Positions 1-64,000 of a stretch of DNA of 64,000 nucleotides are shown here, piece by piece. The notes beneath the pieces were generated by a model. That model searched no databases. It was given only the letters and a program-made list of their open reading frames with translations, and was not told the DNA's origin. The position numbers were made by a program, and so were the translations under genes. This stretch comes from Salipiger bermudensis. GTDB lineage: Bacteria; Pseudomonadota; Alphaproteobacteria; Rhodobacterales; Rhodobacteraceae. The stretch covers positions 1-64,000 of the forward strand of contig NZ_JAIUZY010000012.1 in NCBI RefSeq assembly GCF_020171625.1. The letters are read 5' to 3'. Numbering within the stretch: position 1 is the stretch's first letter; each line of letters begins with the position of its first letter.

Positions 1-306
1 GATCGAGCGGTCATACGCCTGCCACAACGCCTTGGCGCGGTCCGCGCCGAGATGCGCCTTCGCTTCGCCATAGCCGTGGGCCATGCCATTGTTGAGGTGC
101 CCGCCATTGCGGCCCGAGCCGCCGAAGCCCACATGCCGGGTTTCGAGCACCGCAACGCTCACCCCTTCGCGGGCGAGCTTGCGGGCGGCGTTGAGGCCGG
201 TGAAGCCCGCGCCGATCACCACGACGTCGACCTTGCCCTCGACCGGCCCGCTCTGGGCCGATGCGAAGGCGGGGGCAGTGTCGTGCCAGTAGGACTGGAA
301 CTTCAT
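1..306 (-). CDS. FAD-dependent amine oxidase (DAO family), N-terminal part only
   Basis: Only the first 102 codons lie in the window; the gene continues past the left edge. The protein starts MKFQSYWHDTAP and has a Rossmann FAD-binding motif, VVVIGAGFTGLNAARKLA, at about residues 28-45. A GFGGSGRNGGH stretch follows, typical of DAO-family amine oxidases such as gamma-glutamylputrescine oxidase (PuuB/OrdL type). It lies 14 nt downstream of the HAD gene on the same strand, so the two are probably co-transcribed. The likely role is oxidative deamination of an amine or amino acid. The substrate cannot be read from this fragment, and the PuuB-type label rests on the N-terminus alone. Confidence 0.8.
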   Translation of the reverse strand, partial: MKFQSYWHDTAPAFASAQSGPVEGKVDVVVIGAGFTGLNAARKLAREGVSVAVLETRHVGFGGSGRNGGHLNNGMAHGYGEAKAHLGADRAKALWQAYDRSI

Positions 307-320
307 CCTGTTGGCTCCTC

Positions 321-986
321 TCAAAGGCCGACGACGCCCGGCAGGCCCGAAACGTCCTTGATCTCGGTATAGCCGTAATACGGGTTCGCGGGCTCGTGGC
401 CGCGGTTGACCCAGACCTTGTTCTTGATGCCAAGATCATGCGCGGTCATCAGGTCATAGCGGAACGACGACGACACGTGCAGCACGTCTTCCGGTCCGCA
501 GCCGAGCATGTCGAACATGTACTCGAAGGCGCGCATCTGCGGTTTGTAGGCCTGCGCGCTCTCGGCGGTGAACACATGCGCGATCGGCGAGCCGAGCTTC
601 TCGATGTTGTGCGGGATCTGGCTGTTCATCGAGTTGGTGAGCGCCACCAGCGGAATGTGCGGCGCGATCTTGGCGAGGCCCGCGGGCACGTCGGGGTTGG
701 GCCCCCATGTCGGCACGCGGTCATAGATCTTGGCGGCGATCTCGGGGTCGAAGGCGACGCCGTTGCGCTTGCAGGTGCGCTCGAGCGCGTTGTGCACGAC
801 CTCGGCATAGGGCTTCCATGCCCCCAGAACCTCGTCGAGACGGTAGGCCGAGAAATCGCGGATGAAGACCTCGATCTTCTCGGCGCCGAGCTGCTCGCCG
901 TAGAAATCGCGCGCGGCACCGGCCATGTCGAAATAGATCATCGTGCCGTGGCAGTCGAAGGTGATGAATTTGGGGCGGAAGGTCAT
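321..986 (-). CDS. Haloacid dehalogenase type II-like HAD hydrolase
   Basis: A 221-aa protein of HAD subfamily II, the L-2-haloacid dehalogenase fold. The nucleophile motif is FDCHGT (Asp11). A TNSMN motif supplies the Thr/Asn of motif II, and YKPQMRAF supplies the motif III Lys. The C-terminal acidic motif reads SSSFRYD. True L-2-haloacid dehalogenases have Tyr after the nucleophile (DxYGT) and an SSNxxD motif. Here those positions are Cys-His and Phe, so dehalogenation is doubtful and a phosphatase or other C-X hydrolase role is possible. It is the first gene of a minus-strand pair with the FAD oxidase and is divergent from the cupin/deacylase operon. A second HAD of the same subfamily is at 6209. 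Confidence 0.8.
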   Translation of the reverse strand: MTFRPKFITFDCHGTMIYFDMAGAARDFYGEQLGAEKIEVFIRDFSAYRLDEVLGAWKPYAEVVHNALERTCKRNGVAFDPEIAAKIYDRVPTWGPNPDVPAGLAKIAPHIPLVALTNSMNSQIPHNIEKLGSPIAHVFTAESAQAYKPQMRAFEYMFDMLGCGPEDVLHVSSSFRYDLMTAHDLGIKNKVWVNRGHEPANPYYGYTEIKDVSGLPGVVGL

Positions 987-1193
987 GTCAGTCTCCGGGG
1001 GTCCTTGGATGTCGGTATCTTGACCCGACCCCCGCGACAGCGCCTGCCGCGTTTCCCGCTTTCAGCGCATGAAATTCCGTTTGTCGCGGAAGGCGCGGCA
1101 CGGTCTGCCGCGTGGGCCGGGCATTCGGTGACTGCGGCGGCGGGGCAGGGGGCATTCTGCCCGCAGACCGACATTCCCAACCCGGAGACCCCG
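987..1193. promoter_or_regulatory. Divergent promoter region with TGCCGC elements
   Basis: This 207-bp gap separates the minus-strand HAD operon from the plus-strand cupin/argE-like operon and must hold both promoters. It contains CCTGCCGCG at 1043-1051 and an inverted pair GCGGCA-N5-TGCCGC at 1095-1111. A weaker GAAATTCCGT at 1071-1080 lies 30 bp from the first element. A separate GGCA-N3-TGCC palindrome is at about 1152-1162. Similar TGCCGC elements recur upstream of 2786 and 6209. No convincing -35/-10 pair was identified. A role as regulator binding sites is inferred. Confidence 0.4.
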
Positions 1194-1562
1194 ATGAGCC
1201 TGCTCGTTCCGCTCGACCCGACCCCCGATTTTGCACCCAAAGAGGCCACCGCCGCCCCCGAGCGCCTGCTCGAGGGCACGCCCGCCTTCAAGACATGGGA
1301 GCTCGACACCGCGCTGGCCGAGGCCGCTAAGTGGGGCAAGATCCGCACCGGGATCTGGGAGGCGACCGCCGGCAAGACCATCTCGATCAAGGGCGAGACC
1401 TTCGAATTCTGCCACATCCTCTCGGGCCGCTGCGAGATCAGCGAGGACGGCGGCGAGACCCATGTCTTCGGCGCGGGCGACAGCTTCGTGATGAAGCCCG
1501 GCTTCACCGGCAGCTGGAACACGCTCGAGACGGTGAAAAAGATCTTCGTGATCGCGTCCTGA
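1194..1562 (+). CDS. Cupin domain protein
   Basis: A 122-aa single-domain cupin of the Cupin_3/DUF861 group, related to the cupin half of ureidoglycine aminohydrolases. The core contains GIWEATAGKTISIKGETFEF and then HILSGRCEISEDGGE, FGAGDSFVMKPGFTGSW, the usual two cupin motifs. No signal peptide is seen, so it should be cytosolic. Its TGA stop overlaps the ATG of the following deacylase by one base, so the two are translationally coupled. Small cupins of this group are often found with amino-acid deacylases and amine oxidases, but their biochemical role is rarely known; binding a metal or a small ligand is the safest statement. The start was chosen by family length; the reading frame stays open far upstream. 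Confidence 0.75.
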   Translation: MSLLVPLDPTPDFAPKEATAAPERLLEGTPAFKTWELDTALAEAAKWGKIRTGIWEATAGKTISIKGETFEFCHILSGRCEISEDGGETHVFGAGDSFVMKPGFTGSWNTLETVKKIFVIAS

Positions 1563-2659
1563 TGCAGGCGGCGGAGATCCTCGAGCGGCTGGTCGGGTTT
1601 CCCACCGTGGTGGGCGGCCCGAACGGGGCGCTGATCGACTGGGTCGCGGACTATCTCGGCGGGCATGGCGCCAAGGTGACGCGGCTGATGGGGCCGGAGG
1701 GGGATCGCGAGAACCTCTTCGCGACGCTCGGAGATCCGTCGCGGCCCGGCTATATCCTGTCGGGCCATGTCGATGTGGTCCCCGCGGGCGAGCCGGACTG
1801 GCTTGGCGATCCCTTCGTGCTGCGCCAGAGCGGCGAGCGGCTGATCGGGCGGGGCTCCTGCGACATGAAGGGCTTTGTCGCCGCGGTGCTCGCCGCGGTG
1901 CCGGAACTGTCGCAGATGCCGCTCGGGGCACCGATTCATATTGCCCTCTCCTATGATGAAGAGGCCGGGTGCCGTGGTGTGCCGCATCTTCTGGAGAAGC
2001 TGCCCGACCTCTGCGCCGCGCCGCTGGGTTGCATCGTCGGCGAGCCGTCCGGGCTGGTGCCGGTGCTGGCGCACAAGGGCAAGGCGGCGCTGCGGTTGAG
2101 CGCTGCGGGCGTCGCGGGGCATTCCTCGCGCCCGGATCTCGGCAGCAACGCCATCCACGCGCTGATCCCGGCGCTGTCCGAGGCGGTGGCGCTGGCCGGG
2201 GCACTTAAGCAGGGGCCGCAGGATCTGCGGTTCGAGCCGCCCTATTCCTCGCTGCAGGTGGGTACCGTCTCCGGCGGGCAGGCCATCAACATCATCCCCG
2301 AGCAGGCCGAGGCGCGGATCGAGGCACGCGCCATCGCCGGGGTCGATCCGCGGGAGATCCTGTCGCCGCTGCTCGAGATTCCGGGCATCACGGCGGACTG
2401 GCTGGCGAGCTATCCGGCGCTGGCGCTCGATGCCGACCATCCGCTGGCAGCACTGAGCGCCGCGATCTCCGGGCACGCGCCGCTGCAGGCGGTGTCCTAC
2501 GGCACCGAGGCGGGGCTGTTCCAGCAGGCCGGTGTGGCTTCGGTGATCTGTGGTCCCGGCGACATCGGGCGCGCCCACAAGCCCGAGGAATACCTCACCG
2601 AGGCCGAACTTTCAGGCGCCGTCGAGATGGTGCTGGCGCTTGGCCGGCGGCTGATCTGA
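1562..2659 (+). CDS. Acetylornithine deacetylase-like M20 metallohydrolase
   Basis: A 365-aa M20/M28 zinc hydrolase of the ArgE/DapE group. Visible metal-site motifs are SGHVDVVPAG (His and Asp), GRGSCDMKGF (bridging Asp), SYDEEAGCRG (catalytic Glu pair) and a C-terminal GPGDIGRAHKPEEY (last His). A dimerisation insert lies between about residues 170 and 280. The family removes N-acyl groups from amino acids, classically N-acetylornithine. Beside an aminotransferase, amine oxidases and an importer, a catabolic N-acyl or N-carbamoyl amino-acid hydrolase is likelier than arginine biosynthesis. The ATG overlaps the stop of the cupin gene. The argE symbol is withheld because the substrate is unproven. 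Confidence 0.82.
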   Translation: MQAAEILERLVGFPTVVGGPNGALIDWVADYLGGHGAKVTRLMGPEGDRENLFATLGDPSRPGYILSGHVDVVPAGEPDWLGDPFVLRQSGERLIGRGSCDMKGFVAAVLAAVPELSQMPLGAPIHIALSYDEEAGCRGVPHLLEKLPDLCAAPLGCIVGEPSGLVPVLAHKGKAALRLSAAGVAGHSSRPDLGSNAIHALIPALSEAVALAGALKQGPQDLRFEPPYSSLQVGTVSGGQAINIIPEQAEARIEARAIAGVDPREILSPLLEIPGITADWLASYPALALDADHPLAALSAAISGHAPLQAVSYGTEAGLFQQAGVASVICGPGDIGRAHKPEEYLTEAELSGAVEMVLALGRRLI

Positions 2660-2785
2660 GCGCGGCATATCCTGCGGCGGCCCGGCGCCGCTGCAGCGCA
2701 AACCTGCCGCGCGGGCGAAAGATCAGGCGAAACCTGCCGCCCGCGCGCCCCTAAGCTGAGCGCAAGACACGATCCAAGATCAGAG
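2660..2785. promoter_or_regulatory. Intergenic region with 30-bp-spaced AAACCTGCCGC repeats
   Basis: Two copies of the 11-mer AAACCTGCCGC occur at 2700-2710 and 2730-2740, exactly 30 bp apart, about three helical turns. They lie upstream of the GNAT/aminotransferase/dehydrogenase operon. The spacing fits an oligomeric regulator binding one DNA face, such as the Lrp-family protein encoded at 12244-12738, but that link is inferred. Confidence 0.45.
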
Positions 2786-3619
2786 ATGCCCATGACCGCA
2801 GTTTCCCCCATCGCGACCGCCTTGCCGGACCTCGTCCTCAGAGCCTTTGCCCCCGAGCACATTCCGGGCGCGATGCGCCTGTCGCAAGAGGCGGGCTGGC
2901 CGCACCGCGCCGAGGACTGGGCGCTGACGCTGTCGGTGTCGCAGGGGGTCGTGGCGCTGCACGACGGCGAGATCGTCGGCACGGCGCTGTGTTCGATCTT
3001 CGGCGATGTGGCGTTGATCAACATGATCATCGTCGATGCGCGGATGCGCGGGCAGGGACTGGGCCGCAAACTGATGCAGGCGGTCCTCGAGCTGGCCGGC
3101 ACGCGCGAGCTGCGCCTCACCGCGACCACGGACGGGCGGCCGCTCTACGAGAAGCTTGGCTTCGAGGTCACCGGAGAGATCCTGCAGCATCAGGGCATCG
3201 CCCTGTCCGACGACCCCGAGCTGCCGGTCGTCGAGGGCGATGCGCAGGGCATCGCCGCGATGGACCTCGCCGCCGGCGGCAGCGATCGCGCGGCGCTTCT
3301 GACGCACATCGCCGAGCGCGGCACGGTGCTGCGCGCCGAGGGCGGCTTCGCGTTGCTGCGCGATTTCGGACGGGGGCAAGTGCTGGGGCCGATCGTGGCC
3401 CGCGACGCGGCCACCGCGCGGGCGCTGCTGTCTGGCGCGGCCACGCGCGCAGAGGGCAGCTTCCTGCGCGTCGATCTCGCCGATCCGGCGCTTGCCGAGC
3501 ACGCCACACGCCTCGGCCTCGCCCATGTCGGCGGCGGCACGGCGATGATGAAGGGCGCGGCCCCCGCCGCGACCTCGGAATACACAACCTACGCCCTGGC
3601 CTCGCAGGCCCTTGGCTGA
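2786..3619 (+). CDS. GNAT family N-acetyltransferase, two-domain
   Basis: A 277-aa protein. The N-terminal half (about residues 15-135) is a GNAT fold, with the acetyl-CoA pyrophosphate loop in MIIVDARMRGQGLGRKLMQA (R/Q-x-x-G-x-G/A) and a YEKLGFEVTG segment typical of GNAT beta6-beta7. The C-terminal half (about 145-270) looks like a second, degenerate GNAT-like domain as in YitH-type proteins. It is first in a tight operon with the class III aminotransferase (15-nt gap), so it probably acetylates or senses an amine or amino-acid intermediate. The start could also be the Met two codons downstream; neither has a strong ribosome-binding site. Confidence 0.8.
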   Translation: MPMTAVSPIATALPDLVLRAFAPEHIPGAMRLSQEAGWPHRAEDWALTLSVSQGVVALHDGEIVGTALCSIFGDVALINMIIVDARMRGQGLGRKLMQAVLELAGTRELRLTATTDGRPLYEKLGFEVTGEILQHQGIALSDDPELPVVEGDAQGIAAMDLAAGGSDRAALLTHIAERGTVLRAEGGFALLRDFGRGQVLGPIVARDAATARALLSGAATRAEGSFLRVDLADPALAEHATRLGLAHVGGGTAMMKGAAPAATSEYTTYALASQALG

Positions 3620-3634
3620 TCCACGGAGCACCTC

Positions 3635-5005
3635 ATGCTGACGAACTCCCTTGTCGAGCTGGACCGCCAGCACCTCGTTCACCCGGTCTCGTCCTTCCGC
3701 GGCCATGAGGCGCGCGGCGTGCGCGTGCTGCGCTCGGCCAAGGGCGCGACCGTCACCGATGCCGAAGGGCGCGAACTGATCGACGGCTTCGCAGGCCTGT
3801 GGTGCGTCAACGCGGGCTATGGTCACGAGAGCATCGTCGAGGCCGCCGCCGACCAGATGCGCAAGCTGCCCTATGCCACCGGCTATTTCGACCTCGGCGC
3901 CGAGGCGCCGATCCGGCTTGCCGCCGAGCTTGCCGAGCGCAGCCCGGGCGATCTCAACCACATCTATTTCAGCCTTGGCGGGTCGGACGCGGTCGACAGC
4001 ACGATCCGCTTCATCCGCTACTACTGGCACGCCAAGGGCCAGCCGCAGCGCGACCAGTTCATCTCGGTCGAGCAGGGCTATCACGGCTCGACCAGCATGG
4101 GCGCGGGTCTCACCGCGCTGCCCGGCTTTCACGAGGGCTTTGGCATCCCCTACCAGTGGCAGCACAAGATTTCGTCGCACTACGTCTACCGCAACCCGGC
4201 GCAAAGCGCACAGGAGATCATCGACGCCTCGGTGGCCGAGCTGCGCGCCAAGGTGGCCGAGATCGGCGAGGACAAGGTCGCCGCGTTCTACGTCGAGCCG
4301 ATCCAGGGCTCGGGCGGCGTGCTGGTGCCGCCGATGGGCTGGATGAAGGCGATGCGCGACGTCTGCGCCGAGCTCGAGATCCTCTTCGTCGCCGACGAGG
4401 TGATCACCGCCTTCGGCCGCACCGGTCCGCTGTTTGCCTGCGAGGACGAGGGCATCGTGCCCGACCTGATGACCACCGCCAAGGGCCTGACCTCGGGCTA
4501 TGTGCCGATGGGCGCGGTCTTCATGCGCGACCACGTCTACGAGACCATCGCCGACGGCGCCGGCGCCAAGGCGGTCGGTCACGGCTTCACCTACTCGGCG
4601 CATCCGGTCTCGGCGGCGGTGGCGCTCGAGGTGCTGTATCTCTACGAGAACGGCCTGCTCGAGAATGGCCGCAAGGCCGGCGCGCGGCTGATGGCAGGGC
4701 TCGAGAGCCTGCGCGATCACCCGCTCGTGGGCGACGTGCGCGGTCGCGGCATGCTGGCCGCGGTCGAGCTGGTCACCGACAAGGACAAGAAGACCCCGCT
4801 GCCCGCCAGCGTGCAGCCCGCCACCCGGCTCTTCGACCGCGCGTGGGAACAGGGCCTGATCGTGCGCAGCTTCCCGCAGGGCATCTTCGGCTACGCGCCG
4901 CCGCTGTGCTGCACCGACGCCGAGATCGACGCCATCGTCGAGCGCACCCGCAAGGTGCTGGACCTGACGCTCGAGGACCCCGAGATCCGCGCGGTGCTGC
5001 GCTGA
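3635..5005 (+). CDS. Class III (omega) aminotransferase, PLP-dependent
   Basis: A 456-aa fold-type I aminotransferase of the omega-amino acid:pyruvate class. The PLP Lys is in TTAKGLTSGYVPMGAV (about residue 289). The cofactor-binding Asp lies in EILFVADEVITAFGRTG, and GGSDAVDSTIRF forms the phosphate-binding turn. These enzymes move the terminal amino group of putrescine, beta-alanine, taurine or similar amines to pyruvate. Amine oxidases, an ArgE-like deacylase and a peptide-type importer nearby fit a polyamine or omega-amino-acid degradation route. The TGA overlaps the ATG of the following dehydrogenase. The exact amino donor is not determined. Confidence 0.88.
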   Translation: MLTNSLVELDRQHLVHPVSSFRGHEARGVRVLRSAKGATVTDAEGRELIDGFAGLWCVNAGYGHESIVEAAADQMRKLPYATGYFDLGAEAPIRLAAELAERSPGDLNHIYFSLGGSDAVDSTIRFIRYYWHAKGQPQRDQFISVEQGYHGSTSMGAGLTALPGFHEGFGIPYQWQHKISSHYVYRNPAQSAQEIIDASVAELRAKVAEIGEDKVAAFYVEPIQGSGGVLVPPMGWMKAMRDVCAELEILFVADEVITAFGRTGPLFACEDEGIVPDLMTTAKGLTSGYVPMGAVFMRDHVYETIADGAGAKAVGHGFTYSAHPVSAAVALEVLYLYENGLLENGRKAGARLMAGLESLRDHPLVGDVRGRGMLAAVELVTDKDKKTPLPASVQPATRLFDRAWEQGLIVRSFPQGIFGYAPPLCCTDAEIDAIVERTRKVLDLTLEDPEIRAVLR

Positions 5006-5907
5006 TGGCGCTGCTGCTGCTGGGACCGGCCGCGCGGGCCGCTGTCTGGTCGGAGGTCTGCGCCGAGGCGGGCGAGGTGTTCTACCACGAGAGCGCGCCG
5101 GCCGAGGAGGTCACGCATCTCGCCTGCTGGGTGCCGCCCGAGGACCTCTCGGTCTATCCCAACCTGCGGGTGGTGATCTGCGTCGGCGCCGGTGTCGACC
5201 AGATGCCGATGATGCCGGAGGGGGTGGCGCTGGTGCGCACCCACGCGGCCAGCGTCGACGAGATGGTGCGCGACTGGGTCGTGATGGCGTCCCTGATGCT
5301 GCACCGCGATATGCCGGGCTACCTCGCGCAGGCGCGCGACGGTCTGTGGCAGGCCGGGGCGATCCCGCTCTCGCGCGGCGCGAAGGTCGGCATCATGGGC
5401 ATGGGCCGTATCGGCTCGCTCGCCGCCGAGACGCTGGGCGGCATGGGCTTCGACGTGCTGGGCTGGTCGCGCTCGGGGCGCGGGCCGGAGGGCGTGCGGA
5501 TGTTCGACGCGGACGGCATGGATCGCTTCCTGTCCGAGGCCGAGACCCTGATCTGCCTGCTGCCGCTGACGCCCGCCACGCAGGGCCTGATGGATGACGC
5601 CTTCCTCGCCAAGCTGCCCGAGGGCGCGCGGCTGGTGCAGGCCGGACGGGGCGCGCAGCTGTCGCTCGACGCGCTGCGCCGGGCGCTCGACAGCGGGCAG
5701 CTCGGCTCGGCCATGCTCGACGTCACCGAACCCGAGCCGCTGCCGGCGGATCACTGGGCGTGGACCCACGAACGGGTCATCGTCACGCCGCATATCGCTG
5801 GCCAGACCGATGCCCGCGAGGGCATCCAGCACGCGCTGGCGGTGATTGGCGCCGACCGCGCGGGGCAGCCGCTGCCCGGTCTCGTGGATCAGGCGCGGGG
5901 CTACTGA
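5005..5907 (+). CDS. 2-hydroxyacid dehydrogenase (glyoxylate/hydroxypyruvate reductase A type)
   Basis: A 300-aa D-isomer-specific 2-hydroxyacid dehydrogenase. The NAD(P)-binding motif is VGIMGMGRIGSLAAETLGGMG (roughly 129-149). The catalytic Arg lies in VQAGRGAQLS, the Glu in TEPEPLPADHWAW and the His in VTPHIAGQTD. The length and the split-domain layout match the GhrA group, which reduces glyoxylate, hydroxypyruvate or other 2-oxo acids. It is coupled to the aminotransferase by a one-base stop/start overlap, so it may reduce the keto product made there. Cytosolic, with no signal peptide. Confidence 0.85.
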   Translation: MALLLLGPAARAAVWSEVCAEAGEVFYHESAPAEEVTHLACWVPPEDLSVYPNLRVVICVGAGVDQMPMMPEGVALVRTHAASVDEMVRDWVVMASLMLHRDMPGYLAQARDGLWQAGAIPLSRGAKVGIMGMGRIGSLAAETLGGMGFDVLGWSRSGRGPEGVRMFDADGMDRFLSEAETLICLLPLTPATQGLMDDAFLAKLPEGARLVQAGRGAQLSLDALRRALDSGQLGSAMLDVTEPEPLPADHWAWTHERVIVTPHIAGQTDAREGIQHALAVIGADRAGQPLPGLVDQARGY

Positions 5908-6208
5908 GGCGCGCTTCGACAGGGGGCGCGGAAATGCCGCGGGGTGCGGCAATACAGAACAATATGCCGCGCCCGCCGCTGCTTTCGGAGATTCCGGAGT
6001 GCCGATTTGGGACAAGCTCTCGGTTAACGGCGCGCGGACCTGGCGACAGACCGCCCCGGGGTTCGCCGCAAACCCGGCGAAACCAACGCAGACCGGGACA
6101 GACGGCCCGCTTCGCAGCCACGGCACAAGATGCTGCGAAGCCCGGGCCCCCCGACACGGATCAAGGCGCACTCTCCCGCGCCGACGCATCGCAGGAAGGA
6201 CAGACGAG
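5908..6208. promoter_or_regulatory. 301-bp intergenic region upstream of second HAD gene
   Basis: No gene is seen here. It contains TGCCGC-N5-GCGGCA at 5935-5951 and another ATGCCGCG at 5964-5971, exactly 30 bp from the first ATGCCGCG (5934-5941). GGAAATGCCGCGG at 5930-5942 nearly repeats GGAAATGCCGTGG at 12818-12830, between the lrp gene and the amine oxidase. An imperfect inverted repeat (GGTTCGCCG / CGGCGAAACC) lies at 6060-6084. A good AGGAAGGA ribosome-binding site at about 6193-6200 fixes the start of the next gene at 6209. Confidence 0.4.
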
Positions 6209-6949
6209 ATGGCAACCACCACCGCTGTGACACCGCTGACCCGCTTCGGATACGTGACCTTCGACGTGGTCGGCACGCTGATCGACTTCGAGGGCGCCAT
6301 CAAGGACGGGCTGGCCACCATCGCCGGGCGCGAGGGCATCGACATCGACGGCGAAGCCGCGCTCTCGGTCTATCGCGATGCCCGCTACGAGCCGGGCGCG
6401 GGCCTGTTTCCCGATGATCTCGGGCGCTGCTATTCCCGCATCGCCGCGGCCTTCGGCCTGCCCGACACCGAGGAGTATCGCCAGCTGATGATCGACACGG
6501 TGGGCGATGCCAAACCGTTCGCGGACAGCGTCGAGGCAATGGCGCGGCTCAAGCGCCGCTACAAGCTGATCGCGATGACCAACGCCCGCCGCTGGGCCTT
6601 CGAGAAATACGCCGAGAAGCTCGGCCAGCCGTTCTGGGCCGGCTTCACCACCGACGACACCGGCTGCGAAAAGCCCGATCCCGCCTATTTCGAGCAGGTC
6701 TTCGCGCATGTGGGCCGCGATGGCGGCAGCAAGGACGCGATCCTGCACACGGCGCAGAGCCAGTACCACGATATCGGCATCTCGCGCGCGCTTGGCATGA
6801 CGAACGCCTGGATCCAGCGCCGGCACGCGCAGCAGGGCTATGGCGGCACCATCGAGCCCAAGGAGTTCACCGAGCCCGACTACCACTTTCACGCGCTGAT
6901 CGAGCTGGCCCGCGCCGCCGACGCGGCGTTCGACGCGCAGTCCTCCTGA
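6209..6949 (+). CDS. Haloacid dehalogenase type II-like HAD hydrolase (second copy)
   Basis: A 246-aa HAD subfamily II protein. The motifs are FDVVGTLIDF (nucleophile Asp), AMTNARRWAF (motif II), CEKPDPAYF (motif III Lys) and SQYHDIGISRALG (acidic motif). As in the HAD at 321, the Tyr of the dehalogenase DxYGT signature and the Asn of its SSNxxD motif are replaced (Val-Val and Gln), so a haloacid substrate is uncertain. The ATG at 6209 is chosen for its AGGAAGGA ribosome-binding site, although the frame is open further upstream. The importer operon follows 68 nt later, so the HAD may act on imported cargo or share its promoter. Confidence 0.8.
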   Translation: MATTTAVTPLTRFGYVTFDVVGTLIDFEGAIKDGLATIAGREGIDIDGEAALSVYRDARYEPGAGLFPDDLGRCYSRIAAAFGLPDTEEYRQLMIDTVGDAKPFADSVEAMARLKRRYKLIAMTNARRWAFEKYAEKLGQPFWAGFTTDDTGCEKPDPAYFEQVFAHVGRDGGSKDAILHTAQSQYHDIGISRALGMTNAWIQRRHAQQGYGGTIEPKEFTEPDYHFHALIELARAADAAFDAQSS

Positions 6950-7017
6950 CCCAATCCGGCTGAATGCGGCGACAAGACCGCGGCAGCCCCCACGCATCAC
7001 AACAGGGAAGCAAAGAC

Positions 7018-8628
7018 ATGACCAAGACCCCCACCAACTGGACCGGCCGCGATGACGCGATGGTCGAGCACATGATCCGCCGGGGCGCCTCGCGCCGGGA
7101 TCTGCTGAAGATGCTGATGTCCTCCGGCGTGGCCGCCGCCGCCGGCGGCTCGCTGTTGATGCGCGCCTCGGCCGCGGTTGCCGCGACCCCGGTCACCGGC
7201 GGCACGCTCCGCGCCGCCGGCTGGTCCTCCTCGACCGCCGACACGCTCGATCCGGCCAAGGCATCGCTCTCGACCGACTATGCCCGCTGCTGCGCCTTCT
7301 ACAACCGCCTGACCTTCCTCGACGAGGCGGGCGAGGTGAACATGGAGCTGGCCGAGAGCGTGTCCTCCGACGACGCCCAGACCTGGGAGGTGAAGCTGAA
7401 GCCCGGCGTGACCTTCCACGACGGAAAGGCCCTCGTCGCCGAGGACGTGATCTACTCGCTGAAGCGTCACCTCGACGAGTCGGTCGGCTCCAAGGTCAAC
7501 TCGATCGCCAAGCAGATGACCGAGATCTCCAAGGTCGACGACCTGACCGTGAAGATCGTGCTCGACGCGCCGAACGCGGACCTTCCGACCATCCTTGCGC
7601 TGCACCACTTCATGATCATCGCCGAAGGCACCACGGATTTCTCCACCGCCAACGGCACCGGCGCCTTCATCTGCGAGAGCTTCGAGCCGGGCGTGCGCTC
7701 GGTCGGTGTGAAGAACCCGAACTACTTCAAGGCCGAGGGCCCGTATCTCGACAGCTTCGAGTTCTTCGCGATCCCCGACAACAACGCCCGCATCAACGCG
7801 CTGATGTCCGGCGATATCCAGTACGCCGCATCGGTCAACCCGCGCTCGGCGCGTCTGCTCGACAGCAACGACTCGGTGTCCACGCTGGTCAGCACCTCGG
7901 GCAACTACACCAACCTCAACATGCGTCTCGACATGAACCCGGGCGAAAAGGCCGGCTTCGTCGAGGGCATGAAGTACCTGATGAACCGCGAGGCGATCCA
8001 GAAGTCCGCCTTCCGCGGCCTCGCCGAGATCGCCAACGACCAGCCGGTGTCGCCGTCGAACCGCTACTTCAATCCGAACCTGCCGGCGCGCGAGTTCGAT
8101 CCCGAGCGTGCCAAGTCGCTGTTTGACAAGGCCGGCCTTCTCGGCGTCGAGATCCCGGTCGTGGCCTCCGAAGCGGCCACCGCCTCGGTCGACATGGCCA
8201 CCATCCTGCAGCAGGCCGGCAGCCAGATCGGCATGAACCTCAAGGTCGACCGCGTGCCCTCCGACGGCTACTGGTCGAACTACTGGCTCAAGGCGCCGGT
8301 CCACTACGGCAACATCAACCCGCGTCCCACGCCGGACATCCTGTTCTCGCTGCTCTACGCCTCGGACGCGCCGTGGAACGAGAGCCAGTACAAGTCCGAG
8401 AAGTTCGACTCGATGCTGGTCGAGGCGCGCGGCGCGCTCGACGAAGAGCGCCGCAAGGAGATCTACTGGGACATGCAGGAGATGATCTCGAACGAGGCGG
8501 GCACCGGCATTCCGGTCTGGATCTCCAACATGGACGCCTTCACCAGCAAGCTTGGCGGCCTCAAGCCGAACCCGCTTGGCGGCATGATGGGCTACGCCTT
8601 CGCCGAATACGTTTGGCTCAACGACTGA
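7018..8628 (+). CDS. ABC importer substrate-binding protein, family 5 (oligopeptide type), Tat-exported
   Basis: A 536-aa family 5 (DppA/OppA/NikA-like) binding protein. The N-terminus carries a twin-arginine motif, ASRRDLLKML, followed by a hydrophobic stretch and an ASA/AVA cleavage region at about residues 25-56, so it is a periplasmic Tat substrate. The mature part has the family signature around DDAQTWEVKLKPGVTFHDGK and ALVAEDVIYSLKRH. It is the first gene of a four-gene importer operon with two permeases and a double ATPase. A hairpin (8645-8669) separates it from the permease genes and probably sets a higher binding-protein level. The ligand could be a peptide, opine-like conjugate or amino-acid derivative. 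Confidence 0.9.
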   Translation: MTKTPTNWTGRDDAMVEHMIRRGASRRDLLKMLMSSGVAAAAGGSLLMRASAAVAATPVTGGTLRAAGWSSSTADTLDPAKASLSTDYARCCAFYNRLTFLDEAGEVNMELAESVSSDDAQTWEVKLKPGVTFHDGKALVAEDVIYSLKRHLDESVGSKVNSIAKQMTEISKVDDLTVKIVLDAPNADLPTILALHHFMIIAEGTTDFSTANGTGAFICESFEPGVRSVGVKNPNYFKAEGPYLDSFEFFAIPDNNARINALMSGDIQYAASVNPRSARLLDSNDSVSTLVSTSGNYTNLNMRLDMNPGEKAGFVEGMKYLMNREAIQKSAFRGLAEIANDQPVSPSNRYFNPNLPAREFDPERAKSLFDKAGLLGVEIPVVASEAATASVDMATILQQAGSQIGMNLKVDRVPSDGYWSNYWLKAPVHYGNINPRPTPDILFSLLYASDAPWNESQYKSEKFDSMLVEARGALDEERRKEIYWDMQEMISNEAGTGIPVWISNMDAFTSKLGGLKPNPLGGMMGYAFAEYVWLND

Positions 8629-8644
8629 TCCACGCGCAAGATCG

Positions 8645-8669
8645 GGGTCCGCACCGCGCGTGCGGGCCC
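8645..8669 (+). terminator. Intra-operon hairpin between binding-protein and permease genes
   Basis: GGGTCCGCAC (8645-8654) pairs with GTGCGGGCCC (8660-8669), ten base pairs with one G-T wobble and a 5-nt loop. There is no T-run, so it is more likely an mRNA 3'-end stabiliser or partial terminator than a full stop. It lies 16 nt after the stop of the binding-protein gene. Confidence 0.6.
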
Positions 8670-8699
8670 TTCGCCTGACCTTCTCACCGGCTGAAAGAG

Positions 8700-9668
8700 G
8701 TGCCCCGCTTGCCCCAATCGCTTCTGCCATGGTTCCTTGTGATACAGAGGCTCGGCATTGCCCTGCTCACGTTGATCATCGTCTCCTTTGCCGTCTTCTT
8801 CGCCACCGAGCTGTTGCCCGGCGACGTTGCCGAAATCCTGCTCGGCCAAGCCGCCACGCCCGAGGCCGTGGCCGGCCTGCGGTCCGCGATGGGCCTCGAT
8901 GAGCCGGCGTTCAGCCGCTTCATCGGCTGGCTTGTCGGGCTGGCGGGCGGAGATCTCGGCACCTCCTACGTCAACAATACGGAGGTGGTGGATCTGCTGT
9001 CGGGCCGGCTGTCGAATTCGCTGCGGCTCGCCGGTGTGACGACGCTGGTCTCTGTGCCGGTCGCGCTGAGCCTCGGCATCGGGGCCGCCATGTGGCGCGG
9101 CTCGCTATTCGACCGGGTGGTCACGGTGCTGACGATCTCGGTGATCTCGGTGCCGGAATTCATGGTCGCGACGCTGGCAGTGCTGATCTTCGCGGTCTGG
9201 CTCGATTGGCTGCCGGCGCTGAGCTACGGCGTCGACACGAGCTCGCTCGGCGCGATGCTGAAGGCCTACGCGATGCCGGTGATCACGCTGTCCTTCGTGA
9301 TCTCGGCGCAGATGATCCGGATGACCCGCGCCGCGGTGATCGAGACGATCAACACCCCCTATGTCGAGATGGCGCTGCTCAAGGGCGCCTCGCGCAAGCG
9401 CATGGTGCTGGTGCACGCGCTGCCGAACGCGCTCGGGCCGATCGCCAACGCGGTGGCGCTGTCGCTGAGCTATCTCGTGGGCGGCGTGATCATCGTCGAG
9501 ACGATCTTCAACTATCCCGGCGTGGCCAAGCTCATGGTCGACGCGGTGAGCACCCGCGACCTGCCGCTGATCCAGTCCTGCGCGATGATCTTCTGCGTCA
9601 GCTACCTGCTGCTGATCACGCTCGCCGACCTTATTGCAATCCTGTCCAACCCGAGGCTGCGTCGATGA
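8700..9668 (+). CDS. ABC importer permease, DppB type
   Basis: A 322-aa inner-membrane permease with six predicted membrane segments, the first at about residues 14-34. The EAA loop that docks on the ATPase reads EMALLKGASRKRMVLVHALPN (roughly 220-240). The start is ambiguous. GTG at 8700 abuts the purine-rich GAAAGAGG, while TTG at 8709 would place that ribosome-binding site at a normal distance; both give nearly the same protein. Its TGA overlaps the ATG of the second permease (ATGA type). It forms the heteromeric membrane pore with the DppC-type protein at 9665. Confidence 0.9.
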   Translation: MPRLPQSLLPWFLVIQRLGIALLTLIIVSFAVFFATELLPGDVAEILLGQAATPEAVAGLRSAMGLDEPAFSRFIGWLVGLAGGDLGTSYVNNTEVVDLLSGRLSNSLRLAGVTTLVSVPVALSLGIGAAMWRGSLFDRVVTVLTISVISVPEFMVATLAVLIFAVWLDWLPALSYGVDTSSLGAMLKAYAMPVITLSFVISAQMIRMTRAAVIETINTPYVEMALLKGASRKRMVLVHALPNALGPIANAVALSLSYLVGGVIIVETIFNYPGVAKLMVDAVSTRDLPLIQSCAMIFCVSYLLLITLADLIAILSNPRLRR

Positions 9669-10534
9669 TGGCAGAGTATCAGACCACCACCACCGCAACG
9701 GATCCGCCCAAGAAGAAGGGCTCTGGCTGGAGCTTCAACTGGGTCGGGCGGATCGGCCTTGCGATCATGCTGTTCTGGGGGCTCGTGGCCCTTGCCGGCC
9801 CGTGGCTGGCGCCGCACCCGCCGGGCGAGATCGTCGACTGGGACTATTTCAGCCCGGTCAGCGGCGAGTTCTGGCTTGGAACCGACTATCTCGGGCGCGA
9901 CATCTTCTCGCGCATCCTGATGGGCGCGCGCTACACCGTGGGCATCGCGCTGGCCGCGGTGACGCTGGCCTGCACGCTGGGCGTCATCCTCGGCATGATC
10001 GCGGCGGTCGCGGGCGGCTGGTTCGACATGATCCTGTCGCGTCTGCTCGATGCCTTCAACGGTATCCCCTCGCTGCTCTTCGGCCTTGTCGTCGTGGCCG
10101 CTGTGGGCTCGTCGATCCCGGTGCTGATCCTGACGCTCACCGCGATCTACATGCCCGGCTCCTACCGCTTTGCTCGCGCGCTCGCGGTCAACGTGAACAC
10201 CATGGATTTCGTCACCGTGGCCCGCGCCCGTGGCGAGAGCACGCGCTACCTGATCCTGCAGGAGATCTTTCCCAACATCCTCGGGCCCGTGCTGGCCGAC
10301 CTCGGCCTGCGCTTCGTGTTCATCGTGCTGGTGCTCTCGGGGCTGTCCTTCCTCGGGCTGGGGGTGCAGCCGCCCAATGCCGACTGGGGCGCGCTAGTGC
10401 GCGAGAACATCGAGGGGCTGAGCCTTGGTGCGCCGGCGGTGATTTTCCCGTCGATCGCCATCGCCTCGCTGACCATCTCGGTGAACATGTTCATCGACAA
10501 CCTGCCCACGAAAATCCGCGACAGGAGCGAATGA
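9665..10534 (+). CDS. ABC importer permease, DppC type
   Basis: A 289-aa permease with a short N-terminal cytoplasmic tail containing a PPKKKG patch. The first membrane helix is at about 22-45, followed by the LGTDYLGRDIFSRILMGARY segment typical of DppC/OppC proteins. The EAA loop reads ARARGESTRYLILQEIFPN. ATG 9665 overlaps the preceding stop; a second in-frame ATG follows immediately. Its own stop overlaps the start of the ATPase gene, so all three are coupled. It supplies half of the importer pore. Confidence 0.9.
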   Translation: MMAEYQTTTTATDPPKKKGSGWSFNWVGRIGLAIMLFWGLVALAGPWLAPHPPGEIVDWDYFSPVSGEFWLGTDYLGRDIFSRILMGARYTVGIALAAVTLACTLGVILGMIAAVAGGWFDMILSRLLDAFNGIPSLLFGLVVVAAVGSSIPVLILTLTAIYMPGSYRFARALAVNVNTMDFVTVARARGESTRYLILQEIFPNILGPVLADLGLRFVFIVLVLSGLSFLGLGVQPPNADWGALVRENIEGLSLGAPAVIFPSIAIASLTISVNMFIDNLPTKIRDRSE

Positions 10535-12198
10535 TGACCGACCCCCTCGTCACCGTCGAGAAGCTGCGCATCGGCGCGACCACCGACTCGGGCCGCAAGG
10601 TCGAGATCATCAAGGGCGTCGATTTCGAGATCGCACCGGGCGAGATCGTCTCTCTGATCGGCGAGAGCGGCTCGGGCAAGACCACCATCGCGCTGTCGCT
10701 GATGGGCCATACCCGGCCCGGCTGCGAGATCGAGGGCGGCACGATCCGCATCGGCGCCTCCGAGATGACCGCCCTGTCGAACCGCGGCCGCGCCGCGCTG
10801 CGCGGCACCGAGGTGTCCTACGTGCCGCAATCGGCGGCGGCGGCGTTCAACCCGTCGAAGCGGATCATGGACCAGGTCATCGAGATCGCCGCGATCCACG
10901 ACCTGATGCCACGCGCCGAGGCCGAGAAGAAGGCGGTGGAGCTGTTCCGCGCGCTGGCGCTGCCGGAGGCCGACAGCATCGGCCAGCGCTACCCGCACCA
11001 GGTTTCGGGCGGGCAGCTTCAGCGCCTGTCGGCGGCGATGGCGCTGATCGGCGATCCAAAGCTGGTGATCTTCGACGAGCCCACCACCGCGCTCGACGTG
11101 ACCACCCAGATCGAGGTGCTGCGGGCCTTCAAGTCGGTGATGCGCGCGGGCGGGATCTCGGGCGTCTATGTCAGCCACGACCTTGCCGTCGTGGCGCAGA
11201 TCGCCGACCGGATCATCGTGCTCAAGGGCGGCGAGATCCAGGAGGTCGGCGGCGCAGAGCAGATCCTTCATGCCCCGCGCAACGCCTATACCAAGCAGCT
11301 TCTCGCGGCCTTCGAGCCGGTGCCGCACCAGCCGCAGGCCCAGCCGGCGCAGTCCGCCAAGCCCAAGCCGGTGCTCGAGGTCTTCGATCTCTGCGCCGGC
11401 TACGGGACCATCCGCAACGGCGAGCCGACGGCAAAGATCCTCAAGGATGTGAGCTTCAAGATCGAGCGCGGGCGAAACCTCGGCGTGATCGGCGAGTCCG
11501 GGTCGGGCAAGTCGACGCTGGCCCGCGCCGTGGCCGGCATCCTGCCCGCCTATCGCGGTGGCGTCATGGTCGACGGCATGGAGATGAAGCCCGATCTCAA
11601 GGACCGCTCCAAGGCCGAGCTGCGGCGGATGCAGATGGTCTTCCAGCTGGCCGATACAGCGCTCAACCCGGCGCATTCCATCGGCGCCATCCTCGCGCGG
11701 CCTCTGACCTTCTACGAGGGCCTGCGCGGCAAGGCACGCGAGGCACGCGTGACCGAGCTTCTCGATATGGTGCATCTGCCCACCAGCCTGCGGCACCGCC
11801 TGCCGGGCGAGCTATCGGGCGGCCAGAAGCAGCGGGTGAACCTCGCCCGCGCACTGGCGGCGAGCCCCGAGCTCATTCTCTGCGACGAGATCACCTCGGC
11901 GCTCGACACGGTGGTGGCCGCGGCGATCCTCGAGCTGCTCAAGGAACTGCAAAGCGAGCTGGGCCTGAGCTACATGTTCATCAGCCACGATCTCTCGACC
12001 GTCGAGGCGATCTGCGACGACGTGCTGGTGATGTACAAGGGCGAGGTGGTCGAGGCGCTGCCCGCGGCGACGATGTCGAGCAAGGCCACGCACCCCTATT
12101 CGCGGCTGCTGATCTCCTCGGTGCCGCAGCTCGACACCGGATGGCTGGCCGGGCTCGAGCAGGACCCCGAGCTGGTGGCGCAATTCGCCAACCGCTGA
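10531..12198 (+). CDS. Double ATP-binding protein of the importer (DppD-DppF fusion)
   Basis: A 555-aa tandem ABC ATPase. Domain 1 (about 5-255) has Walker A GESGSGKTT, signature VSGGQLQRLS and Walker B VIFDEPTTALD. Domain 2 (about 280-545) has GESGSGKST, signature LSGGQKQRVN and LILCDEITSALD, each followed by a switch His. One polypeptide therefore provides both motor subunits, a layout common among alphaproteobacterial peptide and nickel-type importers. In-frame ATGs at 10531 and 10534 overlap the permease stop. It ends the operon, 45 bp before the convergent lrp gene. Confidence 0.92.
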   Translation: MMTDPLVTVEKLRIGATTDSGRKVEIIKGVDFEIAPGEIVSLIGESGSGKTTIALSLMGHTRPGCEIEGGTIRIGASEMTALSNRGRAALRGTEVSYVPQSAAAAFNPSKRIMDQVIEIAAIHDLMPRAEAEKKAVELFRALALPEADSIGQRYPHQVSGGQLQRLSAAMALIGDPKLVIFDEPTTALDVTTQIEVLRAFKSVMRAGGISGVYVSHDLAVVAQIADRIIVLKGGEIQEVGGAEQILHAPRNAYTKQLLAAFEPVPHQPQAQPAQSAKPKPVLEVFDLCAGYGTIRNGEPTAKILKDVSFKIERGRNLGVIGESGSGKSTLARAVAGILPAYRGGVMVDGMEMKPDLKDRSKAELRRMQMVFQLADTALNPAHSIGAILARPLTFYEGLRGKAREARVTELLDMVHLPTSLRHRLPGELSGGQKQRVNLARALAASPELILCDEITSALDTVVAAAILELLKELQSELGLSYMFISHDLSTVEAICDDVLVMYKGEVVEALPAATMSSKATHPYSRLLISSVPQLDTGWLAGLEQDPELVAQFANR

Positions 12199-12202
12199 AC
12201 CA

Positions 12203-12245
12203 GAGACCCGCCGGGGCCGTGATGTGATTGCGCGGCCCCGGTCTC
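12203..12245. terminator. Convergent hairpin between importer operon and lrp-like gene
   Basis: CCGGGGCC (12211-12218) pairs perfectly with GGCCCCGG (12234-12241), and outer GAGAC/GTCTC bases (12203-12207 and 12241-12245) can extend it. It occupies the gap between two convergent genes and probably serves both strands. There is no T-run. Confidence 0.5.
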
Positions 12246-12738
12246 AGACCTTGTCGGCGAAGAGATGCGTGAGCGGCATCCGGGTCTTGGAGAACGGGGT
12301 CTTCATCACCACGAAGCTGAAATACTTGTCGATCCCGACATTGCGGTCGATCAGCTCCTCGACGATCGTCTGGTAGTCCGAGATCGAGGCGGTGACGAAC
12401 TTCGCCAGATAGTCGTAGCCGCCCGACACCAGATGACACTCGACGCAGCATTCGACCTGCTCCAGCGCCTCCTGAAAGCGGGCGAAATCGATCTGGCGAT
12501 GGTTGCGCAGGGTGAACTCGGTGAACACGGTGAGCGTCTCGCCAAGCTTGGCCATGTCGACCTGGGCCGCGTAGCCGGTGATGTAGCCGGCCTTCTGCAG
12601 CTTCTTCACCCGCATCAGGCAGGGCGAGGGCGACAGGTTCACAAGATCGGCCAGCTCGACATTGGTGATGCGACCGTTGCGCTGCAACTCGGCGAGAATC
12701 TTCAGGTCGATCCGGTCGAGCTTGTAGCTGGGGCTCAT
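12244..12738 (-). CDS. Lrp/AsnC family transcriptional regulator
   Basis: A 164-aa protein. The N-terminal AsnC-type helix-turn-helix reads LDRIDLKILAELQRNGRITN with recognition helix LSPSPCLMRVKKLQ (residues about 7-55). A RAM/effector-binding domain fills about 75-150, with the GGYDYLAKF segment that lines the ligand pocket. Such regulators form octamers, sense amino acids and usually control an adjacent catabolic or transport operon. It is divergent from the DAO-family oxidase at 12901 and convergent with the importer. The phased TGCCGC elements at 1.0, 2.7, 5.9 and 12.8 kb are candidate binding sites; this is inference. Confidence 0.9.
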   Translation of the reverse strand: MSPSYKLDRIDLKILAELQRNGRITNVELADLVNLSPSPCLMRVKKLQKAGYITGYAAQVDMAKLGETLTVFTEFTLRNHRQIDFARFQEALEQVECCVECHLVSGGYDYLAKFVTASISDYQTIVEELIDRNVGIDKYFSFVVMKTPFSKTRMPLTHLFADKV

Positions 12739-12900
12739 CTTGTCTTTCCTTCGGGGTCTGCGCGCCGGTTCGATCTTCTCAAGGGCAGGGCCGTCCGCGA
12801 GTCAACAGCATTCGACAGGAAATGCCGTGGCGGGGGAGTGATCCGGCAGATGAAACTGGGCGGGTCGGCGTAGAAAATGGTGCGACTACAGGAGACTATC
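12739..12900. promoter_or_regulatory. Divergent promoter region, lrp-like gene and FAD oxidase
   Basis: A 162-bp gap with GGAAATGCCGTGG at 12818-12830, a 12/13 match to the element at 5930-5942. The plus-strand gene has ribosome-binding sequence CAGGAGA just before 12901. No clear -35/-10 hexamers were found. Confidence 0.4.
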
Positions 12901-14226
12901 ATGACTGCCCCCTTGCTGCATATCGACACCCAGACCGAGCTGCCCGAGACCGCCGATTGCGTGGTGATCGGGGCGGGCATCGTCGGCACTTCCGCCGCCT
13001 ACTGGCTGGCGCGGGCGGGGCTGAAGGTGGTCCTGCTCGAGAAGGGCCGCGTGGGCGCCGAGCAGTCGAGCCGCAACTGGGGCTGGTGCCGGCAGCAGAA
13101 CCGAGACTCCCGCGAACTGCCTCTCTCGACCCGCAGCCTCGAGCTGTGGGAAGAGATGACGCGCGACATCGGCGAGGACCTCGGGTTCCGGCGCTGCGGG
13201 CTGCTCTACCTCTCCAACGACCCGGCCGAGCTTGAGGGCTGGGCGCGCTGGGGGCGTTTCGCCCGGGGCGAAGGCGTCGACACGCGGATGCTGAGCGCCG
13301 AAGAGGCCACCGAGCGCGGCGCCTCCACCCACCAGAGCTGGGCGGGCGGCGTGTGGTCGCCAAGCGACGGCGTGGCCGACCCGTCTCGCGCCGCGCCGCT
13401 GATCGCCAAGGGCATCCTCAAGCATGGCGGGCAGGTGATCCAGAGCTGCGCCGCGCGCGGCATCGAGACCGAGGCCGGTGCGGTTTCGGGGGTGGTGACC
13501 GAGAAGGGTCGCATCCGCACGAAACAGGTCGTGCTCTCCGGCGGCGCGTGGGCGGGCAGCTTCCTGCACCAGTCGGGCATCTTCTTTCCGCAGGCCTCGG
13601 TGCGCAGCTCGATCCTGTCGCTGGCGCCGGGCATCGACGGTCTGCCGCCGGCGCTGCACACCGCCGCCGTCTCGGTCACCCGGCGCGGCGACGGCGGGCA
13701 CACGCTGGCGATCTCCGGGCGCAGCCACCTCGATCCAACCCCCGGCGCGCTGCGCGGGGCCAAGCACTTCCTGCCGATGTTCGCCAAGCGCTGGCGCGCG
13801 CTCGCGCCGGGCGGGCCGCAGGCCTGGCAGGCCGGGTTCGAGACCCGCAAGCACTGGGCGCTCGACCGCGAGACCCCGATGGAGCGCGTGCGGATCCTCG
13901 ATCCCAAGCCCTCCGAGCGGCTCGTGAACGAGACCCTGAGCAACGCCCGGCGCCTGCTGCCGGCGCTCGAGGGCGCGACGGTTCAGGCCAAGTGGGCCGG
14001 ATATATCGACAGCACCCCGGACGGCGTGCCGGTCATCGACTCCGATATCGGCATTCCGGGTCTGACGCTGGCGGCGGGGCTCTCGGGCCACGGCTTCGGC
14101 ATCGGGCCGGGGGTTGGTCATCTGGTGGCGGACATGCTCACCGGGCGTGCGCCGATCACCGCGACCGAGCAGTACAAGCTGAACCGCTTCGACGGCTCGC
14201 AATGGGGGAAGGTGGCGAAATTCTAG
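12901..14226 (+). CDS. FAD-dependent oxidoreductase, DAO family
   Basis: A 441-aa amino-acid or amine oxidase/dehydrogenase. The FAD-binding motif is VVIGAGIVGTSAAYWLARAG (about 21-40) with the ribose-binding Glu in LLEKGRVG. Next comes SSRNWGWCRQQNRDSRELPL, a hallmark of one alphaproteobacterial DAO subfamily. The C-terminal FAD-closing motif AAGLSGHGFGIGPGVG is near residue 400. Divergence from an Lrp regulator suggests that an amino-acid-like inducer and substrate coincide. The ATG at 12901 has a CAGGAGA ribosome-binding site and is preferred over an in-frame GTG-type start further upstream. It ends two bases before the convergent DAO gene. Confidence 0.85.
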   Translation: MTAPLLHIDTQTELPETADCVVIGAGIVGTSAAYWLARAGLKVVLLEKGRVGAEQSSRNWGWCRQQNRDSRELPLSTRSLELWEEMTRDIGEDLGFRRCGLLYLSNDPAELEGWARWGRFARGEGVDTRMLSAEEATERGASTHQSWAGGVWSPSDGVADPSRAAPLIAKGILKHGGQVIQSCAARGIETEAGAVSGVVTEKGRIRTKQVVLSGGAWAGSFLHQSGIFFPQASVRSSILSLAPGIDGLPPALHTAAVSVTRRGDGGHTLAISGRSHLDPTPGALRGAKHFLPMFAKRWRALAPGGPQAWQAGFETRKHWALDRETPMERVRILDPKPSERLVNETLSNARRLLPALEGATVQAKWAGYIDSTPDGVPVIDSDIGIPGLTLAAGLSGHGFGIGPGVGHLVADMLTGRAPITATEQYKLNRFDGSQWGKVAKF

Positions 14227-14228
14227 GC

Positions 14229-15332
14229 TCACGCGGCGAACCTGGCGATCGACATGGCCTCGATCGGGGTCTCGCAGGCCCCGGTCGCCACCAGCTCGGC
14301 CATGGCGTCTCCGACGCCGGGGCCAAGCTGGAAGCCGTGGCCGCAGAAGCCGAAGGCGTGGAACAGGCCGGGCGTCGCGGCCGAGGCCCCCATCACCGGA
14401 AGCCCGTCCTCGACATAGCCCTCGCAGCCCGACCAGTGCCGGATGATCGCCACGTCACGCAGCGCCGGGCACATCCGCACCAGCTTTCCGAGCTGCTGTG
14501 TCAGGCCGGACGGGTCGAAGCGGCCAAAGCCGCTCTCGTCCACCGGCAGCCGCTTCACGCCCCCTCCGAAGACGATGTTGCCGCGCTCGACCTGGCGGAG
14601 GTAGGCGCCGCTGTCCTGCGACCAGACGCCGACCACCGGCAGGATGCGGTGGGGCAGGGGCTCGGTCACGCCCATCTGCGGGCCGTGCATCCCCAGCGAC
14701 ACGTCCTCGCCGAAGCGGCGCGCCACCTCCGCGCCCCAGGCCCCGGCGCAATTCACCAGCACATCGGCCCCAAAGACGCCCTGCCTGGTGCTGAGCTCGA
14801 AGCCGCTCTCGGTGCGGCCGATCTCGGGCACGCCGGCCTCAGCGACGATCTCGGCACCGGCACGAGCCGCGGCATCGGCAAAGGCCGGCCCGACCAGCCG
14901 CGGGTTGGCGCTGCCATCCTGTGGCGAGAAGCTTGCGGCGATGGCCGTCGGGCCGAGGCCGGGAAAGCGGCGGGCGATCTCGGCAGGCGCCAGCTCTTCG
15001 AGCGCGAGGCCCAGCGGCTGGGCCGCAGCGGCGAAACGGTGCATGTCGGCGCGCGAGGCCTCGTCGAAGATCAGGCGCAGATGGCCGGTGGCGCGAAACT
15101 CGACGTCGCGGCCAAGCAGTGCCTCGGACCGGGTCCAGAGTGCCAGAGAGCGGTTGGCCAGCGGCATCTGTTCGAGCGCGCGCCCGCTGCGGCGGATGTT
15201 GCCGAACGAGGCCACCGTGGCGCCGGCCCCGATCGGGCCGCGCTCGATCAGGCGCACGCGGAGGCCGCGCCGGGCCAGGAAGAAGGCCGTGGCCGTGCCC
15301 ATCAGTCCGCCGCCGAGTACGATGACCTGCAT
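14229..15332 (-). CDS. FAD-dependent oxidoreductase, DAO family; candidate beta subunit of a three-part amine dehydrogenase
   Basis: A 367-aa DAO-family flavoprotein. It starts MQVIVLGGGLMGTATAFFLA (FAD motif, residues 1-20) and ends with the closing motif FHAFGFCGHGFQLGPGVGDA near 320-340. Length and type match the DAO subunit of opine oxidases (OoxB) and HcnC of hydrogen cyanide synthase. The matching partner types, a small [2Fe-2S] protein and an FAD/BFD protein, are encoded at 20460 and 20783. It is divergent from the LysR gene, and a LysR-type operator at 15407-15424 lies between them. That operator recurs before hyuA, so all subunits may be co-regulated. Partnership is inferred from gene types and operators. 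Confidence 0.8.
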   Translation of the reverse strand: MQVIVLGGGLMGTATAFFLARRGLRVRLIERGPIGAGATVASFGNIRRSGRALEQMPLANRSLALWTRSEALLGRDVEFRATGHLRLIFDEASRADMHRFAAAAQPLGLALEELAPAEIARRFPGLGPTAIAASFSPQDGSANPRLVGPAFADAAARAGAEIVAEAGVPEIGRTESGFELSTRQGVFGADVLVNCAGAWGAEVARRFGEDVSLGMHGPQMGVTEPLPHRILPVVGVWSQDSGAYLRQVERGNIVFGGGVKRLPVDESGFGRFDPSGLTQQLGKLVRMCPALRDVAIIRHWSGCEGYVEDGLPVMGASAATPGLFHAFGFCGHGFQLGPGVGDAMAELVATGACETPIEAMSIARFAA

Positions 15333-15406
15333 GAAAGCTCCTTTGCGTCTGGTGCCAAGAAAACCCCGCAGGGGGCCTTGGGTCAAAGACGGGAAACGGG
15401 CATGGT

Positions 15407-15424
15407 CATAAGTCGAACCTATGG
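15407..15424. promoter_or_regulatory. LysR-type operator, site 1
   Basis: Read on the minus strand the site is CCATAGGTTCGACTTATG. It is a 17-bp imperfect palindrome, CATAGG-N5-CTTATG, with the LysR signature T-N11-A. It matches site 2 (16321-16338) at 15 of 18 positions. It lies between the divergent DAO gene and lysR and covers the upstream candidate start codon (15421) of lysR, which favours the start at 15433. Confidence 0.75.
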
Positions 15425-15432
15425 AGCGCGAC

Positions 15433-16326
15433 ATGCGGGCACGACAGCTTGAGGTCTTCACCGCGGTGATGCGGGCGGGAACGGTCACCGAAGCGGCGCG
15501 GCTGCTCAACATCTCGCAACCGGCGCTGAGCCAGGTGCTGCGCCACACCGAGGACGATCTGGGCTTTGCGCTCTTCACGCGCGAGAAGGGGCGGCTGAAG
15601 CCGACCCCGGAGGCGCAGGAGCTCTATCCCGAGGCCGAGCGCCTCTTCGGAGAGCTGGAGGGGCTGCGGCGCAAGACCGCCGATCTCCGGCTCGGGCGGG
15701 CCGGGCTGGTGCGCATCGGCTGCTCGACCCCGCCCGCCATGTCGCTGCTGCCGGAGGTGATGGCCGCCTTCCGCGCCCGTCATCCCGACATCGCGCTGCG
15801 CTGCAACGTGGCGCCGCTTCAGTCTCTGTACGCCATGCTGCGCGAGGGCGATGCGGCGATGGCACTGGCGCTGACCGACCAGATGCCGCAGGAGATCGAG
15901 GTCGAGGTGCTGGGCCGCACGGGCTTCTGCTGCCTGTTGCCCGCAAACCATCCGCTGGCCCGGCAGGAGAGCGTCGGGCTGGAGCAGCTAAGCGATGTCT
16001 TCGTGATCTCCTACCGCAACGCCACCCGTCCTTATGATGAGCTCGACAGGGCGGCGCGCCGCGAGGGCGGCCGCTTCGAGCCACGGCTCGAGATCGACAC
16101 TTCGATCTCGGCGGTGGGGTTCGTGCAGGCGGGGCTCGGCATCGCGGTGGTCGACTCGCTGCTGCCTTGGGAGCAGTTCGACGGCATCGAGGTGCGTCCG
16201 CTCGCCGGCTCGCCCGCCTTGCCGCTGTCGCTGCTGACGCTGCGAGGGCGGGTGCTGTCGCGGGCCGAGGAGCTGATGCGCGGCCAGATCCGGGCGTTGT
16301 TGCCGGCGGGACTCGCGCCGCCATAG
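15433..16326 (+). CDS. LysR family transcriptional regulator
   Basis: A 297-aa LTTR. The winged helix-turn-helix (about 1-60) reads MRARQLEVFTAVMRAGTVTE, then AARLLNISQPALSQVLRHTE. A two-lobed effector-binding domain (about 85-290) follows. ATG 15433 is chosen over ATG 15421 because GGAG sits seven bases before it, it gives the usual LTTR N-terminus, and the operator overlaps 15421. Two nearly identical T-N11-A sites flank the gene, one before the divergent DAO gene and one before hyuA. It therefore probably controls both and itself. Its stop codon lies inside site 2. Confidence 0.9.
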   Translation: MRARQLEVFTAVMRAGTVTEAARLLNISQPALSQVLRHTEDDLGFALFTREKGRLKPTPEAQELYPEAERLFGELEGLRRKTADLRLGRAGLVRIGCSTPPAMSLLPEVMAAFRARHPDIALRCNVAPLQSLYAMLREGDAAMALALTDQMPQEIEVEVLGRTGFCCLLPANHPLARQESVGLEQLSDVFVISYRNATRPYDELDRAARREGGRFEPRLEIDTSISAVGFVQAGLGIAVVDSLLPWEQFDGIEVRPLAGSPALPLSLLTLRGRVLSRAEELMRGQIRALLPAGLAPP

Positions 16327-16338
16327 GCCGGACTTATG
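16321..16338. promoter_or_regulatory. LysR-type operator, site 2
   Basis: CCATAGGCCGGACTTATG, a T-N11-A imperfect palindrome matching site 1 at 15 of 18 positions in inverted orientation. It spans the lysR stop codon (16324-16326) and lies about 80 bp before the hyuA start. Confidence 0.75.
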
Positions 16339-16416
16339 GGTTTGCGCCGCATCCGACTTGGACCCCCGGGCCGGGCTCTGCTCGATTGGGGCAAACGGAA
16401 CGAAAGGCGATGACCC

Positions 16417-18474
16417 ATGGACGGCCAACTCCCCGGCAGGGACCCTCAGGGCGAAGACTGGAAGATCGGTGTCGATATCGGCGGCACCTTCATGGATTTC
16501 TGCGCGCTGGAGGCCAACTCGGGCCGCATCGCCTCGCTCAAGGTGCTGACCACGCCGGATGATCCGGGCGCCGAGCTGCGCACCGGGCTCGACCTGCTGG
16601 CCGAGCGCGAGGGTCTGGACGCGGCGGCGGTGAGCCGCTTCGTGCATGGCACCACCGTGGGCATCAACACCATCATCCAGCGCAAGGGCGCACGGCTTGC
16701 GATGTTCACCAACGCGGGCTTCGAGGACGTGATCGAACTGGCCCGGCTGCGTATGCCCGACATGTACTCGCTGTTCTGTCATCGCCCCGATCCGCTGGTG
16801 CCGCGCGACATGATCTTCGGCCTGCCGATGCGGATGCGCGCCGACGGGCGCCGCAGCGATGCGCCCGAGGGCGCCGTCGCCAAGGCCGTGGCGCAGGCGC
16901 GGGCCGCCGGGGCCGAAGGTGTGATCGTTTCGCTGCTGCACGCGTGGCGCGATCCGGCGCAGGAGATCGCGGTGCGCGAGGAGATCGAGGCGCTGGCGCC
17001 GGACCTCTTCGTCTTCACCTCCTCCGAAGTCTGGCCGGTGATCCGCGAATACGAGCGCAGCTCGACCGCGATCCTCAATGGCTACGTGCATCCCCGCGTC
17101 GCCGGCTATCTCGAGGCGCTCGAGGCGCGGCTGACGGCGCAGGGTGTGCCGGCGCGGGCGATGCTGACCAAGTCGAACGGCGGCGTGATGACAGCCGGCG
17201 AGGGGCGCCGCGACTGCGTCTCGATGCTGCTCTCGGGCACCGCCTCGGGGGTCATCGGCGCGGCATGGCTGGCGCGGCAGGCGGGCGAGGGCCGCCTCCT
17301 CACGCTCGACATCGGCGGCACATCGGCGGATTTCGCGCTGATCATCGACGGCGAGGTGCAGTTCGGCTCGGACGAGCTGGTGGGAGAGTTCCCGCTGCAC
17401 ATCCCCTCGGTCTCGGTCAGCTCGATCGGCATCGGCGGCGGCTCGATCGCCTCGGTGGACGAGCACGGCGTGCTGCGCGTGGGTCCCGAAAGCGCGGGCT
17501 CGGTGCCCGGACCGGCCTGCTACGGGCGCGGCGGCACCCGCGCCACCGTCACCGACGCGATGGCGGTCTGCGGCTGGCTGGGACATTCGGAAATGGCTTA
17601 TGGCCAGCTCGACATGAACGTCGACCGCGCCCGCGAGGCGGTGGGCGACCTCGCGGCCCAACTGGGTCGCGGCGTCGAGGAGACCGCGCAGGCGATCCTC
17701 GACATCGCGATCTCGGAGATGTTCGTCGAGGTCGAGAAGCTGTCCTCGCGGGCCGGGGTGGACCTGCGCGACTTCGCGCTGATGCCCTTCGGCGGCGGCG
17801 GCCCGATGCTGGGCGCCTTCCTCGCCCGCGAGCTCGGGATGCCGCGGGTCGTGGCGCCGCGCCGCCCGGGTGTGGTCTCGGCGCTCGGCGGGCTGGTGGC
17901 GGATCTGAAGGGCGACTTCATCCGCACGGTGTTTGCCGATCTCGATGCCGCCCGCCTGCCGGTGCTGCGGGAGCATTTCAAGGCGCTGGCGGACGAGGGC
18001 CGCGACTGGCTCTCGGCGCAGGGCCATGACGGCGCCATCGAGCTGCGGCTCTCCGGCGACATGCGCTATGCCGGACAGAGCTACGAGATCGAGGTGGCGC
18101 TCGAGCCCGAGTGGCTTTCGGATCTCGACCGGCTGACGGATGCGTTCCACGAGACCCATCGCCGGATCTACGATTTCCACGATGCCGAGGGCCGGATCGA
18201 GGTGGTCAACCTGCGGCTCTCGGCGGTGGGGGCCGGGCCCAAGCCCGACCTCGCCGAGCTGGCCCGTGTCGAGGCTGGCGACAGCCGCGAGGTGCAGGTC
18301 CATATCGGCGGCTGGCGTCCGGTGCCACTCTATCCGCGCGCCGCGCTGGCGGCGGGGGCGGTCTTCGACGGGCCGGCGATCGTTGCACAGGAAGACACCA
18401 CCTTCGCCATCCCCGCGGGCACCAGCGCCCGGGTCGACGGCCATCTCAACATCCACCTGCAGTTCGAGGACTGA
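16417..18474 (+). CDS. hyuA: Hydantoinase/oxoprolinase subunit A
   Basis: A 685-aa HyuA-family protein. The N-terminal actin-like ATPase phosphate loop is IGVDIGGTFMDF (about 13-24), followed by SRFVHGTTVGINTII. A second phosphate motif, LLTLDIGGTSADFALI, is near 297-312, and GGGGPMLGAFLARELGMPRV is near residue 455. The family opens cyclic amides such as N-methylhydantoin or 5-oxoproline with ATP, together with subunit B, which follows three bases later. The adjacent oxidase subunits suggest the opened product, for example an N-substituted glycine, is then oxidised. Cyclic-imide or acetone-type substrates remain possible. Confidence 0.88.
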   Translation: MDGQLPGRDPQGEDWKIGVDIGGTFMDFCALEANSGRIASLKVLTTPDDPGAELRTGLDLLAEREGLDAAAVSRFVHGTTVGINTIIQRKGARLAMFTNAGFEDVIELARLRMPDMYSLFCHRPDPLVPRDMIFGLPMRMRADGRRSDAPEGAVAKAVAQARAAGAEGVIVSLLHAWRDPAQEIAVREEIEALAPDLFVFTSSEVWPVIREYERSSTAILNGYVHPRVAGYLEALEARLTAQGVPARAMLTKSNGGVMTAGEGRRDCVSMLLSGTASGVIGAAWLARQAGEGRLLTLDIGGTSADFALIIDGEVQFGSDELVGEFPLHIPSVSVSSIGIGGGSIASVDEHGVLRVGPESAGSVPGPACYGRGGTRATVTDAMAVCGWLGHSEMAYGQLDMNVDRAREAVGDLAAQLGRGVEETAQAILDIAISEMFVEVEKLSSRAGVDLRDFALMPFGGGGPMLGAFLARELGMPRVVAPRRPGVVSALGGLVADLKGDFIRTVFADLDAARLPVLREHFKALADEGRDWLSAQGHDGAIELRLSGDMRYAGQSYEIEVALEPEWLSDLDRLTDAFHETHRRIYDFHDAEGRIEVVNLRLSAVGAGPKPDLAELARVEAGDSREVQVHIGGWRPVPLYPRAALAAGAVFDGPAIVAQEDTTFAIPAGTSARVDGHLNIHLQFED

Positions 18475-18477
18475 TCC

Positions 18478-20463
18478 ATGTTCGACAAGATGACCCTCCA
18501 GGTGCTCGCCAACCACGCCCGCGCGGCGGCCGAGAACATGGCCCACACCCTGCACCGCACCGCGCATTCCGCCTTCGTGAAGGAAACCCAGGACTTCACG
18601 GTCATGCTGATGGACCGCACCGGCGACACCTTCGCCGTGCCGATGGAGCTGGGCGCGACATGGTATCCCGGGCTGACCTATGGCCGGGCGATCGACATGG
18701 TCGACGACTACCGTCCCGGCGACGTGGCCTTCACCAACGATCCCTATTCGGGCCACGTGGCCACCCACGCCCCCGACACCCACCTGTGGAAGCCGGTCTT
18801 CGCCGATGACGAGATCGTCGCGTGGACCGGCGGGCACATCCACAACACCGACATGGGCGGCGCCGTGCCCGCCTCGCTGTCGCGCTCGCTGACCGAGATC
18901 CACCAGGAGGGCCTTCGCTTTCCGCCGATGAAGCTGGTGCGCGAGGGCGTGTTCGACGAGCAGATCATGCAGATCATGTCGACCAACGTGCGCAAGCCCG
19001 CCCTCAACATCGGCGACATCAAGGCGCTGGTCGGTGCACTCAACACCGGCGAGCGCAAGGTGCACGCGATGATCGAGCGCTTCGGTAAGCAGGGCTTCGT
19101 CAGCGGCGTGGCCGCACTGAAGGCGCAGGCCGAGGCGCAGGCGCGCGCCATCCTGTCGGAGATCCCCGACGGCGACTACGTGTTTGCCGACTATGCCGAC
19201 GAGGACAGCGACGAGGCCAACCCGTGCCGGCTGAAGCTCACGCTGAAGATCCGCGGCGACGAGGCGATCCTCGATTTCACCGGGTCGGACCCGCAGCTCG
19301 CCTCCTCCCTGAACGTCCCCTCGGGCGGCGATCCGCGCCACACCATCCTGCTGGTGGGGGTGTATTACGTGCTCTACACGCTCAACCCCCGCATCCTGCT
19401 CAACACCGGGCTGACGCAGCCGTTCACCTGCATCGCGCCGGAAGGCACGGTGCTGAACCCGGTCGCCCCGGCAGCGGTGGGGATGCGCTCGCTGACCTGC
19501 GCGCGGCTGCGCTCGGTGATCTTCGGGGCCTTCGTGCAGGCTGTGCCCGACCGGATGCCCGCCGCCCCCGCCGGCAACAACTGCATCGTCAACGTGATGA
19601 CCCGCGACGAGCGCTCGCAGCGCACGGTGATCGCAGCGGTCAACCCGGTGGTGGGTGGCGGCGGCGGGATGCCTCATCGCGACGGCACCAACGGCTCGGG
19701 CGCCGATGCGGCCTATCTCAAGAACACGCCGATCGAGATCACCGAGACCGAGGTGCCGGTGGAGTTCGTGAAATACGGGCTGGCCCGGGACACCGGCGGC
19801 GCCGGGCGCTGGCGCGGCGGTCTGGCCACCGAGATGGCATTCCGCGTCTTCACCCCCGACAGCCGCATCACCGCGCGCAACCGCGACCGCAGCTTCTTCC
19901 GGCCCTGGGGCACCGATGGCGGCCGGGCGGCGGGGCTCGCGGACATGGTGGTCAATCCCGGCACCCCCGACGAGCGCCGCATGGGCTCGAAGGACACCGC
20001 CATCCTGCAGCCCGGCGACGTGCTCGAGGTGCGCTCCGCCGGCGGTGGCGGGCGCGGCAATCCGGCCGAGCGCGAGCCGTGGCGGGTCGCCCGCGATGTG
20101 GCGCGGGGCTATGTGTCGGCGGAGGCGGCAGAGCGCGATTACGGCGTGATCCTCAAGGACGGCGCGGTCGACGAGGCCGCGACCAAGGCCGCGCGCGCGG
20201 CGATGCCGGCGCCCTCGGAGGCGTTCTTCCACTATGGCCCCGAGCGCGAGGGCTACGAGGCGCGCTGGACCGACGAGGCCTATGACCGGCTCACCGAGAT
20301 CCTTGCCGGCCTGCCGATCCACTGGCGGTTCTTCACCAAGACCGAGATCTTCCGCAGGCTCGATGGCACCGGTGCGGCGGCGGTCGAGGCCGCCTTCGAG
20401 GCGACCTGCGCGCGCTTCCCCGAATTGCCGCGCCCGCAGGCCTTCGCCGAGGCGGCGGAATGA
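18478..20463 (+). CDS. hyuB: Hydantoinase/oxoprolinase subunit B
   Basis: A 661-aa HyuB-family protein, near normal family length. Characteristic segments are MAHTLHRTAHSAFVKETQDF near the N-terminus, then DVAFTNDPYSGHVATHAPD, GHIHNTDMGG and RFPPMKLV. The metal-binding His/Asp residues of this family lie in HAPDTHLWKP and HIHNTDMGG. A Gly-rich VGGGGGMPHRDGTNGSGADA is near residue 400, and RSAGGGGRGNP is near the C-terminus. It forms the catalytic complex with HyuA. Its TGA overlaps the ATG of the [2Fe-2S] protein, tying the hydrolase and oxidase genes into one transcript. Confidence 0.88.
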   Translation: MFDKMTLQVLANHARAAAENMAHTLHRTAHSAFVKETQDFTVMLMDRTGDTFAVPMELGATWYPGLTYGRAIDMVDDYRPGDVAFTNDPYSGHVATHAPDTHLWKPVFADDEIVAWTGGHIHNTDMGGAVPASLSRSLTEIHQEGLRFPPMKLVREGVFDEQIMQIMSTNVRKPALNIGDIKALVGALNTGERKVHAMIERFGKQGFVSGVAALKAQAEAQARAILSEIPDGDYVFADYADEDSDEANPCRLKLTLKIRGDEAILDFTGSDPQLASSLNVPSGGDPRHTILLVGVYYVLYTLNPRILLNTGLTQPFTCIAPEGTVLNPVAPAAVGMRSLTCARLRSVIFGAFVQAVPDRMPAAPAGNNCIVNVMTRDERSQRTVIAAVNPVVGGGGGMPHRDGTNGSGADAAYLKNTPIEITETEVPVEFVKYGLARDTGGAGRWRGGLATEMAFRVFTPDSRITARNRDRSFFRPWGTDGGRAAGLADMVVNPGTPDERRMGSKDTAILQPGDVLEVRSAGGGGRGNPAEREPWRVARDVARGYVSAEAAERDYGVILKDGAVDEAATKAARAAMPAPSEAFFHYGPEREGYEARWTDEAYDRLTEILAGLPIHWRFFTKTEIFRRLDGTGAAAVEAAFEATCARFPELPRPQAFAEAAE

Positions 20464-20786
20464 GTTCAGCCGGGATGCCCACGGGCCGGCTTGTCCGGCT
20501 GGCCGAGACCGCCCGCGCGCCGGTCGGGTTCACCTTCGACGGGGAGGCGCTGACCGGGCTCGAGGGCGACACGGTGCTGACCGCGATCCTGTTGTCGCGC
20601 GGCGCCCTGCGCACGGCCGAGTTCGGCCCCGAGGCGCGGTCCGGGTTCTGCCTGATGGGGGCCTGCCAGGACTGTTGGCTCTGGCAGGAAGAGGGGCCGC
20701 GCCTGCGGGCCTGCTCGACCCCGCTTGCCCAAGGAATGCGACTGCTGAGCGCCGCTCCCGCGTCGTGGCCGGAGAGCCTGGCATGA
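20460..20786 (+). CDS. Small [2Fe-2S] subunit of amine/opine-type dehydrogenase
   Basis: A 108-aa ferredoxin-like protein of the HcnA/SoxA-alpha-N type. The cluster ligands are C-x4-C-x2-C-x12-C, seen as FCLMGACQDC and then LRACSTP. A beta-grasp start, VGFTFDGEALTGLEGDTVLT, precedes them. It passes electrons between the flavin subunits of heteromeric amine dehydrogenases. ATG 20460 overlaps the hyuB stop and its own stop overlaps the start of the FAD subunit, so expression is coupled on both sides. Confidence 0.88.
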   Translation: MSSAGMPTGRLVRLAETARAPVGFTFDGEALTGLEGDTVLTAILLSRGALRTAEFGPEARSGFCLMGACQDCWLWQEEGPRLRACSTPLAQGMRLLSAAPASWPESLA

Positions 20787-22162
20787 GCCGGGTTCTGATC
20801 GTGGGCGCAGGGCCGGCGGGCATCCGTGCCGCAGAGACCCTCGCCGGGGCCGGCCTGCACCCGGTCGTTGTGGACGAGGCCGCGCGGGCCGGTGGCCAGA
20901 TCTACCGCCGCCCGCCGGAGGGCTTCACACGTCCGCCGGAGACGCTCTACGGCTCCGAGGCGGCCAAGGCCCGCGCCCTGCATGGCACCTTCGATGCGCT
21001 GGTGGCCGCGGGCCGCATCACCCACCTTCCCGGACGCTCGGTTCTCGCGCTGCGCGACGGGGTTGCGCATGTGCTGGGCGAGGCGCGGGAGCAGATCCGC
21101 CATGACCGGCTGATCCTCGCCACCGGCGCGACCGACCGGCTGGCCCCCGTGCCGGGCTGGCAGGCGGGCGGCGTCTATTCGCTCGGAGCGGCGCAGATCG
21201 CGCTCAAGACGCAGGGCGTGGCGCTTGGCCGGCGCATCGTGCTGGCCGGGACTGGCCCGCTGCTCACCCTGCTGGCTTCGCAGCTTCAGGCCGCGGGCGC
21301 GCAGGTGGCGGCGGTGCTCGACACCGCGCCGTGGCGCGGGCAGCTCGCCGGCGGCGTCGGCATGGCGCTGGCGCGCCCGCTGGTGACGTTGCGCGGGCTT
21401 CGCCTGCGCGCGGGGCTGGGCCGGGTCTATCATGCCGGTGTGACGCTCGAGCGCATCGAGACCGACGACAGCGGCCCCACCGCGATCCTCTGGCGCGACG
21501 CCCGAGGGCGCAGCCACGAGACGCGCTGCGACATGGTCGGGCTCGGTTGGCACCTGCGCGCCGATGGCACGCTGGCCGACATCGCGGGCGCCCGCTTTGA
21601 CTGGGACCGGGCGTTTCACCAGTGGCTGCCGCGGGCGGACACGCTGGGGCGCGCCGGGGAGGGGCTCTATCTCGCCGGGGACGGGCTGCGCATTCTCGGG
21701 GCGGATGGTGCCGAGCTTGCCGGTCAGGTCGCCGCCATTGCCTGCCTTCAGGATCTGCGCCTGCCGCATCCCGACCCCGCGCCCCTGTTGCGCCGGCTGG
21801 CGCGGATGCGCCGCTTTGCCGAGGCCATGGCGCGCGCCTTTCCGTGGCCCGCCGAGGCGGTCGGGGCGCTGCCCGATGACACCGTGGTCTGCCGCTGCGA
21901 AGGCGTGCGGGCCGGTGAGCTGCGCGCCACGCTGCCGCTCTCGGGACCCGAGGCCAACCGGGCGAAATCGCTGGGTCGGGTCGGCATGGGGCGCTGTCAG
22001 GGGCGCTACTGCCAGCTTGCCGGGGCCGAGATCATCGCCGCGGCATCGGGGCGCCCGCCCTCCGAGGTCGGGCGGCTCAGGGCGCAGGCGCCGGCGCGTC
22101 CGGCCCCCATCGGGGCGTGGCTGAGCGAGGCGACTGGACAATGCGCGGGTGAGGCAGATTAA
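20783..22162 (+). CDS. FAD/[2Fe-2S] (BFD-like) oxidoreductase subunit, opine oxidase A / HcnB type
   Basis: A 459-aa flavoprotein. The FAD motif is VLIVGAGPAGIRAAETLAGA (about 3-22), a second GTGPLL nucleotide region is near 155, and the FAD-closing LYLAGDGLRILGADGA is near 295-310. The C-terminal BFD-like domain has C-x-C in VVCRCEGV and C-x4-C in GRCQGRYC, a [2Fe-2S] site. Family members (OoxA, HcnB, sarcosine-oxidase-alpha-like) work with a DAO subunit and a small ferredoxin. The ferredoxin is the preceding gene; the DAO candidate is at 14229. It ends the operon. Confidence 0.87.
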   Translation: MSRVLIVGAGPAGIRAAETLAGAGLHPVVVDEAARAGGQIYRRPPEGFTRPPETLYGSEAAKARALHGTFDALVAAGRITHLPGRSVLALRDGVAHVLGEAREQIRHDRLILATGATDRLAPVPGWQAGGVYSLGAAQIALKTQGVALGRRIVLAGTGPLLTLLASQLQAAGAQVAAVLDTAPWRGQLAGGVGMALARPLVTLRGLRLRAGLGRVYHAGVTLERIETDDSGPTAILWRDARGRSHETRCDMVGLGWHLRADGTLADIAGARFDWDRAFHQWLPRADTLGRAGEGLYLAGDGLRILGADGAELAGQVAAIACLQDLRLPHPDPAPLLRRLARMRRFAEAMARAFPWPAEAVGALPDDTVVCRCEGVRAGELRATLPLSGPEANRAKSLGRVGMGRCQGRYCQLAGAEIIAAASGRPPSEVGRLRAQAPARPAPIGAWLSEATGQCAGEAD

Positions 22163-22271
22163 ACTGCCAGCCACGCGCATCCCGCAGAGAATTCTGCTGC
22201 CGCGCGGCATTCGGCAGCTTTGTCCGGGTGCCTTGTCCGAAGGTGATTGCAAGCAACGACAGGAGTAGCCC
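22163..22271. promoter_or_regulatory. Promoter region of aldehyde/tartrate dehydrogenase operon with palindromes
   Basis: The gap contains a perfect 12-bp palindrome TGCCGCGCGGCA at 22198-22209, preceded by an imperfect GCAGAGAATTCTGC at about 22184-22197. An inverted repeat GGCAG-N6-CTGCC at 22153-22168 straddles the end of the preceding gene. A ribosome-binding site, AGGAG, precedes the ATG at 22272. These look like regulator sites; the regulator is unknown. Confidence 0.4.
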
Positions 22272-23729
<1,458 letters not shown>

Positions 23730-23743
23730 ACCGGGACTGACCG

Positions 23744-24787
23744 ATGACCACCTACACTCTTGCCCTGATCCCCGGCGACGGGATCGGTACCGACGTGACC
23801 GATGCCGCCATGGAGGTGCTGGCCGCTGTCGCAAAGGGCCGCTTCGACGTCGAGACCACGCGCTTCCCGTGGTCGTGCGAGTACTATCTCGAGCACGGCA
23901 CGATGATGCCCGCCGACGGCATCGAGACCCTGCGCGGCTTCGATGCGATCTATCTCGGCGCGGTCGGCTGGCCCGAAACGGTGCCGGACTCGGTGTCGCT
24001 GCACGGGCTGCTGCTGCCGATCCGCAAGGCGTTCAACCAATATGCCAATATCCGCCCGCACCGCCTGCTGGCCGGGGTCGAAGGCCCGCTCAAGGCCGAG
24101 GGGTTCGACATCCTGTGCATCCGCGAGAACACCGAAGGCGAGTATTCCGGCGCCGGCGGTCGGGTGCACGAGGGCAAGGACAACGAGGTGGCGGTCGAGA
24201 CCTCGGTCTTCACCCGCGCGGGTGTCGAGCGCATCCTGCGCTTCGGCTTCGAGCAGGCCCGAGCCCGCCGCAAGCACCTGACCAGCGTGACCAAATCGAA
24301 CGCGCAGAAATACTCGATGGTGTTCTGGGACGAGGTGACCCGCGAACTGGCTGCCGAGTATCCCGACGTGACCGTCAGCCACATGCATATCGATGCCATG
24401 GCCGCCAAGATGGTTATGGCGCCGCAGGATCTTGACGTGGTCGTGGCGTCGAACCTCTTCGGCGACATCCTCACCGATCTCGGGGCCGCCATTCAGGGCG
24501 GGCTGGGCTTTGCCGCCTCGGCCAACATCAACCCCGACCGCTCGGCGCCGTCGATGTTCGAGCCGGTGCACGGCTCGGCCCCAGACATCGCAGGGAAGAA
24601 CATCGCCAACCCGATCGCCGCGATCTGGTCGGTGGCCCAGATGCTCGAACATCTGGGCGAGGCCGAGGCCGCAGCCGAGGTTCTGGCCGCCATCGAGGCG
24701 GCGACCGCGACGGGCATCGGCAGCCGTCCGGGCGCGAGCAGCACGCAAGAGATCACCGCGGCCGTCATCGCCGCTCTGGAGGCCTGA
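23744..24787 (+). CDS. Tartrate/D-malate-type dehydrogenase (isopropylmalate dehydrogenase family)
   Basis: A 347-aa beta-decarboxylating dehydrogenase. LALIPGDGIGTDVTDAAMEV opens the protein. Substrate-loop residues lie in HGLLLPIRKAFNQYANIRPH, and CIRENTEGEYSG is the phosphate-type loop. The catalytic Lys/Asp region is TKSNAQKYS and HIDAMAAKMV, the metal Asp residues lie in NLFGDILTDLGA, and EPVHGSAPDIAGKNIANP binds NAD. The WPETVPDSVSLHGLL stretch is typical of the tartrate dehydrogenase (TtuC) and D-malate dehydrogenase branch rather than LeuB. It probably turns tartrate or D-malate into oxaloglycolate/glycerate or pyruvate plus CO2. Confidence 0.85.
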   Translation: MTTYTLALIPGDGIGTDVTDAAMEVLAAVAKGRFDVETTRFPWSCEYYLEHGTMMPADGIETLRGFDAIYLGAVGWPETVPDSVSLHGLLLPIRKAFNQYANIRPHRLLAGVEGPLKAEGFDILCIRENTEGEYSGAGGRVHEGKDNEVAVETSVFTRAGVERILRFGFEQARARRKHLTSVTKSNAQKYSMVFWDEVTRELAAEYPDVTVSHMHIDAMAAKMVMAPQDLDVVVASNLFGDILTDLGAAIQGGLGFAASANINPDRSAPSMFEPVHGSAPDIAGKNIANPIAAIWSVAQMLEHLGEAEAAAEVLAAIEAATATGIGSRPGASSTQEITAAVIAALEA

Positions 24788-24790
24788 GAC

Positions 24791-26263
24791 ATGACCCTGC
24801 ACAGCACATTCGCCACCGACATCCGCGACAGCCTGTCCGATCCCGACCTGTTCCGCGAAGCCGCCCTGATCGACGGCGCGTGGATCGACCGGGCCGACAT
24901 GGCGGTCTCCAACCCCGCGACCGGCGGCGTTCTGGGCCACATGCCCGACTGCACCGCCGAGGAGACAACGCAGGCCATCGCCGCGGCTGAGGCCGCGATG
25001 GTCGACTGGAAGAAGAAGACCCACGCCGAGCGCGCCGACCTGCTGATGGCGTGGTACCAGCTCATGCTCGATCACGCCGACGACCTTGCGCTGATCCTCA
25101 CCGCCGAGCAGGGCAAGCCGGTGGCCGAGGCCAAGGGCGAGATCTCCTACGGCGCCTCCTTCGTGCGCTGGTTCGCCGAGGAGGCCCGCCGCATCAACGG
25201 CCACATCATCCCGAGCCCGGTGCCGGGCAAGAAGATCTTCGCGATGAAGGAGCCGGTGGGCGTCTGCGCCATCATCACGCCGTGGAACTTCCCGATCGCG
25301 ATGATCACCCGCAAGGTGGCCCCAGGGCTGGCCGCGGGCTGCACCATGGTGATCAAACCCTCGGACTTCACGCCTTACTCGGCGCTGGCACTCTGCGTGC
25401 TGGCCGAGCGGGCGGGCATTCCCAAGGGCGTGCTCAACATGCTCACGGGCCGCCCGGAAGAGATCGGCGCAACGCTGACCGCGTCGCCGGTGGTGCGCAA
25501 GCTGAGCTTCACCGGCTCGACCCGGGTGGGGGCGCTGCTGGCCGAGCAATGCGCGCCGACGCTGAAGAGGATGAGCCTCGAACTCGGCGGCAACGCGCCC
25601 TTCATCGTCTTCGACGACGCCGATCTCGACGCCGCGGTCGAGGGCGCGATGGCCTCCAAGTTCCGCAATGGCGGCCAGACCTGCGTCTGCGCCAACCGCA
25701 TCCTCGTCCAGTCGGGCATCCATGATGCCTTCGTCGCCGCGCTGGCGGCGCGGGTCGATGCGCTCAAGGTCGCGGTCGGCACCGAGGCCGGGGCCCAGAT
25801 CGGGCCGATGATCAATGCCGCCGCGATCGAGAAGATCTCGGCCCATGTCGAGGATGCGCTGGCCAAGGGCGCGACGCGCGCCACCGCCGCCCGCGATCTG
25901 CCCGCACAGTTCGCCGACCCGGTGGTGCTGACCGGTGCGACGCTCGAGATGCGGCTGGCCAGCGAAGAAACCTTCGGCCCGGTGGCGCCGATCTTCCGGT
26001 TCGACACCGAGGAAGAGGCGCTGAAGGTCGCCAACGGCACGCCGTTCGGACTCGCGGCCTATTTCTACACCACCGACATGGCCCGCGCCTTCCGCTTCGG
26101 CGAGGCGCTCGAGGCCGGGCTGGTGGGGCTCAACACCGGCCTGGTGAGCCATGCCGAGGCGCCCTTCGGAGGGGTGAAATCCTCGGGCCTCGGGCGCGAG
26201 GGCGCTCAGGAGGGCATCGAGGAGTACCTCGAGACCAAGGCCTTCCACTTCGCGGGTCTCTGA
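24791..26263 (+). CDS. gabD: NAD(P)-dependent succinate-semialdehyde dehydrogenase
   Basis: A 490-aa ALDH of the SSADH/GabD group. The motifs are CAIITPWNFPIAMITRKVAP (about 157-176), SFTGSTRVGALL, catalytic Glu in LELGGNAPFIVF and catalytic Cys in GGQTCVCANRILV (about 300). EEYLETKAFHFAGL closes the protein. The neighbouring CVCAN cysteines are usual in this group. The product would be succinate from succinate semialdehyde, the end of omega-amino-acid (GABA) or related routes. This suits the class III aminotransferase and amine oxidases earlier in the window, although it is transcribed with the tartrate-type dehydrogenase. A hairpin terminator follows. Confidence 0.85.
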   Translation: MTLHSTFATDIRDSLSDPDLFREAALIDGAWIDRADMAVSNPATGGVLGHMPDCTAEETTQAIAAAEAAMVDWKKKTHAERADLLMAWYQLMLDHADDLALILTAEQGKPVAEAKGEISYGASFVRWFAEEARRINGHIIPSPVPGKKIFAMKEPVGVCAIITPWNFPIAMITRKVAPGLAAGCTMVIKPSDFTPYSALALCVLAERAGIPKGVLNMLTGRPEEIGATLTASPVVRKLSFTGSTRVGALLAEQCAPTLKRMSLELGGNAPFIVFDDADLDAAVEGAMASKFRNGGQTCVCANRILVQSGIHDAFVAALAARVDALKVAVGTEAGAQIGPMINAAAIEKISAHVEDALAKGATRATAARDLPAQFADPVVLTGATLEMRLASEETFGPVAPIFRFDTEEEALKVANGTPFGLAAYFYTTDMARAFRFGEALEAGLVGLNTGLVSHAEAPFGGVKSSGLGREGAQEGIEEYLETKAFHFAGL

Positions 26264-26278
26264 CCCCGTCGACAACAC

Positions 26279-26325
26279 CTGCGCGCGCTGCCCGTGGATC
26301 ACGCGGCGCGCGCAGTCTCTCTTGC
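26279..26325 (+). terminator. Hairpin terminator after succinate-semialdehyde dehydrogenase
   Basis: CTGCGCGCGC (26279-26288) pairs perfectly with GCGCGCGCAG (26306-26315), followed by the pyrimidine-rich TCTCTCTT. It sits between the plus-strand operon and the convergent gntR gene. Confidence 0.6.
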
Positions 26326-26389
26326 GCGCGCATCGCAGGCAGTCTGCGAAGTCGGCCCGCGCGGCGAGGCTCCGGACGGGTGATGCGGC

Positions 26390-27070
26390 TCAGTCGTTCC
26401 TCGAAACGTGCTCCAGCAGACCCTGCCCGCCCATCTCGATATCGAACCGGATTCCCGCTTCTGCCGCCTCGGCATCGCCGCCTTTCAGGGCTTCGATGAT
26501 GCGTTCATGCGGATGCGGCTGCCAGTCGGCGGGCACGCCTGCGTCATAGAGATGCGACAGGATCGGGCCGCAGCGCACCCACAGGTTCTCGACCAGGTCA
26601 TAGGTGATCGGCAGGTGCCCGGCGCGGCAGAGCGTGAGGTGGAACTCGGTGTTCAGGTGCACCGCGTCCGCGAAGGATTGGCGCGCGTGGCAGTCCGAGA
26701 TTCCCGACTGGATGTCTTCCAGTTCCTGAATCTCGGCGGCGCTGATGCGGCGGGCCGCGGCAGCGGCCGATTTTCCTTCAAGGTCCATCCGAATGCTGCG
26801 GATTTCCAGCAACTGCTCGAGGCTGAGCGAGGGCACGTAGACGGTGCCGCGCTCGTCAAAGGCCATGGCGCGCTCGAAGACCAGCCGCAGCAGCGCCTCG
26901 CGCATCGGTGTGAGCGAGATGCCGAACCGTTGCGACAGCGGCCGCAGCCTTAGCCGCTCGCCGGGTGCCAGTTGCCCGCGCATCAGGGCGTTTCGAATCG
27001 TCGTATAGGCGCGGTCACTCAGGTTCTCGCGTTCGATAGGTTTGGCCCAATCGTTTGATAAATCTGACAT
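26390..27070 (-). CDS. GntR family transcriptional regulator, FCD type
   Basis: A 226-aa regulator. The N-terminal winged helix (about 18-75) has LSDRAYTTIRNALMRGQLAP, then RPLSQRFGISLTPMREALLR. The C-terminal all-helical FCD ligand domain has metal-type His residues in LNTEFHLTLCRAG and PHPHERIIEALKGGD. It is divergent from the 12-kb operon starting at 27222, whose promoter region carries candidate operators, so it is the likely repressor with the imported compound or an intermediate as inducer. ATG 27070 gives the normal GntR length; longer in-frame starts run into the promoter region. Confidence 0.9.
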   Translation of the reverse strand: MSDLSNDWAKPIERENLSDRAYTTIRNALMRGQLAPGERLRLRPLSQRFGISLTPMREALLRLVFERAMAFDERGTVYVPSLSLEQLLEIRSIRMDLEGKSAAAAARRISAAEIQELEDIQSGISDCHARQSFADAVHLNTEFHLTLCRAGHLPITYDLVENLWVRCGPILSHLYDAGVPADWQPHPHERIIEALKGGDAEAAEAGIRFDIEMGGQGLLEHVSRND

Positions 27071-27221
27071 ATTCCGCCCTCTGCCTGCGCCGTCCGAGTG
27101 CCGATGAGATTTTTCGGCTTTACTGTTATAACAAATAAAATATAACCGAGTCGTTGGCCAGACATAGTTTCCGGCCGCCCGTATCGGGAGAATACGGGAC
27201 ATCTGGAGGAGATCATAACCG
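27071..27221. promoter_or_regulatory. AT-rich divergent promoter with candidate GntR operators
   Basis: A distinct A+T-rich block (about 27110-27150) stands out from the G+C-rich flanks. It holds the perfect palindrome TGTTATAACA at 27124-27133 and a second TATAAC at 27141-27146, 14 bp after the first TATAAC. A separate inverted repeat, CCCGTAT-N7-ATACGGG, lies at 27178-27198 between the AT-rich block and the GGAGGAG ribosome-binding site (27205-27211). Either could be the operator; the first resembles FCD-family GntR sites. Confidence 0.5.
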
Positions 27222-28277
27222 ATGCTTGCGTTGCGCAAGACACGTGCCGGGACAGGTGTGAGCCTCGTCTCGACCAGCTTCTGCGGCCCGCGTCCGGGTC
27301 GCGGCGAGGTCGAGGTGGCGGTGCAGGCCGCAGGGATCTGCGGCAGCGACCTGCACGCGGTCGCCTGGGACCCGAGCTATGGCTTCATGGAGCCCCTGCT
27401 GCCGCTGACCCTCGGTCACGAGTTTGCCGGGACGGTCACCGCCTGCGGTGACGACGTGAGCCGGATCGCCGTCGGGGACCGGGTGGTGTGTTCGCCGACC
27501 CTGACCTGCGGCCGGTGCGAGGGCTGCCGGCAGGGCCGCCCATCGGCCTGCGAGGCGCGGCAGATCGTCGGGCTGCATCGCGACGGCGGCTTCGCCGAGC
27601 GCGTGCGGGTGCCCGAAACCGTGCTGCACCGGCTGCCCGAGGGCATCGGCTTCGAGCGCGCCGCGCTGGCCGAGCCGCTTTCGATCGCGGTGAACGCGGT
27701 CGACGTGGCTGAGGTTTCGGCAGGCGATCGCGTGTTGGTGCTCGGGCCGGGTCCGATCGGGCTGGCCTGTGCATTCGTGGCGCAGGAGCGCGGTGCGCGG
27801 GTGCTGCTGGCGGGCCTGCACGACGCGGCGCGGCTGGGAATTGCGCGTCAGATGGGCCTCGAGGCGGTGGTGGATCTGGCCGAAACGCCTCTGGATGTGG
27901 CGCTAGAGGCCGCCTTCGAGGGCCGCTGCGACCGGGTGATCGAGGCCACCGGTGTCGCGGCCTCGGTGGGGCAGGGGCTTCGGGCGCTGCGCCCGGAAGG
28001 CATCTTCGTGGCAGCAGGGATCCATGCCACCCCCTGCGAGATCGATCTGTCGCGCCTCGTGCGCGAGAAAAAACAGTTGCGCGGTGCCCATGACACCACG
28101 CCCCGCGCCTTTGCCGAAGCGGTCGCGCTGCTCGAGCGGCGCGGCGATGCGCTGGCGCATCTCATCACCCACACCCTGCCGCTCAGCCGGGGCGAAGAGG
28201 CCTTCGCCCTCGCCCGGGACGGCGCGGCGATGAAGGTGCTGTTGCACCCGGAACCCTTGGAAGGACAGACCACATGA
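27222..28277 (+). CDS. Zinc-dependent alcohol/polyol dehydrogenase (MDR family)
   Basis: A 351-aa medium-chain dehydrogenase with both zinc sites. The catalytic zinc ligands lie in AAGICGSDLHAV and GHEFAGTV; the structural zinc ligands are C-x2-C-x2-C-x7-C in CGRCEGCRQGRPSAC. The Rossmann motif is VLVLGPGPIGLACAFVAQE (about 173-191). It oxidises a secondary alcohol or polyol with NAD(P), like threonine or sorbitol dehydrogenases. It is the first gene of the GntR-controlled operon, with ribosome-binding site GGAGGAG, and its stop overlaps the next start by four bases. Confidence 0.88.
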   Translation: MLALRKTRAGTGVSLVSTSFCGPRPGRGEVEVAVQAAGICGSDLHAVAWDPSYGFMEPLLPLTLGHEFAGTVTACGDDVSRIAVGDRVVCSPTLTCGRCEGCRQGRPSACEARQIVGLHRDGGFAERVRVPETVLHRLPEGIGFERAALAEPLSIAVNAVDVAEVSAGDRVLVLGPGPIGLACAFVAQERGARVLLAGLHDAARLGIARQMGLEAVVDLAETPLDVALEAAFEGRCDRVIEATGVAASVGQGLRALRPEGIFVAAGIHATPCEIDLSRLVREKKQLRGAHDTTPRAFAEAVALLERRGDALAHLITHTLPLSRGEEAFALARDGAAMKVLLHPEPLEGQTT

Positions 28278-29275
28278 CCGAAACGACGCGCGCCGTGATC
28301 GCCGACGGGGCAGGCGGCCCCGAGGTCCTGCGGGTGACCGAGATCCCGCGCCCCGTGCCCGGCCCCGGCCAGCTGCTGATCGAGGTTCACGCCGCGGGTA
28401 TCAACCGGCCCGACGTGATGCAGCGGCAGGGCAATTACCCGCCGCCGCCGGGGGCTACGGATGTCTTCGGGCTCGAACTTGCCGGCGTGGTGGCGGGGAT
28501 TGGCGAGGGCGTCGAGGGCTTTGCCATCGGCGACCGGGTGATGGGGCTGGTGCATTCCGGCGCCTATGCCGACTGGGCGCTGCTAGATGCGCCGATCGCG
28601 ATCCCGGTCCCCGACGGCATGAGCATGGCCGAGGCCGGGGCGGTGCCCGAGACCTTCTTCACGGTCTGGTCCAACGTCTTCGAACGCGCGGCGCTTCAGC
28701 CCGGCGAGACGCTGCTGATCCATGGCGGCACCTCGGGCATCGGCACCACGGCGATCCTGCTGGCCAAGGCGCTTGGCTCGACCGTCATCGTCACCGCCGG
28801 CAGCGACGAGAAATGCGCCGCCGCGCAGGCGCTCGGCGCCGATCACGCGATCAACTACCGCACGCAGGACTTCGTTGCCGAGACGCGGGCGCTGACCGAT
28901 GGCCGGGGGCCGGACGTGATCCTCGACATGGTGGGCGGCCCCTACATGCAGCGCAATATCGAGTTGCTCGCCGCGGATGGCCGGATCGCACAGATCGCCT
29001 TCCAGCAGGGAAGCAAGGCCGAGCTCGACCTGCTGCCGCTTCTGATGAAGCGCGGCACCCTCACCGCCTCTACGCTGCGCGCCCGTCCGGTCGAGATGAA
29101 GGCGCGGCTCGCCCGCGCGCTGACCGAGCACGTGGTGCCGCTTCTGGCCAGCGGCGCGGTCCGCCCGCCGGTCGATTCCACCTTTCCCCTCGCCGATGTC
29201 GCCAAGGCCCATGCCCGCATGGATAGCAGTGCGCATGTCGGAAAGATCGTTCTTCTCATGAAACCGGAGGCCTGA
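28274..29275 (+). CDS. NAD(P)H:quinone oxidoreductase, zinc-free MDR family
   Basis: A 333-aa quinone oxidoreductase of the PIG3/QOR type. It lacks zinc ligands. It has HAAGINRPDVMQRQGNYPPP, typical of the quinone reductase group, and the nucleotide-binding segment LLIHGGTSGIGTTAILLAKA (about 149-168). These enzymes reduce quinones or enones with NADPH. In this operon it may reduce an unsaturated ketone intermediate formed by the alcohol dehydrogenase or GMC oxidase. It overlaps the gene before it and is three bases from the ThDP enzyme. Confidence 0.87.
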   Translation: MTETTRAVIADGAGGPEVLRVTEIPRPVPGPGQLLIEVHAAGINRPDVMQRQGNYPPPPGATDVFGLELAGVVAGIGEGVEGFAIGDRVMGLVHSGAYADWALLDAPIAIPVPDGMSMAEAGAVPETFFTVWSNVFERAALQPGETLLIHGGTSGIGTTAILLAKALGSTVIVTAGSDEKCAAAQALGADHAINYRTQDFVAETRALTDGRGPDVILDMVGGPYMQRNIELLAADGRIAQIAFQQGSKAELDLLPLLMKRGTLTASTLRARPVEMKARLARALTEHVVPLLASGAVRPPVDSTFPLADVAKAHARMDSSAHVGKIVLLMKPEA

Positions 29276-29278
29276 GCC

Positions 29279-31009
29279 ATGACCGTCATGGACCATCCCA
29301 CAGCCAATCTCACCGGCGCGCACGTCATGGCCGCCGCCCTCTCACGGCACGGCGTGACCGAGATCTTCGGGCAGTCGCTGCCGTCGGCCCTGATCCTGGC
29401 CGCGCCGCATTACGGCATCCGCCAGGTCGGCTATCGCACCGAGAACGGCGGTGCCGCGATGGCAGATGCCTATGCGCGGGTGTCGGGCCGGGTGCCGGTG
29501 GTGACGGCACAAAACGGTCCGGCGGCAACGCTGCTGGTGCCGGGGCTGGCGGAGGCGCTCAAGGCATCGGTGCCGGTCGTCGCCATCGTGCAGGACGTGC
29601 ATCGCAAGTTCACCGACAAGAACGCCTTTCAGGAGATGGACCATGTGGCGCTGTTCGGCGGGGTCTCGAAATGGGTGCGCCGGGTCGCGGATGTCGAGCG
29701 CATCGACGACTATATCGACATGGCCTTCACCGCCGCCGCCTCCGGTCGGCCCGGTCCGGCGGTGCTGCTGGTACCGCTCGACGTGCTCGACGAGCGTCCG
29801 GAGCTGGCCCCCGACGCGCCGCGCCGGCAGGCCGATCTCGGGCACTGGCCGCTCGACCGGATGGGGGCCGACCCGGCCCGTGTGAGCGAGGCGGCGACGC
29901 TGCTCGCCGGCGCAAAGCGCCCGGTGGTGATCGCCGGCGGCGGCGTGCACGGCTCGCAGGCCGTCGAGGCGCTGGGACGCCTGCAGGAGCTGGGTCTGCC
30001 GGTGGCGACCACGGTGATGGGCAAGGGCACGGTGGCCGAGACGCATCCGCTGTCGCTCGGCGTGGTCGGCTACTTCATGGCACCGGGCGCCCGCGCCGCG
30101 CATCAGCGCGAACTGGTCGCGGAGGCCGACGTGGTGCTGCTGATCGGCAATCGCACCAACCAGAACGGCACCGACAGCTGGTCGCTCTATCCCGAGGGCG
30201 CGCGCTATATCCATATCGACATCGATGGCGGCGAGATCGGGCGCAACTACGAGGCGCTGCGGCTCAAGGGCGACGCGCGGCTGGTGCTGACCCAGCTCTG
30301 CGACGCGCTCGAGGCGCAGGACCTCTCGGCGATCCTCACCCGGCGGCCGGGCCTCGAGACCCGCATCGCGGAGGGCCGCGCGGCGCATGAGCGCGAGATC
30401 GACAGCCTGATCGACTGGGACGCGGCCCCGATCCGGCCCGAGCGGCTGATGCGCGATCTCGACACGGTGCTGCCCGATGACGCGGTGACGGTGGCCGATG
30501 CGAGCTATTCGTCGATCTGGATTGCCAACGGTCTGACCGCCCGCCGCGCCGGCCAGCGCTTCCTGACCCCGCGCGGTCTGGCGGGGCTGGGCTGGGGGTT
30601 GCCCTTCGCGCTCGGCGCCAAGGCGGCACGACCCGAGGCCCCGGTGGTGTGCCTCACCGGCGATGGCGGCTTCGGTCACGTCTGGGGCGAGCTCGAGACT
30701 GCGCGGCGCATGAAGCTGCCGGTGGTGGTGATCGTGCTCAACAATCAGATCCTCGGCTACCAGAAGCACGCCGAGCTGAGCCTCTTCGGGGATTACACCG
30801 ACGTGGTGCATTTCACCGCTGTCGATCATGCCGCGATCGCCCGCGCCGTGGGCTGCGAAGGCATCCGGGTGGAGACGCCCGAGCAGTTCCTGCCGGCGCT
30901 GGAGGAGGCGCTCGGCAAGGCGGAGGTCACCGTGATCGACGTGATCACCGACGAGAAGGCGCACCCGCCGATTACCGTTTTTCAAGGCAAGGAGGCGCTC
31001 GACTACTGA
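29279..31009 (+). CDS. Thiamine diphosphate-dependent enzyme, acetolactate synthase-like
   Basis: A 576-aa ThDP enzyme with the usual three domains (PYR, central, PP). The cofactor-activating Glu is in YRTENGGAAMADAYAR (about 59). The ThDP/Mg motif starts GDGGFGHVWGELETARR (about 460) and ends VLNNQILG. No regulatory subunit gene is nearby, so biosynthetic acetolactate synthase is unlikely. Related enzymes include decarboxylases, carboligases and ring-cleaving diketone hydrolases (IolD). In this operon C-C bond cleavage or ligation on a 2-oxo compound is the likely role. The substrate is unknown. Confidence 0.83.
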   Translation: MTVMDHPTANLTGAHVMAAALSRHGVTEIFGQSLPSALILAAPHYGIRQVGYRTENGGAAMADAYARVSGRVPVVTAQNGPAATLLVPGLAEALKASVPVVAIVQDVHRKFTDKNAFQEMDHVALFGGVSKWVRRVADVERIDDYIDMAFTAAASGRPGPAVLLVPLDVLDERPELAPDAPRRQADLGHWPLDRMGADPARVSEAATLLAGAKRPVVIAGGGVHGSQAVEALGRLQELGLPVATTVMGKGTVAETHPLSLGVVGYFMAPGARAAHQRELVAEADVVLLIGNRTNQNGTDSWSLYPEGARYIHIDIDGGEIGRNYEALRLKGDARLVLTQLCDALEAQDLSAILTRRPGLETRIAEGRAAHEREIDSLIDWDAAPIRPERLMRDLDTVLPDDAVTVADASYSSIWIANGLTARRAGQRFLTPRGLAGLGWGLPFALGAKAARPEAPVVCLTGDGGFGHVWGELETARRMKLPVVVIVLNNQILGYQKHAELSLFGDYTDVVHFTAVDHAAIARAVGCEGIRVETPEQFLPALEEALGKAEVTVIDVITDEKAHPPITVFQGKEALDY

Positions 31010-31053
31010 GCGTCCGAACCGGGCTGGAGGGCCCGACATCAGGGAGGAAGACC

Positions 31054-32250
31054 ATGACACTGAAGACATTGCTTACCGCCACCGCGGTTTCGGCGCTGCT
31101 CGCCGGTGCGGCGCAGGCCGATGTGAAGTTCGGCGCGCTCTACCCGTTCTCGGGAGGCCTCGCGCTGCTGGGCGAAGAGAGTTTCCGCGGCGTCGAACTG
31201 GCGGTCGAGGAGATCAACGCCGCCGGCGGCATCCAGGGCGAGCAGATCGAGCTGGTGCGCGGCGACGCGGTCGACAACAACCAGGCCATCGGCGAGGCCC
31301 GCCGGCTGATCAGCCGCGAGGGCGTGAAGGCGATCCTCGGCACCTATTCCTCGTCCCGCTCGATCGCGGCGAGCCAGGTGGCCGAGCTTTCGGGGATCCC
31401 GTATTTCGAGCTTGGCGCGGTGGCCGACGAGGTGACGGGGCGCAATCTGCAGTACCTCTTCCGCACCAACCCGACCGCCGAGACCATGGGCATCATGAGC
31501 ATCGACATGATCCTCGACGAGATCGCGCCGGGACTTGGTGTCGAGGCCTCTGACCTGGTGATCGGCGTGATCCACGAGGACAGCGCCTACGGCACCTCGG
31601 TGGCTGGCCATCAGGAAGAGTACGGTGCCGAGAAGGGCCTGAACATCGTCACCGTGCAGGGCTATCCCAGCTCGACCGTGGACATGTCCTCGCTGGTGCT
31701 CGATCTGAAGGATCGCGGCGTGAACATCGTGCTGCAGACCTCGTACCAGAACGATTCCGTGCTGTTCCTGAACCAGTCGGCCGAGGCCGGGTTCGAACCC
31801 GATGCCATCATCGGCGGCGGTGGCGGCTACTCGCTGACCGCAACCGAAGAGGCGGTGGGCGAGCTGATGGAGGGCGTTCTGGATGTCGATTTCACCCAGT
31901 ACGCGGTGAATACCGAGTTCACCCCGGGCCTTGAGGCGTTCCTCGCCGCCTATCAGGACAAGTACGGCGAGGATCCGCGCTCGGGCCATTCGCTGAACAA
32001 CTACGTGGGCGCGATGGCGGTGCTCGAGGGCATCGATGCGGGGGAGGGGTTCGAGCCCGACCAGATCGTCGCGGCGGTGAAGGCCATCGACATCCCGTCG
32101 GGCGAGACCGCGGCGGGCTACGGCGTGCATTTCGGCGAGCAGAACCAGAATGACCGCGCGATGATGATGGGGATGCAGTGGCAGGGCGGCAAGCTCGTCA
32201 CCGTCTACCCGCGCGACGCTGCCGTGGCCGAGTTCCAGATCGGCGACTGA
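31054..32250 (+). CDS. Liv-type ABC importer substrate-binding protein
   Basis: A 398-aa periplasmic binding protein (Peripla_BP_6). It has a Sec signal peptide (MTLKTLLTATAVSALLAGAA, cleavage near AQA-DVKFG) and the family start KFGALYPFSGGLALLGEE. A long EEINAAGGIQGEQIELVRGD segment follows. It captures the cargo of the importer encoded just downstream. Family members bind branched-chain amino acids, but many catabolic versions bind aromatic acids, amides or polyols. The ribosome-binding site AGGGAGGAAG is strong, and a perfect hairpin (32260-32293) separates the gene from the permease genes. Confidence 0.9.
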   Translation: MTLKTLLTATAVSALLAGAAQADVKFGALYPFSGGLALLGEESFRGVELAVEEINAAGGIQGEQIELVRGDAVDNNQAIGEARRLISREGVKAILGTYSSSRSIAASQVAELSGIPYFELGAVADEVTGRNLQYLFRTNPTAETMGIMSIDMILDEIAPGLGVEASDLVIGVIHEDSAYGTSVAGHQEEYGAEKGLNIVTVQGYPSSTVDMSSLVLDLKDRGVNIVLQTSYQNDSVLFLNQSAEAGFEPDAIIGGGGGYSLTATEEAVGELMEGVLDVDFTQYAVNTEFTPGLEAFLAAYQDKYGEDPRSGHSLNNYVGAMAVLEGIDAGEGFEPDQIVAAVKAIDIPSGETAAGYGVHFGEQNQNDRAMMMGMQWQGGKLVTVYPRDAAVAEFQIGD

Positions 32251-32259
32251 CGCCACCGG

Positions 32260-32304
32260 GCCGGGCCGCGCGCGTTTCGCGTCGCGGCCCGGCATGACCT
32301 TTTT
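32260..32304 (+). terminator. Intra-operon hairpin with T-run after binding-protein gene
   Basis: GCCGGGCCGCG (32260-32270) pairs perfectly with CGCGGCCCGGC (32283-32293) around a 12-nt loop; TTTTT follows at 32300-32304. It looks like a leaky terminator or mRNA stabiliser between the binding-protein and permease genes, since the downstream genes have no other obvious promoter. Confidence 0.65.
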
Positions 32305-32321
32305 CCGGAGACGCGCGAGAC

Positions 32322-33209
32322 ATGGACACCTTTCTTCAGATTGTCGCCAACGGGCTGATGCTCGGCGGGCTCTTCGCCATCGTGGCGGTGGGGCTCACCC
32401 TGATCTTCGGCATCGTCAAGGTGATCAACTTCGCCCACGGCGAGTTCCTCATGGTCGGGATGTACCTGACCTTCCTGCTGAGCACGGGCCTGGACGTGCA
32501 CCCCTACCTGACCGCGGCGGCGGTGGCGCCGGCGCTGTTCGTGCTGGGGGCGCTGACCCAGCGTCTGCTGATCCAGCCGCTGATGTCGGCGCGCGACGAG
32601 CACGTCCAGATCTTCGCCACGGTGGGCCTGTCGACGGCACTGATGAACCTCGCGCTGCTGGTGTTCGGCGCCGATATCGCCAACACCCCGGCGCACGGAG
32701 TGCGCAGCCAGGTGATGCTGGGCGAGGTGCGCATCCTGACCGGGCAGCTCTGGGTGTTCGGCGCGGCAATCCTGCTCGTCATCGCCCTGCAGCTCTTCAT
32801 GAAGAAGACCCGCACCGGCCGCGCCATCCGCGCCACGGCGCAGAACCGCGCCGCGGCCCGGCTGATGGGGATCAACGACAAGTTCATCTACGTCCTGACA
32901 TTCGGCCTCGGCGCCGCCTGCGTGGGCCTCGGCTCGTCGCTGATCGCGCCGCTCTACCCGACCTCGCCGACCATCGGCACCTACTTCGTGCTGATCGCCT
33001 TCGTGTGCGTGGTGCTGGGCGGGCTGGGCTCGATCCCGGGCGCCTTCTTCGGAGCGCTGGTGATCGGCCTCGTGGATGCACTGTCGGGCTTCTACATCGG
33101 TTCCGACCTGCGCGAGGCGGTGGTGTTCACCATCTTCCTGCTGATCCTCATCCTGAAACCGTCGGGCCTGTTCGGGACCCGCATGACCCAGAGCCACGTA
33201 TCGCCATGA
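32322..33209 (+). CDS. Liv-type ABC importer permease, LivH type
   Basis: A 295-aa inner-membrane permease. It has the family start NGLMLGGLFAIVAVGLTLIF, then KVINFAHGEFLMVGMY, characteristic of LivH. The ATPase-docking loop contains TGRAIRATAQNRAAARLMGI. GLGSIPGAFFGALVIGLVDA is the conserved C-terminal segment. It pairs with the membrane half of the fused protein encoded next, whose ATG overlaps its stop by four bases. Confidence 0.9.
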   Translation: MDTFLQIVANGLMLGGLFAIVAVGLTLIFGIVKVINFAHGEFLMVGMYLTFLLSTGLDVHPYLTAAAVAPALFVLGALTQRLLIQPLMSARDEHVQIFATVGLSTALMNLALLVFGADIANTPAHGVRSQVMLGEVRILTGQLWVFGAAILLVIALQLFMKKTRTGRAIRATAQNRAAARLMGINDKFIYVLTFGLGAACVGLGSSLIAPLYPTSPTIGTYFVLIAFVCVVLGGLGSIPGAFFGALVIGLVDALSGFYIGSDLREAVVFTIFLLILILKPSGLFGTRMTQSHVSP

Positions 33210-35005
33210 CCGAGACGACCTCCATGACCCAAGCCTCCGGCGGAGGCCTCTCCGCCCAGAAACTGGGCCTGATCGCGGTGGCCGTGCTGCTGGCCGGCCT
33301 GATCGCGGTGCCCGTCGCGGTGGGAGACGAGTTCGTCTACCACATCTTCATCACCATCTGCATCTTCGCTGCCCTGTCGACCGCGTGGAACATCGTCGGC
33401 GGCTATGCCGGCCAGCTCTCGCTCGGGCACGCGATCTTTTACGGCATCGGCGGCTATGCCGGTGTGATCCTCGTCAATTTCGGCATCTCGCCGTGGTTCG
33501 GCATGTTCGCAGGCGCCGCCGTGGCGGTGGTCGCGGCGATCGTGGTGTCGTGGCCCTGCTTCCGCCTGCACGGGCCGTTCTTTGCCCTCGCCACCATCGC
33601 CTTCCTCGAAGTGTTCCGCGTCCTCGCCCTGCATTTCCGCGACCTGACAGGCGGCGCAACGGGGCTGATGATCCAGCTCAATATCGGCTGGGAGTGGATG
33701 GTCTTCCGCGAGCGCTTCCCGGCGCTGCTGATCGCCTTCGGGATGCTGCTGGTCTGCCTCGCCGTGGCCTGGGCGATCCGCTCGCACCGGCTTGGCTTCT
33801 ACCTCGTGGCCACCCGCGAGCGCGAGAGCGCGGCCAAGGCGGCGGGCGTCGGCACCGTCAAGGTCCGGCTGATGGCGGTGAGTGTCTCGGCGGCGCTGTC
33901 CGCGATGGTGGGCACGTTCCACGCGATGTACCTGACCTTCATCGAGCCGGAGTCGATGTTCTCGCTGCAGTTCTCGATCCAGATCGCCATGTTCGCCCTG
34001 ATCGGCGGCATCGGCACCGTCTGGGGGCCGCTGCTTGGCGCCGTTCTTCTGGTGCCGATCACCGAGTTCGCACGCGGCGCGCTCGGCTCAGAGGCGATCG
34101 GCCTGCACGGCTTTGTCTACGGCGTGGTGCTGATGCTGGTGGTGCTGTTCCTGCCCAACGGCATCATGGGCGTGGTGCATCGCTTCACCTCGAGCTCGGA
34201 GAAGACCGAGGGCGAGCAGGCCGCACCGGTCGCCGCCGCGCCGCGCTCGGCGGTGCCGCATGAGCCGGGCCGCGAGGTGATGCGGGTCGAGGGGCTGCAG
34301 AAGCATTTCGGCGGCCTTCACGTGACCAACGACGTGGGCTTCACCCTGCGCGAGGGCGAGATCCTCGGGGTGATCGGGCCGAACGGCGCCGGCAAGACCA
34401 CGGTGTTCAACATGCTCTCGGGCTTCCTCAAGCCCGATCAGGGCCGGGTGTCGGTGCTCTCGCCCTCGGGGGAGTGGCAGGAGCCGGCGACGCCGGCGGA
34501 TTTCGCCACGCTTGGGGTCGGGCGGACGTTCCAGATCGTTCAGCCCTTCGCGGCGATGACGGTCGAGGAAAACATCATGGTCGGCGCCTTCCATCGCCAC
34601 CCGCATGTGGGCGACGCCCGCGAGGCGGCGCGCGAGACGGCGCACCGGATGGGCCTTGGTCCATATCTCAACGCCGAGGCCGCAAGCCTGACCATCGGCG
34701 GCCTGAAGCGGCTCGAGGTGGCGCGGGTCATGGCAATGGAGCCGCGCATCCTGCTGCTTGATGAGGTCATGGCGGGCATCAACCAGACCGACGTGCGCCG
34801 CGCCGTGGACCTGATGCTGTCGATCCGCGACACCGGCGTCAGCATCATCGCCATCGAGCACGTGATGCAGGCGGTGATGTCGCTCTCGGATCGCGTGATC
34901 GTCATCAACTCCGGCCAGATCATCGCCCAGGGCGACCCGCAGAAGGTGGTGCGGGACCCGCAGGTGATCGAGGCCTATCTCGGGAAGGAGTTCACCCATG
35001 CTTGA
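33206..35005 (+). CDS. Fused LivM permease - LivG ATPase
   Basis: A 599-aa single polypeptide joining two normally separate subunits. Residues about 1-330 are a LivM permease ([20 protein letters not shown] and the C-terminal [20 protein letters not shown]). After a linker of about 25 residues rich in Glu, Ala and Pro comes a LivG-type ATPase. It has Walker [10 protein letters not shown], a signature region [18 protein letters not shown] and Walker [13 protein letters not shown]. No stop codon or frameshift lies between the halves, so the fusion is real in this sequence. It works with LivH and with the second ATPase encoded next. Confidence 0.9.
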
Positions 35006-35702
35006 GGTCAAGAATGTCGATGCGGGCTACGGCTCGACGGTGATCCTGCAGGACATCTCGCTGCATGTCGAGCCGGGCGAGGTGGTCACCATCGTGGGCG
35101 CCAACGGCGCCGGCAAGACCACGCTTCTGCGCACCATCTCGGGGCTGGTGAAGCCGCGCACCGGCGCGATCACCTTCGAGGGCAAGGACATCACCAAGCT
35201 CGAGGCGCATGACACCGTGGATCGGGGCATCACCCTGATCCCCGAGGGCCGGCAGCTTTTTCCGGACATGACGGTGCGCGACAACCTGTTGATGGGGGCC
35301 TATTGCCGCCACGCACGCGATTATCAGGACGACACGCTGCACGAGGTGCTCGAACTGTTCCCGCGACTGCGCGAGCGGCTTGACCAGCACGCCTCGTCGC
35401 TCTCGGGCGGCGAGCAGCAGATGGTGGCGATCGCGCGTGGAATGATGGCGCGGCCCAAGATCCTGATGTTCGACGAGCCCTCGCTGGGGCTCGCGCCGAT
35501 CATCGTGTCGCAGGTCTTCGAGGTCATCGCGCAGGTGGCCGCCACCGGCACCACGGTGCTGATCGTGGAGCAGAATGTGTTCCACACGCTCAAGGCTGCG
35601 GATCGCGGCTACGTGCTCGAGAACGGGCGCATGGTGCTGACGGACGACGCCGATGCGCTGCTGCAGAACGACCACGTTCGACAGGCCTATCTGGGAATAT
35701 GA
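34998..35702 (+). CDS. Liv-type ABC importer ATPase, LivF type
   Basis: A 234-aa ATPase with Walker A GANGAGKTTLLR (about 35-46), signature LSGGEQQMVAIARGMMARPK, Walker B ILMFDEPSLGLAP and a switch His replaced in the usual LivF manner (LIVEQNVF). It provides the second motor domain beside the fused LivG half. It overlaps the fusion gene by eight bases, and its own stop overlaps the SDR start. Confidence 0.92.
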   Translation: MLEVKNVDAGYGSTVILQDISLHVEPGEVVTIVGANGAGKTTLLRTISGLVKPRTGAITFEGKDITKLEAHDTVDRGITLIPEGRQLFPDMTVRDNLLMGAYCRHARDYQDDTLHEVLELFPRLRERLDQHASSLSGGEQQMVAIARGMMARPKILMFDEPSLGLAPIIVSQVFEVIAQVAATGTTVLIVEQNVFHTLKAADRGYVLENGRMVLTDDADALLQNDHVRQAYLGI

Positions 35703-36502
35703 CGATGACACACCGCGAGACGACCCCCGCGCATCACGAGACGCGGGACAGCCATGCCGGACGAAGGGTACTGGTCACAGGCGCGGCCAAGGGCATCGGG
35801 CTGGCCATGGCCGAGGCCTTTGCCCGGCGCGGCGCCACCGTGGGGGTGCTCGACATCGACGCCACCGAAGTCGCGGCGGCAGTCGCGGGCCTGCCCGGCA
35901 CCGGCATCGCGATGACCGGAGACGTCAGCGATTACGCCAGCCTGTCGCGGGCCATCGCGCAGGCCGAGGCAGAGATCGGCGGCGCCTTCGACACACTGAT
36001 CAACAATGCCGGGATTTCGCCCAAGCACGCGGGCGTGGCCCACAAGGTCTGGGAGATGGACCCGGAGGAATGGCGCCGGGTGGTCGATGTGAACCTCACC
36101 GGCTCGTTCAACTGCATCCGTGCGCTGACGCCTGCGATGGTCGAGGCCGGGCGGGGGTGGATCGTCAACACCTCCTCGGTGGCGGGCAAGACCTACTTTC
36201 CCATCGTCGCCTGCCACTACGCCGCGACCAAGTCTGCGATCATCGGCTTCACCAAGCACCTCGCGGGCGAGCTCGGCCCGCACGGCATCCGGGTGAACGC
36301 GCTGGCACCGGGGCGGATCGCCACGCCGATGGTGGCGGGAGTGGCGCCCGAGCTGAACGAGGCCGAGGTGCGCCGCACGCCGCTCGGCCGGCTGGGCGAG
36401 CCCGCCGAGGTGGCCGACACGGCGCTCTGGCTGACCTCCCCGGAATCGAGCTTTGTCACCGGCCAGACGATCGACGTCGCCGGCGGCCTCTCCATGACCT
36501 GA
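35699..36502 (+). CDS. Short-chain dehydrogenase/reductase
   Basis: A 267-aa classical SDR. The cofactor motif is VTGAAKGIGLAMAEAFARRG (TGxxxGIG, about 25-44), with NNAG near 102, catalytic Ser in NTSSVAGKTYF and Tyr-Lys in CHYAATKSAII. The acidic residue in VGVLDIDATE favours NAD(H). It interconverts an alcohol and ketone in the pathway fed by the importer just upstream. Its ATG overlaps the livF stop. Confidence 0.9.
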   Translation: MTMTHRETTPAHHETRDSHAGRRVLVTGAAKGIGLAMAEAFARRGATVGVLDIDATEVAAAVAGLPGTGIAMTGDVSDYASLSRAIAQAEAEIGGAFDTLINNAGISPKHAGVAHKVWEMDPEEWRRVVDVNLTGSFNCIRALTPAMVEAGRGWIVNTSSVAGKTYFPIVACHYAATKSAIIGFTKHLAGELGPHGIRVNALAPGRIATPMVAGVAPELNEAEVRRTPLGRLGEPAEVADTALWLTSPESSFVTGQTIDVAGGLSMT

Positions 36503-36512
36503 AAGGACCGGC

Positions 36513-36764
36513 ATGAGCTTCATGAATTTCATCGGCGGCGCGCAGACCGGCCACGCGCGCGAGGAGAACACCGGGATCGGCCTGCCCGCGGGAACCTGCA
36601 CGCAGGCCCCGCGGTTCCGCGCCGATGCCGGGGCGGGTCGGGTGAGAGTATTTCTCCCGGCCGCGGGCGTCGATGACCACGAGCCGGTCGCAGGCCGCAG
36701 AGGCCCGGGCGACGCGGCGCGCGCGTTCCACACCACGATCAAGACGGCCTGCACGCTGCCATGA
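36513..36764 (+). CDS. Small ORF, possible remnant of an aldehyde dehydrogenase start
   Basis: An 83-codon frame with a fair ribosome-binding site (AAAGGA) ten bases after the SDR stop; its stop overlaps the aroE-like ATG. The first 25 or so residues, MSFMNFIGGAQTGHAREENT, resemble the N-terminus of aldehyde dehydrogenases. The rest (Arg, Ala and Gly-rich) has no recognisable fold, and no other ALDH segment follows in any frame. It may be a deletion scar that keeps the operon translationally coupled, or a real small protein. It is not recognised as a known family. Confidence 0.35.
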   Translation: MSFMNFIGGAQTGHAREENTGIGLPAGTCTQAPRFRADAGAGRVRVFLPAAGVDDHEPVAGRRGPGDAARAFHTTIKTACTLP

Positions 36765-37606
36765 CCCAGATCACCGGTCATACCCGCCTTTACGGGATCC
36801 TCGCCGATCCGATTGCCCATGTGAAAACCCCGCAGGTCATGGCCGAGGTTTTTGCCCGCCACGGGGTCGACGGCGTCCTCGTGCCGATGCACGTGAGCCC
36901 CGAGCAACTGCCGCAGGCGCTCGACGGGCTGCGGGCGATGCGCAACTTCGGCGGGTTCATCGCCACGGTGCCGCACAAGCCCGCAATGCTGGATCTGTGC
37001 GACGCCGTCGAGGGAGATGCCGCCCGCATCGGCGCGGTGAACTGCGTGCGCCGTGACGAGGACGGGCGCATGATCGGGGCGATGCTCGACGGCATCGGTT
37101 TTGTCGAGGGGCTGCGTCAGGCCGGGATCGATCCGGGCGGCGCGCGGGTCCTGCTCGCCGGGGCAGGGGGCGCGGCCTCGGCCATCGCCTTTGCTCTGGC
37201 GGAGGCTGGGGCCGCGGCGCTGACGATCCTCAACCGCACCGCCTCCAAGGCCGACGATCTCGCGCAGAGGGTCTCGGCGGCCTATCCGGGCTGCCGCGCC
37301 GAGGGGTGCAGCAGTATCGCCGATCCGGGCGGCTATGACATCGTCGCCAACGCCACCTCTCTGGGGCTGCGGGCGGGAGATCCGCTGCCGCTCTCCCCGG
37401 AGGGGTTGCACGCGGGCCAGATCGTCGCCGAGGCGATCATGGAGCCAGAGGTGACGCCGCTCCTCGCCGAGGCCGCCGCGCGGGGCGCGCGCTGCCATCC
37501 GGGCCTGCCGATGCTGCGCTGCCAGATCGAACTGATGGCCCGGCACATGGGCGCCATCCCGGGCGAGGCGCTGAACGCCGCCGCGGCGACCGGGGCGGCG
37601 CGATGA
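36761..37606 (+). CDS. Divergent shikimate dehydrogenase-like enzyme (AroE/YdiB family)
   Basis: A 281-aa AroE-fold enzyme. The catalytic Lys is in ATVPHKPAM (Lys73), Asn in GAVNCV (Asn94) and Asp in MLDGIGF (Asp110), so the Lys-Asp dyad is kept. The NADP loop is VLLAGAGGAASAIAFALAEAG (about 128-148), followed by NRTASKADDLA, which suits NADP. The two Ser residues that bind the carboxylate of shikimate in E. coli AroE are replaced by Val21 and Thr23 (AHVKTP). With its catabolic neighbours this points to a related cyclic hydroxy compound rather than shikimate biosynthesis. Its stop overlaps the GMC oxidase start. Confidence 0.82.
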   Translation: MTQITGHTRLYGILADPIAHVKTPQVMAEVFARHGVDGVLVPMHVSPEQLPQALDGLRAMRNFGGFIATVPHKPAMLDLCDAVEGDAARIGAVNCVRRDEDGRMIGAMLDGIGFVEGLRQAGIDPGGARVLLAGAGGAASAIAFALAEAGAAALTILNRTASKADDLAQRVSAAYPGCRAEGCSSIADPGGYDIVANATSLGLRAGDPLPLSPEGLHAGQIVAEAIMEPEVTPLLAEAAARGARCHPGLPMLRCQIELMARHMGAIPGEALNAAAATGAAR

Positions 37607-39204
37607 GCGAGGCGTTCGATTACATCATCGTCGGCGGCGGCACCGCCGGCTGCGTGCTGGCAAACCGGCTCTCGGAGGATCCGCGCAACCGCGTGCTGTT
37701 GATTGAGGCCGGGCCGCGTCCGCTCAGCCCGTGGATCCCGATCCCGGCCGGCTTTTACAAGCTGCTCACCAACCCCAAGTTCAACTGGCGGTTCCAGTCG
37801 ACCCCCGAGCCTGCCACCGGCAATCGCGAGATCGCCATTCCTCGCGGCAAGGGGCTTGGCGGCTCGACGCTGATCAACGGCATGATCTACGTCCGCGGCC
37901 AGCCGCAGGATTACGACGGCTGGGCCCAGTCGGGCTGCACCGGCTGGGGCTGGGATGCGGTCGAGCCGGTGTTCCGCCGGCTCGAGCGCTATGCCGGCCC
38001 CGATACCGACGGCGCCCGTGGCCGCGAGGGCCGGCTCGATCTCTGCGAGGTGCAGGAGCGCCCGGCCATCGGCGAGGCCTTCCTGTCCGCCGCCGAGGCG
38101 TCGGGTCATCCGCGCAACCCCGATTACAATGGCTGCCGTCAGGACGGGGTCGGCTGGTATCAGGTGAACCAGAAGAACGGCCGCCGCGCGAGCGCCTATG
38201 CCGCCTATCTCGCGCCCGTGCGCACCCGCCCGAACCTCGAGATCCGCACCGGGCTGCGGGTGACGAAGATCGAGATCACGGAGCGTCGCGCCAGCGGTGT
38301 CCGCGTGCAGGGCGCTGATGGCGAGCGTGTCCTGACCGCCCGTCGCGAGGTGATCCTGAGCGCCGGCGCGGTGCAGAGCCCGCATCTGCTCGAGCTGTCG
38401 GGCATCGGCGACCCGGAGCGGCTGTCGCGCCTCGGAATCGAGACCCGGGTGGCGGCGCCGCAGGTCGGCGAGAACTACTCGGACCATTTCTGCACCCGCC
38501 TGAACTGGCGGGTGCGCCGCCCCGAAACGCTCAACCAGCTCAGCCGCGGCCCGCAGCTCGCCCGCGAAGTGCTGCGCTACCTGCTGTTCCGGCGCGGCAT
38601 CCTGACCTACGGCACTGGCCTTGCGCACGGCTTCATCCGCACCCGCGAGGGGCTTGCCGGGCCGGATGTGCAGTTCTTCTTCATGCACGCAAGTTATGCC
38701 AACGCCGCCGAGCGCAAGCTCGAGCGCGCGCCCGGCATGACGCTCGGGGTCACCCAGCTGCGGCCGGAAAGCCGGGGATCGATTCACGCAGGCTCTCCGC
38801 GCATCGAGGACCAGCCCGAGATCCGCCCGAACTTCCTCGCCACCGCAGAGGACCGGCGGGTGATGATCGACGGCATGATCGAGGGGCGCCGGATCATCGA
38901 GGCCGCGCCGATGGACGACTGGCGCGATCACGAGATGTCACCGGGGCCGGGGTGCAGCACCCGTGAGGACTGGCTGGCCTTTGCACGGCAGAACGGCCAG
39001 ACGATCTACCACGCGGCGGGCACCTGCCGGATGGGAAGCGATGAGGGCGCGGTGGTCGATCCGCAGATGCGGCTGCGCGGGGTCGAGGGGCTGCGGGTGA
39101 TCGACGCTTCGGTGATGCCGACGCAGGTCTCGGGCAATGCCCAGGCGGCGGTCTTCATGCTGGCCGAGCGCGGCGCGGATTTCATCCTCAGTGCGGCACA
39201 GTAA
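37603..39204 (+). CDS. GMC family FAD oxidoreductase (choline dehydrogenase-like)
   Basis: A 533-aa glucose-methanol-choline oxidoreductase. The FAD motif is YIIVGGGTAGCVLANRLSED (about 6-25). GMC signature 1 is around RGKGLGGSTLINGMIYVRGQ, and signature 2 is SAGAVQSPHLLELSGIG. The catalytic His is in IYHAAGTCRMG and the partner Asn in VSGNAQAAVFMLAERGAD. No signal peptide. It would oxidise a primary or secondary alcohol and pass electrons to the respiratory chain or oxygen. It ends the operon that begins at 27222. Confidence 0.9.
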   Translation: MSEAFDYIIVGGGTAGCVLANRLSEDPRNRVLLIEAGPRPLSPWIPIPAGFYKLLTNPKFNWRFQSTPEPATGNREIAIPRGKGLGGSTLINGMIYVRGQPQDYDGWAQSGCTGWGWDAVEPVFRRLERYAGPDTDGARGREGRLDLCEVQERPAIGEAFLSAAEASGHPRNPDYNGCRQDGVGWYQVNQKNGRRASAYAAYLAPVRTRPNLEIRTGLRVTKIEITERRASGVRVQGADGERVLTARREVILSAGAVQSPHLLELSGIGDPERLSRLGIETRVAAPQVGENYSDHFCTRLNWRVRRPETLNQLSRGPQLAREVLRYLLFRRGILTYGTGLAHGFIRTREGLAGPDVQFFFMHASYANAAERKLERAPGMTLGVTQLRPESRGSIHAGSPRIEDQPEIRPNFLATAEDRRVMIDGMIEGRRIIEAAPMDDWRDHEMSPGPGCSTREDWLAFARQNGQTIYHAAGTCRMGSDEGAVVDPQMRLRGVEGLRVIDASVMPTQVSGNAQAAVFMLAERGADFILSAAQ

Positions 39205-39431
39205 ACTGGCAATTCGCCCTGCCTTTGCTGACGTCCTGCCTTAGGCTGCTCGTATGTGCGCGCGCCACTTGAACCGCCACTCCCACGACCTGCGAGGGCA
39301 GGGGCGGCAGCGCACCACAACATCCGAAGAATGGGACTCGTGTTGATCCCTGCGGGTGTCAGCGCTTCGCATCGGACGCGCTCTTCATCCTGGGTCCTGC
39401 GCGGCAGTCCAGAGGCTGTTGAACGCCCCGG
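39205..39431. other. Convergent intergenic region
   Basis: A 227-bp gap between the GMC gene and the convergent marR gene. No gene, clear terminator hairpin or repeat was found beyond the short G+C-rich stretches expected in this genome. Confidence 0.4.
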
Positions 39432-39920
39432 TCAGGCGCCGAGATTACCCAGCATCTTATGCATAACGGCAAGGAAGGTCTCGTAATCCTGCGGCGGGAT
39501 GTCGGCCAGCATGCGGGCCTCGCACTCAAGCGCGATGGCCAGGATCTCGGCATGGACCTCTTGCCCCTCATCGGTCAGCCACCAGCTGCGCCGGCGCAGA
39601 TCGCTGCCGGCGGCGGCGTAGCTGGCGAGCCCGCGCGCTTCGAGCAGCTTAAGCGATCGGCTGGCCGCCGCCTTGTCGAGCCGGATCACCTCGCAGATGC
39701 GGTTGGCGGTGATCTCGGGCTCGATGTTGAGCATCGCCATGACCCGCCAGTCGACGATGCCGAGGTCGAAATCGCGCCGGTAGATCGCAGAGGTCTGTCG
39801 CTGCCAGGCGCTGCTTACGGCGTTTAGGAGGAACGGCGCGTAGTGGTCGATGTCGAGGATTCGGATCCCGGCACGGTCTCGGGTCGGGCTCAAGAGGCGG
39901 TCCATCGGTTTGTCGGTCAC
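39432..39920 (-). CDS. MarR family transcriptional regulator
   Basis: A 162-aa winged-helix regulator. The DNA-binding part is LGIVDWRVMAMLNIEPEITA with recognition helix LDKAAASRSLKLLEARGLAS (about 50-95), and the wing contains GSDLRRRSWWLT. It is the last gene of the minus-strand importer/P450 operon, 22 nt after the ferredoxin reductase. MarR proteins often sense aromatic acids. Two MarR-like palindromes (47361-47376 and 47398-47413) lie upstream of the first gene of this operon, so it probably represses its own operon until the aromatic substrate arrives. Confidence 0.9.
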   Translation of the reverse strand: MTDKPMDRLLSPTRDRAGIRILDIDHYAPFLLNAVSSAWQRQTSAIYRRDFDLGIVDWRVMAMLNIEPEITANRICEVIRLDKAAASRSLKLLEARGLASYAAAGSDLRRRSWWLTDEGQEVHAEILAIALECEARMLADIPPQDYETFLAVMHKMLGNLGA

Positions 39921-39942
39921 GGCGCGGCAGCTCCAGGTTCGG

Positions 39943-41121
39943 TCATGCGGCTGTCAGGTCATAATTCCTTTGCAGCAGGCTGTCACGGGTCGGCACCGGG
40001 GCGGCGGCCAGCAAACGCCGTGCCTTCATGTGGATCTTGGCGTTATTGATGGTTTCGACGGCAGTCAGGCGCCCGTCGCGGAAGCGCAGCACCGCGCCAT
40101 CCTCGAGCGTGACGCTGTCATCCGTGGGATCGGCAAGCCCCGCGATCTGCAGCTTCAGATTGGACTGGTCCGACCAGAACCACGGCACCGCGGCGTAGGG
40201 CGTGGCCGTGCCGGTCCCGATGGTCCTGGCGATGGCGCGGGCGTGATCGGTGGCGGCCTGCACGCTCTCGAGCCGGATGCGGCGTCCGCTGCCGGGCTCG
40301 GGGAAGGCGGCGCAATCGCCAAGCGCGAAGATGCGCGGATCGCGCGTGCGCAGCTCTGCATCCACCGCGATGCCGTTGGCGATCTCGAGCCCGGCGGCCT
40401 CGGCCAGCTCGGTGTTGGGGCGCACTCCGGCGGCGAGCAGGACGAGATCACCAGCGATCTCGGTGCCGTCGGCGAGGGTCAGCCCGGTCTCGGTGACCTC
40501 GGTCACGCCATTGGCGAGATGCAGCGCGGTGCCGAGCGCCTCGTGCAACTCGCGGAAGCGGCGCGACATCTCCGGCGAGACCGCGCGCGCCATCAGCCGC
40601 GGTGCGGCCTCGGCGACGCTGACCTCGTGGCCCAGTCCCGCCGCCACCGCCGCGAACTCGAGCCCGATGAAGCCGCCGCCGATCACCGCAACCTTGCGCG
40701 GGCGATCGAGCGCGGCGCGCAGCGCGGCGGCATCGTCCAGCGTGCGAAGATCGAGCGCGCGGTCGATGCCCGGGATGGCCGGGCGCAGGTTGCGCGTGCC
40801 GGTGGCCAGGATCAGGTGATCGAAGGGCAGCGCCTCGGCGCCGACGCGGACCACCCCTGCCTCGCGGTCGATGGCGTCGACCCACTCCCCCGTCCGCAGG
40901 GTGATGTCCTTGGTGGCAAAGAAGCTCTCCGGCCGCAGCGCCAGCTTGTCGGCCTCGCCGGTCTTGAGGAAGGCCTTGGAGAGCGCCGGACGCTGGTAGG
41001 GCAGCCCCGGCTCGCCGCCGATCAGCGTGATCGGGCCGGAATGCCCCTCCTGCCGCAGCGACATGGCGGCCTGCAGCCCGCCCTGTCCCGCGCCGATGAT
41101 GACGACGCGCCCCGCGCTCAC
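39943..41121 (-). CDS. Ferredoxin reductase for the P450 (putidaredoxin reductase type)
   Basis: A 392-aa FAD/NADH oxidoreductase. The FAD motif is VVIIGAGQGGLQAAMSLRQE (about 6-25), followed by PYQRPALSKAFL, diagnostic of P450 ferredoxin reductases. The NADH motif is VAVIGGGFIGLEFAAVAAGL. The C-terminal VPWFWSDQSNLKLQIAGL is also characteristic. It moves electrons from NADH to the [2Fe-2S] ferredoxin encoded just before it. The start is GTG 41121, overlapping the ferredoxin stop in a GTGTGA arrangement; no better ATG fits the family start. Confidence 0.9.
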   Translation of the reverse strand: MSAGRVVIIGAGQGGLQAAMSLRQEGHSGPITLIGGEPGLPYQRPALSKAFLKTGEADKLALRPESFFATKDITLRTGEWVDAIDREAGVVRVGAEALPFDHLILATGTRNLRPAIPGIDRALDLRTLDDAAALRAALDRPRKVAVIGGGFIGLEFAAVAAGLGHEVSVAEAAPRLMARAVSPEMSRRFRELHEALGTALHLANGVTEVTETGLTLADGTEIAGDLVLLAAGVRPNTELAEAAGLEIANGIAVDAELRTRDPRIFALGDCAAFPEPGSGRRIRLESVQAATDHARAIARTIGTGTATPYAAVPWFWSDQSNLKLQIAGLADPTDDSVTLEDGAVLRFRDGRLTAVETINNAKIHMKARRLLAAAPVPTRDSLLQRNYDLTAA

Positions 41122-41441
41122 ACCTGCTCCTCCGGCAGGTGCACGACCAGCCCGTCGAGCGCCTCGCTCAGGGTGATCTGGCAAGACAGACGCGAGCGCC
41201 CGGTGACCTCGCAGACCGCGCTTTCGAGCATATCTTCCTCGCCATCCATGCGCGCGCCCGTGGCCGCCTGCCAGTCGTCATCGACATAGCAATGGCAGGT
41301 GGCGCACATCATCGAGCCGCCGCACTCGCCGACGATGCCGTCGAGCCCGTTGGCGATGGCGAGGCTCATGACGCTGTCGCCGGGATCGCCTTCGAGCTCG
41401 GTGCGGGTGCCGTCATGGGCGACGTAGGTTACCTTGACCAT
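41118..41441 (-). CDS. [2Fe-2S] ferredoxin (putidaredoxin/palustrisredoxin type)
   Basis: A 107-aa adrenodoxin-type ferredoxin. The ligands are C-x5-C-x2-C in GECGGSMMCATC and a fourth Cys in RLSCQITL. HCYVDDDW follows the third Cys as in putidaredoxin-like proteins. It carries electrons from the reductase to the P450. The gene lies 11 nt downstream of the P450, and its stop overlaps the reductase start. Pux of Rhodopseudomonas palustris, the partner of CYP199A2, is the closest type known to me. Confidence 0.92.
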   Translation of the reverse strand: MVKVTYVAHDGTRTELEGDPGDSVMSLAIANGLDGIVGECGGSMMCATCHCYVDDDWQAATGARMDGEEDMLESAVCEVTGRSRLSCQITLSEALDGLVVHLPEEQV

Positions 41442-41452
41442 GAGATGCCTCT

Positions 41453-42676
41453 TCAGTTCGGAATGAGTGTGATGGGCAGCCGGTCGAGCGCCCGGATCGC
41501 GTTGTTGGGACGCCAGACAGCGTCTCCGGTGGGTTCGATCCGATCGACCTTGCGGATCAGTGCGCCCAGCACCGCCTCGAGCTCGCCGCGGGCGATGTTC
41601 TGGCCGACGCAGCCGTGGATGCCAGCGCCGAAGGCCACATGGCCCACCGGCTTGCGGTCGACGCGGAAGACCTCCGGGTCGCCCCATTTCTCGGGGTCCA
41701 TGTTGGCCGCGCCCAGCACGCAGAGCACCTTGCTGCCCTCCTCGACCGGAAAGCCCGCGATCTCGGTGTCGCGCCCGGCGGTGCGGCCGAAGGTGTGTAC
41801 CGGCGAGGTGTAGCGCAGAACCTCCTCGAAGGCCGGGCGGATGAGCGTCGGGTCGGCTTTCAGGGCCTCCCACTGGCCGGGGTTCTGCGACAGGCACCAG
41901 AGCGCGTTGCCGATGCCGGTCACCGTTGTATCGACGCCCGCCGACAGAAAGGAGCGCACCAGCATCCCGGCCTCGGCCTCGGTCAGCGTGCCATCTTGGG
42001 CGGAGGCGTAGACCATCGCGCCGAGCCCGTCCCCGCTCAGCCGGTCGCGGGCGCAGGCGGCGTTGATCCAGGGCACGATCTCGCCGGCGTGGCGCATCGC
42101 CTCGCGGCGCAGCGCATTGTCGGGGCCGACGGCGTTGAACACCATGGCGCCGTAATCCACGAGGTGGCGCGGGTTGACGTCGGTCATGCCGACCGCCTTG
42201 GGGAAGACAGTGGTCGGGAAGGCCTCGGCAAAATCGGTGACCGCCTCGATCGTGCCCCTTTCGAGCAAGTCGTCGACGAGGCGGTCGGCGGTCTCGTGGA
42301 ACAGCTCGGCAAAGCCTTTCACCACCTTGGGCGAGAGCGCCCGCGACATCACCTTGCGGGTGCGGGTGTGATCGGGCTGGTCGACCTCGAGGATGATCGA
42401 GGGCGGGCGCCACGGGTCTTCGAGCTTGAAATCGTTCAGGCCCACGCCCCGCGAGGAGACGAAGTTTTCGTGGTCGGAGAATACCTTGCGGGTGATCTCG
42501 TAGCGCCCCACGGCGAGCACGCTGTAGCGCGGGATATAGGCCAGATCGCCCTGTGCGCGCAGTTCGGCATAATAGTCGAGCGGGTCGCGCAGGATCGCGG
42601 TGTGGTAGGGATCGACATCCCAGACCGCGACGCCGCCTGCGGGGATGATGGGCTTGTGGCCTTCGATGAGTGTCAT
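41453..42676 (-). CDS. Cytochrome P450, CYP199A-like (para-substituted benzoate oxidation)
   Basis: A 407-aa soluble bacterial P450. The heme Cys is Cys356 in FGAGIHGCVGQNIAR, the I-helix acid-alcohol pair is Asp249-Thr250 in FLSAGVDTT, and the ExxR motif is EEVLR. Residues known to hold the benzoate carboxylate in CYP199A4 (Arg92, Ser95, Arg243, Ser244) all match here with a shift of two: Arg90, Ser93, Arg241, Ser242. Pocket residues Phe180, Val293 and Phe296 match too. CYP199A4 Phe185 corresponds to Val183, which should open room for larger para groups. The likely reaction is O-demethylation or hydroxylation of para-substituted benzoates or cinnamates. The enzyme is cytosolic, with its redox partners adjacent. 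Confidence 0.88.
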   Translation of the reverse strand: MTLIEGHKPIIPAGGVAVWDVDPYHTAILRDPLDYYAELRAQGDLAYIPRYSVLAVGRYEITRKVFSDHENFVSSRGVGLNDFKLEDPWRPPSIILEVDQPDHTRTRKVMSRALSPKVVKGFAELFHETADRLVDDLLERGTIEAVTDFAEAFPTTVFPKAVGMTDVNPRHLVDYGAMVFNAVGPDNALRREAMRHAGEIVPWINAACARDRLSGDGLGAMVYASAQDGTLTEAEAGMLVRSFLSAGVDTTVTGIGNALWCLSQNPGQWEALKADPTLIRPAFEEVLRYTSPVHTFGRTAGRDTEIAGFPVEEGSKVLCVLGAANMDPEKWGDPEVFRVDRKPVGHVAFGAGIHGCVGQNIARGELEAVLGALIRKVDRIEPTGDAVWRPNNAIRALDRLPITLIPN

Positions 42677-42694
42677 GGCAGGTCCTTTCTCGGC

Positions 42695-43417
42695 TCAGTC
42701 CGCCAGCGCGACGCCGACATGGCGGTGCAGAAGCTCCGCATCCTGTCGCAGCGCCTCGGCGGGTCCTTCGTGCACGATGGTGCCGTTGGCCATAAGCAGG
42801 GCGCGGTTGGCGAAGGCCAGCGCGGCCTCGGCGTGTTGCTCGACCAGCACCACGGCGCGGCGGCCATCGCTGGCGAGTTGTTCGAACACCTCCATGAGCT
42901 GCTCGCAGATCACCGGGGCGAGCCCCTCGAGCGGCTCGTCGAGCAGGATCACGTCGGGCCGGGTCATCAGGGTGCGGGCGATGGAGAGCATCTGCTGCTC
43001 GCCGCCCGAGAGCTGGGTGCCGCCGTTGCGGCGGCGCTCCTTGAGGCGCGGGAAGAGGGTGTAGGCCTCGTCGAGCGTGGCGTCGCCCCGCAGGCATGAC
43101 AGCAGGTTTTCCTCGACCGTGAGCGAGGGGAAGATATCGCGGGTCTGCGGCACCAGCCCGAGCCCCAGCGCGTTGCGCTTGTAGGGGGCGAGCCGGTCGA
43201 TGGCGCGGCCCTTGTACTGGACGCTGCCGCCATGCATCCGGGTCAGGCCCATGATGGTGTTGAGGAGCGTCGTCTTGCCCGCCCCGTTGCGCCCGATCAC
43301 CGCCAGCCGCTCACCCGGCACGACGGTGAGATCGATGCCGCGCAGGACATGGGTCGGACCGTAGCCTGCGGTGACGTCTTTCAGTTTCAGCGTGGTGTCA
43401 GCCTGCGCCTCAGCCAT
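42695..43417 (-). CDS. Liv-type ABC importer ATPase, LivF type (aromatic acid operon)
   Basis: A 240-aa ATPase with Walker A GRNGAGKTTLLN, signature LSGGEQQMLSIARTLMTRPD and Walker B ILLDEPLEGLAP. The start ATG 43417 gives MAEAQADTTLKLKDVTAGYG and overlaps the livG-type gene by eight bases; a longer frame upstream is antisense noise. It powers import by the minus-strand transporter and lies 18 nt before the P450 gene, so transport and oxidation genes share a transcript. Confidence 0.9.
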   Translation of the reverse strand: MAEAQADTTLKLKDVTAGYGPTHVLRGIDLTVVPGERLAVIGRNGAGKTTLLNTIMGLTRMHGGSVQYKGRAIDRLAPYKRNALGLGLVPQTRDIFPSLTVEENLLSCLRGDATLDEAYTLFPRLKERRRNGGTQLSGGEQQMLSIARTLMTRPDVILLDEPLEGLAPVICEQLMEVFEQLASDGRRAVVLVEQHAEAALAFANRALLMANGTIVHEGPAEALRQDAELLHRHVGVALAD

Positions 43418-44156
43418 GCGCCCCTCCCAGGTAAAGCTCGCGCACCTGCGCGTTGGTGGCGATCTCTTGTGGCGTGCCCTCGGTGAGGATGCGCCCCTGC
43501 ACCAGCACCACGATCGAGGTCGCGACGCGGAACACGAGATCCATGTCATGCTCGATCACCAGCACCGCGAGATCGTGCGGCAGCCGCTCTATCGCTTCGA
43601 TGATCAGGTGGGTTTCGCTCGAGGGCACGCCGGCGGCGGGCTCGTCGAGGATCAGCACCCGCGGCTTCAGCGCCAGGCTCAGCGCCATCTCGACCAGACG
43701 CTGCTGACCATAGGCCAGATCGAGCACCGGGCGGTCGGCCAGCGGGCCGAGGTCGAACTGGTCGATCAGCGCCGCGACCTCGTCCTCGATGGCGCGGTTG
43801 CTGTCGGCACGGGCGAACATGCGCCGCCCCAGCCCCTCGCGCTCCAGCACCGGCAGGCGCAGGTTCTCGCGCACCGTGAGGCGCGGAAACAGCGTGGTGA
43901 TCTGGAAGGTCTTGGCGATGCCGCGCTTGACCCGCTGCGCCTCGTCGAGCCCGGCGATGTCCTCGCCATCGAAGCGGATGGCGCCGCCCGAGGGGCTGAG
44001 GATGCCGGTCACAAGGTTTGCAAAGGTGCTCTTGCCCGCCCCGTTGGGGCCGATCAGCGCCTTGCGCGCCCCGGGCTTCAGGTCGAAGTCGATGCTCTCC
44101 GACACCACCAGCCCGCCGAAATGCTTGCTGAGCCCGCGAACCTCAAGACCCTGCAT
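43410..44156 (-). CDS. Liv-type ABC importer ATPase, LivG type
   Basis: A 248-aa ATPase starting MQGLEVRGLSKHFGGLVVSE. Walker A is GPNGAGKSTFAN. The signature region is LAYGQQRLVEMALSLALKPR, and Walker B is ILDEPAAGVPSSE. It has the longer LivG insert around GLDEAQRVKRGIAKTFQITT. It overlaps the permease gene before it (14 bases) and the LivF gene after it. Confidence 0.92.
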   Translation of the reverse strand: MQGLEVRGLSKHFGGLVVSESIDFDLKPGARKALIGPNGAGKSTFANLVTGILSPSGGAIRFDGEDIAGLDEAQRVKRGIAKTFQITTLFPRLTVRENLRLPVLEREGLGRRMFARADSNRAIEDEVAALIDQFDLGPLADRPVLDLAYGQQRLVEMALSLALKPRVLILDEPAAGVPSSETHLIIEAIERLPHDLAVLVIEHDMDLVFRVATSIVVLVQGRILTEGTPQEIATNAQVRELYLGGAHG

Positions 44157-45099
44157 GACGACCTCCCTTGGCGAGACGTTTGAGGCTGGTGGGCAGCGCC
44201 GCGATGCCCGATGGCAGGAAGAACACCACCGCCAGCACCAGCGCGCCGATGACGAAGAGCCAGTTAAAAGGATCGTTGGCGGCGGCGGTGTGGTGCACCG
44301 CCATGAAGATCACCGTGCCCAGCACCGCGCCGTAGAGCCGCCCGGTGCCGCCGAGGATCAGCATGATCAGCGCCTCCGCCGAGAGCGTGAAGGAAAACGC
44401 CTCGAGGCTGACGAGTTGGGTGATCTGGGCGCTGAGCGCACCGGCGATGCCGGCGATGCCGCCGCCCAGCGTGTAGGCCGCGAGCCTGCGGCGATAGACC
44501 GAGACGCCGATCGCCTCCATGCGCGCGGGGCTTTCGTGGATGCCGCGCAGCGACAGCCCGAAGGGCGAGCGCCCGATGACGAAGAGCGCGGCAAAGACCA
44601 GCCCCGCGATAGTGAGCGCGTACCAGTAGCCGGTGATGCCGATGAAATCGAACTCCCATAGCCCGAGCACCTTGCCGGGGCGGATGCCGCGCATCCCGTC
44701 GGCGCCACCGGTGACCTCGCGCGCCTGGTTGGCGATCTCGGCGCAGATCTGCGCCACGGCGATGGTGAGCATGATCAACGTGAGGCCCTGCGTGCGCATC
44801 AGCACCGCGCCCGACAGCGCCGCCAGCGCCCCCCCTGCGAGCGCGCCGATCAGCAGCCCCGCGACCGGATCGGCCCAGACATGGATCGCGAAGAGCCCGG
44901 CGGCATAGGCGCCGGCGCCATACATCGCCGCCTGCCCCAGCGTCGCGATGCCCGCAAAGCCCAGCACCAGGTCGAGCGAGAGCACCAGCACGATCATGAT
45001 CAGGATGCGGGTCAGGAAGGCGAGGTTGTAGGGAAAGAGGAAGAAGGCCGCGACCGCTGCAATCAGCATGACGAGCGCGGGAATGAACGGACGGGTCAT
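44143..45099 (-). CDS. Liv-type ABC importer permease, LivM type
   Basis: A 318-aa membrane protein starting MTRPFIPALVMLIAAVAAFF. The family segment LVLGFAGIATLGQAAMYGAG is at about 45-64 and the docking-loop region is SLRGIHESPARMEAIGVSVY. ATG 45099 overlaps the LivH stop (ATGA), which fixes the start; an open frame upstream is not used. It forms the pore with LivH. The cargo is probably an aromatic carboxylate, given the P450 downstream (inference). Confidence 0.9.
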   Translation of the reverse strand: MTRPFIPALVMLIAAVAAFFLFPYNLAFLTRILIMIVLVLSLDLVLGFAGIATLGQAAMYGAGAYAAGLFAIHVWADPVAGLLIGALAGGALAALSGAVLMRTQGLTLIMLTIAVAQICAEIANQAREVTGGADGMRGIRPGKVLGLWEFDFIGITGYWYALTIAGLVFAALFVIGRSPFGLSLRGIHESPARMEAIGVSVYRRRLAAYTLGGGIAGIAGALSAQITQLVSLEAFSFTLSAEALIMLILGGTGRLYGAVLGTVIFMAVHHTAAANDPFNWLFVIGALVLAVVFFLPSGIAALPTSLKRLAKGGRHAGS

Positions 45100-45962
45100 C
45101 ACGAGGCCCTCCCCAAAAGGCCCTGCGGGCGCAGCGCCAGGAACAGGATCACCAGCGCAAAGGTGACGATGGTGGCGAAGTCGGGCAGCAGGTAGCGGCT
45201 CGCGGTCTCGACGAGCCCGATAGCCAGCGCCGCCGCAAAGGAACCGAGGATCGAGCCCAGCCCGCCAATGGCGACGACGATGAGAAACAGGACCATGTAG
45301 CGCAGCGGGTAATAGGCATCGATGGGCAGCAACTCCGCCCCGAGGATGCCGCCGAGCGCCGCGAGCCCCGCGCCGAGCGCGAAGGTCAGCGTGTAGATCG
45401 TCCCGGTGTCGATGCCGAGCGCCGAGGCGGTGTCGCGGTTGTCGACCGCGGCGCGCAGGCGGATGCCGAAGCGGGTGCGGTCGAGCAGCGCCCAGAGGCC
45501 GAGGATCACCGCGAGGCCCACCACGATCACCGTCACCCGGTGCGCCGTGAGCTGGCGGAAACCGAGGTCGATCGAGCGTTGCAGCGCCTCGGGCAGCGGG
45601 ATCGCGAGCAGTGAGGAGCCGAGCCAGAGGTTGACGGTTGCGATCATCAGGAAGGTCAGGCCGATCGTGGCCAGCACCTGCTGCAACTCGCCAAAGCCGT
45701 AGATCCGGCGGTAGACCAGCCGCTCGAGCGGGATGGCCAGCGCGACGGTGCCGGCGATGGCCAGTGCCGCGGCGGCGACGAAGGGTAGGCCCAGCTCGCG
45801 GCCCAGCCAATGCGCCAGCGCGCCGCCGATCAGGGCGAATCCGCCATGGGCAAGGTTGACGACCCGCATCAGTCCCATGGTCACCGACAGGCCGACGGCG
45901 ATCATGAAAAGGATCATGCCGTAGGCGATGCCGTCGACCGCGATGTTGAGAAGAAGGCTCAT
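45099..45962 (-). CDS. Liv-type ABC importer permease, LivH type
   Basis: A 287-aa membrane protein. The start is MSLLLNIAVDGIAYGMILFM, followed by MRVVNLAHGGFALIGGALAH, the LivH hallmark, and TRFGIRLRAAVDNRDTASAL as docking loop. It follows the binding-protein gene after a 55-bp gap that holds a perfect hairpin (45984-46011). Confidence 0.9.
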   Translation of the reverse strand: MSLLLNIAVDGIAYGMILFMIAVGLSVTMGLMRVVNLAHGGFALIGGALAHWLGRELGLPFVAAAALAIAGTVALAIPLERLVYRRIYGFGELQQVLATIGLTFLMIATVNLWLGSSLLAIPLPEALQRSIDLGFRQLTAHRVTVIVVGLAVILGLWALLDRTRFGIRLRAAVDNRDTASALGIDTGTIYTLTFALGAGLAALGGILGAELLPIDAYYPLRYMVLFLIVVAIGGLGSILGSFAAALAIGLVETASRYLLPDFATIVTFALVILFLALRPQGLLGRAS

Positions 45963-45983
45963 GATGTGTCTCGCGTTCAGGTG

Positions 45984-46011
45984 GGACGGGCCAGCGCTTG
46001 CCGGCCCGTCC
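45984..46011 (-). terminator. Intra-operon hairpin between binding-protein and livH genes
   Basis: GGACGGGCC (45984-45992) and GGCCCGTCC (46003-46011) form a perfect nine-bp stem with a ten-nt loop, directly after the stop of the binding-protein gene (minus strand). There is no T-run. Placement matches the hairpins at 8645 and 32260. Confidence 0.6.
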
Positions 46012-46017
46012 TGACGG

Positions 46018-47184
46018 TCACTTCGTCCAGCCGAGATCGCCGACGGTGGCGATCACGCCCTGCTCGACATTCTCCAGCAGTCCGGTCTCGGCATTGCGCG
46101 CGACCTCGCGGATATAGACGTTCTGGATCACCGTGCGGGTCTCGGGATCCATCTCGAGCGGGCCGCGCGGACTCTCCCACTCGAGACCAAGCGCCGCCTC
46201 GACCGCCTTCGGCCCGTCGGAGCCTGCCGCCTCGACCATCTCGTAGATCAGGTGCACGCCGTCATAGGCGCCGACCGAGGCCCAGTTGGCGATCGCATCG
46301 GGATGCAGCTCGCTCAGCGCGGTCAGAAAGGCGCGGTTGGCTTCGCTGTCATGGGCGGGGGAGTAGTGGTAGACGGTCTGCAGCCCCTCCGCCATCTCGC
46401 CCAGACCCTGCAAGTTGATCTCCTCGGTCTCGGCGGTGCCTAGGAAGGTGATCCCGGCCTCGCGCAGCCCGTTCTCGTTGTATGTCTTGGTGTAGGAGAA
46501 GGTTGGCGGCCCGCCGGGCAGGAAGGTGAAGACCGCATCCGGCGCCTCGTCCTTCACGCGCTGCAGGATCGGGGTGAAATCGGTCGTCGACAGCGGCATC
46601 CGAACGCTCTCGATGACCTCGCCGCCCTTCGCCTCGAAGGCCGCCTTGAAGGCGGTCTCGGCATCGATGCCGGGGCCGTAATCGGTCACCGTGGTGACGA
46701 CGGTGCGGATGCCCTGATCGTAGGCCCATTCCGCCGCCGGGGCGGAGACCTGCGGCAGCGTGTAGCTGGTGCGCAGGTAGAACGGGCTCTCCTTGTTGAT
46801 CGTCGAGGTGGCGGCATTGAAGATCACCGTGGGGGTCTCCGACTGGGTGATCACCGGGCCGACCGCCAGCGCGTTCGGGGTGAAGGTGAAGCCCGCGAGG
46901 TAATCGACCCGGTCGCGGATCAGCAGCTCCTGCGCCAGCGCCCGCGATTGGTCGGGGTTCACGCCGCCGACATCCTTGTAGATGAAGCTGATCTCGTGCT
47001 CGCCGGCGACGGTGCCGTGCTGCGACTGGAACGCCTCGATCGCCTGCTGGTACTGGATGCCGTACTGGGCGAAGGGGCCGGAGAACGGCGCGATGACGCC
47101 CACCTTGATCTCATCGGCGGCTGCGGCAGCCAAGCCGAGGCCGCAGACCGCCGAGACGGCGGTCAGGATGTGTCGGATAGTCAT
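46018..47184 (-). CDS. Liv-type ABC importer substrate-binding protein
   Basis: A 388-aa periplasmic binding protein with Sec signal peptide MTIRHILTAVSAVCGLGLAA (cleavage near AAA-DEIKVG). The family start is KVGVIAPFSGPFAQYGIQYQ, and FIYKDVGGVNPDQSRALAQE follows. Catabolic members of this family often bind aromatic acids. It is the first gene of the operon ending with P450, ferredoxin, reductase and MarR. ATG 47184 is chosen because it gives a proper signal peptide; a longer frame to 47310 lacks one. Confidence 0.88.
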   Translation of the reverse strand: MTIRHILTAVSAVCGLGLAAAAADEIKVGVIAPFSGPFAQYGIQYQQAIEAFQSQHGTVAGEHEISFIYKDVGGVNPDQSRALAQELLIRDRVDYLAGFTFTPNALAVGPVITQSETPTVIFNAATSTINKESPFYLRTSYTLPQVSAPAAEWAYDQGIRTVVTTVTDYGPGIDAETAFKAAFEAKGGEVIESVRMPLSTTDFTPILQRVKDEAPDAVFTFLPGGPPTFSYTKTYNENGLREAGITFLGTAETEEINLQGLGEMAEGLQTVYHYSPAHDSEANRAFLTALSELHPDAIANWASVGAYDGVHLIYEMVEAAGSDGPKAVEAALGLEWESPRGPLEMDPETRTVIQNVYIREVARNAETGLLENVEQGVIATVGDLGWTK

Positions 47185-47360
47185 GGTTTCCTCCCGGTTG
47201 AAGCGCCGCCTGCGGACGCGTATCGCCTCTCCTCCGAGGCGGATGCTGGTGCCGCGTGTCGCGGCTCTGGCCGAGCGCCAGCGCGCGGCGACAGCACGTG
47301 TCGGCGTCACCTTCGCGAATGGGTAAAGGTCCTCCTGACCGGCCCTCTCCTCAGCGCCAG

Positions 47361-47413
47361 AGTTGATTCATCAACTGCAGGCAGCCTGTCCGATTTGAGT
47401 TGATATGTCAACA
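47361..47413. promoter_or_regulatory. Paired MarR-type palindromic operators
   Basis: Two 16-bp palindromes share 12 of 16 positions: AGTTGATTCATCAACT (47361-47376, seven-bp arms, perfect) and AGTTGATATGTCAACA (47398-47413, GTTGA/TCAAC arms). Their centres are 37 bp apart. They lie upstream of the minus-strand importer/P450 operon, whose last gene is a MarR regulator; MarR proteins typically bind 16-20-bp palindromes of this kind. The distance to the first start codon is about 180 bp, so a long leader or a promoter close to the sites is implied. Confidence 0.65.
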
Positions 47414-47837
47414 GCTCATGTTTTGAACGCCGGAAACGAAGCGATGTTCGTCTTCTGCTCGACCTCTGCGTTCGATGGGCTTGAGGAGACGTTGCGCGAA
47501 GAAACCGAGGACCGCAGGCTCCCCTTTTACAGAGATGGCGGGGCGCGCCTGCCGAGGCATTCAGATTAGCGGCCTAACCTGAGCAGAGTCCGCTGGGTCA
47601 GTACACGCGAGCCATTTCGGAAGGTGACGTCCATGGACGTCACCGCCACCGCGCCGACCACGGACCGAAGCATGTACCCGGGTCGATCTCAAAAGAAGGC
47701 CGCCGAATAGGGAAGCGGTTCGACGGCTCAAAGGACAAGTCCGCGGTTAAGCGGGACATTTGAATGCGCGAAAACCCTTGAATGGGACGCCCCCGTTGCC
47801 GAAGTCCTGACCCTAGCTACGCATGCGTTTCACGCGC
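47414..47837. other. Gene-free scar region
   Basis: No convincing gene is present, and the reading frames are short and unlike the neighbours. The region holds the 22-bp perfect palindrome listed separately and leads into a frameshifted TPR pseudogene. It looks like decayed sequence at the edge of two modules. Confidence 0.45.
47623..47644. repeat. Perfect 22-bp palindrome
   Basis: GGTGACGTCCA is followed at once by its exact reverse complement TGGACGTCACC, with no spacer. It lies in gene-free scar DNA about 250 bp from the MarR-type sites. It could be a dimeric regulator site, a fold-back structure or a relic of a mobile element end; nothing in the sequence decides. Confidence 0.7.
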
Positions 47838-48561
47838 GATAAATTATCGGCGCACCATCCGCGAGGAAAACGATTGGGAAACGCGGACTTGTCTGGAAGA
47901 AACTGTGCGAAGGGAGCCAGAGTTGCGCGCGGCTGGGCCATGCTCGCTTACCTGCGCAATGTCGGGTCCCGCTTCGGTTACGAGACTGAATTGACCAAGC
48001 AAGAGGCATTCGCCCAAGCCCGCGAGGCCGCGTCCCGAGCTCTGACACTCGGTCCGAAGGATACCGATGCCCTCAAGGCAATGTCGCATATCCTGCACTA
48101 CTCCGGGATTTCGAGCAGTCGATCGAGTATGCGCGGCGCGCCATTGAGACGAACCCGAACGATCCGCAAACCGTCGGCAATCTCGGCGTCATGCTTGGCT
48201 TTCAGGGACGGCTTTCGGAAGCGCAGCCCTACCTCGAGTTCGCCATCGCGCGCTCGCTCGCCCCAGCGCCACGGTACTATCAGTTTCTGGCAATGGCCTA
48301 TATGATGAGAGAGGATTGGGAGGATATGCAGTCGGCGGCCAGCCATGCCGTCGCCGACGACAGTGCCTTCAGCCATTTCCTTTCGGCGATTTCCCATGCC
48401 ATGCTGGAGAAGGTTCCGGCCGCCAAGATGGACTACAGGAGGCTGGCCGAACGCTGGCCTGCTTTTTGCTGAAGACCCCAGGGCAGCCCTAAAGGTTCAC
48501 AAGGTGGATACTGCGTTTGTCGATGCGTTTGTCGCAGGGCTCTACCAAGTCCATGCGCGTA
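47838..48561 (+). pseudogene. TPR-repeat protein remnant (adenylate cyclase-type C-terminus), three frameshifts
   Basis: Four segments of one TPR protein lie in successive frames. They begin INYRRTIREENDWETRTCLE, then ARGWAMLAYLRNVGSRFGYE with EAASRALTLGPKDTDALKAM, then DFEQSIEYARRAIETNPNDP with LGVMLGFQGRLSEAQPYLEF, and finally FAEDPRAALKVHKVDTAFVD. The frame changes are near 47930, 48107 and 48470. The repeat pattern and the ending resemble the C-terminal TPR part of adenylate/guanylate cyclase-TPR proteins common in rhizobia and rhodobacters. No cyclase domain remains upstream. The gene is dead. A broken IS30 element follows about 160 bp later. Confidence 0.7.
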
Positions 48562-48723
48562 ATCGCGCAACAGCCGGTCTACGAGTATCCTCGCAAGAGC
48601 GCATCCAGCCCTTCTTAATACATAATTCATATTCTCCGATTTTCGAAACGAGGTTGGTGCGCGCTACCCTCAAGTGCGATTCCCATTAGAAAACAGTTGG
48701 TTAACTAATGGAGAGAGTCTGCC

Positions 48724-49652
48724 ATGGGAGCGGTATACGCGCAACTGAGCGTCAAGGAACGTGTCCAGATCGAACGCTGGAAGCTGGCAAAGGTCCCCGT
48801 CCGGGAGATGGCGCGCGTGTTGCAGCGCTCGAAAGCCACCATCTATCGCGAGATCAAGCGGAACTGGTTCAGCGATGAGTGCCTGCCGGGCTATGACGGC
48901 TACTACGGCGCCGCCGCGCATCAGAAAGCCGCCAATCGGCGTGCTCGGCGGCGCAAGCTGTTGAGGTTTGAAGCCCTTCGGCTGGCTATTGTTGACCGGC
49001 TCAAGGGCGGGTGGTCACCAGAGCAGATCGCAGGCCGCCTTGGGTTCGAGGGCCAGGATGCGCGCATCAGTCACTCACTGCCCGGCAGGGTATCGCGGCA
49101 CGCGATATCCCGAGAGGAGGACAATCTACGCCTCGGTCTATGGGCCCGAGAGCCGGGCCGATGACCTCGCGCGGCATCTTCCCAGCCGCCGCAAACAGAG
49201 AAAGCCACGCCATGCGAGCAGGCCGCGTGGATGGATCTTTCCGCCAGGGCGGTCAATCCATCAGCGACCTGACTACGTTGAGTCGCGAGAAACCATTCGG
49301 AGAATGGGAGGGCGATCTGATGATCTTCGAGCGCGGCGCGGGCAAGATGAACGTCGACACACTGGCTGAACGCAAGACCCGCTTCGCCGTGCTGTTCCGC
49401 AACAACGACAGGAGCACGACCCACCTCATGCGCGGACTGATGGCGGTGATGGAGCCCCTGCCCCAACCTGCGCGACAGTCGATCACCTTCGACCGCGGCA
49501 TCGAGTTCCGCGACTGGCGCAAGCTTGAGGCCGGGATCGGAACCACCGCATGGTTCTGCGACCCGCAGGCGCCTTGGCAAGATGGATCGGTCGAGACCCC
49601 GAATGAACGCGCTCGCCATTGGCCACCCGGGATCATACCGTCAGGAGCGTAG
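48724..49652 (+). pseudogene. IS30 family transposase, frameshifted and C-terminally truncated
   Basis: The start MGAVYAQLSVKERVQIERWK and the helix-turn-helix VLQRSKATIYREIKRN are typical of IS30. The frame is then lost near 49075. A second frame carries TIYASVYGPESRADDLARHL and RPRGWIFPPGRSIHQRPDYV. A third carries the DDE core: GEWEGDLMIFERGAGKMNVD (first Asp), SITFDRGIEFRDW (second Asp) and APWQDGSVETPNERARHW (Glu). The last part of the protein, after the Glu motif, is missing. At least two frameshifts make it inactive. Terminal inverted repeats could not be recognised. Confidence 0.85.
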
Positions 49653-49682
49653 AAATGACACCAGCGCCAAGGTGAGACCATT

Positions 49683-49715
49683 TGAACTTTACAAGAGGTT
49701 CATATGGACTATATC
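49683..49715 (+). promoter_or_regulatory. Promoter and autoregulatory repeat of the toxin-antitoxin pair
   Basis: TTTACA (49688-49693) and TATATC (49710-49715) with a 16-bp spacer resemble sigma-70 hexamers. The inverted repeat TGAAC-N10-GTTCA (49683-49702) overlaps the -35 element, where an antitoxin could repress transcription. The ribosome-binding site GGAGGA at 49725-49730 precedes ATG 49735. Confidence 0.45.
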
Positions 49716-49734
49716 GAGGGTCATGGAGGATACC

Positions 49735-50124
49735 ATGTACGTTGCTGAGAAAATCCGGGAACCCGCACAGATCAACGCCGTCGCGTTGAAAGCCTATGCT
49801 CGCGTGGCGGATGCCTGGGGTCTCAGCGTCAAGGAGGCGGCTGGCCTTGCCGATATGTCCGAGAGCACGTGGAAGCGCGCCAAGAAGCCGGATTTCGCCG
49901 GAGAGCTTACCAAGGACCAAGTTCTGCGTCTCAGTGCGGTGATCGGCATCTATAAGTCCCTTGAACTCTACTTCTCGGAGCCTCTCGCGCGAAGCTGGTT
50001 CACCCGGCCAAACACCGGGCCGCTGTTTGGGGGCAGCCGCCCGGTCGACGCGGCCATTGACGGGGGCTTGCCTCAGATCCTCGCGGTTCGGACCTATCTT
50101 GATGCGTTGCGTGGTGGGGCGTGA
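49735..50124 (+). CDS. Xre/MbcA/ParS-type antitoxin
   Basis: A 129-aa antitoxin of the type that pairs with RES toxins. The N-terminal Xre-like helix-turn-helix region reads ALKAYARVADAWGLSVKEAA with SESTWKRAKKPDFAGELTKD. The C-terminal toxin-binding (DUF2384) part reads IGIYKSLELYFSEPLARSWF and ends PVDAAIDGGLPQILAVRTYL, the usual pattern of the MbcA/ParS family. The start is set by GGAGGA four bases before ATG 49735; an upstream in-frame ATG at 49723 has no site. Its stop overlaps the GTG start of the toxin (GTGA), the classic antitoxin-first coupled order. Confidence 0.88.
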   Translation: MYVAEKIREPAQINAVALKAYARVADAWGLSVKEAAGLADMSESTWKRAKKPDFAGELTKDQVLRLSAVIGIYKSLELYFSEPLARSWFTRPNTGPLFGGSRPVDAAIDGGLPQILAVRTYLDALRGGA

Positions 50125-50822
50125 AAAAGACCGAGATTTCCGATCGCGGTCTCGTTCGTCTCCTGCCCGCGACCTACCACAAGCCACCATCGCTGCGCGG
50201 ACTCGTCGATACCGATGACGAGATGGAGATCTTGGCAGAGATCGAGGGTCTGACCAGTGGACGTCTTCAGGCCGAGCGCGGGCGCAATCCGCACCTCGAC
50301 CCGCGCGAACTCGCGTGGCAACGCCGCAGCCGCGATATGCGCATCTACGGGGACAGTCACGTCAACGCCGCCTTCACCTATACCCGCGCGGGCGGAAACC
50401 GCTTCAACACCGAGGAGCGAGGTGCCTGGTACTGCGCATGGGAGGTGATGGTTTCCGTTAGCGAAGTGGCCTGGCACCGCACACGCGAACTCAGCTTTGT
50501 CGGCAGCTTCCATGACAGCGCCCGCTATGTGGAATTGCTGGCAGACTTCATCGGCGTGTTCGACGATCTCTCCGATGAAACAGGTCATACCGCGTTACAT
50601 CCGGATCCAGCCATCGGGTACCCCGAGGGCCAATGTCTGGCCCAGCAGCTGCGCCGGGGCGGTTCCAAGGGACTGATTTATCCTTCCGTCCGCGCTCCGG
50701 CGCCCGGCGGGAAATGCCTGGTGTGCTTCGAGCCGCACGCCATTCAGAACGTCCGGCCCGGCGCATCCTGGGATCTTGTTTGGGATGGAACAGAACATTA
50801 TTCGATCACGGCTGTCGCCTGA
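50121..50822 (+). CDS. RES domain toxin
   Basis: A 233-aa RES-domain protein. The invariant Arg is in GGNRFNTEERGAWYCA, the conserved Glu lies among the following EERGAWYCAWE residues, and the Ser is in SKGLIYPSVRAPG-like sequence (GLIYPSVR). These residues form the NAD-binding pocket; characterised RES toxins (MbcT, Res) degrade NAD+. It is longer than many RES toxins because of an N-terminal extension of about 75 residues. All key residues are present, so the pair is probably active. It sits beside dead mobile elements, a typical place for a stabilising toxin-antitoxin module. Confidence 0.88.
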   Translation: MKKTEISDRGLVRLLPATYHKPPSLRGLVDTDDEMEILAEIEGLTSGRLQAERGRNPHLDPRELAWQRRSRDMRIYGDSHVNAAFTYTRAGGNRFNTEERGAWYCAWEVMVSVSEVAWHRTRELSFVGSFHDSARYVELLADFIGVFDDLSDETGHTALHPDPAIGYPEGQCLAQQLRRGGSKGLIYPSVRAPAPGGKCLVCFEPHAIQNVRPGASWDLVWDGTEHYSITAVA

Positions 50823-50846
50823 CACGTGGCGGCCGGCACAAGGCGC

Positions 50847-52364
50847 TCAGTCGGACAGACGCCGCCACTCCATGGTCCGCGCACGCGACAGCGCCAGATC
50901 GAAACGCCCCTCTCCGGTCTCCGCCAGACAGATCCGGCGGGTCGAGGGGCCGTCTTTCAGGGTAAACAGGTAACGGCCCCCGCCCAGAGGGCGAAGCGGC
51001 ATCGCCCGCCGTGTCGGCCCAGCCCCGAAGATGATCGCGCCGTCGCGGATCTCGGCATGGGCACCGAAGGCCGGAGTGTGCCACAGCCCGTCCAGATGAA
51101 GGGGTGGCGCCGCCTCTTCCACAACGGGGACGAAACGGGCCGGCGCGTGACCGACCGTGCCCCGGATCGCCTGCCCCTCCATCCTCAAGCGCAGTCTTGA
51201 GGTCGGGGAGAAACTGTCGCTCTCACCGCCTCCGACGTCATAGAGAGTGACGTCATCGTCCAGCCGGCGCGCCGAGGCGCCGTCGATCTCCAGCCAGTCA
51301 GCCCCCTCGGGCGCCACGTAGAGGCCGGGCACAAGCGCCGTGCCCGGTCGCGGCAGGGCCGCGATGTCCAGCGCGGCCGCCATGACCTGTTGGGCAATGT
51401 CGGCGGTGTTGAGATCGTCGCGGTTGGCGACCACGGCCACCCCGGCACGCTGTTCCGGGTCGAGCAGCAGATAGGTCTTGTAGCCGGGCTGCGAGCCGCC
51501 GTGCCCCACCAGTGCATGGCCCGCCAGATCCTGATGGCGCAGCCCGAGCCCATAACCCGTGCGCGTGCCGTCCTTCAGAACACCCGGTTCGGACAAGGCA
51601 GGCAACACCCCCTCAAAGCGCCCTTCCCCGGTCAGAAGGATCTGCCCCCAACGGGCAAGGTCCCGCACCGAGCCCGACAGCGACCCGGCTGCCGAAAGAT
51701 GCATGCCCTGGAAACCGGCCTTCCAGCCGTCTTCGGCCGGGAAATAGCCCGGCGCCAAGCCAGGCACCGGATCGGTCCAGTATTCGCTGGCGCGCAGCGA
51801 CAGCCCGAAGCCGTCGCGCAGCTGCTCGGCCAGAAAGGTGTCGAAGTCGAGGCCGTGCGCCCGCATCGCTTCTTCAACCAGCCGGTAGCCGCCGTTCGAA
51901 TAATGCACCTCGGTGCCCGGCGCATAGCTCGGCCGGCTCATCTGCGCATGGAACGCGAGCAGGTCGGCCGCCTCGGTCCGGGTGAAGACCGAATGGCCGA
52001 TCAGCGTCAGGCATTCCCGCGTGTCGGGCACGCCGCCGGACATCGACAGCGCCTGGCCGACGGTGATCTCGCCAAGCGCCGGCTGCAACTGCGGCAGATG
52101 CTGACCCAAGGTGTCCTGCAGCCCGATCACATCGGGATGCGCCAGCACGAAGGCACAGAAAACATGCTTGGTGACAGAGGCATAGCGGCAAATCGTATCG
52201 ACCGTGAAAGGCGCGGCCGAGGCCAGGTCCGCCCGCCCGAAGGCGTGGGTGACATGCGTCCCCTCGAGGTCGAATCCGATGAGCGCCCCGCCCGGCCCGG
52301 TCTCGGGGCCGCGCATCAGGCGGCCAGCGCAGTCTGCCGCCGCGTCCCAGTTCAGGTCTGCCAT
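50847..52364 (-). CDS. D-aminopeptidase (DAP type, serine peptidase family S12)
   Basis: A 505-aa penicillin-recognising hydrolase. The catalytic SxxK is Ser63-Val-Thr-Lys66, the YxN is Tyr155-Ser-Asn157 and the HxG is His288-Gly-Gly in VGHGGSQPG. Positions and the long C-terminal part (two beta domains, about 330-505) match D-aminopeptidase of Ochrobactrum anthropi, which removes N-terminal D-residues such as D-Ala from short peptides. No signal peptide, so it is cytosolic and acts on imported peptides. It is the last gene of the Dpp-type importer operon, 64 nt after the second ATPase gene. A beta-lactamase or esterase role is less likely because of the C-terminal domains. Confidence 0.87.
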   Translation of the reverse strand: MADLNWDAAADCAGRLMRGPETGPGGALIGFDLEGTHVTHAFGRADLASAAPFTVDTICRYASVTKHVFCAFVLAHPDVIGLQDTLGQHLPQLQPALGEITVGQALSMSGGVPDTRECLTLIGHSVFTRTEAADLLAFHAQMSRPSYAPGTEVHYSNGGYRLVEEAMRAHGLDFDTFLAEQLRDGFGLSLRASEYWTDPVPGLAPGYFPAEDGWKAGFQGMHLSAAGSLSGSVRDLARWGQILLTGEGRFEGVLPALSEPGVLKDGTRTGYGLGLRHQDLAGHALVGHGGSQPGYKTYLLLDPEQRAGVAVVANRDDLNTADIAQQVMAAALDIAALPRPGTALVPGLYVAPEGADWLEIDGASARRLDDDVTLYDVGGGESDSFSPTSRLRLRMEGQAIRGTVGHAPARFVPVVEEAAPPLHLDGLWHTPAFGAHAEIRDGAIIFGAGPTRRAMPLRPLGGGRYLFTLKDGPSTRRICLAETGEGRFDLALSRARTMEWRRLSD

Positions 52365-52428
52365 GTCATCCTACCTTTCGTCGTGCCGGGCGCCTTGCCA
52401 AAGACGCTACGCCGTCCTTCGTGCCGCC

Positions 52429-53181
52429 TTAGACGGGGGTTTCGAGCGATCGGCTCAGTTCGACCAGCTCGCGCGTGTGCGGATGGGTGGCGCGGCGGGC
52501 GCGCAGATCCTCGACACTGAGCTGCTCGACCAGTTCGCCATGCTGCATCACCCCAAGCCGGCTGCAAAGATGCGCCACGACCGACAGGTTGTGGCTGACC
52601 ATGACGTAGGTGAGCCCGCGGCTCTCGCGCAGGTGGGCCAGCAGGTTGAGCACCTCGGCCTGCACCGACACGTCAAGCGCCGATGTCGGCTCGTCCAGCA
52701 GCAACACCTTGGGTTCGGCGATCAGCGCGCGTGCGATCGCGACCCGCTGACGCTGCCCGCCCGAGAGCTGGTGCGGAAAGCGAAAGCGCACCGATTGCGG
52801 CAGCGCCACTGCCTCCAGTGCCCGGTTCAGCCGTCCGTCCATGTCATCCATGCCGTGAACCGCAAGGAACTCGGACAAGATGCGGTCGATCGTCTGACGC
52901 GGATGCAGGCTGCCGAAGGGATCCTGGAAAACCATCTGCACCTTGCGGAAGAAGGCGCGGGGCCGCTTGGCGCCGACGGGCACCCCGTCGAAATCGATCT
53001 CGCCCGACCAGTGGTGATTGAGCCCGGCCAGCGCGCGCAGCACCGTAGACTTGCCCGAGCCCGACTCCCCTACCACGCCGAAGCTCTCGCCGCGCTGCAC
53101 CGCGAGGGAGACGCCCTTGACGACTTCCTTCGCCCCGAAGGAGACCCGCAGGTCGCGGACGTCGATCATCTTGTCGCTCAT
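52429..53181 (-). CDS. Peptide ABC importer ATPase, DppF type
   Basis: A 250-aa ATPase with Walker A GESGSGKSTVLR, signature LSGGQRQRVAIARALIAEPK, Walker B LLLDEPTSALD and switch His in VMVSHNLSVVAHLC. The C-terminus is short compared with E. coli DppF. Its start overlaps the DppD-type stop by four bases. It drives uptake together with DppD for the D-peptide module. Confidence 0.9.
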   Translation of the reverse strand: MSDKMIDVRDLRVSFGAKEVVKGVSLAVQRGESFGVVGESGSGKSTVLRALAGLNHHWSGEIDFDGVPVGAKRPRAFFRKVQMVFQDPFGSLHPRQTIDRILSEFLAVHGMDDMDGRLNRALEAVALPQSVRFRFPHQLSGGQRQRVAIARALIAEPKVLLLDEPTSALDVSVQAEVLNLLAHLRESRGLTYVMVSHNLSVVAHLCSRLGVMQHGELVEQLSVEDLRARRATHPHTRELVELSRSLETPV

Positions 53182-54020
53182 TGTGCCTTTTCCTCCAGCC
53201 AGCTGGGATCGCGGGTCAGCACCGGCAGATCCGTGCGCGGGTGATCGAGCGACGGCAGACAGTTCAGCAGGCCCTGGGTATAGGGATGCTTGGCCTGCGC
53301 CAGCTCACCGGCCGCCAGCTCTTCCATGACCTGGCCCATATACATCACGCTGACCTTGTCGCAGAAATGCGAGACTAGCGGCAGATCGTGACTGATCAGC
53401 AAAAGCCCCATGTTGCGGGTGTCGACCAGCTCGTCGATCAGACGCAGGATCTCGGCCTCGACCGAGGCATCCAGCGCAGAGGTCGGCTCGTCCGCGATCA
53501 GCAGCGTGGGGTTCGGCGCAAGCATCATGGCGATCATCGCGCGCTGACCCATGCCGCCCGAAATCTCGTGCGGATAGGCATCGAGCACCCGCTTCGGGTC
53601 ACGGATCATCACCTGCTCAAGAAGGTCGAGCGCGGCCTCGCGCGCCTCTTTCTTGCCGCCCTTGTTGTGGGTACGCCAGGCCTCGGCGATCTGGTTGCCG
53701 ATGGTCTTCACGGGGTTCAGCGAATACTTCGGATCCTGCAGGATGAAGCCGGCCCGCCCCCCGCGCAGTTTTCGCATCTCGCGTTCGGACTGCGACTGGA
53801 TGTCGATCCCGTCGAACCTCATCCGGTCCGCGGTGACCTGCGCCTGAGGCGGCAGAAGCCGCATCAGCGCGCGCGCGGTGATCGACTTGCCCGACCCGGA
53901 TTCCCCCACGATGCCCAGTTTCTGGCGCGCCTCGAGCTTGAAGGACACGCCGCGCACAGCCTCGAAACGCTTGCCGTTGCTTTCGAAGGCGATGCGCAGG
54001 TTTTCGATATCTACCAGCAT
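53178..54020 (-). CDS. Peptide ABC importer ATPase, DppD type
   Basis: A 280-aa ATPase with Walker A GESGSGKSITAR, signature ISGGMGQRAMIAMMLAPNPT and Walker B LLIADEPTSALD. The C-terminal region is the DppD/OppD type: HPYTQGLLNCLPSLDHPRTD, then LPVLTRDPSW. The SGGM form of the signature is normal for the group. It lies ten bases after the permease gene. Confidence 0.9.
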   Translation of the reverse strand: MLVDIENLRIAFESNGKRFEAVRGVSFKLEARQKLGIVGESGSGKSITARALMRLLPPQAQVTADRMRFDGIDIQSQSEREMRKLRGGRAGFILQDPKYSLNPVKTIGNQIAEAWRTHNKGGKKEAREAALDLLEQVMIRDPKRVLDAYPHEISGGMGQRAMIAMMLAPNPTLLIADEPTSALDASVEAEILRLIDELVDTRNMGLLLISHDLPLVSHFCDKVSVMYMGQVMEELAAGELAQAKHPYTQGLLNCLPSLDHPRTDLPVLTRDPSWLEEKAQ

Positions 54021-54029
54021 GAAGACCCC

Positions 54030-54929
54030 TCAGTCCTGCTTCGGGTCGAGCACGTCGCGCAGACCGTCGCCCAGGAAGTTGAACGCAAGCGAGACCAGAA
54101 GAATGGCCATGCAGGGCGACAGGGCGACCCACCATTGATCGAGGATGAAGCGCTTCGCGGTTGCGATCATCGCGCCCCATTCCGGCGAGGGCGGCTGTGC
54201 GCCCATGCCCAGGAAGCCCAGGCTTGCGGCGGTGATGATGATCGACGCCATGTCGAGCGTCACCCGCACGACCAGAGACGGAACGCAGAGCGGAGCGACG
54301 TGGCGCAAGATGATCCGCCAGGAGGACGCCCCGGTCATGGCGACGGCCTCGATGAACTCGGAATTGCGCACCGTCAGGGTCTCGGCCCGCGCGATGCGGG
54401 CATAGGGCGGCCAGGCGGTCAGCGCGATTGCAAGGATGGCGGATTCCACGCCGGGGCTGAGCGCGGCGACGAAGGCCAGCGCGAGGATGAGACGCGGGAA
54501 GGCCAGGAATACGTCCGTAATCCGCATCAGCGTCTTGTCGACCCAGCCACCGAAATAGCCGGCAATCGTTCCGACCGCGAGGCCGACGGGGGCGACCATG
54601 ATGACCACGGCCACCACGATGCCCAAGGTGATACGGCCCCCGTAGAGAAGGCGGGACAGGATATCGCGCCCCAGCTCGTCGGTGCCCAGAAGGTGCTCGG
54701 CCGTCGGGCGCGCCAGGCGGTTCTCCAGGTCCTGGATCGCCGGGTCATGAGGGGCCAGGAGCGGCGCCAGAAGCGCCAGGATCACGCACAGCCCGATGAT
54801 GATCATGCCGATCATCGCCAGCGGGTTCGCCTTCAGGGCCAGCCAGATGCGATAGCGGCGGCCCCAGGCCGCCTGGCGCCGCGAGGTCGCCAGATCGTCG
54901 AGCGCCCAGGCTCGGAAGTCTGCAAGCAT
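54030..54929 (-). CDS. Peptide ABC importer permease, DppC type
   Basis: A 299-aa permease. The first helix is at about 35-58, LLGTDELGRDILSRLLYGGR is the DppC hallmark, and the EAA loop reads EAVAMTGASSWRIILRHVAP. Six membrane helices are predicted. It lies ten bases after the DppB-type gene and forms the pore with it. Confidence 0.9.
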   Translation of the reverse strand: MLADFRAWALDDLATSRRQAAWGRRYRIWLALKANPLAMIGMIIIGLCVILALLAPLLAPHDPAIQDLENRLARPTAEHLLGTDELGRDILSRLLYGGRITLGIVVAVVIMVAPVGLAVGTIAGYFGGWVDKTLMRITDVFLAFPRLILALAFVAALSPGVESAILAIALTAWPPYARIARAETLTVRNSEFIEAVAMTGASSWRIILRHVAPLCVPSLVVRVTLDMASIIITAASLGFLGMGAQPPSPEWGAMIATAKRFILDQWWVALSPCMAILLVSLAFNFLGDGLRDVLDPKQD

Positions 54930-54939
54930 GTTGATGCCT

Positions 54940-55953
54940 TTATTTCACGCGTGGGTCGAACACGCGGTAGAGAATGTCGGCCAGCAGGTTCAGTCCGACA
55001 TAGATCGCACCGATGACGAGCGTGGTGCCCACGACGGGGTTCATGTCGCCGTTCATGAGCGCGGTCGTCAGGTATTGTCCCAGGCCCGGCCAGGCAAAGA
55101 CGGTCTCGGTGATGACCGCGCCTTCCAGAAGACCTGCATAGGTCAACGCCAGAACGGTGATCAACTGCACGGCCACGTTGGGAAAGGCATGGCCCATCAC
55201 GACCTTCCAGCCGGACAGCCCCTTGGCCCGCGCCGAGATGATGAATTCTCCCTTGAGCGCATCCAGCATGAAGGCCCGCGTCATGCGGGTGATGTAGGCC
55301 ATGGAGAAATACGCCAGGATCAGCACCGGCAGCGCCAGATGGTGGGCCGCGTCCCAGAACGCCCCCATATCCCCCGCCAGCAAGCTGTCGATCAGAAGGA
55401 TTCCCGTGACCGTCGGCACCATCCCGTCATAGATGAAGCCCTGACGTCCCGGACCGGGCACAAGGTCAAGGCCGACATAGAAGATCAGTAGTCCCAGCAG
55501 CGCCAGGACAAAGACAGGGACGGAATGGCCCGCGATACAGACCACGCGGATGATCTGGTCGGTCAGCGAGCCCCGTTTCACCGCCGCGACGATCCCCGCG
55601 GGCACCCCCAGCAGCGTCGCGAGGATCAGGGCCAGCGTTGCCATCTCAAGCGTGGCGGGGAAGTAATGCGCGATATCGCTGACGACCGGGTTCCGGGTCA
55701 GCACGGATTGGCCCAGATCGCCCTGCAGCACGTTGCTGATATAAGACCAGTACTGGACGACCAGCGGATCATCCAGGCCCATCGCCGCGCGGGCGGCCGC
55801 AACGACATCCGCCGGTGCGTTGTCCCCTACGGCCGCCAGAACGGGGTCGACGGGCATCACCCGACCGATCATGAAGGTGATCACCGATAGCCCGAACAGC
55901 GTCACGAGGACGCTGCCGAGCGTAGCGGCGAAGGATTTCGCTCGTTGGTTCAA
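54940..55953 (-). CDS. Peptide ABC importer permease, DppB type, TTG start
   Basis: A 337-aa permease starting (Met)NQRAKSFAATLGSVLVTLFG. The start is TTG 55953, which overlaps the stop of the binding-protein gene as TTGA; no ATG or GTG nearby gives the normal DppB start. The EAA loop is ISARAKGLSGWKVVMGHAFPN, and AMGLDDPLVVQYWSYISNVL with GDLGQSVLTRNPV is typical of DppB. Unlike the other three importers in the window, there is no hairpin between binding protein and permease here. Confidence 0.88.
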   Translation of the reverse strand: MNQRAKSFAATLGSVLVTLFGLSVITFMIGRVMPVDPVLAAVGDNAPADVVAAARAAMGLDDPLVVQYWSYISNVLQGDLGQSVLTRNPVVSDIAHYFPATLEMATLALILATLLGVPAGIVAAVKRGSLTDQIIRVVCIAGHSVPVFVLALLGLLIFYVGLDLVPGPGRQGFIYDGMVPTVTGILLIDSLLAGDMGAFWDAAHHLALPVLILAYFSMAYITRMTRAFMLDALKGEFIISARAKGLSGWKVVMGHAFPNVAVQLITVLALTYAGLLEGAVITETVFAWPGLGQYLTTALMNGDMNPVVGTTLVIGAIYVGLNLLADILYRVFDPRVK

Positions 55954-57548
55954 GCCTTCGTGACCTCTTCGTAGGAGTTGTTGTTCGGCAGCGGGGCCAG
56001 GATGACGCCATCGACGTTGGTGCGCATGGCGACCGTTGCCGTCTTCTGGAACATGATCGCGAAGGGCGACGCGTGGACGAACTTCTTCTGAAGGTCGAGG
56101 TATTTCTGGATACGGACCTCGGGATCGCTTTCGTCGCGGGCGTCTTCGGCCAGCGCGATCAGCTCCTCGTCCTGGAAGTGCGACCGCCACACGAAGGGCT
56201 TGCTTGCCGCGTCATCACTGTTGTCCTTGTTGATGATATACGGATCGGCATTGGCATTGGGGTCGAAGTAATCCGTGCCCCAAGCGGACAGGATCATCTG
56301 GTGCTGACGGGCCCGCATCTTGGTCAGAACCTGACGGTTCTCGCCCGAGATCAGTTTGGCCTTGATGCCGATCTCGGCAAGGTTGGCCTGCAGCGCCTGC
56401 GCGATATCGGGGTAGGGCTGGGCCGAATAGTGATCCATCTCGATCTCGAACCCGTCGGGGTAACCGGCTTCCGCCAGCAGCGCCTTGGCCTTTTCGATAT
56501 CCTGAGTGAAGATGGTGTCGTTCAGCGCGCCCGGCAGACCGTTGGGCACGAAGGACTGATGCACCTCGTAGGTGTCGCCGAGGATGTTGCGCTTGATCCC
56601 GTCGTAGTCGATCGCCCATTTCACGGCTTCCCAGACCTTGGGGTCGGAGAGCTTCTCGTGGGAGACGTTCATCGACAGCTGCATGATCGAAGCCTGCTGC
56701 TTGCGCAGAAGTTTGACCGAGTCGTTCGAAGCAATGCTCTGCAGCTGCTCGGCCGTCAGGTCGCGTGCGATGTCGATGTCGCCCTTGGTCAGCATGAGCA
56801 TCTGCGACGACGGGTCGACGATGTGGCGGAGCATGACCCGCTCGATCGGGCCGTCGTAGCCGGCATTGGGATTGACGGTCATGACGACCACGTCCGAGGG
56901 GCGCCAGGTGTCGAGCATGAACGTGGCCGAACCCGCCGAATTCTTGTCGAGCCAGGCCGACCCCATGTCACCATCGACCTCGTTGGCCATGACGGTCTGC
57001 TTGTCTGCCACGCAGCCGATATTGGCCGAGAGGCAGTAGATCAGGAAGCCGATCGAGGTCGGCTCGACGGTCTTGATGACCAGCGTGCGCGGGTCCGTCG
57101 CCTGGATCAACTCGTCGACGTTCTCGGGGGTGAAGCCGAACTGGGTGATGATGAAGGCAGGGGACTTGTTGAGCTTGACGGTCCGGCGCAACGACCACGC
57201 CGCATCCTCGGCGGTCAGCTCGTTGCCGGACGAGAACGTGATGCCGTCACGGATCTTGAAGGTGAACGTCTTGTTGTCCTCGGAGGCTTCCCAGCTTTCC
57301 GCAACATCCGGATCCACAACATCGGGGTCCTCGGTATTCGGTTTGACCAGTTGCTGGTACATGTTGCCGATGATCTCCGAGCCGACGGCCTCGAAGCTGA
57401 CATGCGGATCAAGTGTCGTCATGTTGTCGAGCTGCTGGGCCACCACCAGAAGGGACTTGGGCGTGTCGGCATAAGCTTGGGCCAGCGAGAGATAGCTGAC
57501 AGCCGGAACAGCCGCTGCGGTGGCGAGGAACTTGCGTCGTGTGATCAT
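55950..57548 (-). CDS. Peptide ABC importer substrate-binding protein, family 5, Tat-exported
   Basis: A 532-aa family 5 binding protein. The N-terminus MITRRKFLATAAAVPAVSYL is a twin-arginine signal, with cleavage near AYA-DTP. Family features include FTFKIRDGITFSSGNELTAE and ALQANLAEIGIKAKLISGEN. ATG 57548 is chosen for the signal peptide. It is the first gene of an operon ending in D-aminopeptidase, so its ligand is probably a di- or oligopeptide containing D-residues (inference). Confidence 0.9.
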   Translation of the reverse strand: MITRRKFLATAAAVPAVSYLSLAQAYADTPKSLLVVAQQLDNMTTLDPHVSFEAVGSEIIGNMYQQLVKPNTEDPDVVDPDVAESWEASEDNKTFTFKIRDGITFSSGNELTAEDAAWSLRRTVKLNKSPAFIITQFGFTPENVDELIQATDPRTLVIKTVEPTSIGFLIYCLSANIGCVADKQTVMANEVDGDMGSAWLDKNSAGSATFMLDTWRPSDVVVMTVNPNAGYDGPIERVMLRHIVDPSSQMLMLTKGDIDIARDLTAEQLQSIASNDSVKLLRKQQASIMQLSMNVSHEKLSDPKVWEAVKWAIDYDGIKRNILGDTYEVHQSFVPNGLPGALNDTIFTQDIEKAKALLAEAGYPDGFEIEMDHYSAQPYPDIAQALQANLAEIGIKAKLISGENRQVLTKMRARQHQMILSAWGTDYFDPNANADPYIINKDNSDDAASKPFVWRSHFQDEELIALAEDARDESDPEVRIQKYLDLQKKFVHASPFAIMFQKTATVAMRTNVDGVILAPLPNNNSYEEVTKA

Positions 57549-57819
57549 CTTGGTCTCTCTGCTAGGTATCGGCCCTGTCGAGGCGCCTTCCGTCTGTGAC
57601 CTGCCGGAGGGCACGTCACCGTTTCTGGCGCCGCGATAGCACGCTTATTTTTGAAGCAACCAATGTGTAATTCGGCAAGCACGTTGCGAATTTTTCATAC
57701 CGATTTAAATTCAAATACTTACAGAGGCGCCTAGCGCTGCTCAAATTTAACCTCCTCTTGCGTTGATGAATTTTTGGTCGTTAGGCGGGGGCATCCAACC
57801 TGCTCTCACAGGAGATTTC
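57549..57819. promoter_or_regulatory. AT-rich divergent promoter, Dpp operon and dipeptidase
   Basis: A 271-bp gap unusually rich in A+T for this window. It contains ATTTAAAT at 57703-57710 and an inverted relation between TTAAATTCAAA and TCAAATTTAA (57705-57715 and 57741-57750), which could be a regulator site. The dipeptidase has ribosome-binding sequence CAGGAGA at about 57809-57815. No single promoter could be chosen. Confidence 0.45.
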
Positions 57820-58857
57820 ATGTCCAGAGATTCTAATCCGGTCGTCTTCGACGGTCACAATGATGCGCTTTTGCGACTTTGGAAGTCGGGCCGCAGCGAC
57901 GCGGTCCAGCGCTTCGTTTCAGGCGAAGACGAGGGGCATATCGACCTCCCACGCGCCGCCACGGGCGGGCTGGGGGGCGGCCTCTGCGCGATTTACGTCC
58001 CCTCGGAGCGGGTTCTGGACGACGATGGCAACTTCCCCACCCCCACGCGCGCGGAGGCGCTGGAGGTGACCATGGCCCAGGCCGGGCTGCTGGCGCGCGC
58101 GGAGCGGGAGTCGCAGGGCGCGCTCAAGATCTGCCGCACCGCGCAGGACATCCGCACCGCCTTCGCGAATGGCAGCTTCGCAAGCGTCATGCACCTGGAA
58201 GGCGCAGAGGCGATCACGGCAGACCTGAACCTGCTTTACGCGCTCTATGACATGGGTCTGCGCACGCTCGGGCCGGTCTGGTCGCGCCCCAACATCTTTG
58301 CCTTCGGGGTTCCGTTCCGCTACCCGTCCTCGCCCGATATCGGGCCCGGCCTGTCGAGCTATGGCAAGGCGCTTGTGCGAAGCTGCAACGAGCTGGGCAT
58401 CATGATCGACCTGTCCCACCTCAACGAGGCCGGGTTCTGGGAGGTGGCGAAACTGTCGGATGCGCCACTGGTGGCGTCGCATTCCAATGTTCACGCGATC
58501 TGCGGCCACAGCCGCAACGTCACCGATCGCCAGCTCGACGCGATCCGCGACAGTGGCGGGCTGGTCGGGATCAACTTCGGCGTGTCGTTCCTGCATCCCG
58601 AGGGCAAACGCGATCTGGCGATGGACCTGTCGATGCTGGTGCGCCACGTCGACTACATCGTCGACCGCATCGGCATCGACCATGTCGCCCTCGGGTCGGA
58701 TTTCGACGGCACGCGCATTCCCGAGGCCCTGCGCGATGCACGCGACCTGCCCAAGCTGATCGATGCGCTCAGAGCCGGTGGCTACGAGGGACACGATCTG
58801 GAGAAGATCACCAACGGCAACTGGCTGCGGGTCCTGGAACAGACCTGGGGCGCCTAG
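57820..58857 (+). CDS. Membrane dipeptidase family (M19) zinc dipeptidase
   Basis: A 345-aa renal-dipeptidase-type enzyme. The first zinc ligands are His13 and Asp15 in FDGHNDALLRL, and the bridging Glu is Glu127 in MHLEGAEAI. Later His residues lie in VASHSNVHAICGHSRN, and the Asp is in VALGSDFDGTRIP. M19 enzymes hydrolyse dipeptides, including those with a D-residue at the C-terminal position. No signal peptide, so it works in the cytosol on imported dipeptides. It is divergent from the Dpp operon and convergent with the DmpA-type gene, in the middle of the D-peptide module. Confidence 0.88.
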   Translation: MSRDSNPVVFDGHNDALLRLWKSGRSDAVQRFVSGEDEGHIDLPRAATGGLGGGLCAIYVPSERVLDDDGNFPTPTRAEALEVTMAQAGLLARAERESQGALKICRTAQDIRTAFANGSFASVMHLEGAEAITADLNLLYALYDMGLRTLGPVWSRPNIFAFGVPFRYPSSPDIGPGLSSYGKALVRSCNELGIMIDLSHLNEAGFWEVAKLSDAPLVASHSNVHAICGHSRNVTDRQLDAIRDSGGLVGINFGVSFLHPEGKRDLAMDLSMLVRHVDYIVDRIGIDHVALGSDFDGTRIPEALRDARDLPKLIDALRAGGYEGHDLEKITNGNWLRVLEQTWGA

Positions 58858-58866
58858 GCGATGCAC

Positions 58867-58896
58867 GGGCAGGGGCGCGGATCGCCGCCCCTGCCC
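58867..58896. terminator. Convergent hairpin between dipeptidase and DmpA-type genes
   Basis: GGGCAGGGGCG (58867-58877) and CGCCCCTGCCC (58886-58896) form a perfect 11-bp stem with an eight-nt loop. It lies between the ends of two convergent genes and could act on both strands. There is no T-run. Confidence 0.6.
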
Positions 58897-58942
58897 AATC
58901 CCGTGTCGTCGCCGCGTCCGTCCCGAAACTGCGGCTTTGACG

Positions 58943-59974
58943 CTATCCTCCGGCCCGCGCCAGCCAGTCCGAGAGCAGCGGGCGGGTTGCGCCGTCACGC
59001 CCGTCCACCGCCGTCGCCATGCAGAGCGCGTTCAGGATCGCGTCCTGCGTGCTTTCGGTAGCGGCGCGGAACAGGTCATCAATCCGATGGTCGCCAAGGC
59101 GCCGAAGGGGGGCACAGTCTGCGTCGGGCGAATGGGCAATCCGGTTCGCCGTGGTGAAGCCCAGCACGATATCCCCGGAGCCATTGCCCCAGAAGGCCCC
59201 GAGCCGCGCGATCCCTGCCCCGCCCCGATGGCAGACGCGGGTCACCTGCCTGCTGTCCAGCGGCACGTCCGTCGCCAGCACCACCATGATCGACCCCTTC
59301 TCGGCCTCAGGGAGGCGCTTGGGATCGGCGACCCGCCCGTCGGGCAGAACAAGGTCGCCCGCCCGGCCGAAGTTGGCGACGACCAGCGCTCCGAGATGGC
59401 AGACCTGTCCCTCCACCTCGATCTGGCGCGAGGCCGTGCCCACGCCACCCTTGAAGCCGAAACAGCTCATCCCCGTGCCGGCGCCCACGCTGCCTTCCGC
59501 CACGAAGTCAGACGCCTGATCGAGCGCATCCAGAACATGCGCCTCGGTCACGGCCATCGCCTGGATGTCCGACAGGGCGCCGTCATTACACTCACCCACG
59601 ACCGGGTTGACGGTGGAGGTCGTCCGTCCGATCTCGGGCGTCTCACAAATGGCGCGGCGGATCAGGGCATTGACGCAGGTGCCGACACCGAAGGTGTTGG
59701 TGAGCACCACCGGCGTCTCGAGGGTGCCCAGCTCGGCAAGCTGCATCAGCCCCGCGCTCTTGCCGAAGCCATTGATCACCGAGACACCGGCCACGAGCTT
59801 CTCGGTGAACAGGTTGCCCGGCGCCGGCACGATGGCCGTCACTCCGGTGTTCAGGCCGTTCCCCTGCAACGTGACCTGCCCGACCTTCACCCCCGGCACG
59901 TCGGTGATCATGTTGCGCGGGCCTGGCCGCAGGATGCCCGGACGCAGGCCGAAATCGCTGGCGCGTCGGCTCAT
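58943..59974 (-). CDS. P1 family peptidase, DmpA/BapA type (L-aminopeptidase/D-esterase or beta-aminopeptidase)
   Basis: A 343-aa N-terminal-nucleophile hydrolase. The predicted self-cleavage site is Gly227-Ser228 in EKGSIMVVLATDVPL, giving an alpha chain (1-227) and a beta chain whose N-terminal Ser is the nucleophile. Other family segments are ITDVPGVKVGQVTL, NTFGVGTCVNALIRR, NPVVGECNDGALSD and CFGFKGGVGTASRQ. Family members release N-terminal L- or beta-amino acids and hydrolyse D-amino-acid amides or esters. ATG 59974 overlaps the stop of the transaminase gene. With D-aminopeptidase, M19 dipeptidase and the Dpp importer this suggests breakdown of unusual peptides. Confidence 0.87.
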   Translation of the reverse strand: MSRRASDFGLRPGILRPGPRNMITDVPGVKVGQVTLQGNGLNTGVTAIVPAPGNLFTEKLVAGVSVINGFGKSAGLMQLAELGTLETPVVLTNTFGVGTCVNALIRRAICETPEIGRTTSTVNPVVGECNDGALSDIQAMAVTEAHVLDALDQASDFVAEGSVGAGTGMSCFGFKGGVGTASRQIEVEGQVCHLGALVVANFGRAGDLVLPDGRVADPKRLPEAEKGSIMVVLATDVPLDSRQVTRVCHRGGAGIARLGAFWGNGSGDIVLGFTTANRIAHSPDADCAPLRRLGDHRIDDLFRAATESTQDAILNALCMATAVDGRDGATRPLLSDWLARAGG

Positions 59975-60863
59975 GCCTCGACCTCCGAGACCGACCGCTC
60001 CCAATCGATGCACTCCGCGCTTTCGCGCGCGGCCTGCAGGTAGAGCGCCTGAAGGTCGCGCGTCACTGGCCCCGGCTGGCCGTTGCCGATCACCCGGTCG
60101 GCGATGCGGATCACAGGGGTGACAAAGCTCGAGGCGCTGGTCAGAAAGGCCTCGGCGGCCGAACAGGCCTCTTCGGGGGTGAAACCCGCTCCTCGAAGCG
60201 CAGCCCGGTCCGCGAGGCCACCAGCCGCTCGACGGCCAGCCTCGTGCAGCCTGGCAGGGTCGCGTGGCTGTTTGCACGTGTCAGCAGGACATTGTCCTGC
60301 GTGACGATGAAGGCGGTGTTCGAGGCCCCTTCGGTAATGACGCCATCCTCGTGCATCCAGACATCCCCGAACCCGCGGGCCTGGGCGGCCTGTTTCGCCA
60401 GGGCCTGCCCCAGAAGCTGCACGGTCTTGATATCGCGGCGCGACCAGCGCGGGTCCTCGATCAGATCGACCGAGATGCCCTGCCTCTGGGCCGCGGTCCC
60501 GTGCAGCACCTTGGGCTGCGTGAAGGCGACGATATTGGGAACCATGTCGGAGGCGAAGGTAAAGCTGCGCTCGGCCGTCCCGCGTGAGATCTGGATGTAG
60601 ATCGTGCCGTCGTGCATGTCATTGCGCCGTGCCAGCTCGTGCTGAACCTCCCGGATCTGCGCGCGCGACCACGGCTGCGCGATGCCCAGCTCCTTGAGCG
60701 ACCGTTCAAGCCGCGCCAGGTGCAGATCGTTGTCGATGAGCCGTCCATCGAGCATCGCGGTCACTTCATAGATCGCGTCACCGAACAGAAAGCCCCTGTC
60801 CATGACAGGAACCCGGGCCGAGTCTTCGGCCAAGTAGGCCCCGTTTACATAGATGATCCGCAT
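59971..60863 (-). pseudogene. D-amino-acid transaminase (PLP fold type IV), interrupted by one -1 frameshift
   Basis: The start MRIIYVNGAYLAEDSARVPV, with DRGFLFGDAIYEVT, and the PLP Lys in RDIKTVQLLGQALAKQA identify a D-alanine transaminase-type enzyme. The frame runs to GLRFEERVSPPK and stops at 60141. Adding one base at the GGG run (minus strand, 60185-60187) restores GLRFEERGFTPEEACSAAEA, then FLTSASSFVTPVIRIADRVI and a normal C-terminus ending WERSVSEVEA. The restored gene is 297 aa, the usual family length, and its stop at 59971 overlaps the DmpA-type start. This is either a homopolymer sequencing error or a recent loss. The enzyme would convert D-amino acids to 2-oxo acids. Confidence 0.85.
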
Positions 60864-61013
60864 GATGCCTGCATGTCCTTGAGAATTGCCGGCTTCAAGC
60901 ATAGAGACCGCCCCGACGAGCGGCCAATGCTGGTTTTCGCGCGGATCAGTCGAAAAATGCATAACCTGCCGGAGCGATGCCCCGCGCAGCTCGCAGAACG
61001 GAAGGTCGGACCC
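60864..61013. promoter_or_regulatory. Divergent promoter, D-amino-acid transaminase operon and lysR
   Basis: A 150-bp gap between divergent genes, the normal location for a LysR operator. A short palindrome ATGCAT lies in GAAAAATGCATAACC near 60950-60966. No T-N11-A site could be chosen with confidence. Confidence 0.35.
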
Positions 61014-61943
61014 ATGGAATTGAAGTGGCTCGAAGATTTCGTGATGCTGGCCCATACCGCGAGCTTTTCACGTGCGGCAGAGGCGCGAAGCGTGACGCAA
61101 TCGGCCTTCTCCCGCCGCATCAAGCAGCTCGAGTCGTGGCTGAACGTCACTCTGGTCAATCGCTCGATCCTGCCCTCCGAACTCACGCCTCAGGGGCGCG
61201 CCTTTCTGCCGATGGCGCAGGAGATGATCCGCACGGTTTACGGCGCCCGCCAGATGCTGCACCCCGATGCTGCAGAGGCTGACAGTTTCGTCCGGATCGC
61301 AGCCCTGCACACGCTGTCCCTGACCGCCCTGCCCCACTGCCTTGACCATATGCGCCGTCTGATGCCCCAGATCCGAAGCGAAGTCGCCCCCGACCACGGC
61401 GGCATCGAGGCAAACCTGGCCACATTGGCCGAAGGGGAGGCGGATTTCTTCCTGACCTATGCGCATCCCTTCGTGCCGCTGCTGCTCGACCCCGATCTTT
61501 TCAGCTGGCAGGTGATGGGACAGGACCGGGTGCTGCCTGTTGCCGCCCCCGAGCTGGAGTTCGAGGGCGGGACCCTCCAGAACGGCGCGGGCATCCTGGA
61601 TCTGGCGGTGGCGTCGCAGATGCAGGTTCCCTATCTCGATTACGGCACGACCTCGTTTTTCGGAACGGTGTTGCAGCGGGTCTTCTACGACCACCCCGGC
61701 CTCAACCTCAAAACGGTGCATCGCTCTGCCATCTGCTCGGGCCTTCGCGAACTTGCCCTCCACGGACGCGGCGTATGCTGGTTGCCCGAGCAACTCGTGC
61801 GCGACGATCTGGACCGCGGCGCGCTGGTTCTGGCCGGATCATCGGACTGGGCGTTTGACGTCGAGATCCGCCTCTATCGCCTGCGCGCGGAACAACGCGG
61901 TTTGGTGGAGAAGCTCTGGACTGGGATCTTCCAGACGGGATGA
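61014..61943 (+). CDS. LysR family transcriptional regulator
   Basis: A 309-aa LTTR. The start is MELKWLEDFVMLAHTASFSR, with recognition helix VTQSAFSRRIKQLESWL (about 33-49). The effector domain spans about 90-300. It is divergent from the D-amino-acid transaminase/DmpA-type pair and is the best candidate for their activator, perhaps responding to a D-amino acid. The ATG at 61014 gives the standard LTTR N-terminus; upstream in-frame codons are antisense to the transaminase promoter. Confidence 0.9.
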   Translation: MELKWLEDFVMLAHTASFSRAAEARSVTQSAFSRRIKQLESWLNVTLVNRSILPSELTPQGRAFLPMAQEMIRTVYGARQMLHPDAAEADSFVRIAALHTLSLTALPHCLDHMRRLMPQIRSEVAPDHGGIEANLATLAEGEADFFLTYAHPFVPLLLDPDLFSWQVMGQDRVLPVAAPELEFEGGTLQNGAGILDLAVASQMQVPYLDYGTTSFFGTVLQRVFYDHPGLNLKTVHRSAICSGLRELALHGRGVCWLPEQLVRDDLDRGALVLAGSSDWAFDVEIRLYRLRAEQRGLVEKLWTGIFQTG

Positions 61944-61989
61944 CCCGCGCGCGACCTCCTGGTCTGATATCGGTGGCGGGGTATGACTC

Positions 61990-62038
61990 GGATCAGGATG
62001 ACGGCCTTCTGCGCCCTCGTGAACTTCGAGGCCGGCAT
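61990..62038 (-). pseudogene. Remnant of IS3-family OrfA start
   Basis: Reading down from 62038, the codons give MPASKFTRAQKAVIL. This closely resembles the first 15 residues of one IS3-family OrfA type (M-x-ASKF-x-x-AQKA-x-IL), after which similarity ends. Only this scrap remains; no helix-turn-helix or DDE part follows. It lies in the otherwise empty gap 61944-62209. Confidence 0.4.
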
Positions 62039-62175
62039 GCTGTCACGCGCCACTCCCGGTCAAGAGAGCTTCTTGAAAGGCTCCAGTTTCTAGGGGACAG
62101 AGCATTCAGTCTGAGACTGCTTGGTCGAACACATCTAACGATCTGTATATCTTTGCCGCCTCGGCCCCACGCGAA

Positions 62176-62203
62176 TTGACACAGCGTGGGCACAGGCTAG
62201 AAT
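62176..62203 (+). promoter_or_regulatory. Near-consensus sigma-70 promoter giving a leaderless transcript
   Basis: TTGACA (62176-62181, perfect -35) and TAGAAT (62198-62203, one mismatch to TATAAT) with a 16-bp spacer. The expected transcription start, about seven bases after the -10, coincides with the A of ATG 62210, and no ribosome-binding site is present. Confidence 0.6.
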
Positions 62204-62209
62204 CCGGAT

Positions 62210-62989
62210 ATGTCGGACAAATCGAACGCTCCCGAGCTCGCCTTCGACAGGCAGGCAGCGCCGGAAAAGCGCAAAAACGAGTCCATCGCTGACTGGCTCG
62301 GGTGCCAGATCGTCAGCGGCGTGTTCGCCGCCGGTGAGGCTATCCCGAAAGAGATGGATTTTCTCGCCCAGACCGGTATCTCGCGCGGCGCCTACCGCGA
62401 GGCACTGAGGCGCTTGGCGGGCAAGGGCATGCTGGTGACGCGCACCCGCAGCGGAACCCGGGTCACCCCGCACGAGCAATGGTCGCTTCTCGATCCCGAC
62501 GTCGTGCGCTGGAGCTTCAAGAGCGGCACGCCGCCCGACTGGTATATTCGGGCACTTTACGAAATGCGGGCCATGATCGAGCCGCCCGCCGCCGCCTTCG
62601 CCGCCGAGCGCCGCACTGAGGAGGATCTGCAACTCTTCCGCGACGCCCTGCATGCCATGCGCTATTGCGACATCACCGAGGACAGCTGGCACACTGCCGA
62701 CGCCAATTTTCACCGCGCCATCCTGATAAGTTCTCACAATCCGGTTCTTCTGTCGCTCGCCGCGGGGATCACCGCTGCCGTCGCCCACACCACCGCGTTT
62801 CGGTACCGCGACATGTCCAACCCTCACACTCGAAACCCTGTCGAGGAACACGCTGCCGTGTTTGAAAGGATCGAGAACCGCGACCCGGTGGGCGCACGCC
62901 GCCTGATGACCGAACTGGTGGACACGGCATTGCTGGACTCCAAGGGCACCACGGTCTTCGATCTCGGGCTGCCGACGCTGAAAGTCTGA
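62210..62989 (+). CDS. GntR family transcriptional regulator, FadR/FCD type
   Basis: A 259-aa regulator. The winged helix is at about 25-85 (LGCQIVSGVFAAGEAIPKEM, then QTGISRGAYREALRRLAGKG). A long FCD ligand domain follows, with LLDPDVVRWSFKSG typical of sugar-acid regulators (DgoR/GntR-FadR subgroup). Metal-binding His residues lie in DANFHRAILISSHN and NPVEEHAAVF. It lies next to the minus-strand sugar importer and may control it. The promoter places the transcription start at the first base of the ATG, so the mRNA is probably leaderless. Confidence 0.9.
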   Translation: MSDKSNAPELAFDRQAAPEKRKNESIADWLGCQIVSGVFAAGEAIPKEMDFLAQTGISRGAYREALRRLAGKGMLVTRTRSGTRVTPHEQWSLLDPDVVRWSFKSGTPPDWYIRALYEMRAMIEPPAAAFAAERRTEEDLQLFRDALHAMRYCDITEDSWHTADANFHRAILISSHNPVLLSLAAGITAAVAHTTAFRYRDMSNPHTRNPVEEHAAVFERIENRDPVGARRLMTELVDTALLDSKGTTVFDLGLPTLKV

Positions 62990-63087
62990 GCCGCTCTTTT
63001 TCACCAATCGTCCTTGGACCCCCTACATCAGGCGCGCCAAAGGAGTGCGGCGGTGCGCTCGTCACTCTCGGGACCGCCCGCCCACCG

Positions 63088-63117
63088 AAAAAGCCCCCCA
63101 CCGATCACGGCGGGGGC
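63088..63117 (-). terminator. Intrinsic terminator of the sugar importer operon
   Basis: On the minus strand GCCCCCG-CCG pairs with CGG-TGGGGGGC around a short GATC-type loop (63093-63117), followed by TTTTT (63088-63092). It lies about 40 bp after the end of the permease gene. Confidence 0.7.
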
Positions 63118-63157
63118 CAAAACCGGGAACCAGAGTGCCCGGGAGGATACTCCGGCG

Positions 63158-63988
63158 TCATCCCTTCACGCCCGACGAGATCATCACTGCCTCTGTCACC
63201 CGCTTCTGGAAGATCAGGTAGGCGATGACCACCGGGGCGGCGGCCAGAAGCGCCACCGACATGATCCGCGCATAGGCCACGCCGAAGGCGTCGTTCACCT
63301 GCGTGATGCCGACCGGGATGGTCATCATGTCTTCGGTCGTGACCACCAGGAACGGCCAGAGGAAGGCGTTCCAGCTCATGATGAAGGTGATGATGCCAAG
63401 CGCCGTGGTGATGCCCCAGTTGAGCGGCAGGTAGACCTTGAAGAGCAGCGTGTAATCGCCGCCGCCATCCAGTACCACGGCCTCCTTCATCTCCTTCGGG
63501 ACCGCGTCGAAGAACTGCTTGTAGACGATGATGACCACCGGCACGACCAGCTGCGGCAGGATGATCCCGCCCCAGCGGTTGATCAGGTCGAGATCGTTCA
63601 TCAGCACGAACTGCGGCACCACCAGCGCCTGCGCCGGAACCATGAAGCTGGCCAACACGATGCCGTAGAGCAGGCGACGTCCGGGGAACTGCATCTGGCT
63701 GAGCGCATAGGCGCACATCATGCCGGTCAGCAGCACCACCGCGGTGATGATGACCGAGGTGCCGATGGAGTTGATGTACCAGTCGATCAGCGAGGTGTTG
63801 AACAGCGCATCTACATAGGACGAGAGATTGAGTTCGTCCGGGAGGAGCCTCGCCGCCTCGGACACCACCCGGTTTTCCGAGCGGATCGAGGTGACGAAGG
63901 CCCAGTAGAGCGGGAAAATCCAGATCAGCCCCGCGAGCAGCGTGATCGCGGTCAGCGCGAGGTTCTCGAAACGTCTCTGCCGGGTCAT
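63158..63988 (-). CDS. Carbohydrate ABC importer permease, MalG type
   Basis: A 276-aa permease of the CUT1 sugar importer family. The first helix is LTAITLLAGLIWIFPLYWAF (about 12-31). The EAA loop, EMKEAVVLDGGGDYTLLFKVYLP split over residues about 178-200, is the MalG type. IITFIMSWNAFLWPFLVVTT is the conserved segment near residue 207. It is the second membrane subunit. Its MalF-type partner and binding protein should lie beyond the right edge, on the same strand. The ligand is a sugar or glycerol-type compound. A terminator follows at 63088. Confidence 0.88.
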   Translation of the reverse strand: MTRQRRFENLALTAITLLAGLIWIFPLYWAFVTSIRSENRVVSEAARLLPDELNLSSYVDALFNTSLIDWYINSIGTSVIITAVVLLTGMMCAYALSQMQFPGRRLLYGIVLASFMVPAQALVVPQFVLMNDLDLINRWGGIILPQLVVPVVIIVYKQFFDAVPKEMKEAVVLDGGGDYTLLFKVYLPLNWGITTALGIITFIMSWNAFLWPFLVVTTEDMMTIPVGITQVNDAFGVAYARIMSVALLAAAPVVIAYLIFQKRVTEAVMISSGVKG

Positions 63989-64000
63989 TTGTCTTTCCCC

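Follow-up and report, generated by a model that had tools for sequence, protein, structure and literature searches.

The closest described relatives of the locus reported here are the CYP199A2 and CYP199A4 systems of Rhodopseudomonas palustris (a P450 with Pux/HaPux and PuR/HaPuR) and PbdAB, the p-methoxybenzoate O-demethylase of Rhodococcus jostii RHA1. The reductase for CYP199A2 is presumably encoded elsewhere in R. palustris and not beside the P450. The uptake of methoxylated acids has, to our knowledge, been little studied. CYP199A enzymes O-demethylate p-methoxybenzoates, and O-demethylation is described as both essential and rate-determining in the strategies now emerging for lignin valorisation (PMC11530827). 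On the transport side, the binding protein RPA0985 gains 29.5 C in stability from 4-hydroxybenzoate (PMC3223731). The window analysed here, a stretch of 64,000 nucleotides from the marine bacterium Salipiger bermudensis (contig NZ_JAIUZY010000012.1), contains an operon that probably combines inducible uptake and O-demethylation of a methoxylated aromatic carboxylic acid. The likeliest such acid is 4-methoxybenzoate (p-anisate) or a closely related compound, for example veratrate or a methoxysalicylate. A literature search found no published account of this operon, which is not proof that none exists.

Layout of the operon and its leader

The operon comprises nine minus-strand genes at 39432-47184 that overlap or are separated by short gaps. 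The order from 5' to 3' is binding protein, LivH, LivM, LivG, LivF, P450, [2Fe-2S] ferredoxin, FAD reductase and MarR, and Pfam matches each role.

47399..47412, no strand assigned: distal operator GTTGACATATCAAC (minus-strand reading), overlapping a -35-like TTGACA
47362..47375, no strand assigned: proximal operator GTTGATGAATCAAC, a perfect palindrome, 37 bp from the distal operator
47339..47360, minus strand: leader hairpin 1, GAGGAG in the loop; imperfect in the window copy, perfect in the compared S. bermudensis
47224..47241, minus strand: leader hairpin 2, CGCCTC[GGAGGA]GAGGCG, 39 nt ahead of the binding-protein start; the hairpin family covaries
46018..47184, minus strand: putative periplasmic aromatic-acid binding protein, operon gene 1 (Peripla_BP_6, Pfam E 5e-62)
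45099..45962, minus strand: LivH-type permease (BPD_transp_2, E 2e-31)
44143..45099, minus strand: LivM-type permease (BPD_transp_2, E 4e-31)
43410..44156, minus strand: LivG-type ATPase (ABC_tran and BCA_ABC_TP_C)
42695..43417, minus strand: LivF-type ATPase (ABC_tran; UrtE/LivF-like scores)
41453..42676, minus strand: CYP199-family P450, placed outside subfamily A (p450; R90, S93, R241, S242, F180, V183, F296, C356)
41118..41441, minus strand: putidaredoxin-type [2Fe-2S] ferredoxin, 107 aa, ATG start (Fer2)
39943..41121, minus strand: FAD-dependent ferredoxin reductase, 392 aa, GTG start (Pyr_redox_2 and Reductase_C)
39432..39920, minus strand: MarR-family regulator, final gene (MarR_2; under every NCBIfam equivalog cut-off)

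A Peripla_BP_6 protein, two BPD_transp_2 permeases and two ATPases in one operon have the composition of a Liv-type importer. The urea/Liv transport equivalogs of NCBIfam were rejected as names for it because every score lies below its cut-off. The first-pass annotation had described nine minus-strand genes with overlaps or short gaps, joining importer, P450, both redox partners and regulator in one operon, and gene calls and Pfam bear this out. Its nine genes and the boundary at 39432 stand, with small corrections to the ferredoxin, the reductase and the start of the binding protein (likeliest the ATG at 47184), while the boundary at 47413 takes in both operators.

The operon is not unique to the window. 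Among 80 loci of named relatives, 19 have their genes in this order too, more than chance would explain, and orthologous operons also lie on two complete plasmids, one of them mobilizable. A search of the genome for RepC gave matches on contigs C3 and C11 only and none on C12, the contig of the window, so the earlier idea of a transferable pathway agrees with the plasmid-borne orthologues and draws no such support from the window's own contig.

With up to one mismatch allowed, the operator pattern occurs at these two sites alone in the 4.74 Mb genome, and the pair is retained in relatives. Palindromic operators stand at the promoter, and MarR is the putative protein that binds them. Many relatives have a covarying hairpin with GGAGG in its loop ahead of the binding-protein gene. 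In the window copy taken alone, hairpin 1 is not significant (p = 0.45). Over 80 loci, GGAG-loop hairpins are in little excess (6.7 against 4.0-5.9 per 1000 for other loop words), and the case for the hairpin therefore rests on position and covariation. The survey of leaders in the own genome is biased, as part of its regions were chosen for model matches. An Rfam search of the leader gave no credible match; its single weak match, a hepatitis C stem-loop on the opposite strand, was discarded as chance.

The P450 and its redox partners

The P450 is 47.0% identical to CYP199A4 and 45.7% to PbdA, above the ~40% identity to named members that marks the CYP199 family, and carries the hallmarks of that family in heme cysteine C356, the acid-alcohol pair D249-T250 and the carboxylate clamp R90/S93/R241/S242. 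The clamp residues align exactly with R92, S95, R243 and S244 of CYP199A4, just as had been read from the sequence with a numbering shift of two. All four are kept in 39 of the 39 importer-linked P450s compared, and the equivalent residues of PbdA bind the carboxylate (PMC11530827). Members of subfamily CYP199A share more than ~55% identity, as CYP199A4 and PbdA do (56.8%); across the clade of the window P450 the identity to CYP199A4 is 43-50%. In the tree the enzyme belongs to an 81-row clade (SH-aLRT 99) without CYP199A4 and PbdA. By sequence, then, the P450 is a CYP199-family member of a sister clade outside CYP199A, in a comparison drawn against subfamily A; the family also has subfamilies B, J, K, L and M. 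The 47% identity to CYP199A4 and this separate clade withdraw support from the label CYP199A-like as a statement of membership, for which the first-pass annotation had itself named placement outside CYP199A as refuting; the carboxylate site is intact.

V183 of the P450 corresponds to F185 of CYP199A4, a position that is Phe in all six CYP199A references and only Val, Leu, Ile or Met in the importer-linked P450s. The para pocket therefore differs, and the preferred substrate may differ too. Together with the use of engineered CYP199A2 F185L for hydroxylation of p-coumarate to caffeate (PMC7011507), these residues could be taken to indicate that the enzyme hydroxylates the ring of cinnamates, or of aromatic acids larger than these, and is not an O-demethylase, with the operon feeding in p-coumarate-like acids. 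This appears unlikely, as the frmA linkage and the LigM/DesA-type partners described below imply methyl removal, and the nearest solved binding proteins bind 4-hydroxybenzoate/benzoate, while the cinnamate binders of R. palustris form a separate group (PMC3223731).

The redox partners are of the kind anticipated. The best PDB match of the reductase is 3FG2 (E 1e-87), and the ferredoxin matches putidaredoxin (E 3.5e-28) and also 3HUI/4LTU; a separate [2Fe-2S] ferredoxin and FAD reductase constitute a class I P450 system. In a CYP199A4-like locus (82% to A4), a ferredoxin and a divergent MarR accompany the P450 and there is no comparable reductase within 20 kb, in agreement with the remote reductase presumed for R. 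palustris.

Importer partners and the proposed function

The nearest PDB relatives of the binding protein are 4F06 (E 9e-111, 50% identity) and 4EVS (E 2e-110, 49% identity), both 4-hydroxybenzoate-binding proteins. With 47-50% identity to solved proteins, the folds are already fixed. This relation and the gene context suggest that the importer binds an aromatic acid. That its nearest characterised relatives bind 4-hydroxybenzoate, the expected product, is an observation counting against the proposed function.

Demethylase-linked binding proteins cluster together in the tree, with 4F06/4EVS beside but outside them (moderate support, 82/75). In one genome (G451) the importer orthologues adjoin a CYP199A4-like P450 (68% to A4). 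On plasmids of Rhizobium, Agrobacterium and Phyllobacterium no P450 accompanies them; they occur there with MTHFR, PurU and a protein of LigM/DesA type, which scores 570 bits against DesA and 521 against LigM. A Mesorhizobium plasmid combines the importer with both a LigM/DesA-type gene and a P450. Because related bacteria pair the importer with different demethylating enzymes, methoxylated plant acids are its probable cargo. The rhizobial cassettes also hold genes for ring cleavage, maleylacetate reductase and intradiol dioxygenase, suggesting an acid other than p-anisate there. We tentatively propose, as an idea with somewhat less than an even chance, that this clade consists of importers dedicated to methoxylated aromatic acids, interchangeably coupled to demethylases that are not homologous (P450s from two subfamilies of CYP199, or else a LigM/DesA-type cassette), controlled by MarR and preceded by a conserved leader hairpin with the Shine-Dalgarno sequence in its loop.

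In Donghicola, Paracoccus, Pseudooceanicola and Seohaeicola, and likewise on an Alloyangia plasmid, a frmA-type formaldehyde dehydrogenase gene lies directly upstream of the operon on the same strand; in Pseudooceanicola the operator pair stands before frmA. Family and linked frmA point to the P450 as an aryl O-demethylase. In the window frmA does not adjoin the operon; the genome encodes two FrmA, as well as PobA (626 bits against a cut-off of 539) and PcaH (378 against 296). Since PobA and PcaH lie elsewhere in the genome, the earlier description of a complete pathway is too strong. The 50% identity to 4F06/4EVS could also mean that the importer takes up 4-hydroxybenzoate itself, with the P450 acting on an unrelated internal compound and co-location reflecting co-regulation only. 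We hold this to be improbable, since 4-hydroxybenzoate needs no P450 when PobA is encoded elsewhere, demethylases of three different types accompany the importer orthologues, and 4F06/4EVS fall outside the demethylase-linked clade. The para-alkyl half of the earlier substrate proposal, oxidation of p-ethylbenzoate or p-toluate by hydroxylation or desaturation, is very improbable and less likely than the para-methoxy half: PbdA and CYP199A4 also convert p-ethylbenzoate and smaller residues at 185 alter the outcome on alkylbenzoates, but alkyl oxidation yields no formaldehyde and would leave the frmA, LigM/DesA-type, MTHFR and PurU partners unexplained, and RHA1 does not grow on p-ethylbenzoate despite its conversion by PbdAB (PMC11530827).

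The function is narrowed to O-demethylation by frmA upstream in several genera, by the importer's CYP199A4-like or LigM/DesA-type partners and by the ~50% identity to 4-hydroxybenzoate-binding proteins. For the mechanism we infer the ligand, substrate, product, identity of the operator-binding protein and direction of control. The binding protein and LivHMGF would import the methoxylated acid, and electrons would pass from NAD(P)H through reductase and ferredoxin to the P450. There R90, S93, R241 and S242 would grip the carboxylate while the para methoxy carbon is oxidised, to give a phenolic acid and formaldehyde. The latter would be cleared by glutathione-dependent formaldehyde dehydrogenases, and PobA and protocatechuate 3,4-dioxygenase, encoded elsewhere, would complete degradation. 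MarR may repress its own operon at the two operators, which span the -35 and start region, with repression lifted on binding of the acid or of a compound derived from it.

Comparison with known systems

As a compact operon of importer, P450, own redox partners, regulator and clean operator pair, the locus offers a directly testable cassette and biosensor. Membership of the importer clade may help to recognise methoxy-aromatic catabolism, both in marine bacteria and in rhizobia. Should the leader hairpin influence translation, it would add a new element to the regulation of binding-protein genes in Alphaproteobacteria. The operon shares P450 family, carboxylate clamp and class I redox chain with the CYP199A2/A4 systems, from which it differs in a P450 that is 47% identical, lies in a separate clade and has V at 185, and in including the reductase and an ABC importer. 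A nearby MarR is common to the CYP199A4-like locus, although the gene is divergent there and last in the operon here. PbdAB is similar in family and carboxylate residues, and its described catabolic role (PMC11530827) would match; however, PbdB is a single cognate reductase with flavin and iron-sulfur, whereas the window ferredoxin and reductase are separate, and the P450s are 45.7% identical. Among proteins of solved structure, RPA0985 (4EVS) and 4F06 come closest to the binding protein, at ~50% identity, and both lie outside the demethylase-linked clade. The tetrahydrofolate-dependent O-demethylation of LigM/DesA would be an analogous job, linked on rhizobial plasmids to importers of this clade, but LigM/DesA is an unrelated enzyme, absent from the window operon, that transfers the methyl group to tetrahydrofolate and does not release it as formaldehyde.

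Gene content, operators and leader of the operon

The first-pass annotation described nine minus-strand genes with overlaps or short gaps, and this description is borne out by gene order and by Pfam, which backs all nine assignments. The operon and its surroundings in the window are as follows.

27222-39204, plus strand: cluster of two alcohol dehydrogenases, a TPP enzyme, an SDR, a shikimate-dehydrogenase-like protein and a GMC oxidoreductase, with a second Liv-type ATPase at 34998-35702
47184 down to 39432, minus strand: binding protein, LivH, LivM, LivG, LivF, P450, ferredoxin, reductase and MarR; intergenic gaps of at most 55 bases, otherwise gene overlap
47224-47241 and 47339-47360: leader hairpins 5' of the binding-protein gene, with a Shine-Dalgarno-like loop
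48724-49652, 5' of the operon: IS30-like transposase split across two frames (HTH_38 and rve domains)
49582-50822: Xre/MbcA-type antitoxin and RES-domain toxin pair

The right end of the plus-strand cluster (SDR, shikimate-dehydrogenase-like and GMC genes) adjoins the operon in S. bermudensis too.

Two palindromes, GTTGA-N4-TCAAC, precede the operon 37 bp apart, the distal one overlapping a TTGACA, and no other site for the pair occurs in the whole genome at one mismatch or fewer. Almost every importer-type relative of the main group has the pair, as do several loci that begin with the P450, at a spacing of 31-39 bp. The operon's own MarR protein presumably binds both palindromes; the direction of its control over the operon is deduced.

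In many relatives (including L080, L085, L076, L078, L079 and L089) a hairpin with GGAG(G) in its loop lies 16-43 nt 5' of the binding-protein start and is followed by a second, genuine ribosome-binding site; the copy in the window reads CGCCTC[GGAGGA]GAGGCG. Covariation of the stem across 14 leaders is strong (score 0.72, with slid pairings reaching 0.17 at most; 0 of 500 shuffles) and all seven pairs have changed on both sides; these leaders were picked for having such a hairpin, which inflates the percentage paired, but this choice alone does not account for how varied the pair types are. The hairpin matches no Rfam family. When its model was searched against the window's own genome, the best matches (G000:C12:70868, C4:231451, C4:20941, C3:619606 and C17:26711; loci L177, L178, L179, L183 and L191) lay 5' of other genes with signal-peptide-like starts; in this small and biased sample several show GGAG in the loop and the genes apparently encode periplasmic binding proteins. 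As guesses, the hairpin might be a ribosome standby site or the target of an anti-Shine-Dalgarno small RNA. Where frmA lies between operator and binding protein, a GGAGG-loop hairpin can precede both genes (leaders L070, L071, L065 and L073), and the 190-nt Salipiger leader may be what remains of a lost frmA.

Distribution and modularity

The P450 has a match at E <= 1e-60 in 28 of 397 genomes of the family. Among the best 80 loci of a species-level collection, 36 carry at least four of the five importer genes directly 5' of the P450 and 19 carry all nine genes in the same order. Importer-P450 loci occur in Salipiger, Alloyangia, Paracoccus, Mesobaculum, Flavimaricola, Poseidonocella, Maritimibacter, Hoeflea, Frigidibacter, Rhizobium, Pseudooceanicola, Mangrovicoccus, Pseudorhizobium, Xaviernesmea and others; the operon is plasmid-borne in Alloyangia pacifica and in Pseudosulfitobacter pseudonitzschiae, where the plasmid is mobilizable. 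Some Rhizobiaceae, such as Agrobacterium vitis, have P450, ferredoxin, reductase and MarR without the importer, and next to the P450 of Seohaeicola and Pacificibacter the ABC importer is replaced by a TRAP transporter. Given this recurrence across genera and these module variants, the operon is a conserved, modular unit and no peculiarity of the window. P450s of the same clade (60-70% identity), without an importer, are also found in Chloroflexota MAGs (L112, L117 and L118) and a Thiothrix MAG (L094), reflecting either transfer or mis-binning.

Probable imported ligand and reaction

The best solved relatives of the binding protein are 4F06 (50% identity) and 4EVS (49%), followed by 4EY3 (41%). 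We take 4EVS to be RPA0985, and 4F06 is presumably a close relative of it solved with 4-hydroxybenzoate. 4-Hydroxybenzoate reportedly stabilises RPA0985 by 29.5 C (PMC3223731), and the protein is also listed as a 4-OH-benzoate binder (PMC6079105). Binding proteins tied to a P450 or to chemistry of the LigM/DesA type (tetrahydrofolate-dependent O-demethylases) form one group with moderate support (82/75), adjacent to the 4-hydroxybenzoate binders but separate from them. Genome G451 has orthologues of the importer genes (57-65%) 5' of a P450 with 68% identity to CYP199A4.

On plasmids of Rhizobium leguminosarum, Rhizobium sp. CB3090, Agrobacterium fabrum and Phyllobacterium (L228, 5297-13450; also L229, L231 and L233), the orthologous importer lies between a GcvT-fold protein with MTHFR and PurU, and these cassettes contain no P450. 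The MTHFR is named from the record's annotation, with no Pfam or NCBIfam match. The GcvT-fold protein matches LigM structures (E 6e-130), with bit scores of 570 for DesA and 521 for LigM; because both scores are below the equivalog cut-offs, it is regarded as a LigM/DesA relative, perhaps with a substrate of its own. Importer, LigM/DesA-type gene and P450 occur together in Mesorhizobium amorphae (L173). Since one importer clade serves unrelated demethylases, its cargo would be best explained as a methoxylated aromatic acid.

O-demethylation by a P450 yields formaldehyde, while hydroxylation yields none. Directly 5' and in the same orientation, frmA, encoding S-(hydroxymethyl)glutathione dehydrogenase, is present in Donghicola, Paracoccus aestuariivivens, two Pseudooceanicola strains, Seohaeicola and the Alloyangia plasmid; as a rough estimate that takes loci as independent, linkage in at least 4 of 39 loci has a chance probability of 2e-10. 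The operon thus probably serves to import a methoxylated aromatic acid and O-demethylate it, a reading in which we infer ligand, substrate and product alike. As main natural substrate, 4-methoxybenzoate is a reasonable but tentative proposal. Contig C5 of the genome carries genes for PobA and PcaH, both scoring above curated cut-offs, and two FrmA proteins are encoded as well, so this compound could be degraded as far as ring cleavage.

Relationship to CYP199A4 and PbdA

By convention, 40% identity defines a P450 family and 55% a subfamily. The window P450, whose nearest named relative is a Salipiger bermudensis P450 (94%), has an identity of 47.0% with CYP199A4 and 45.7% with PbdA (9G9Q), which share 56.8% with each other, and it falls in an 81-row clade (SH-aLRT 99) that excludes both. 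What had been termed CYP199A-like keeps its carboxylate-binding residues, but tree and identity place it outside CYP199A; by the 40/55% convention its sequence classifies it as CYP199 and not CYP199A. For the Alphaproteobacteria, CYP199 subfamilies A, B, J, K, L and M have already been designated (PMC8197338). The four carboxylate residues are conserved in all 39 importer-linked P450s compared; F182, V295, F298, D251 and T252 (CYP199A4 numbering) are conserved too. Position 185 is V, L, M or I in 39 of 39, F185 is conserved in 6 of 6 CYP199A references, and T292, H296 and P392, in the same numbering, are additional signature changes.

On a Haematobacter massiliensis plasmid (L174, 1303-17182), a CYP199A4-like P450 (71%) adjoins a second importer operon with a different P450, ferredoxin and reductase, and the binding proteins are nearer 4EY3.

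The ferredoxin of the operon is putidaredoxin-like and also matches 3HUI and 4LTU; the closest solved relative of the reductase is 3FG2 (E 1e-87). Within 20 kb, a CYP199A4-like locus (82%) holds just the P450, a ferredoxin and a MarR gene in divergent orientation, consistent with the first-pass annotation, by which the R. palustris reductase would be encoded elsewhere.
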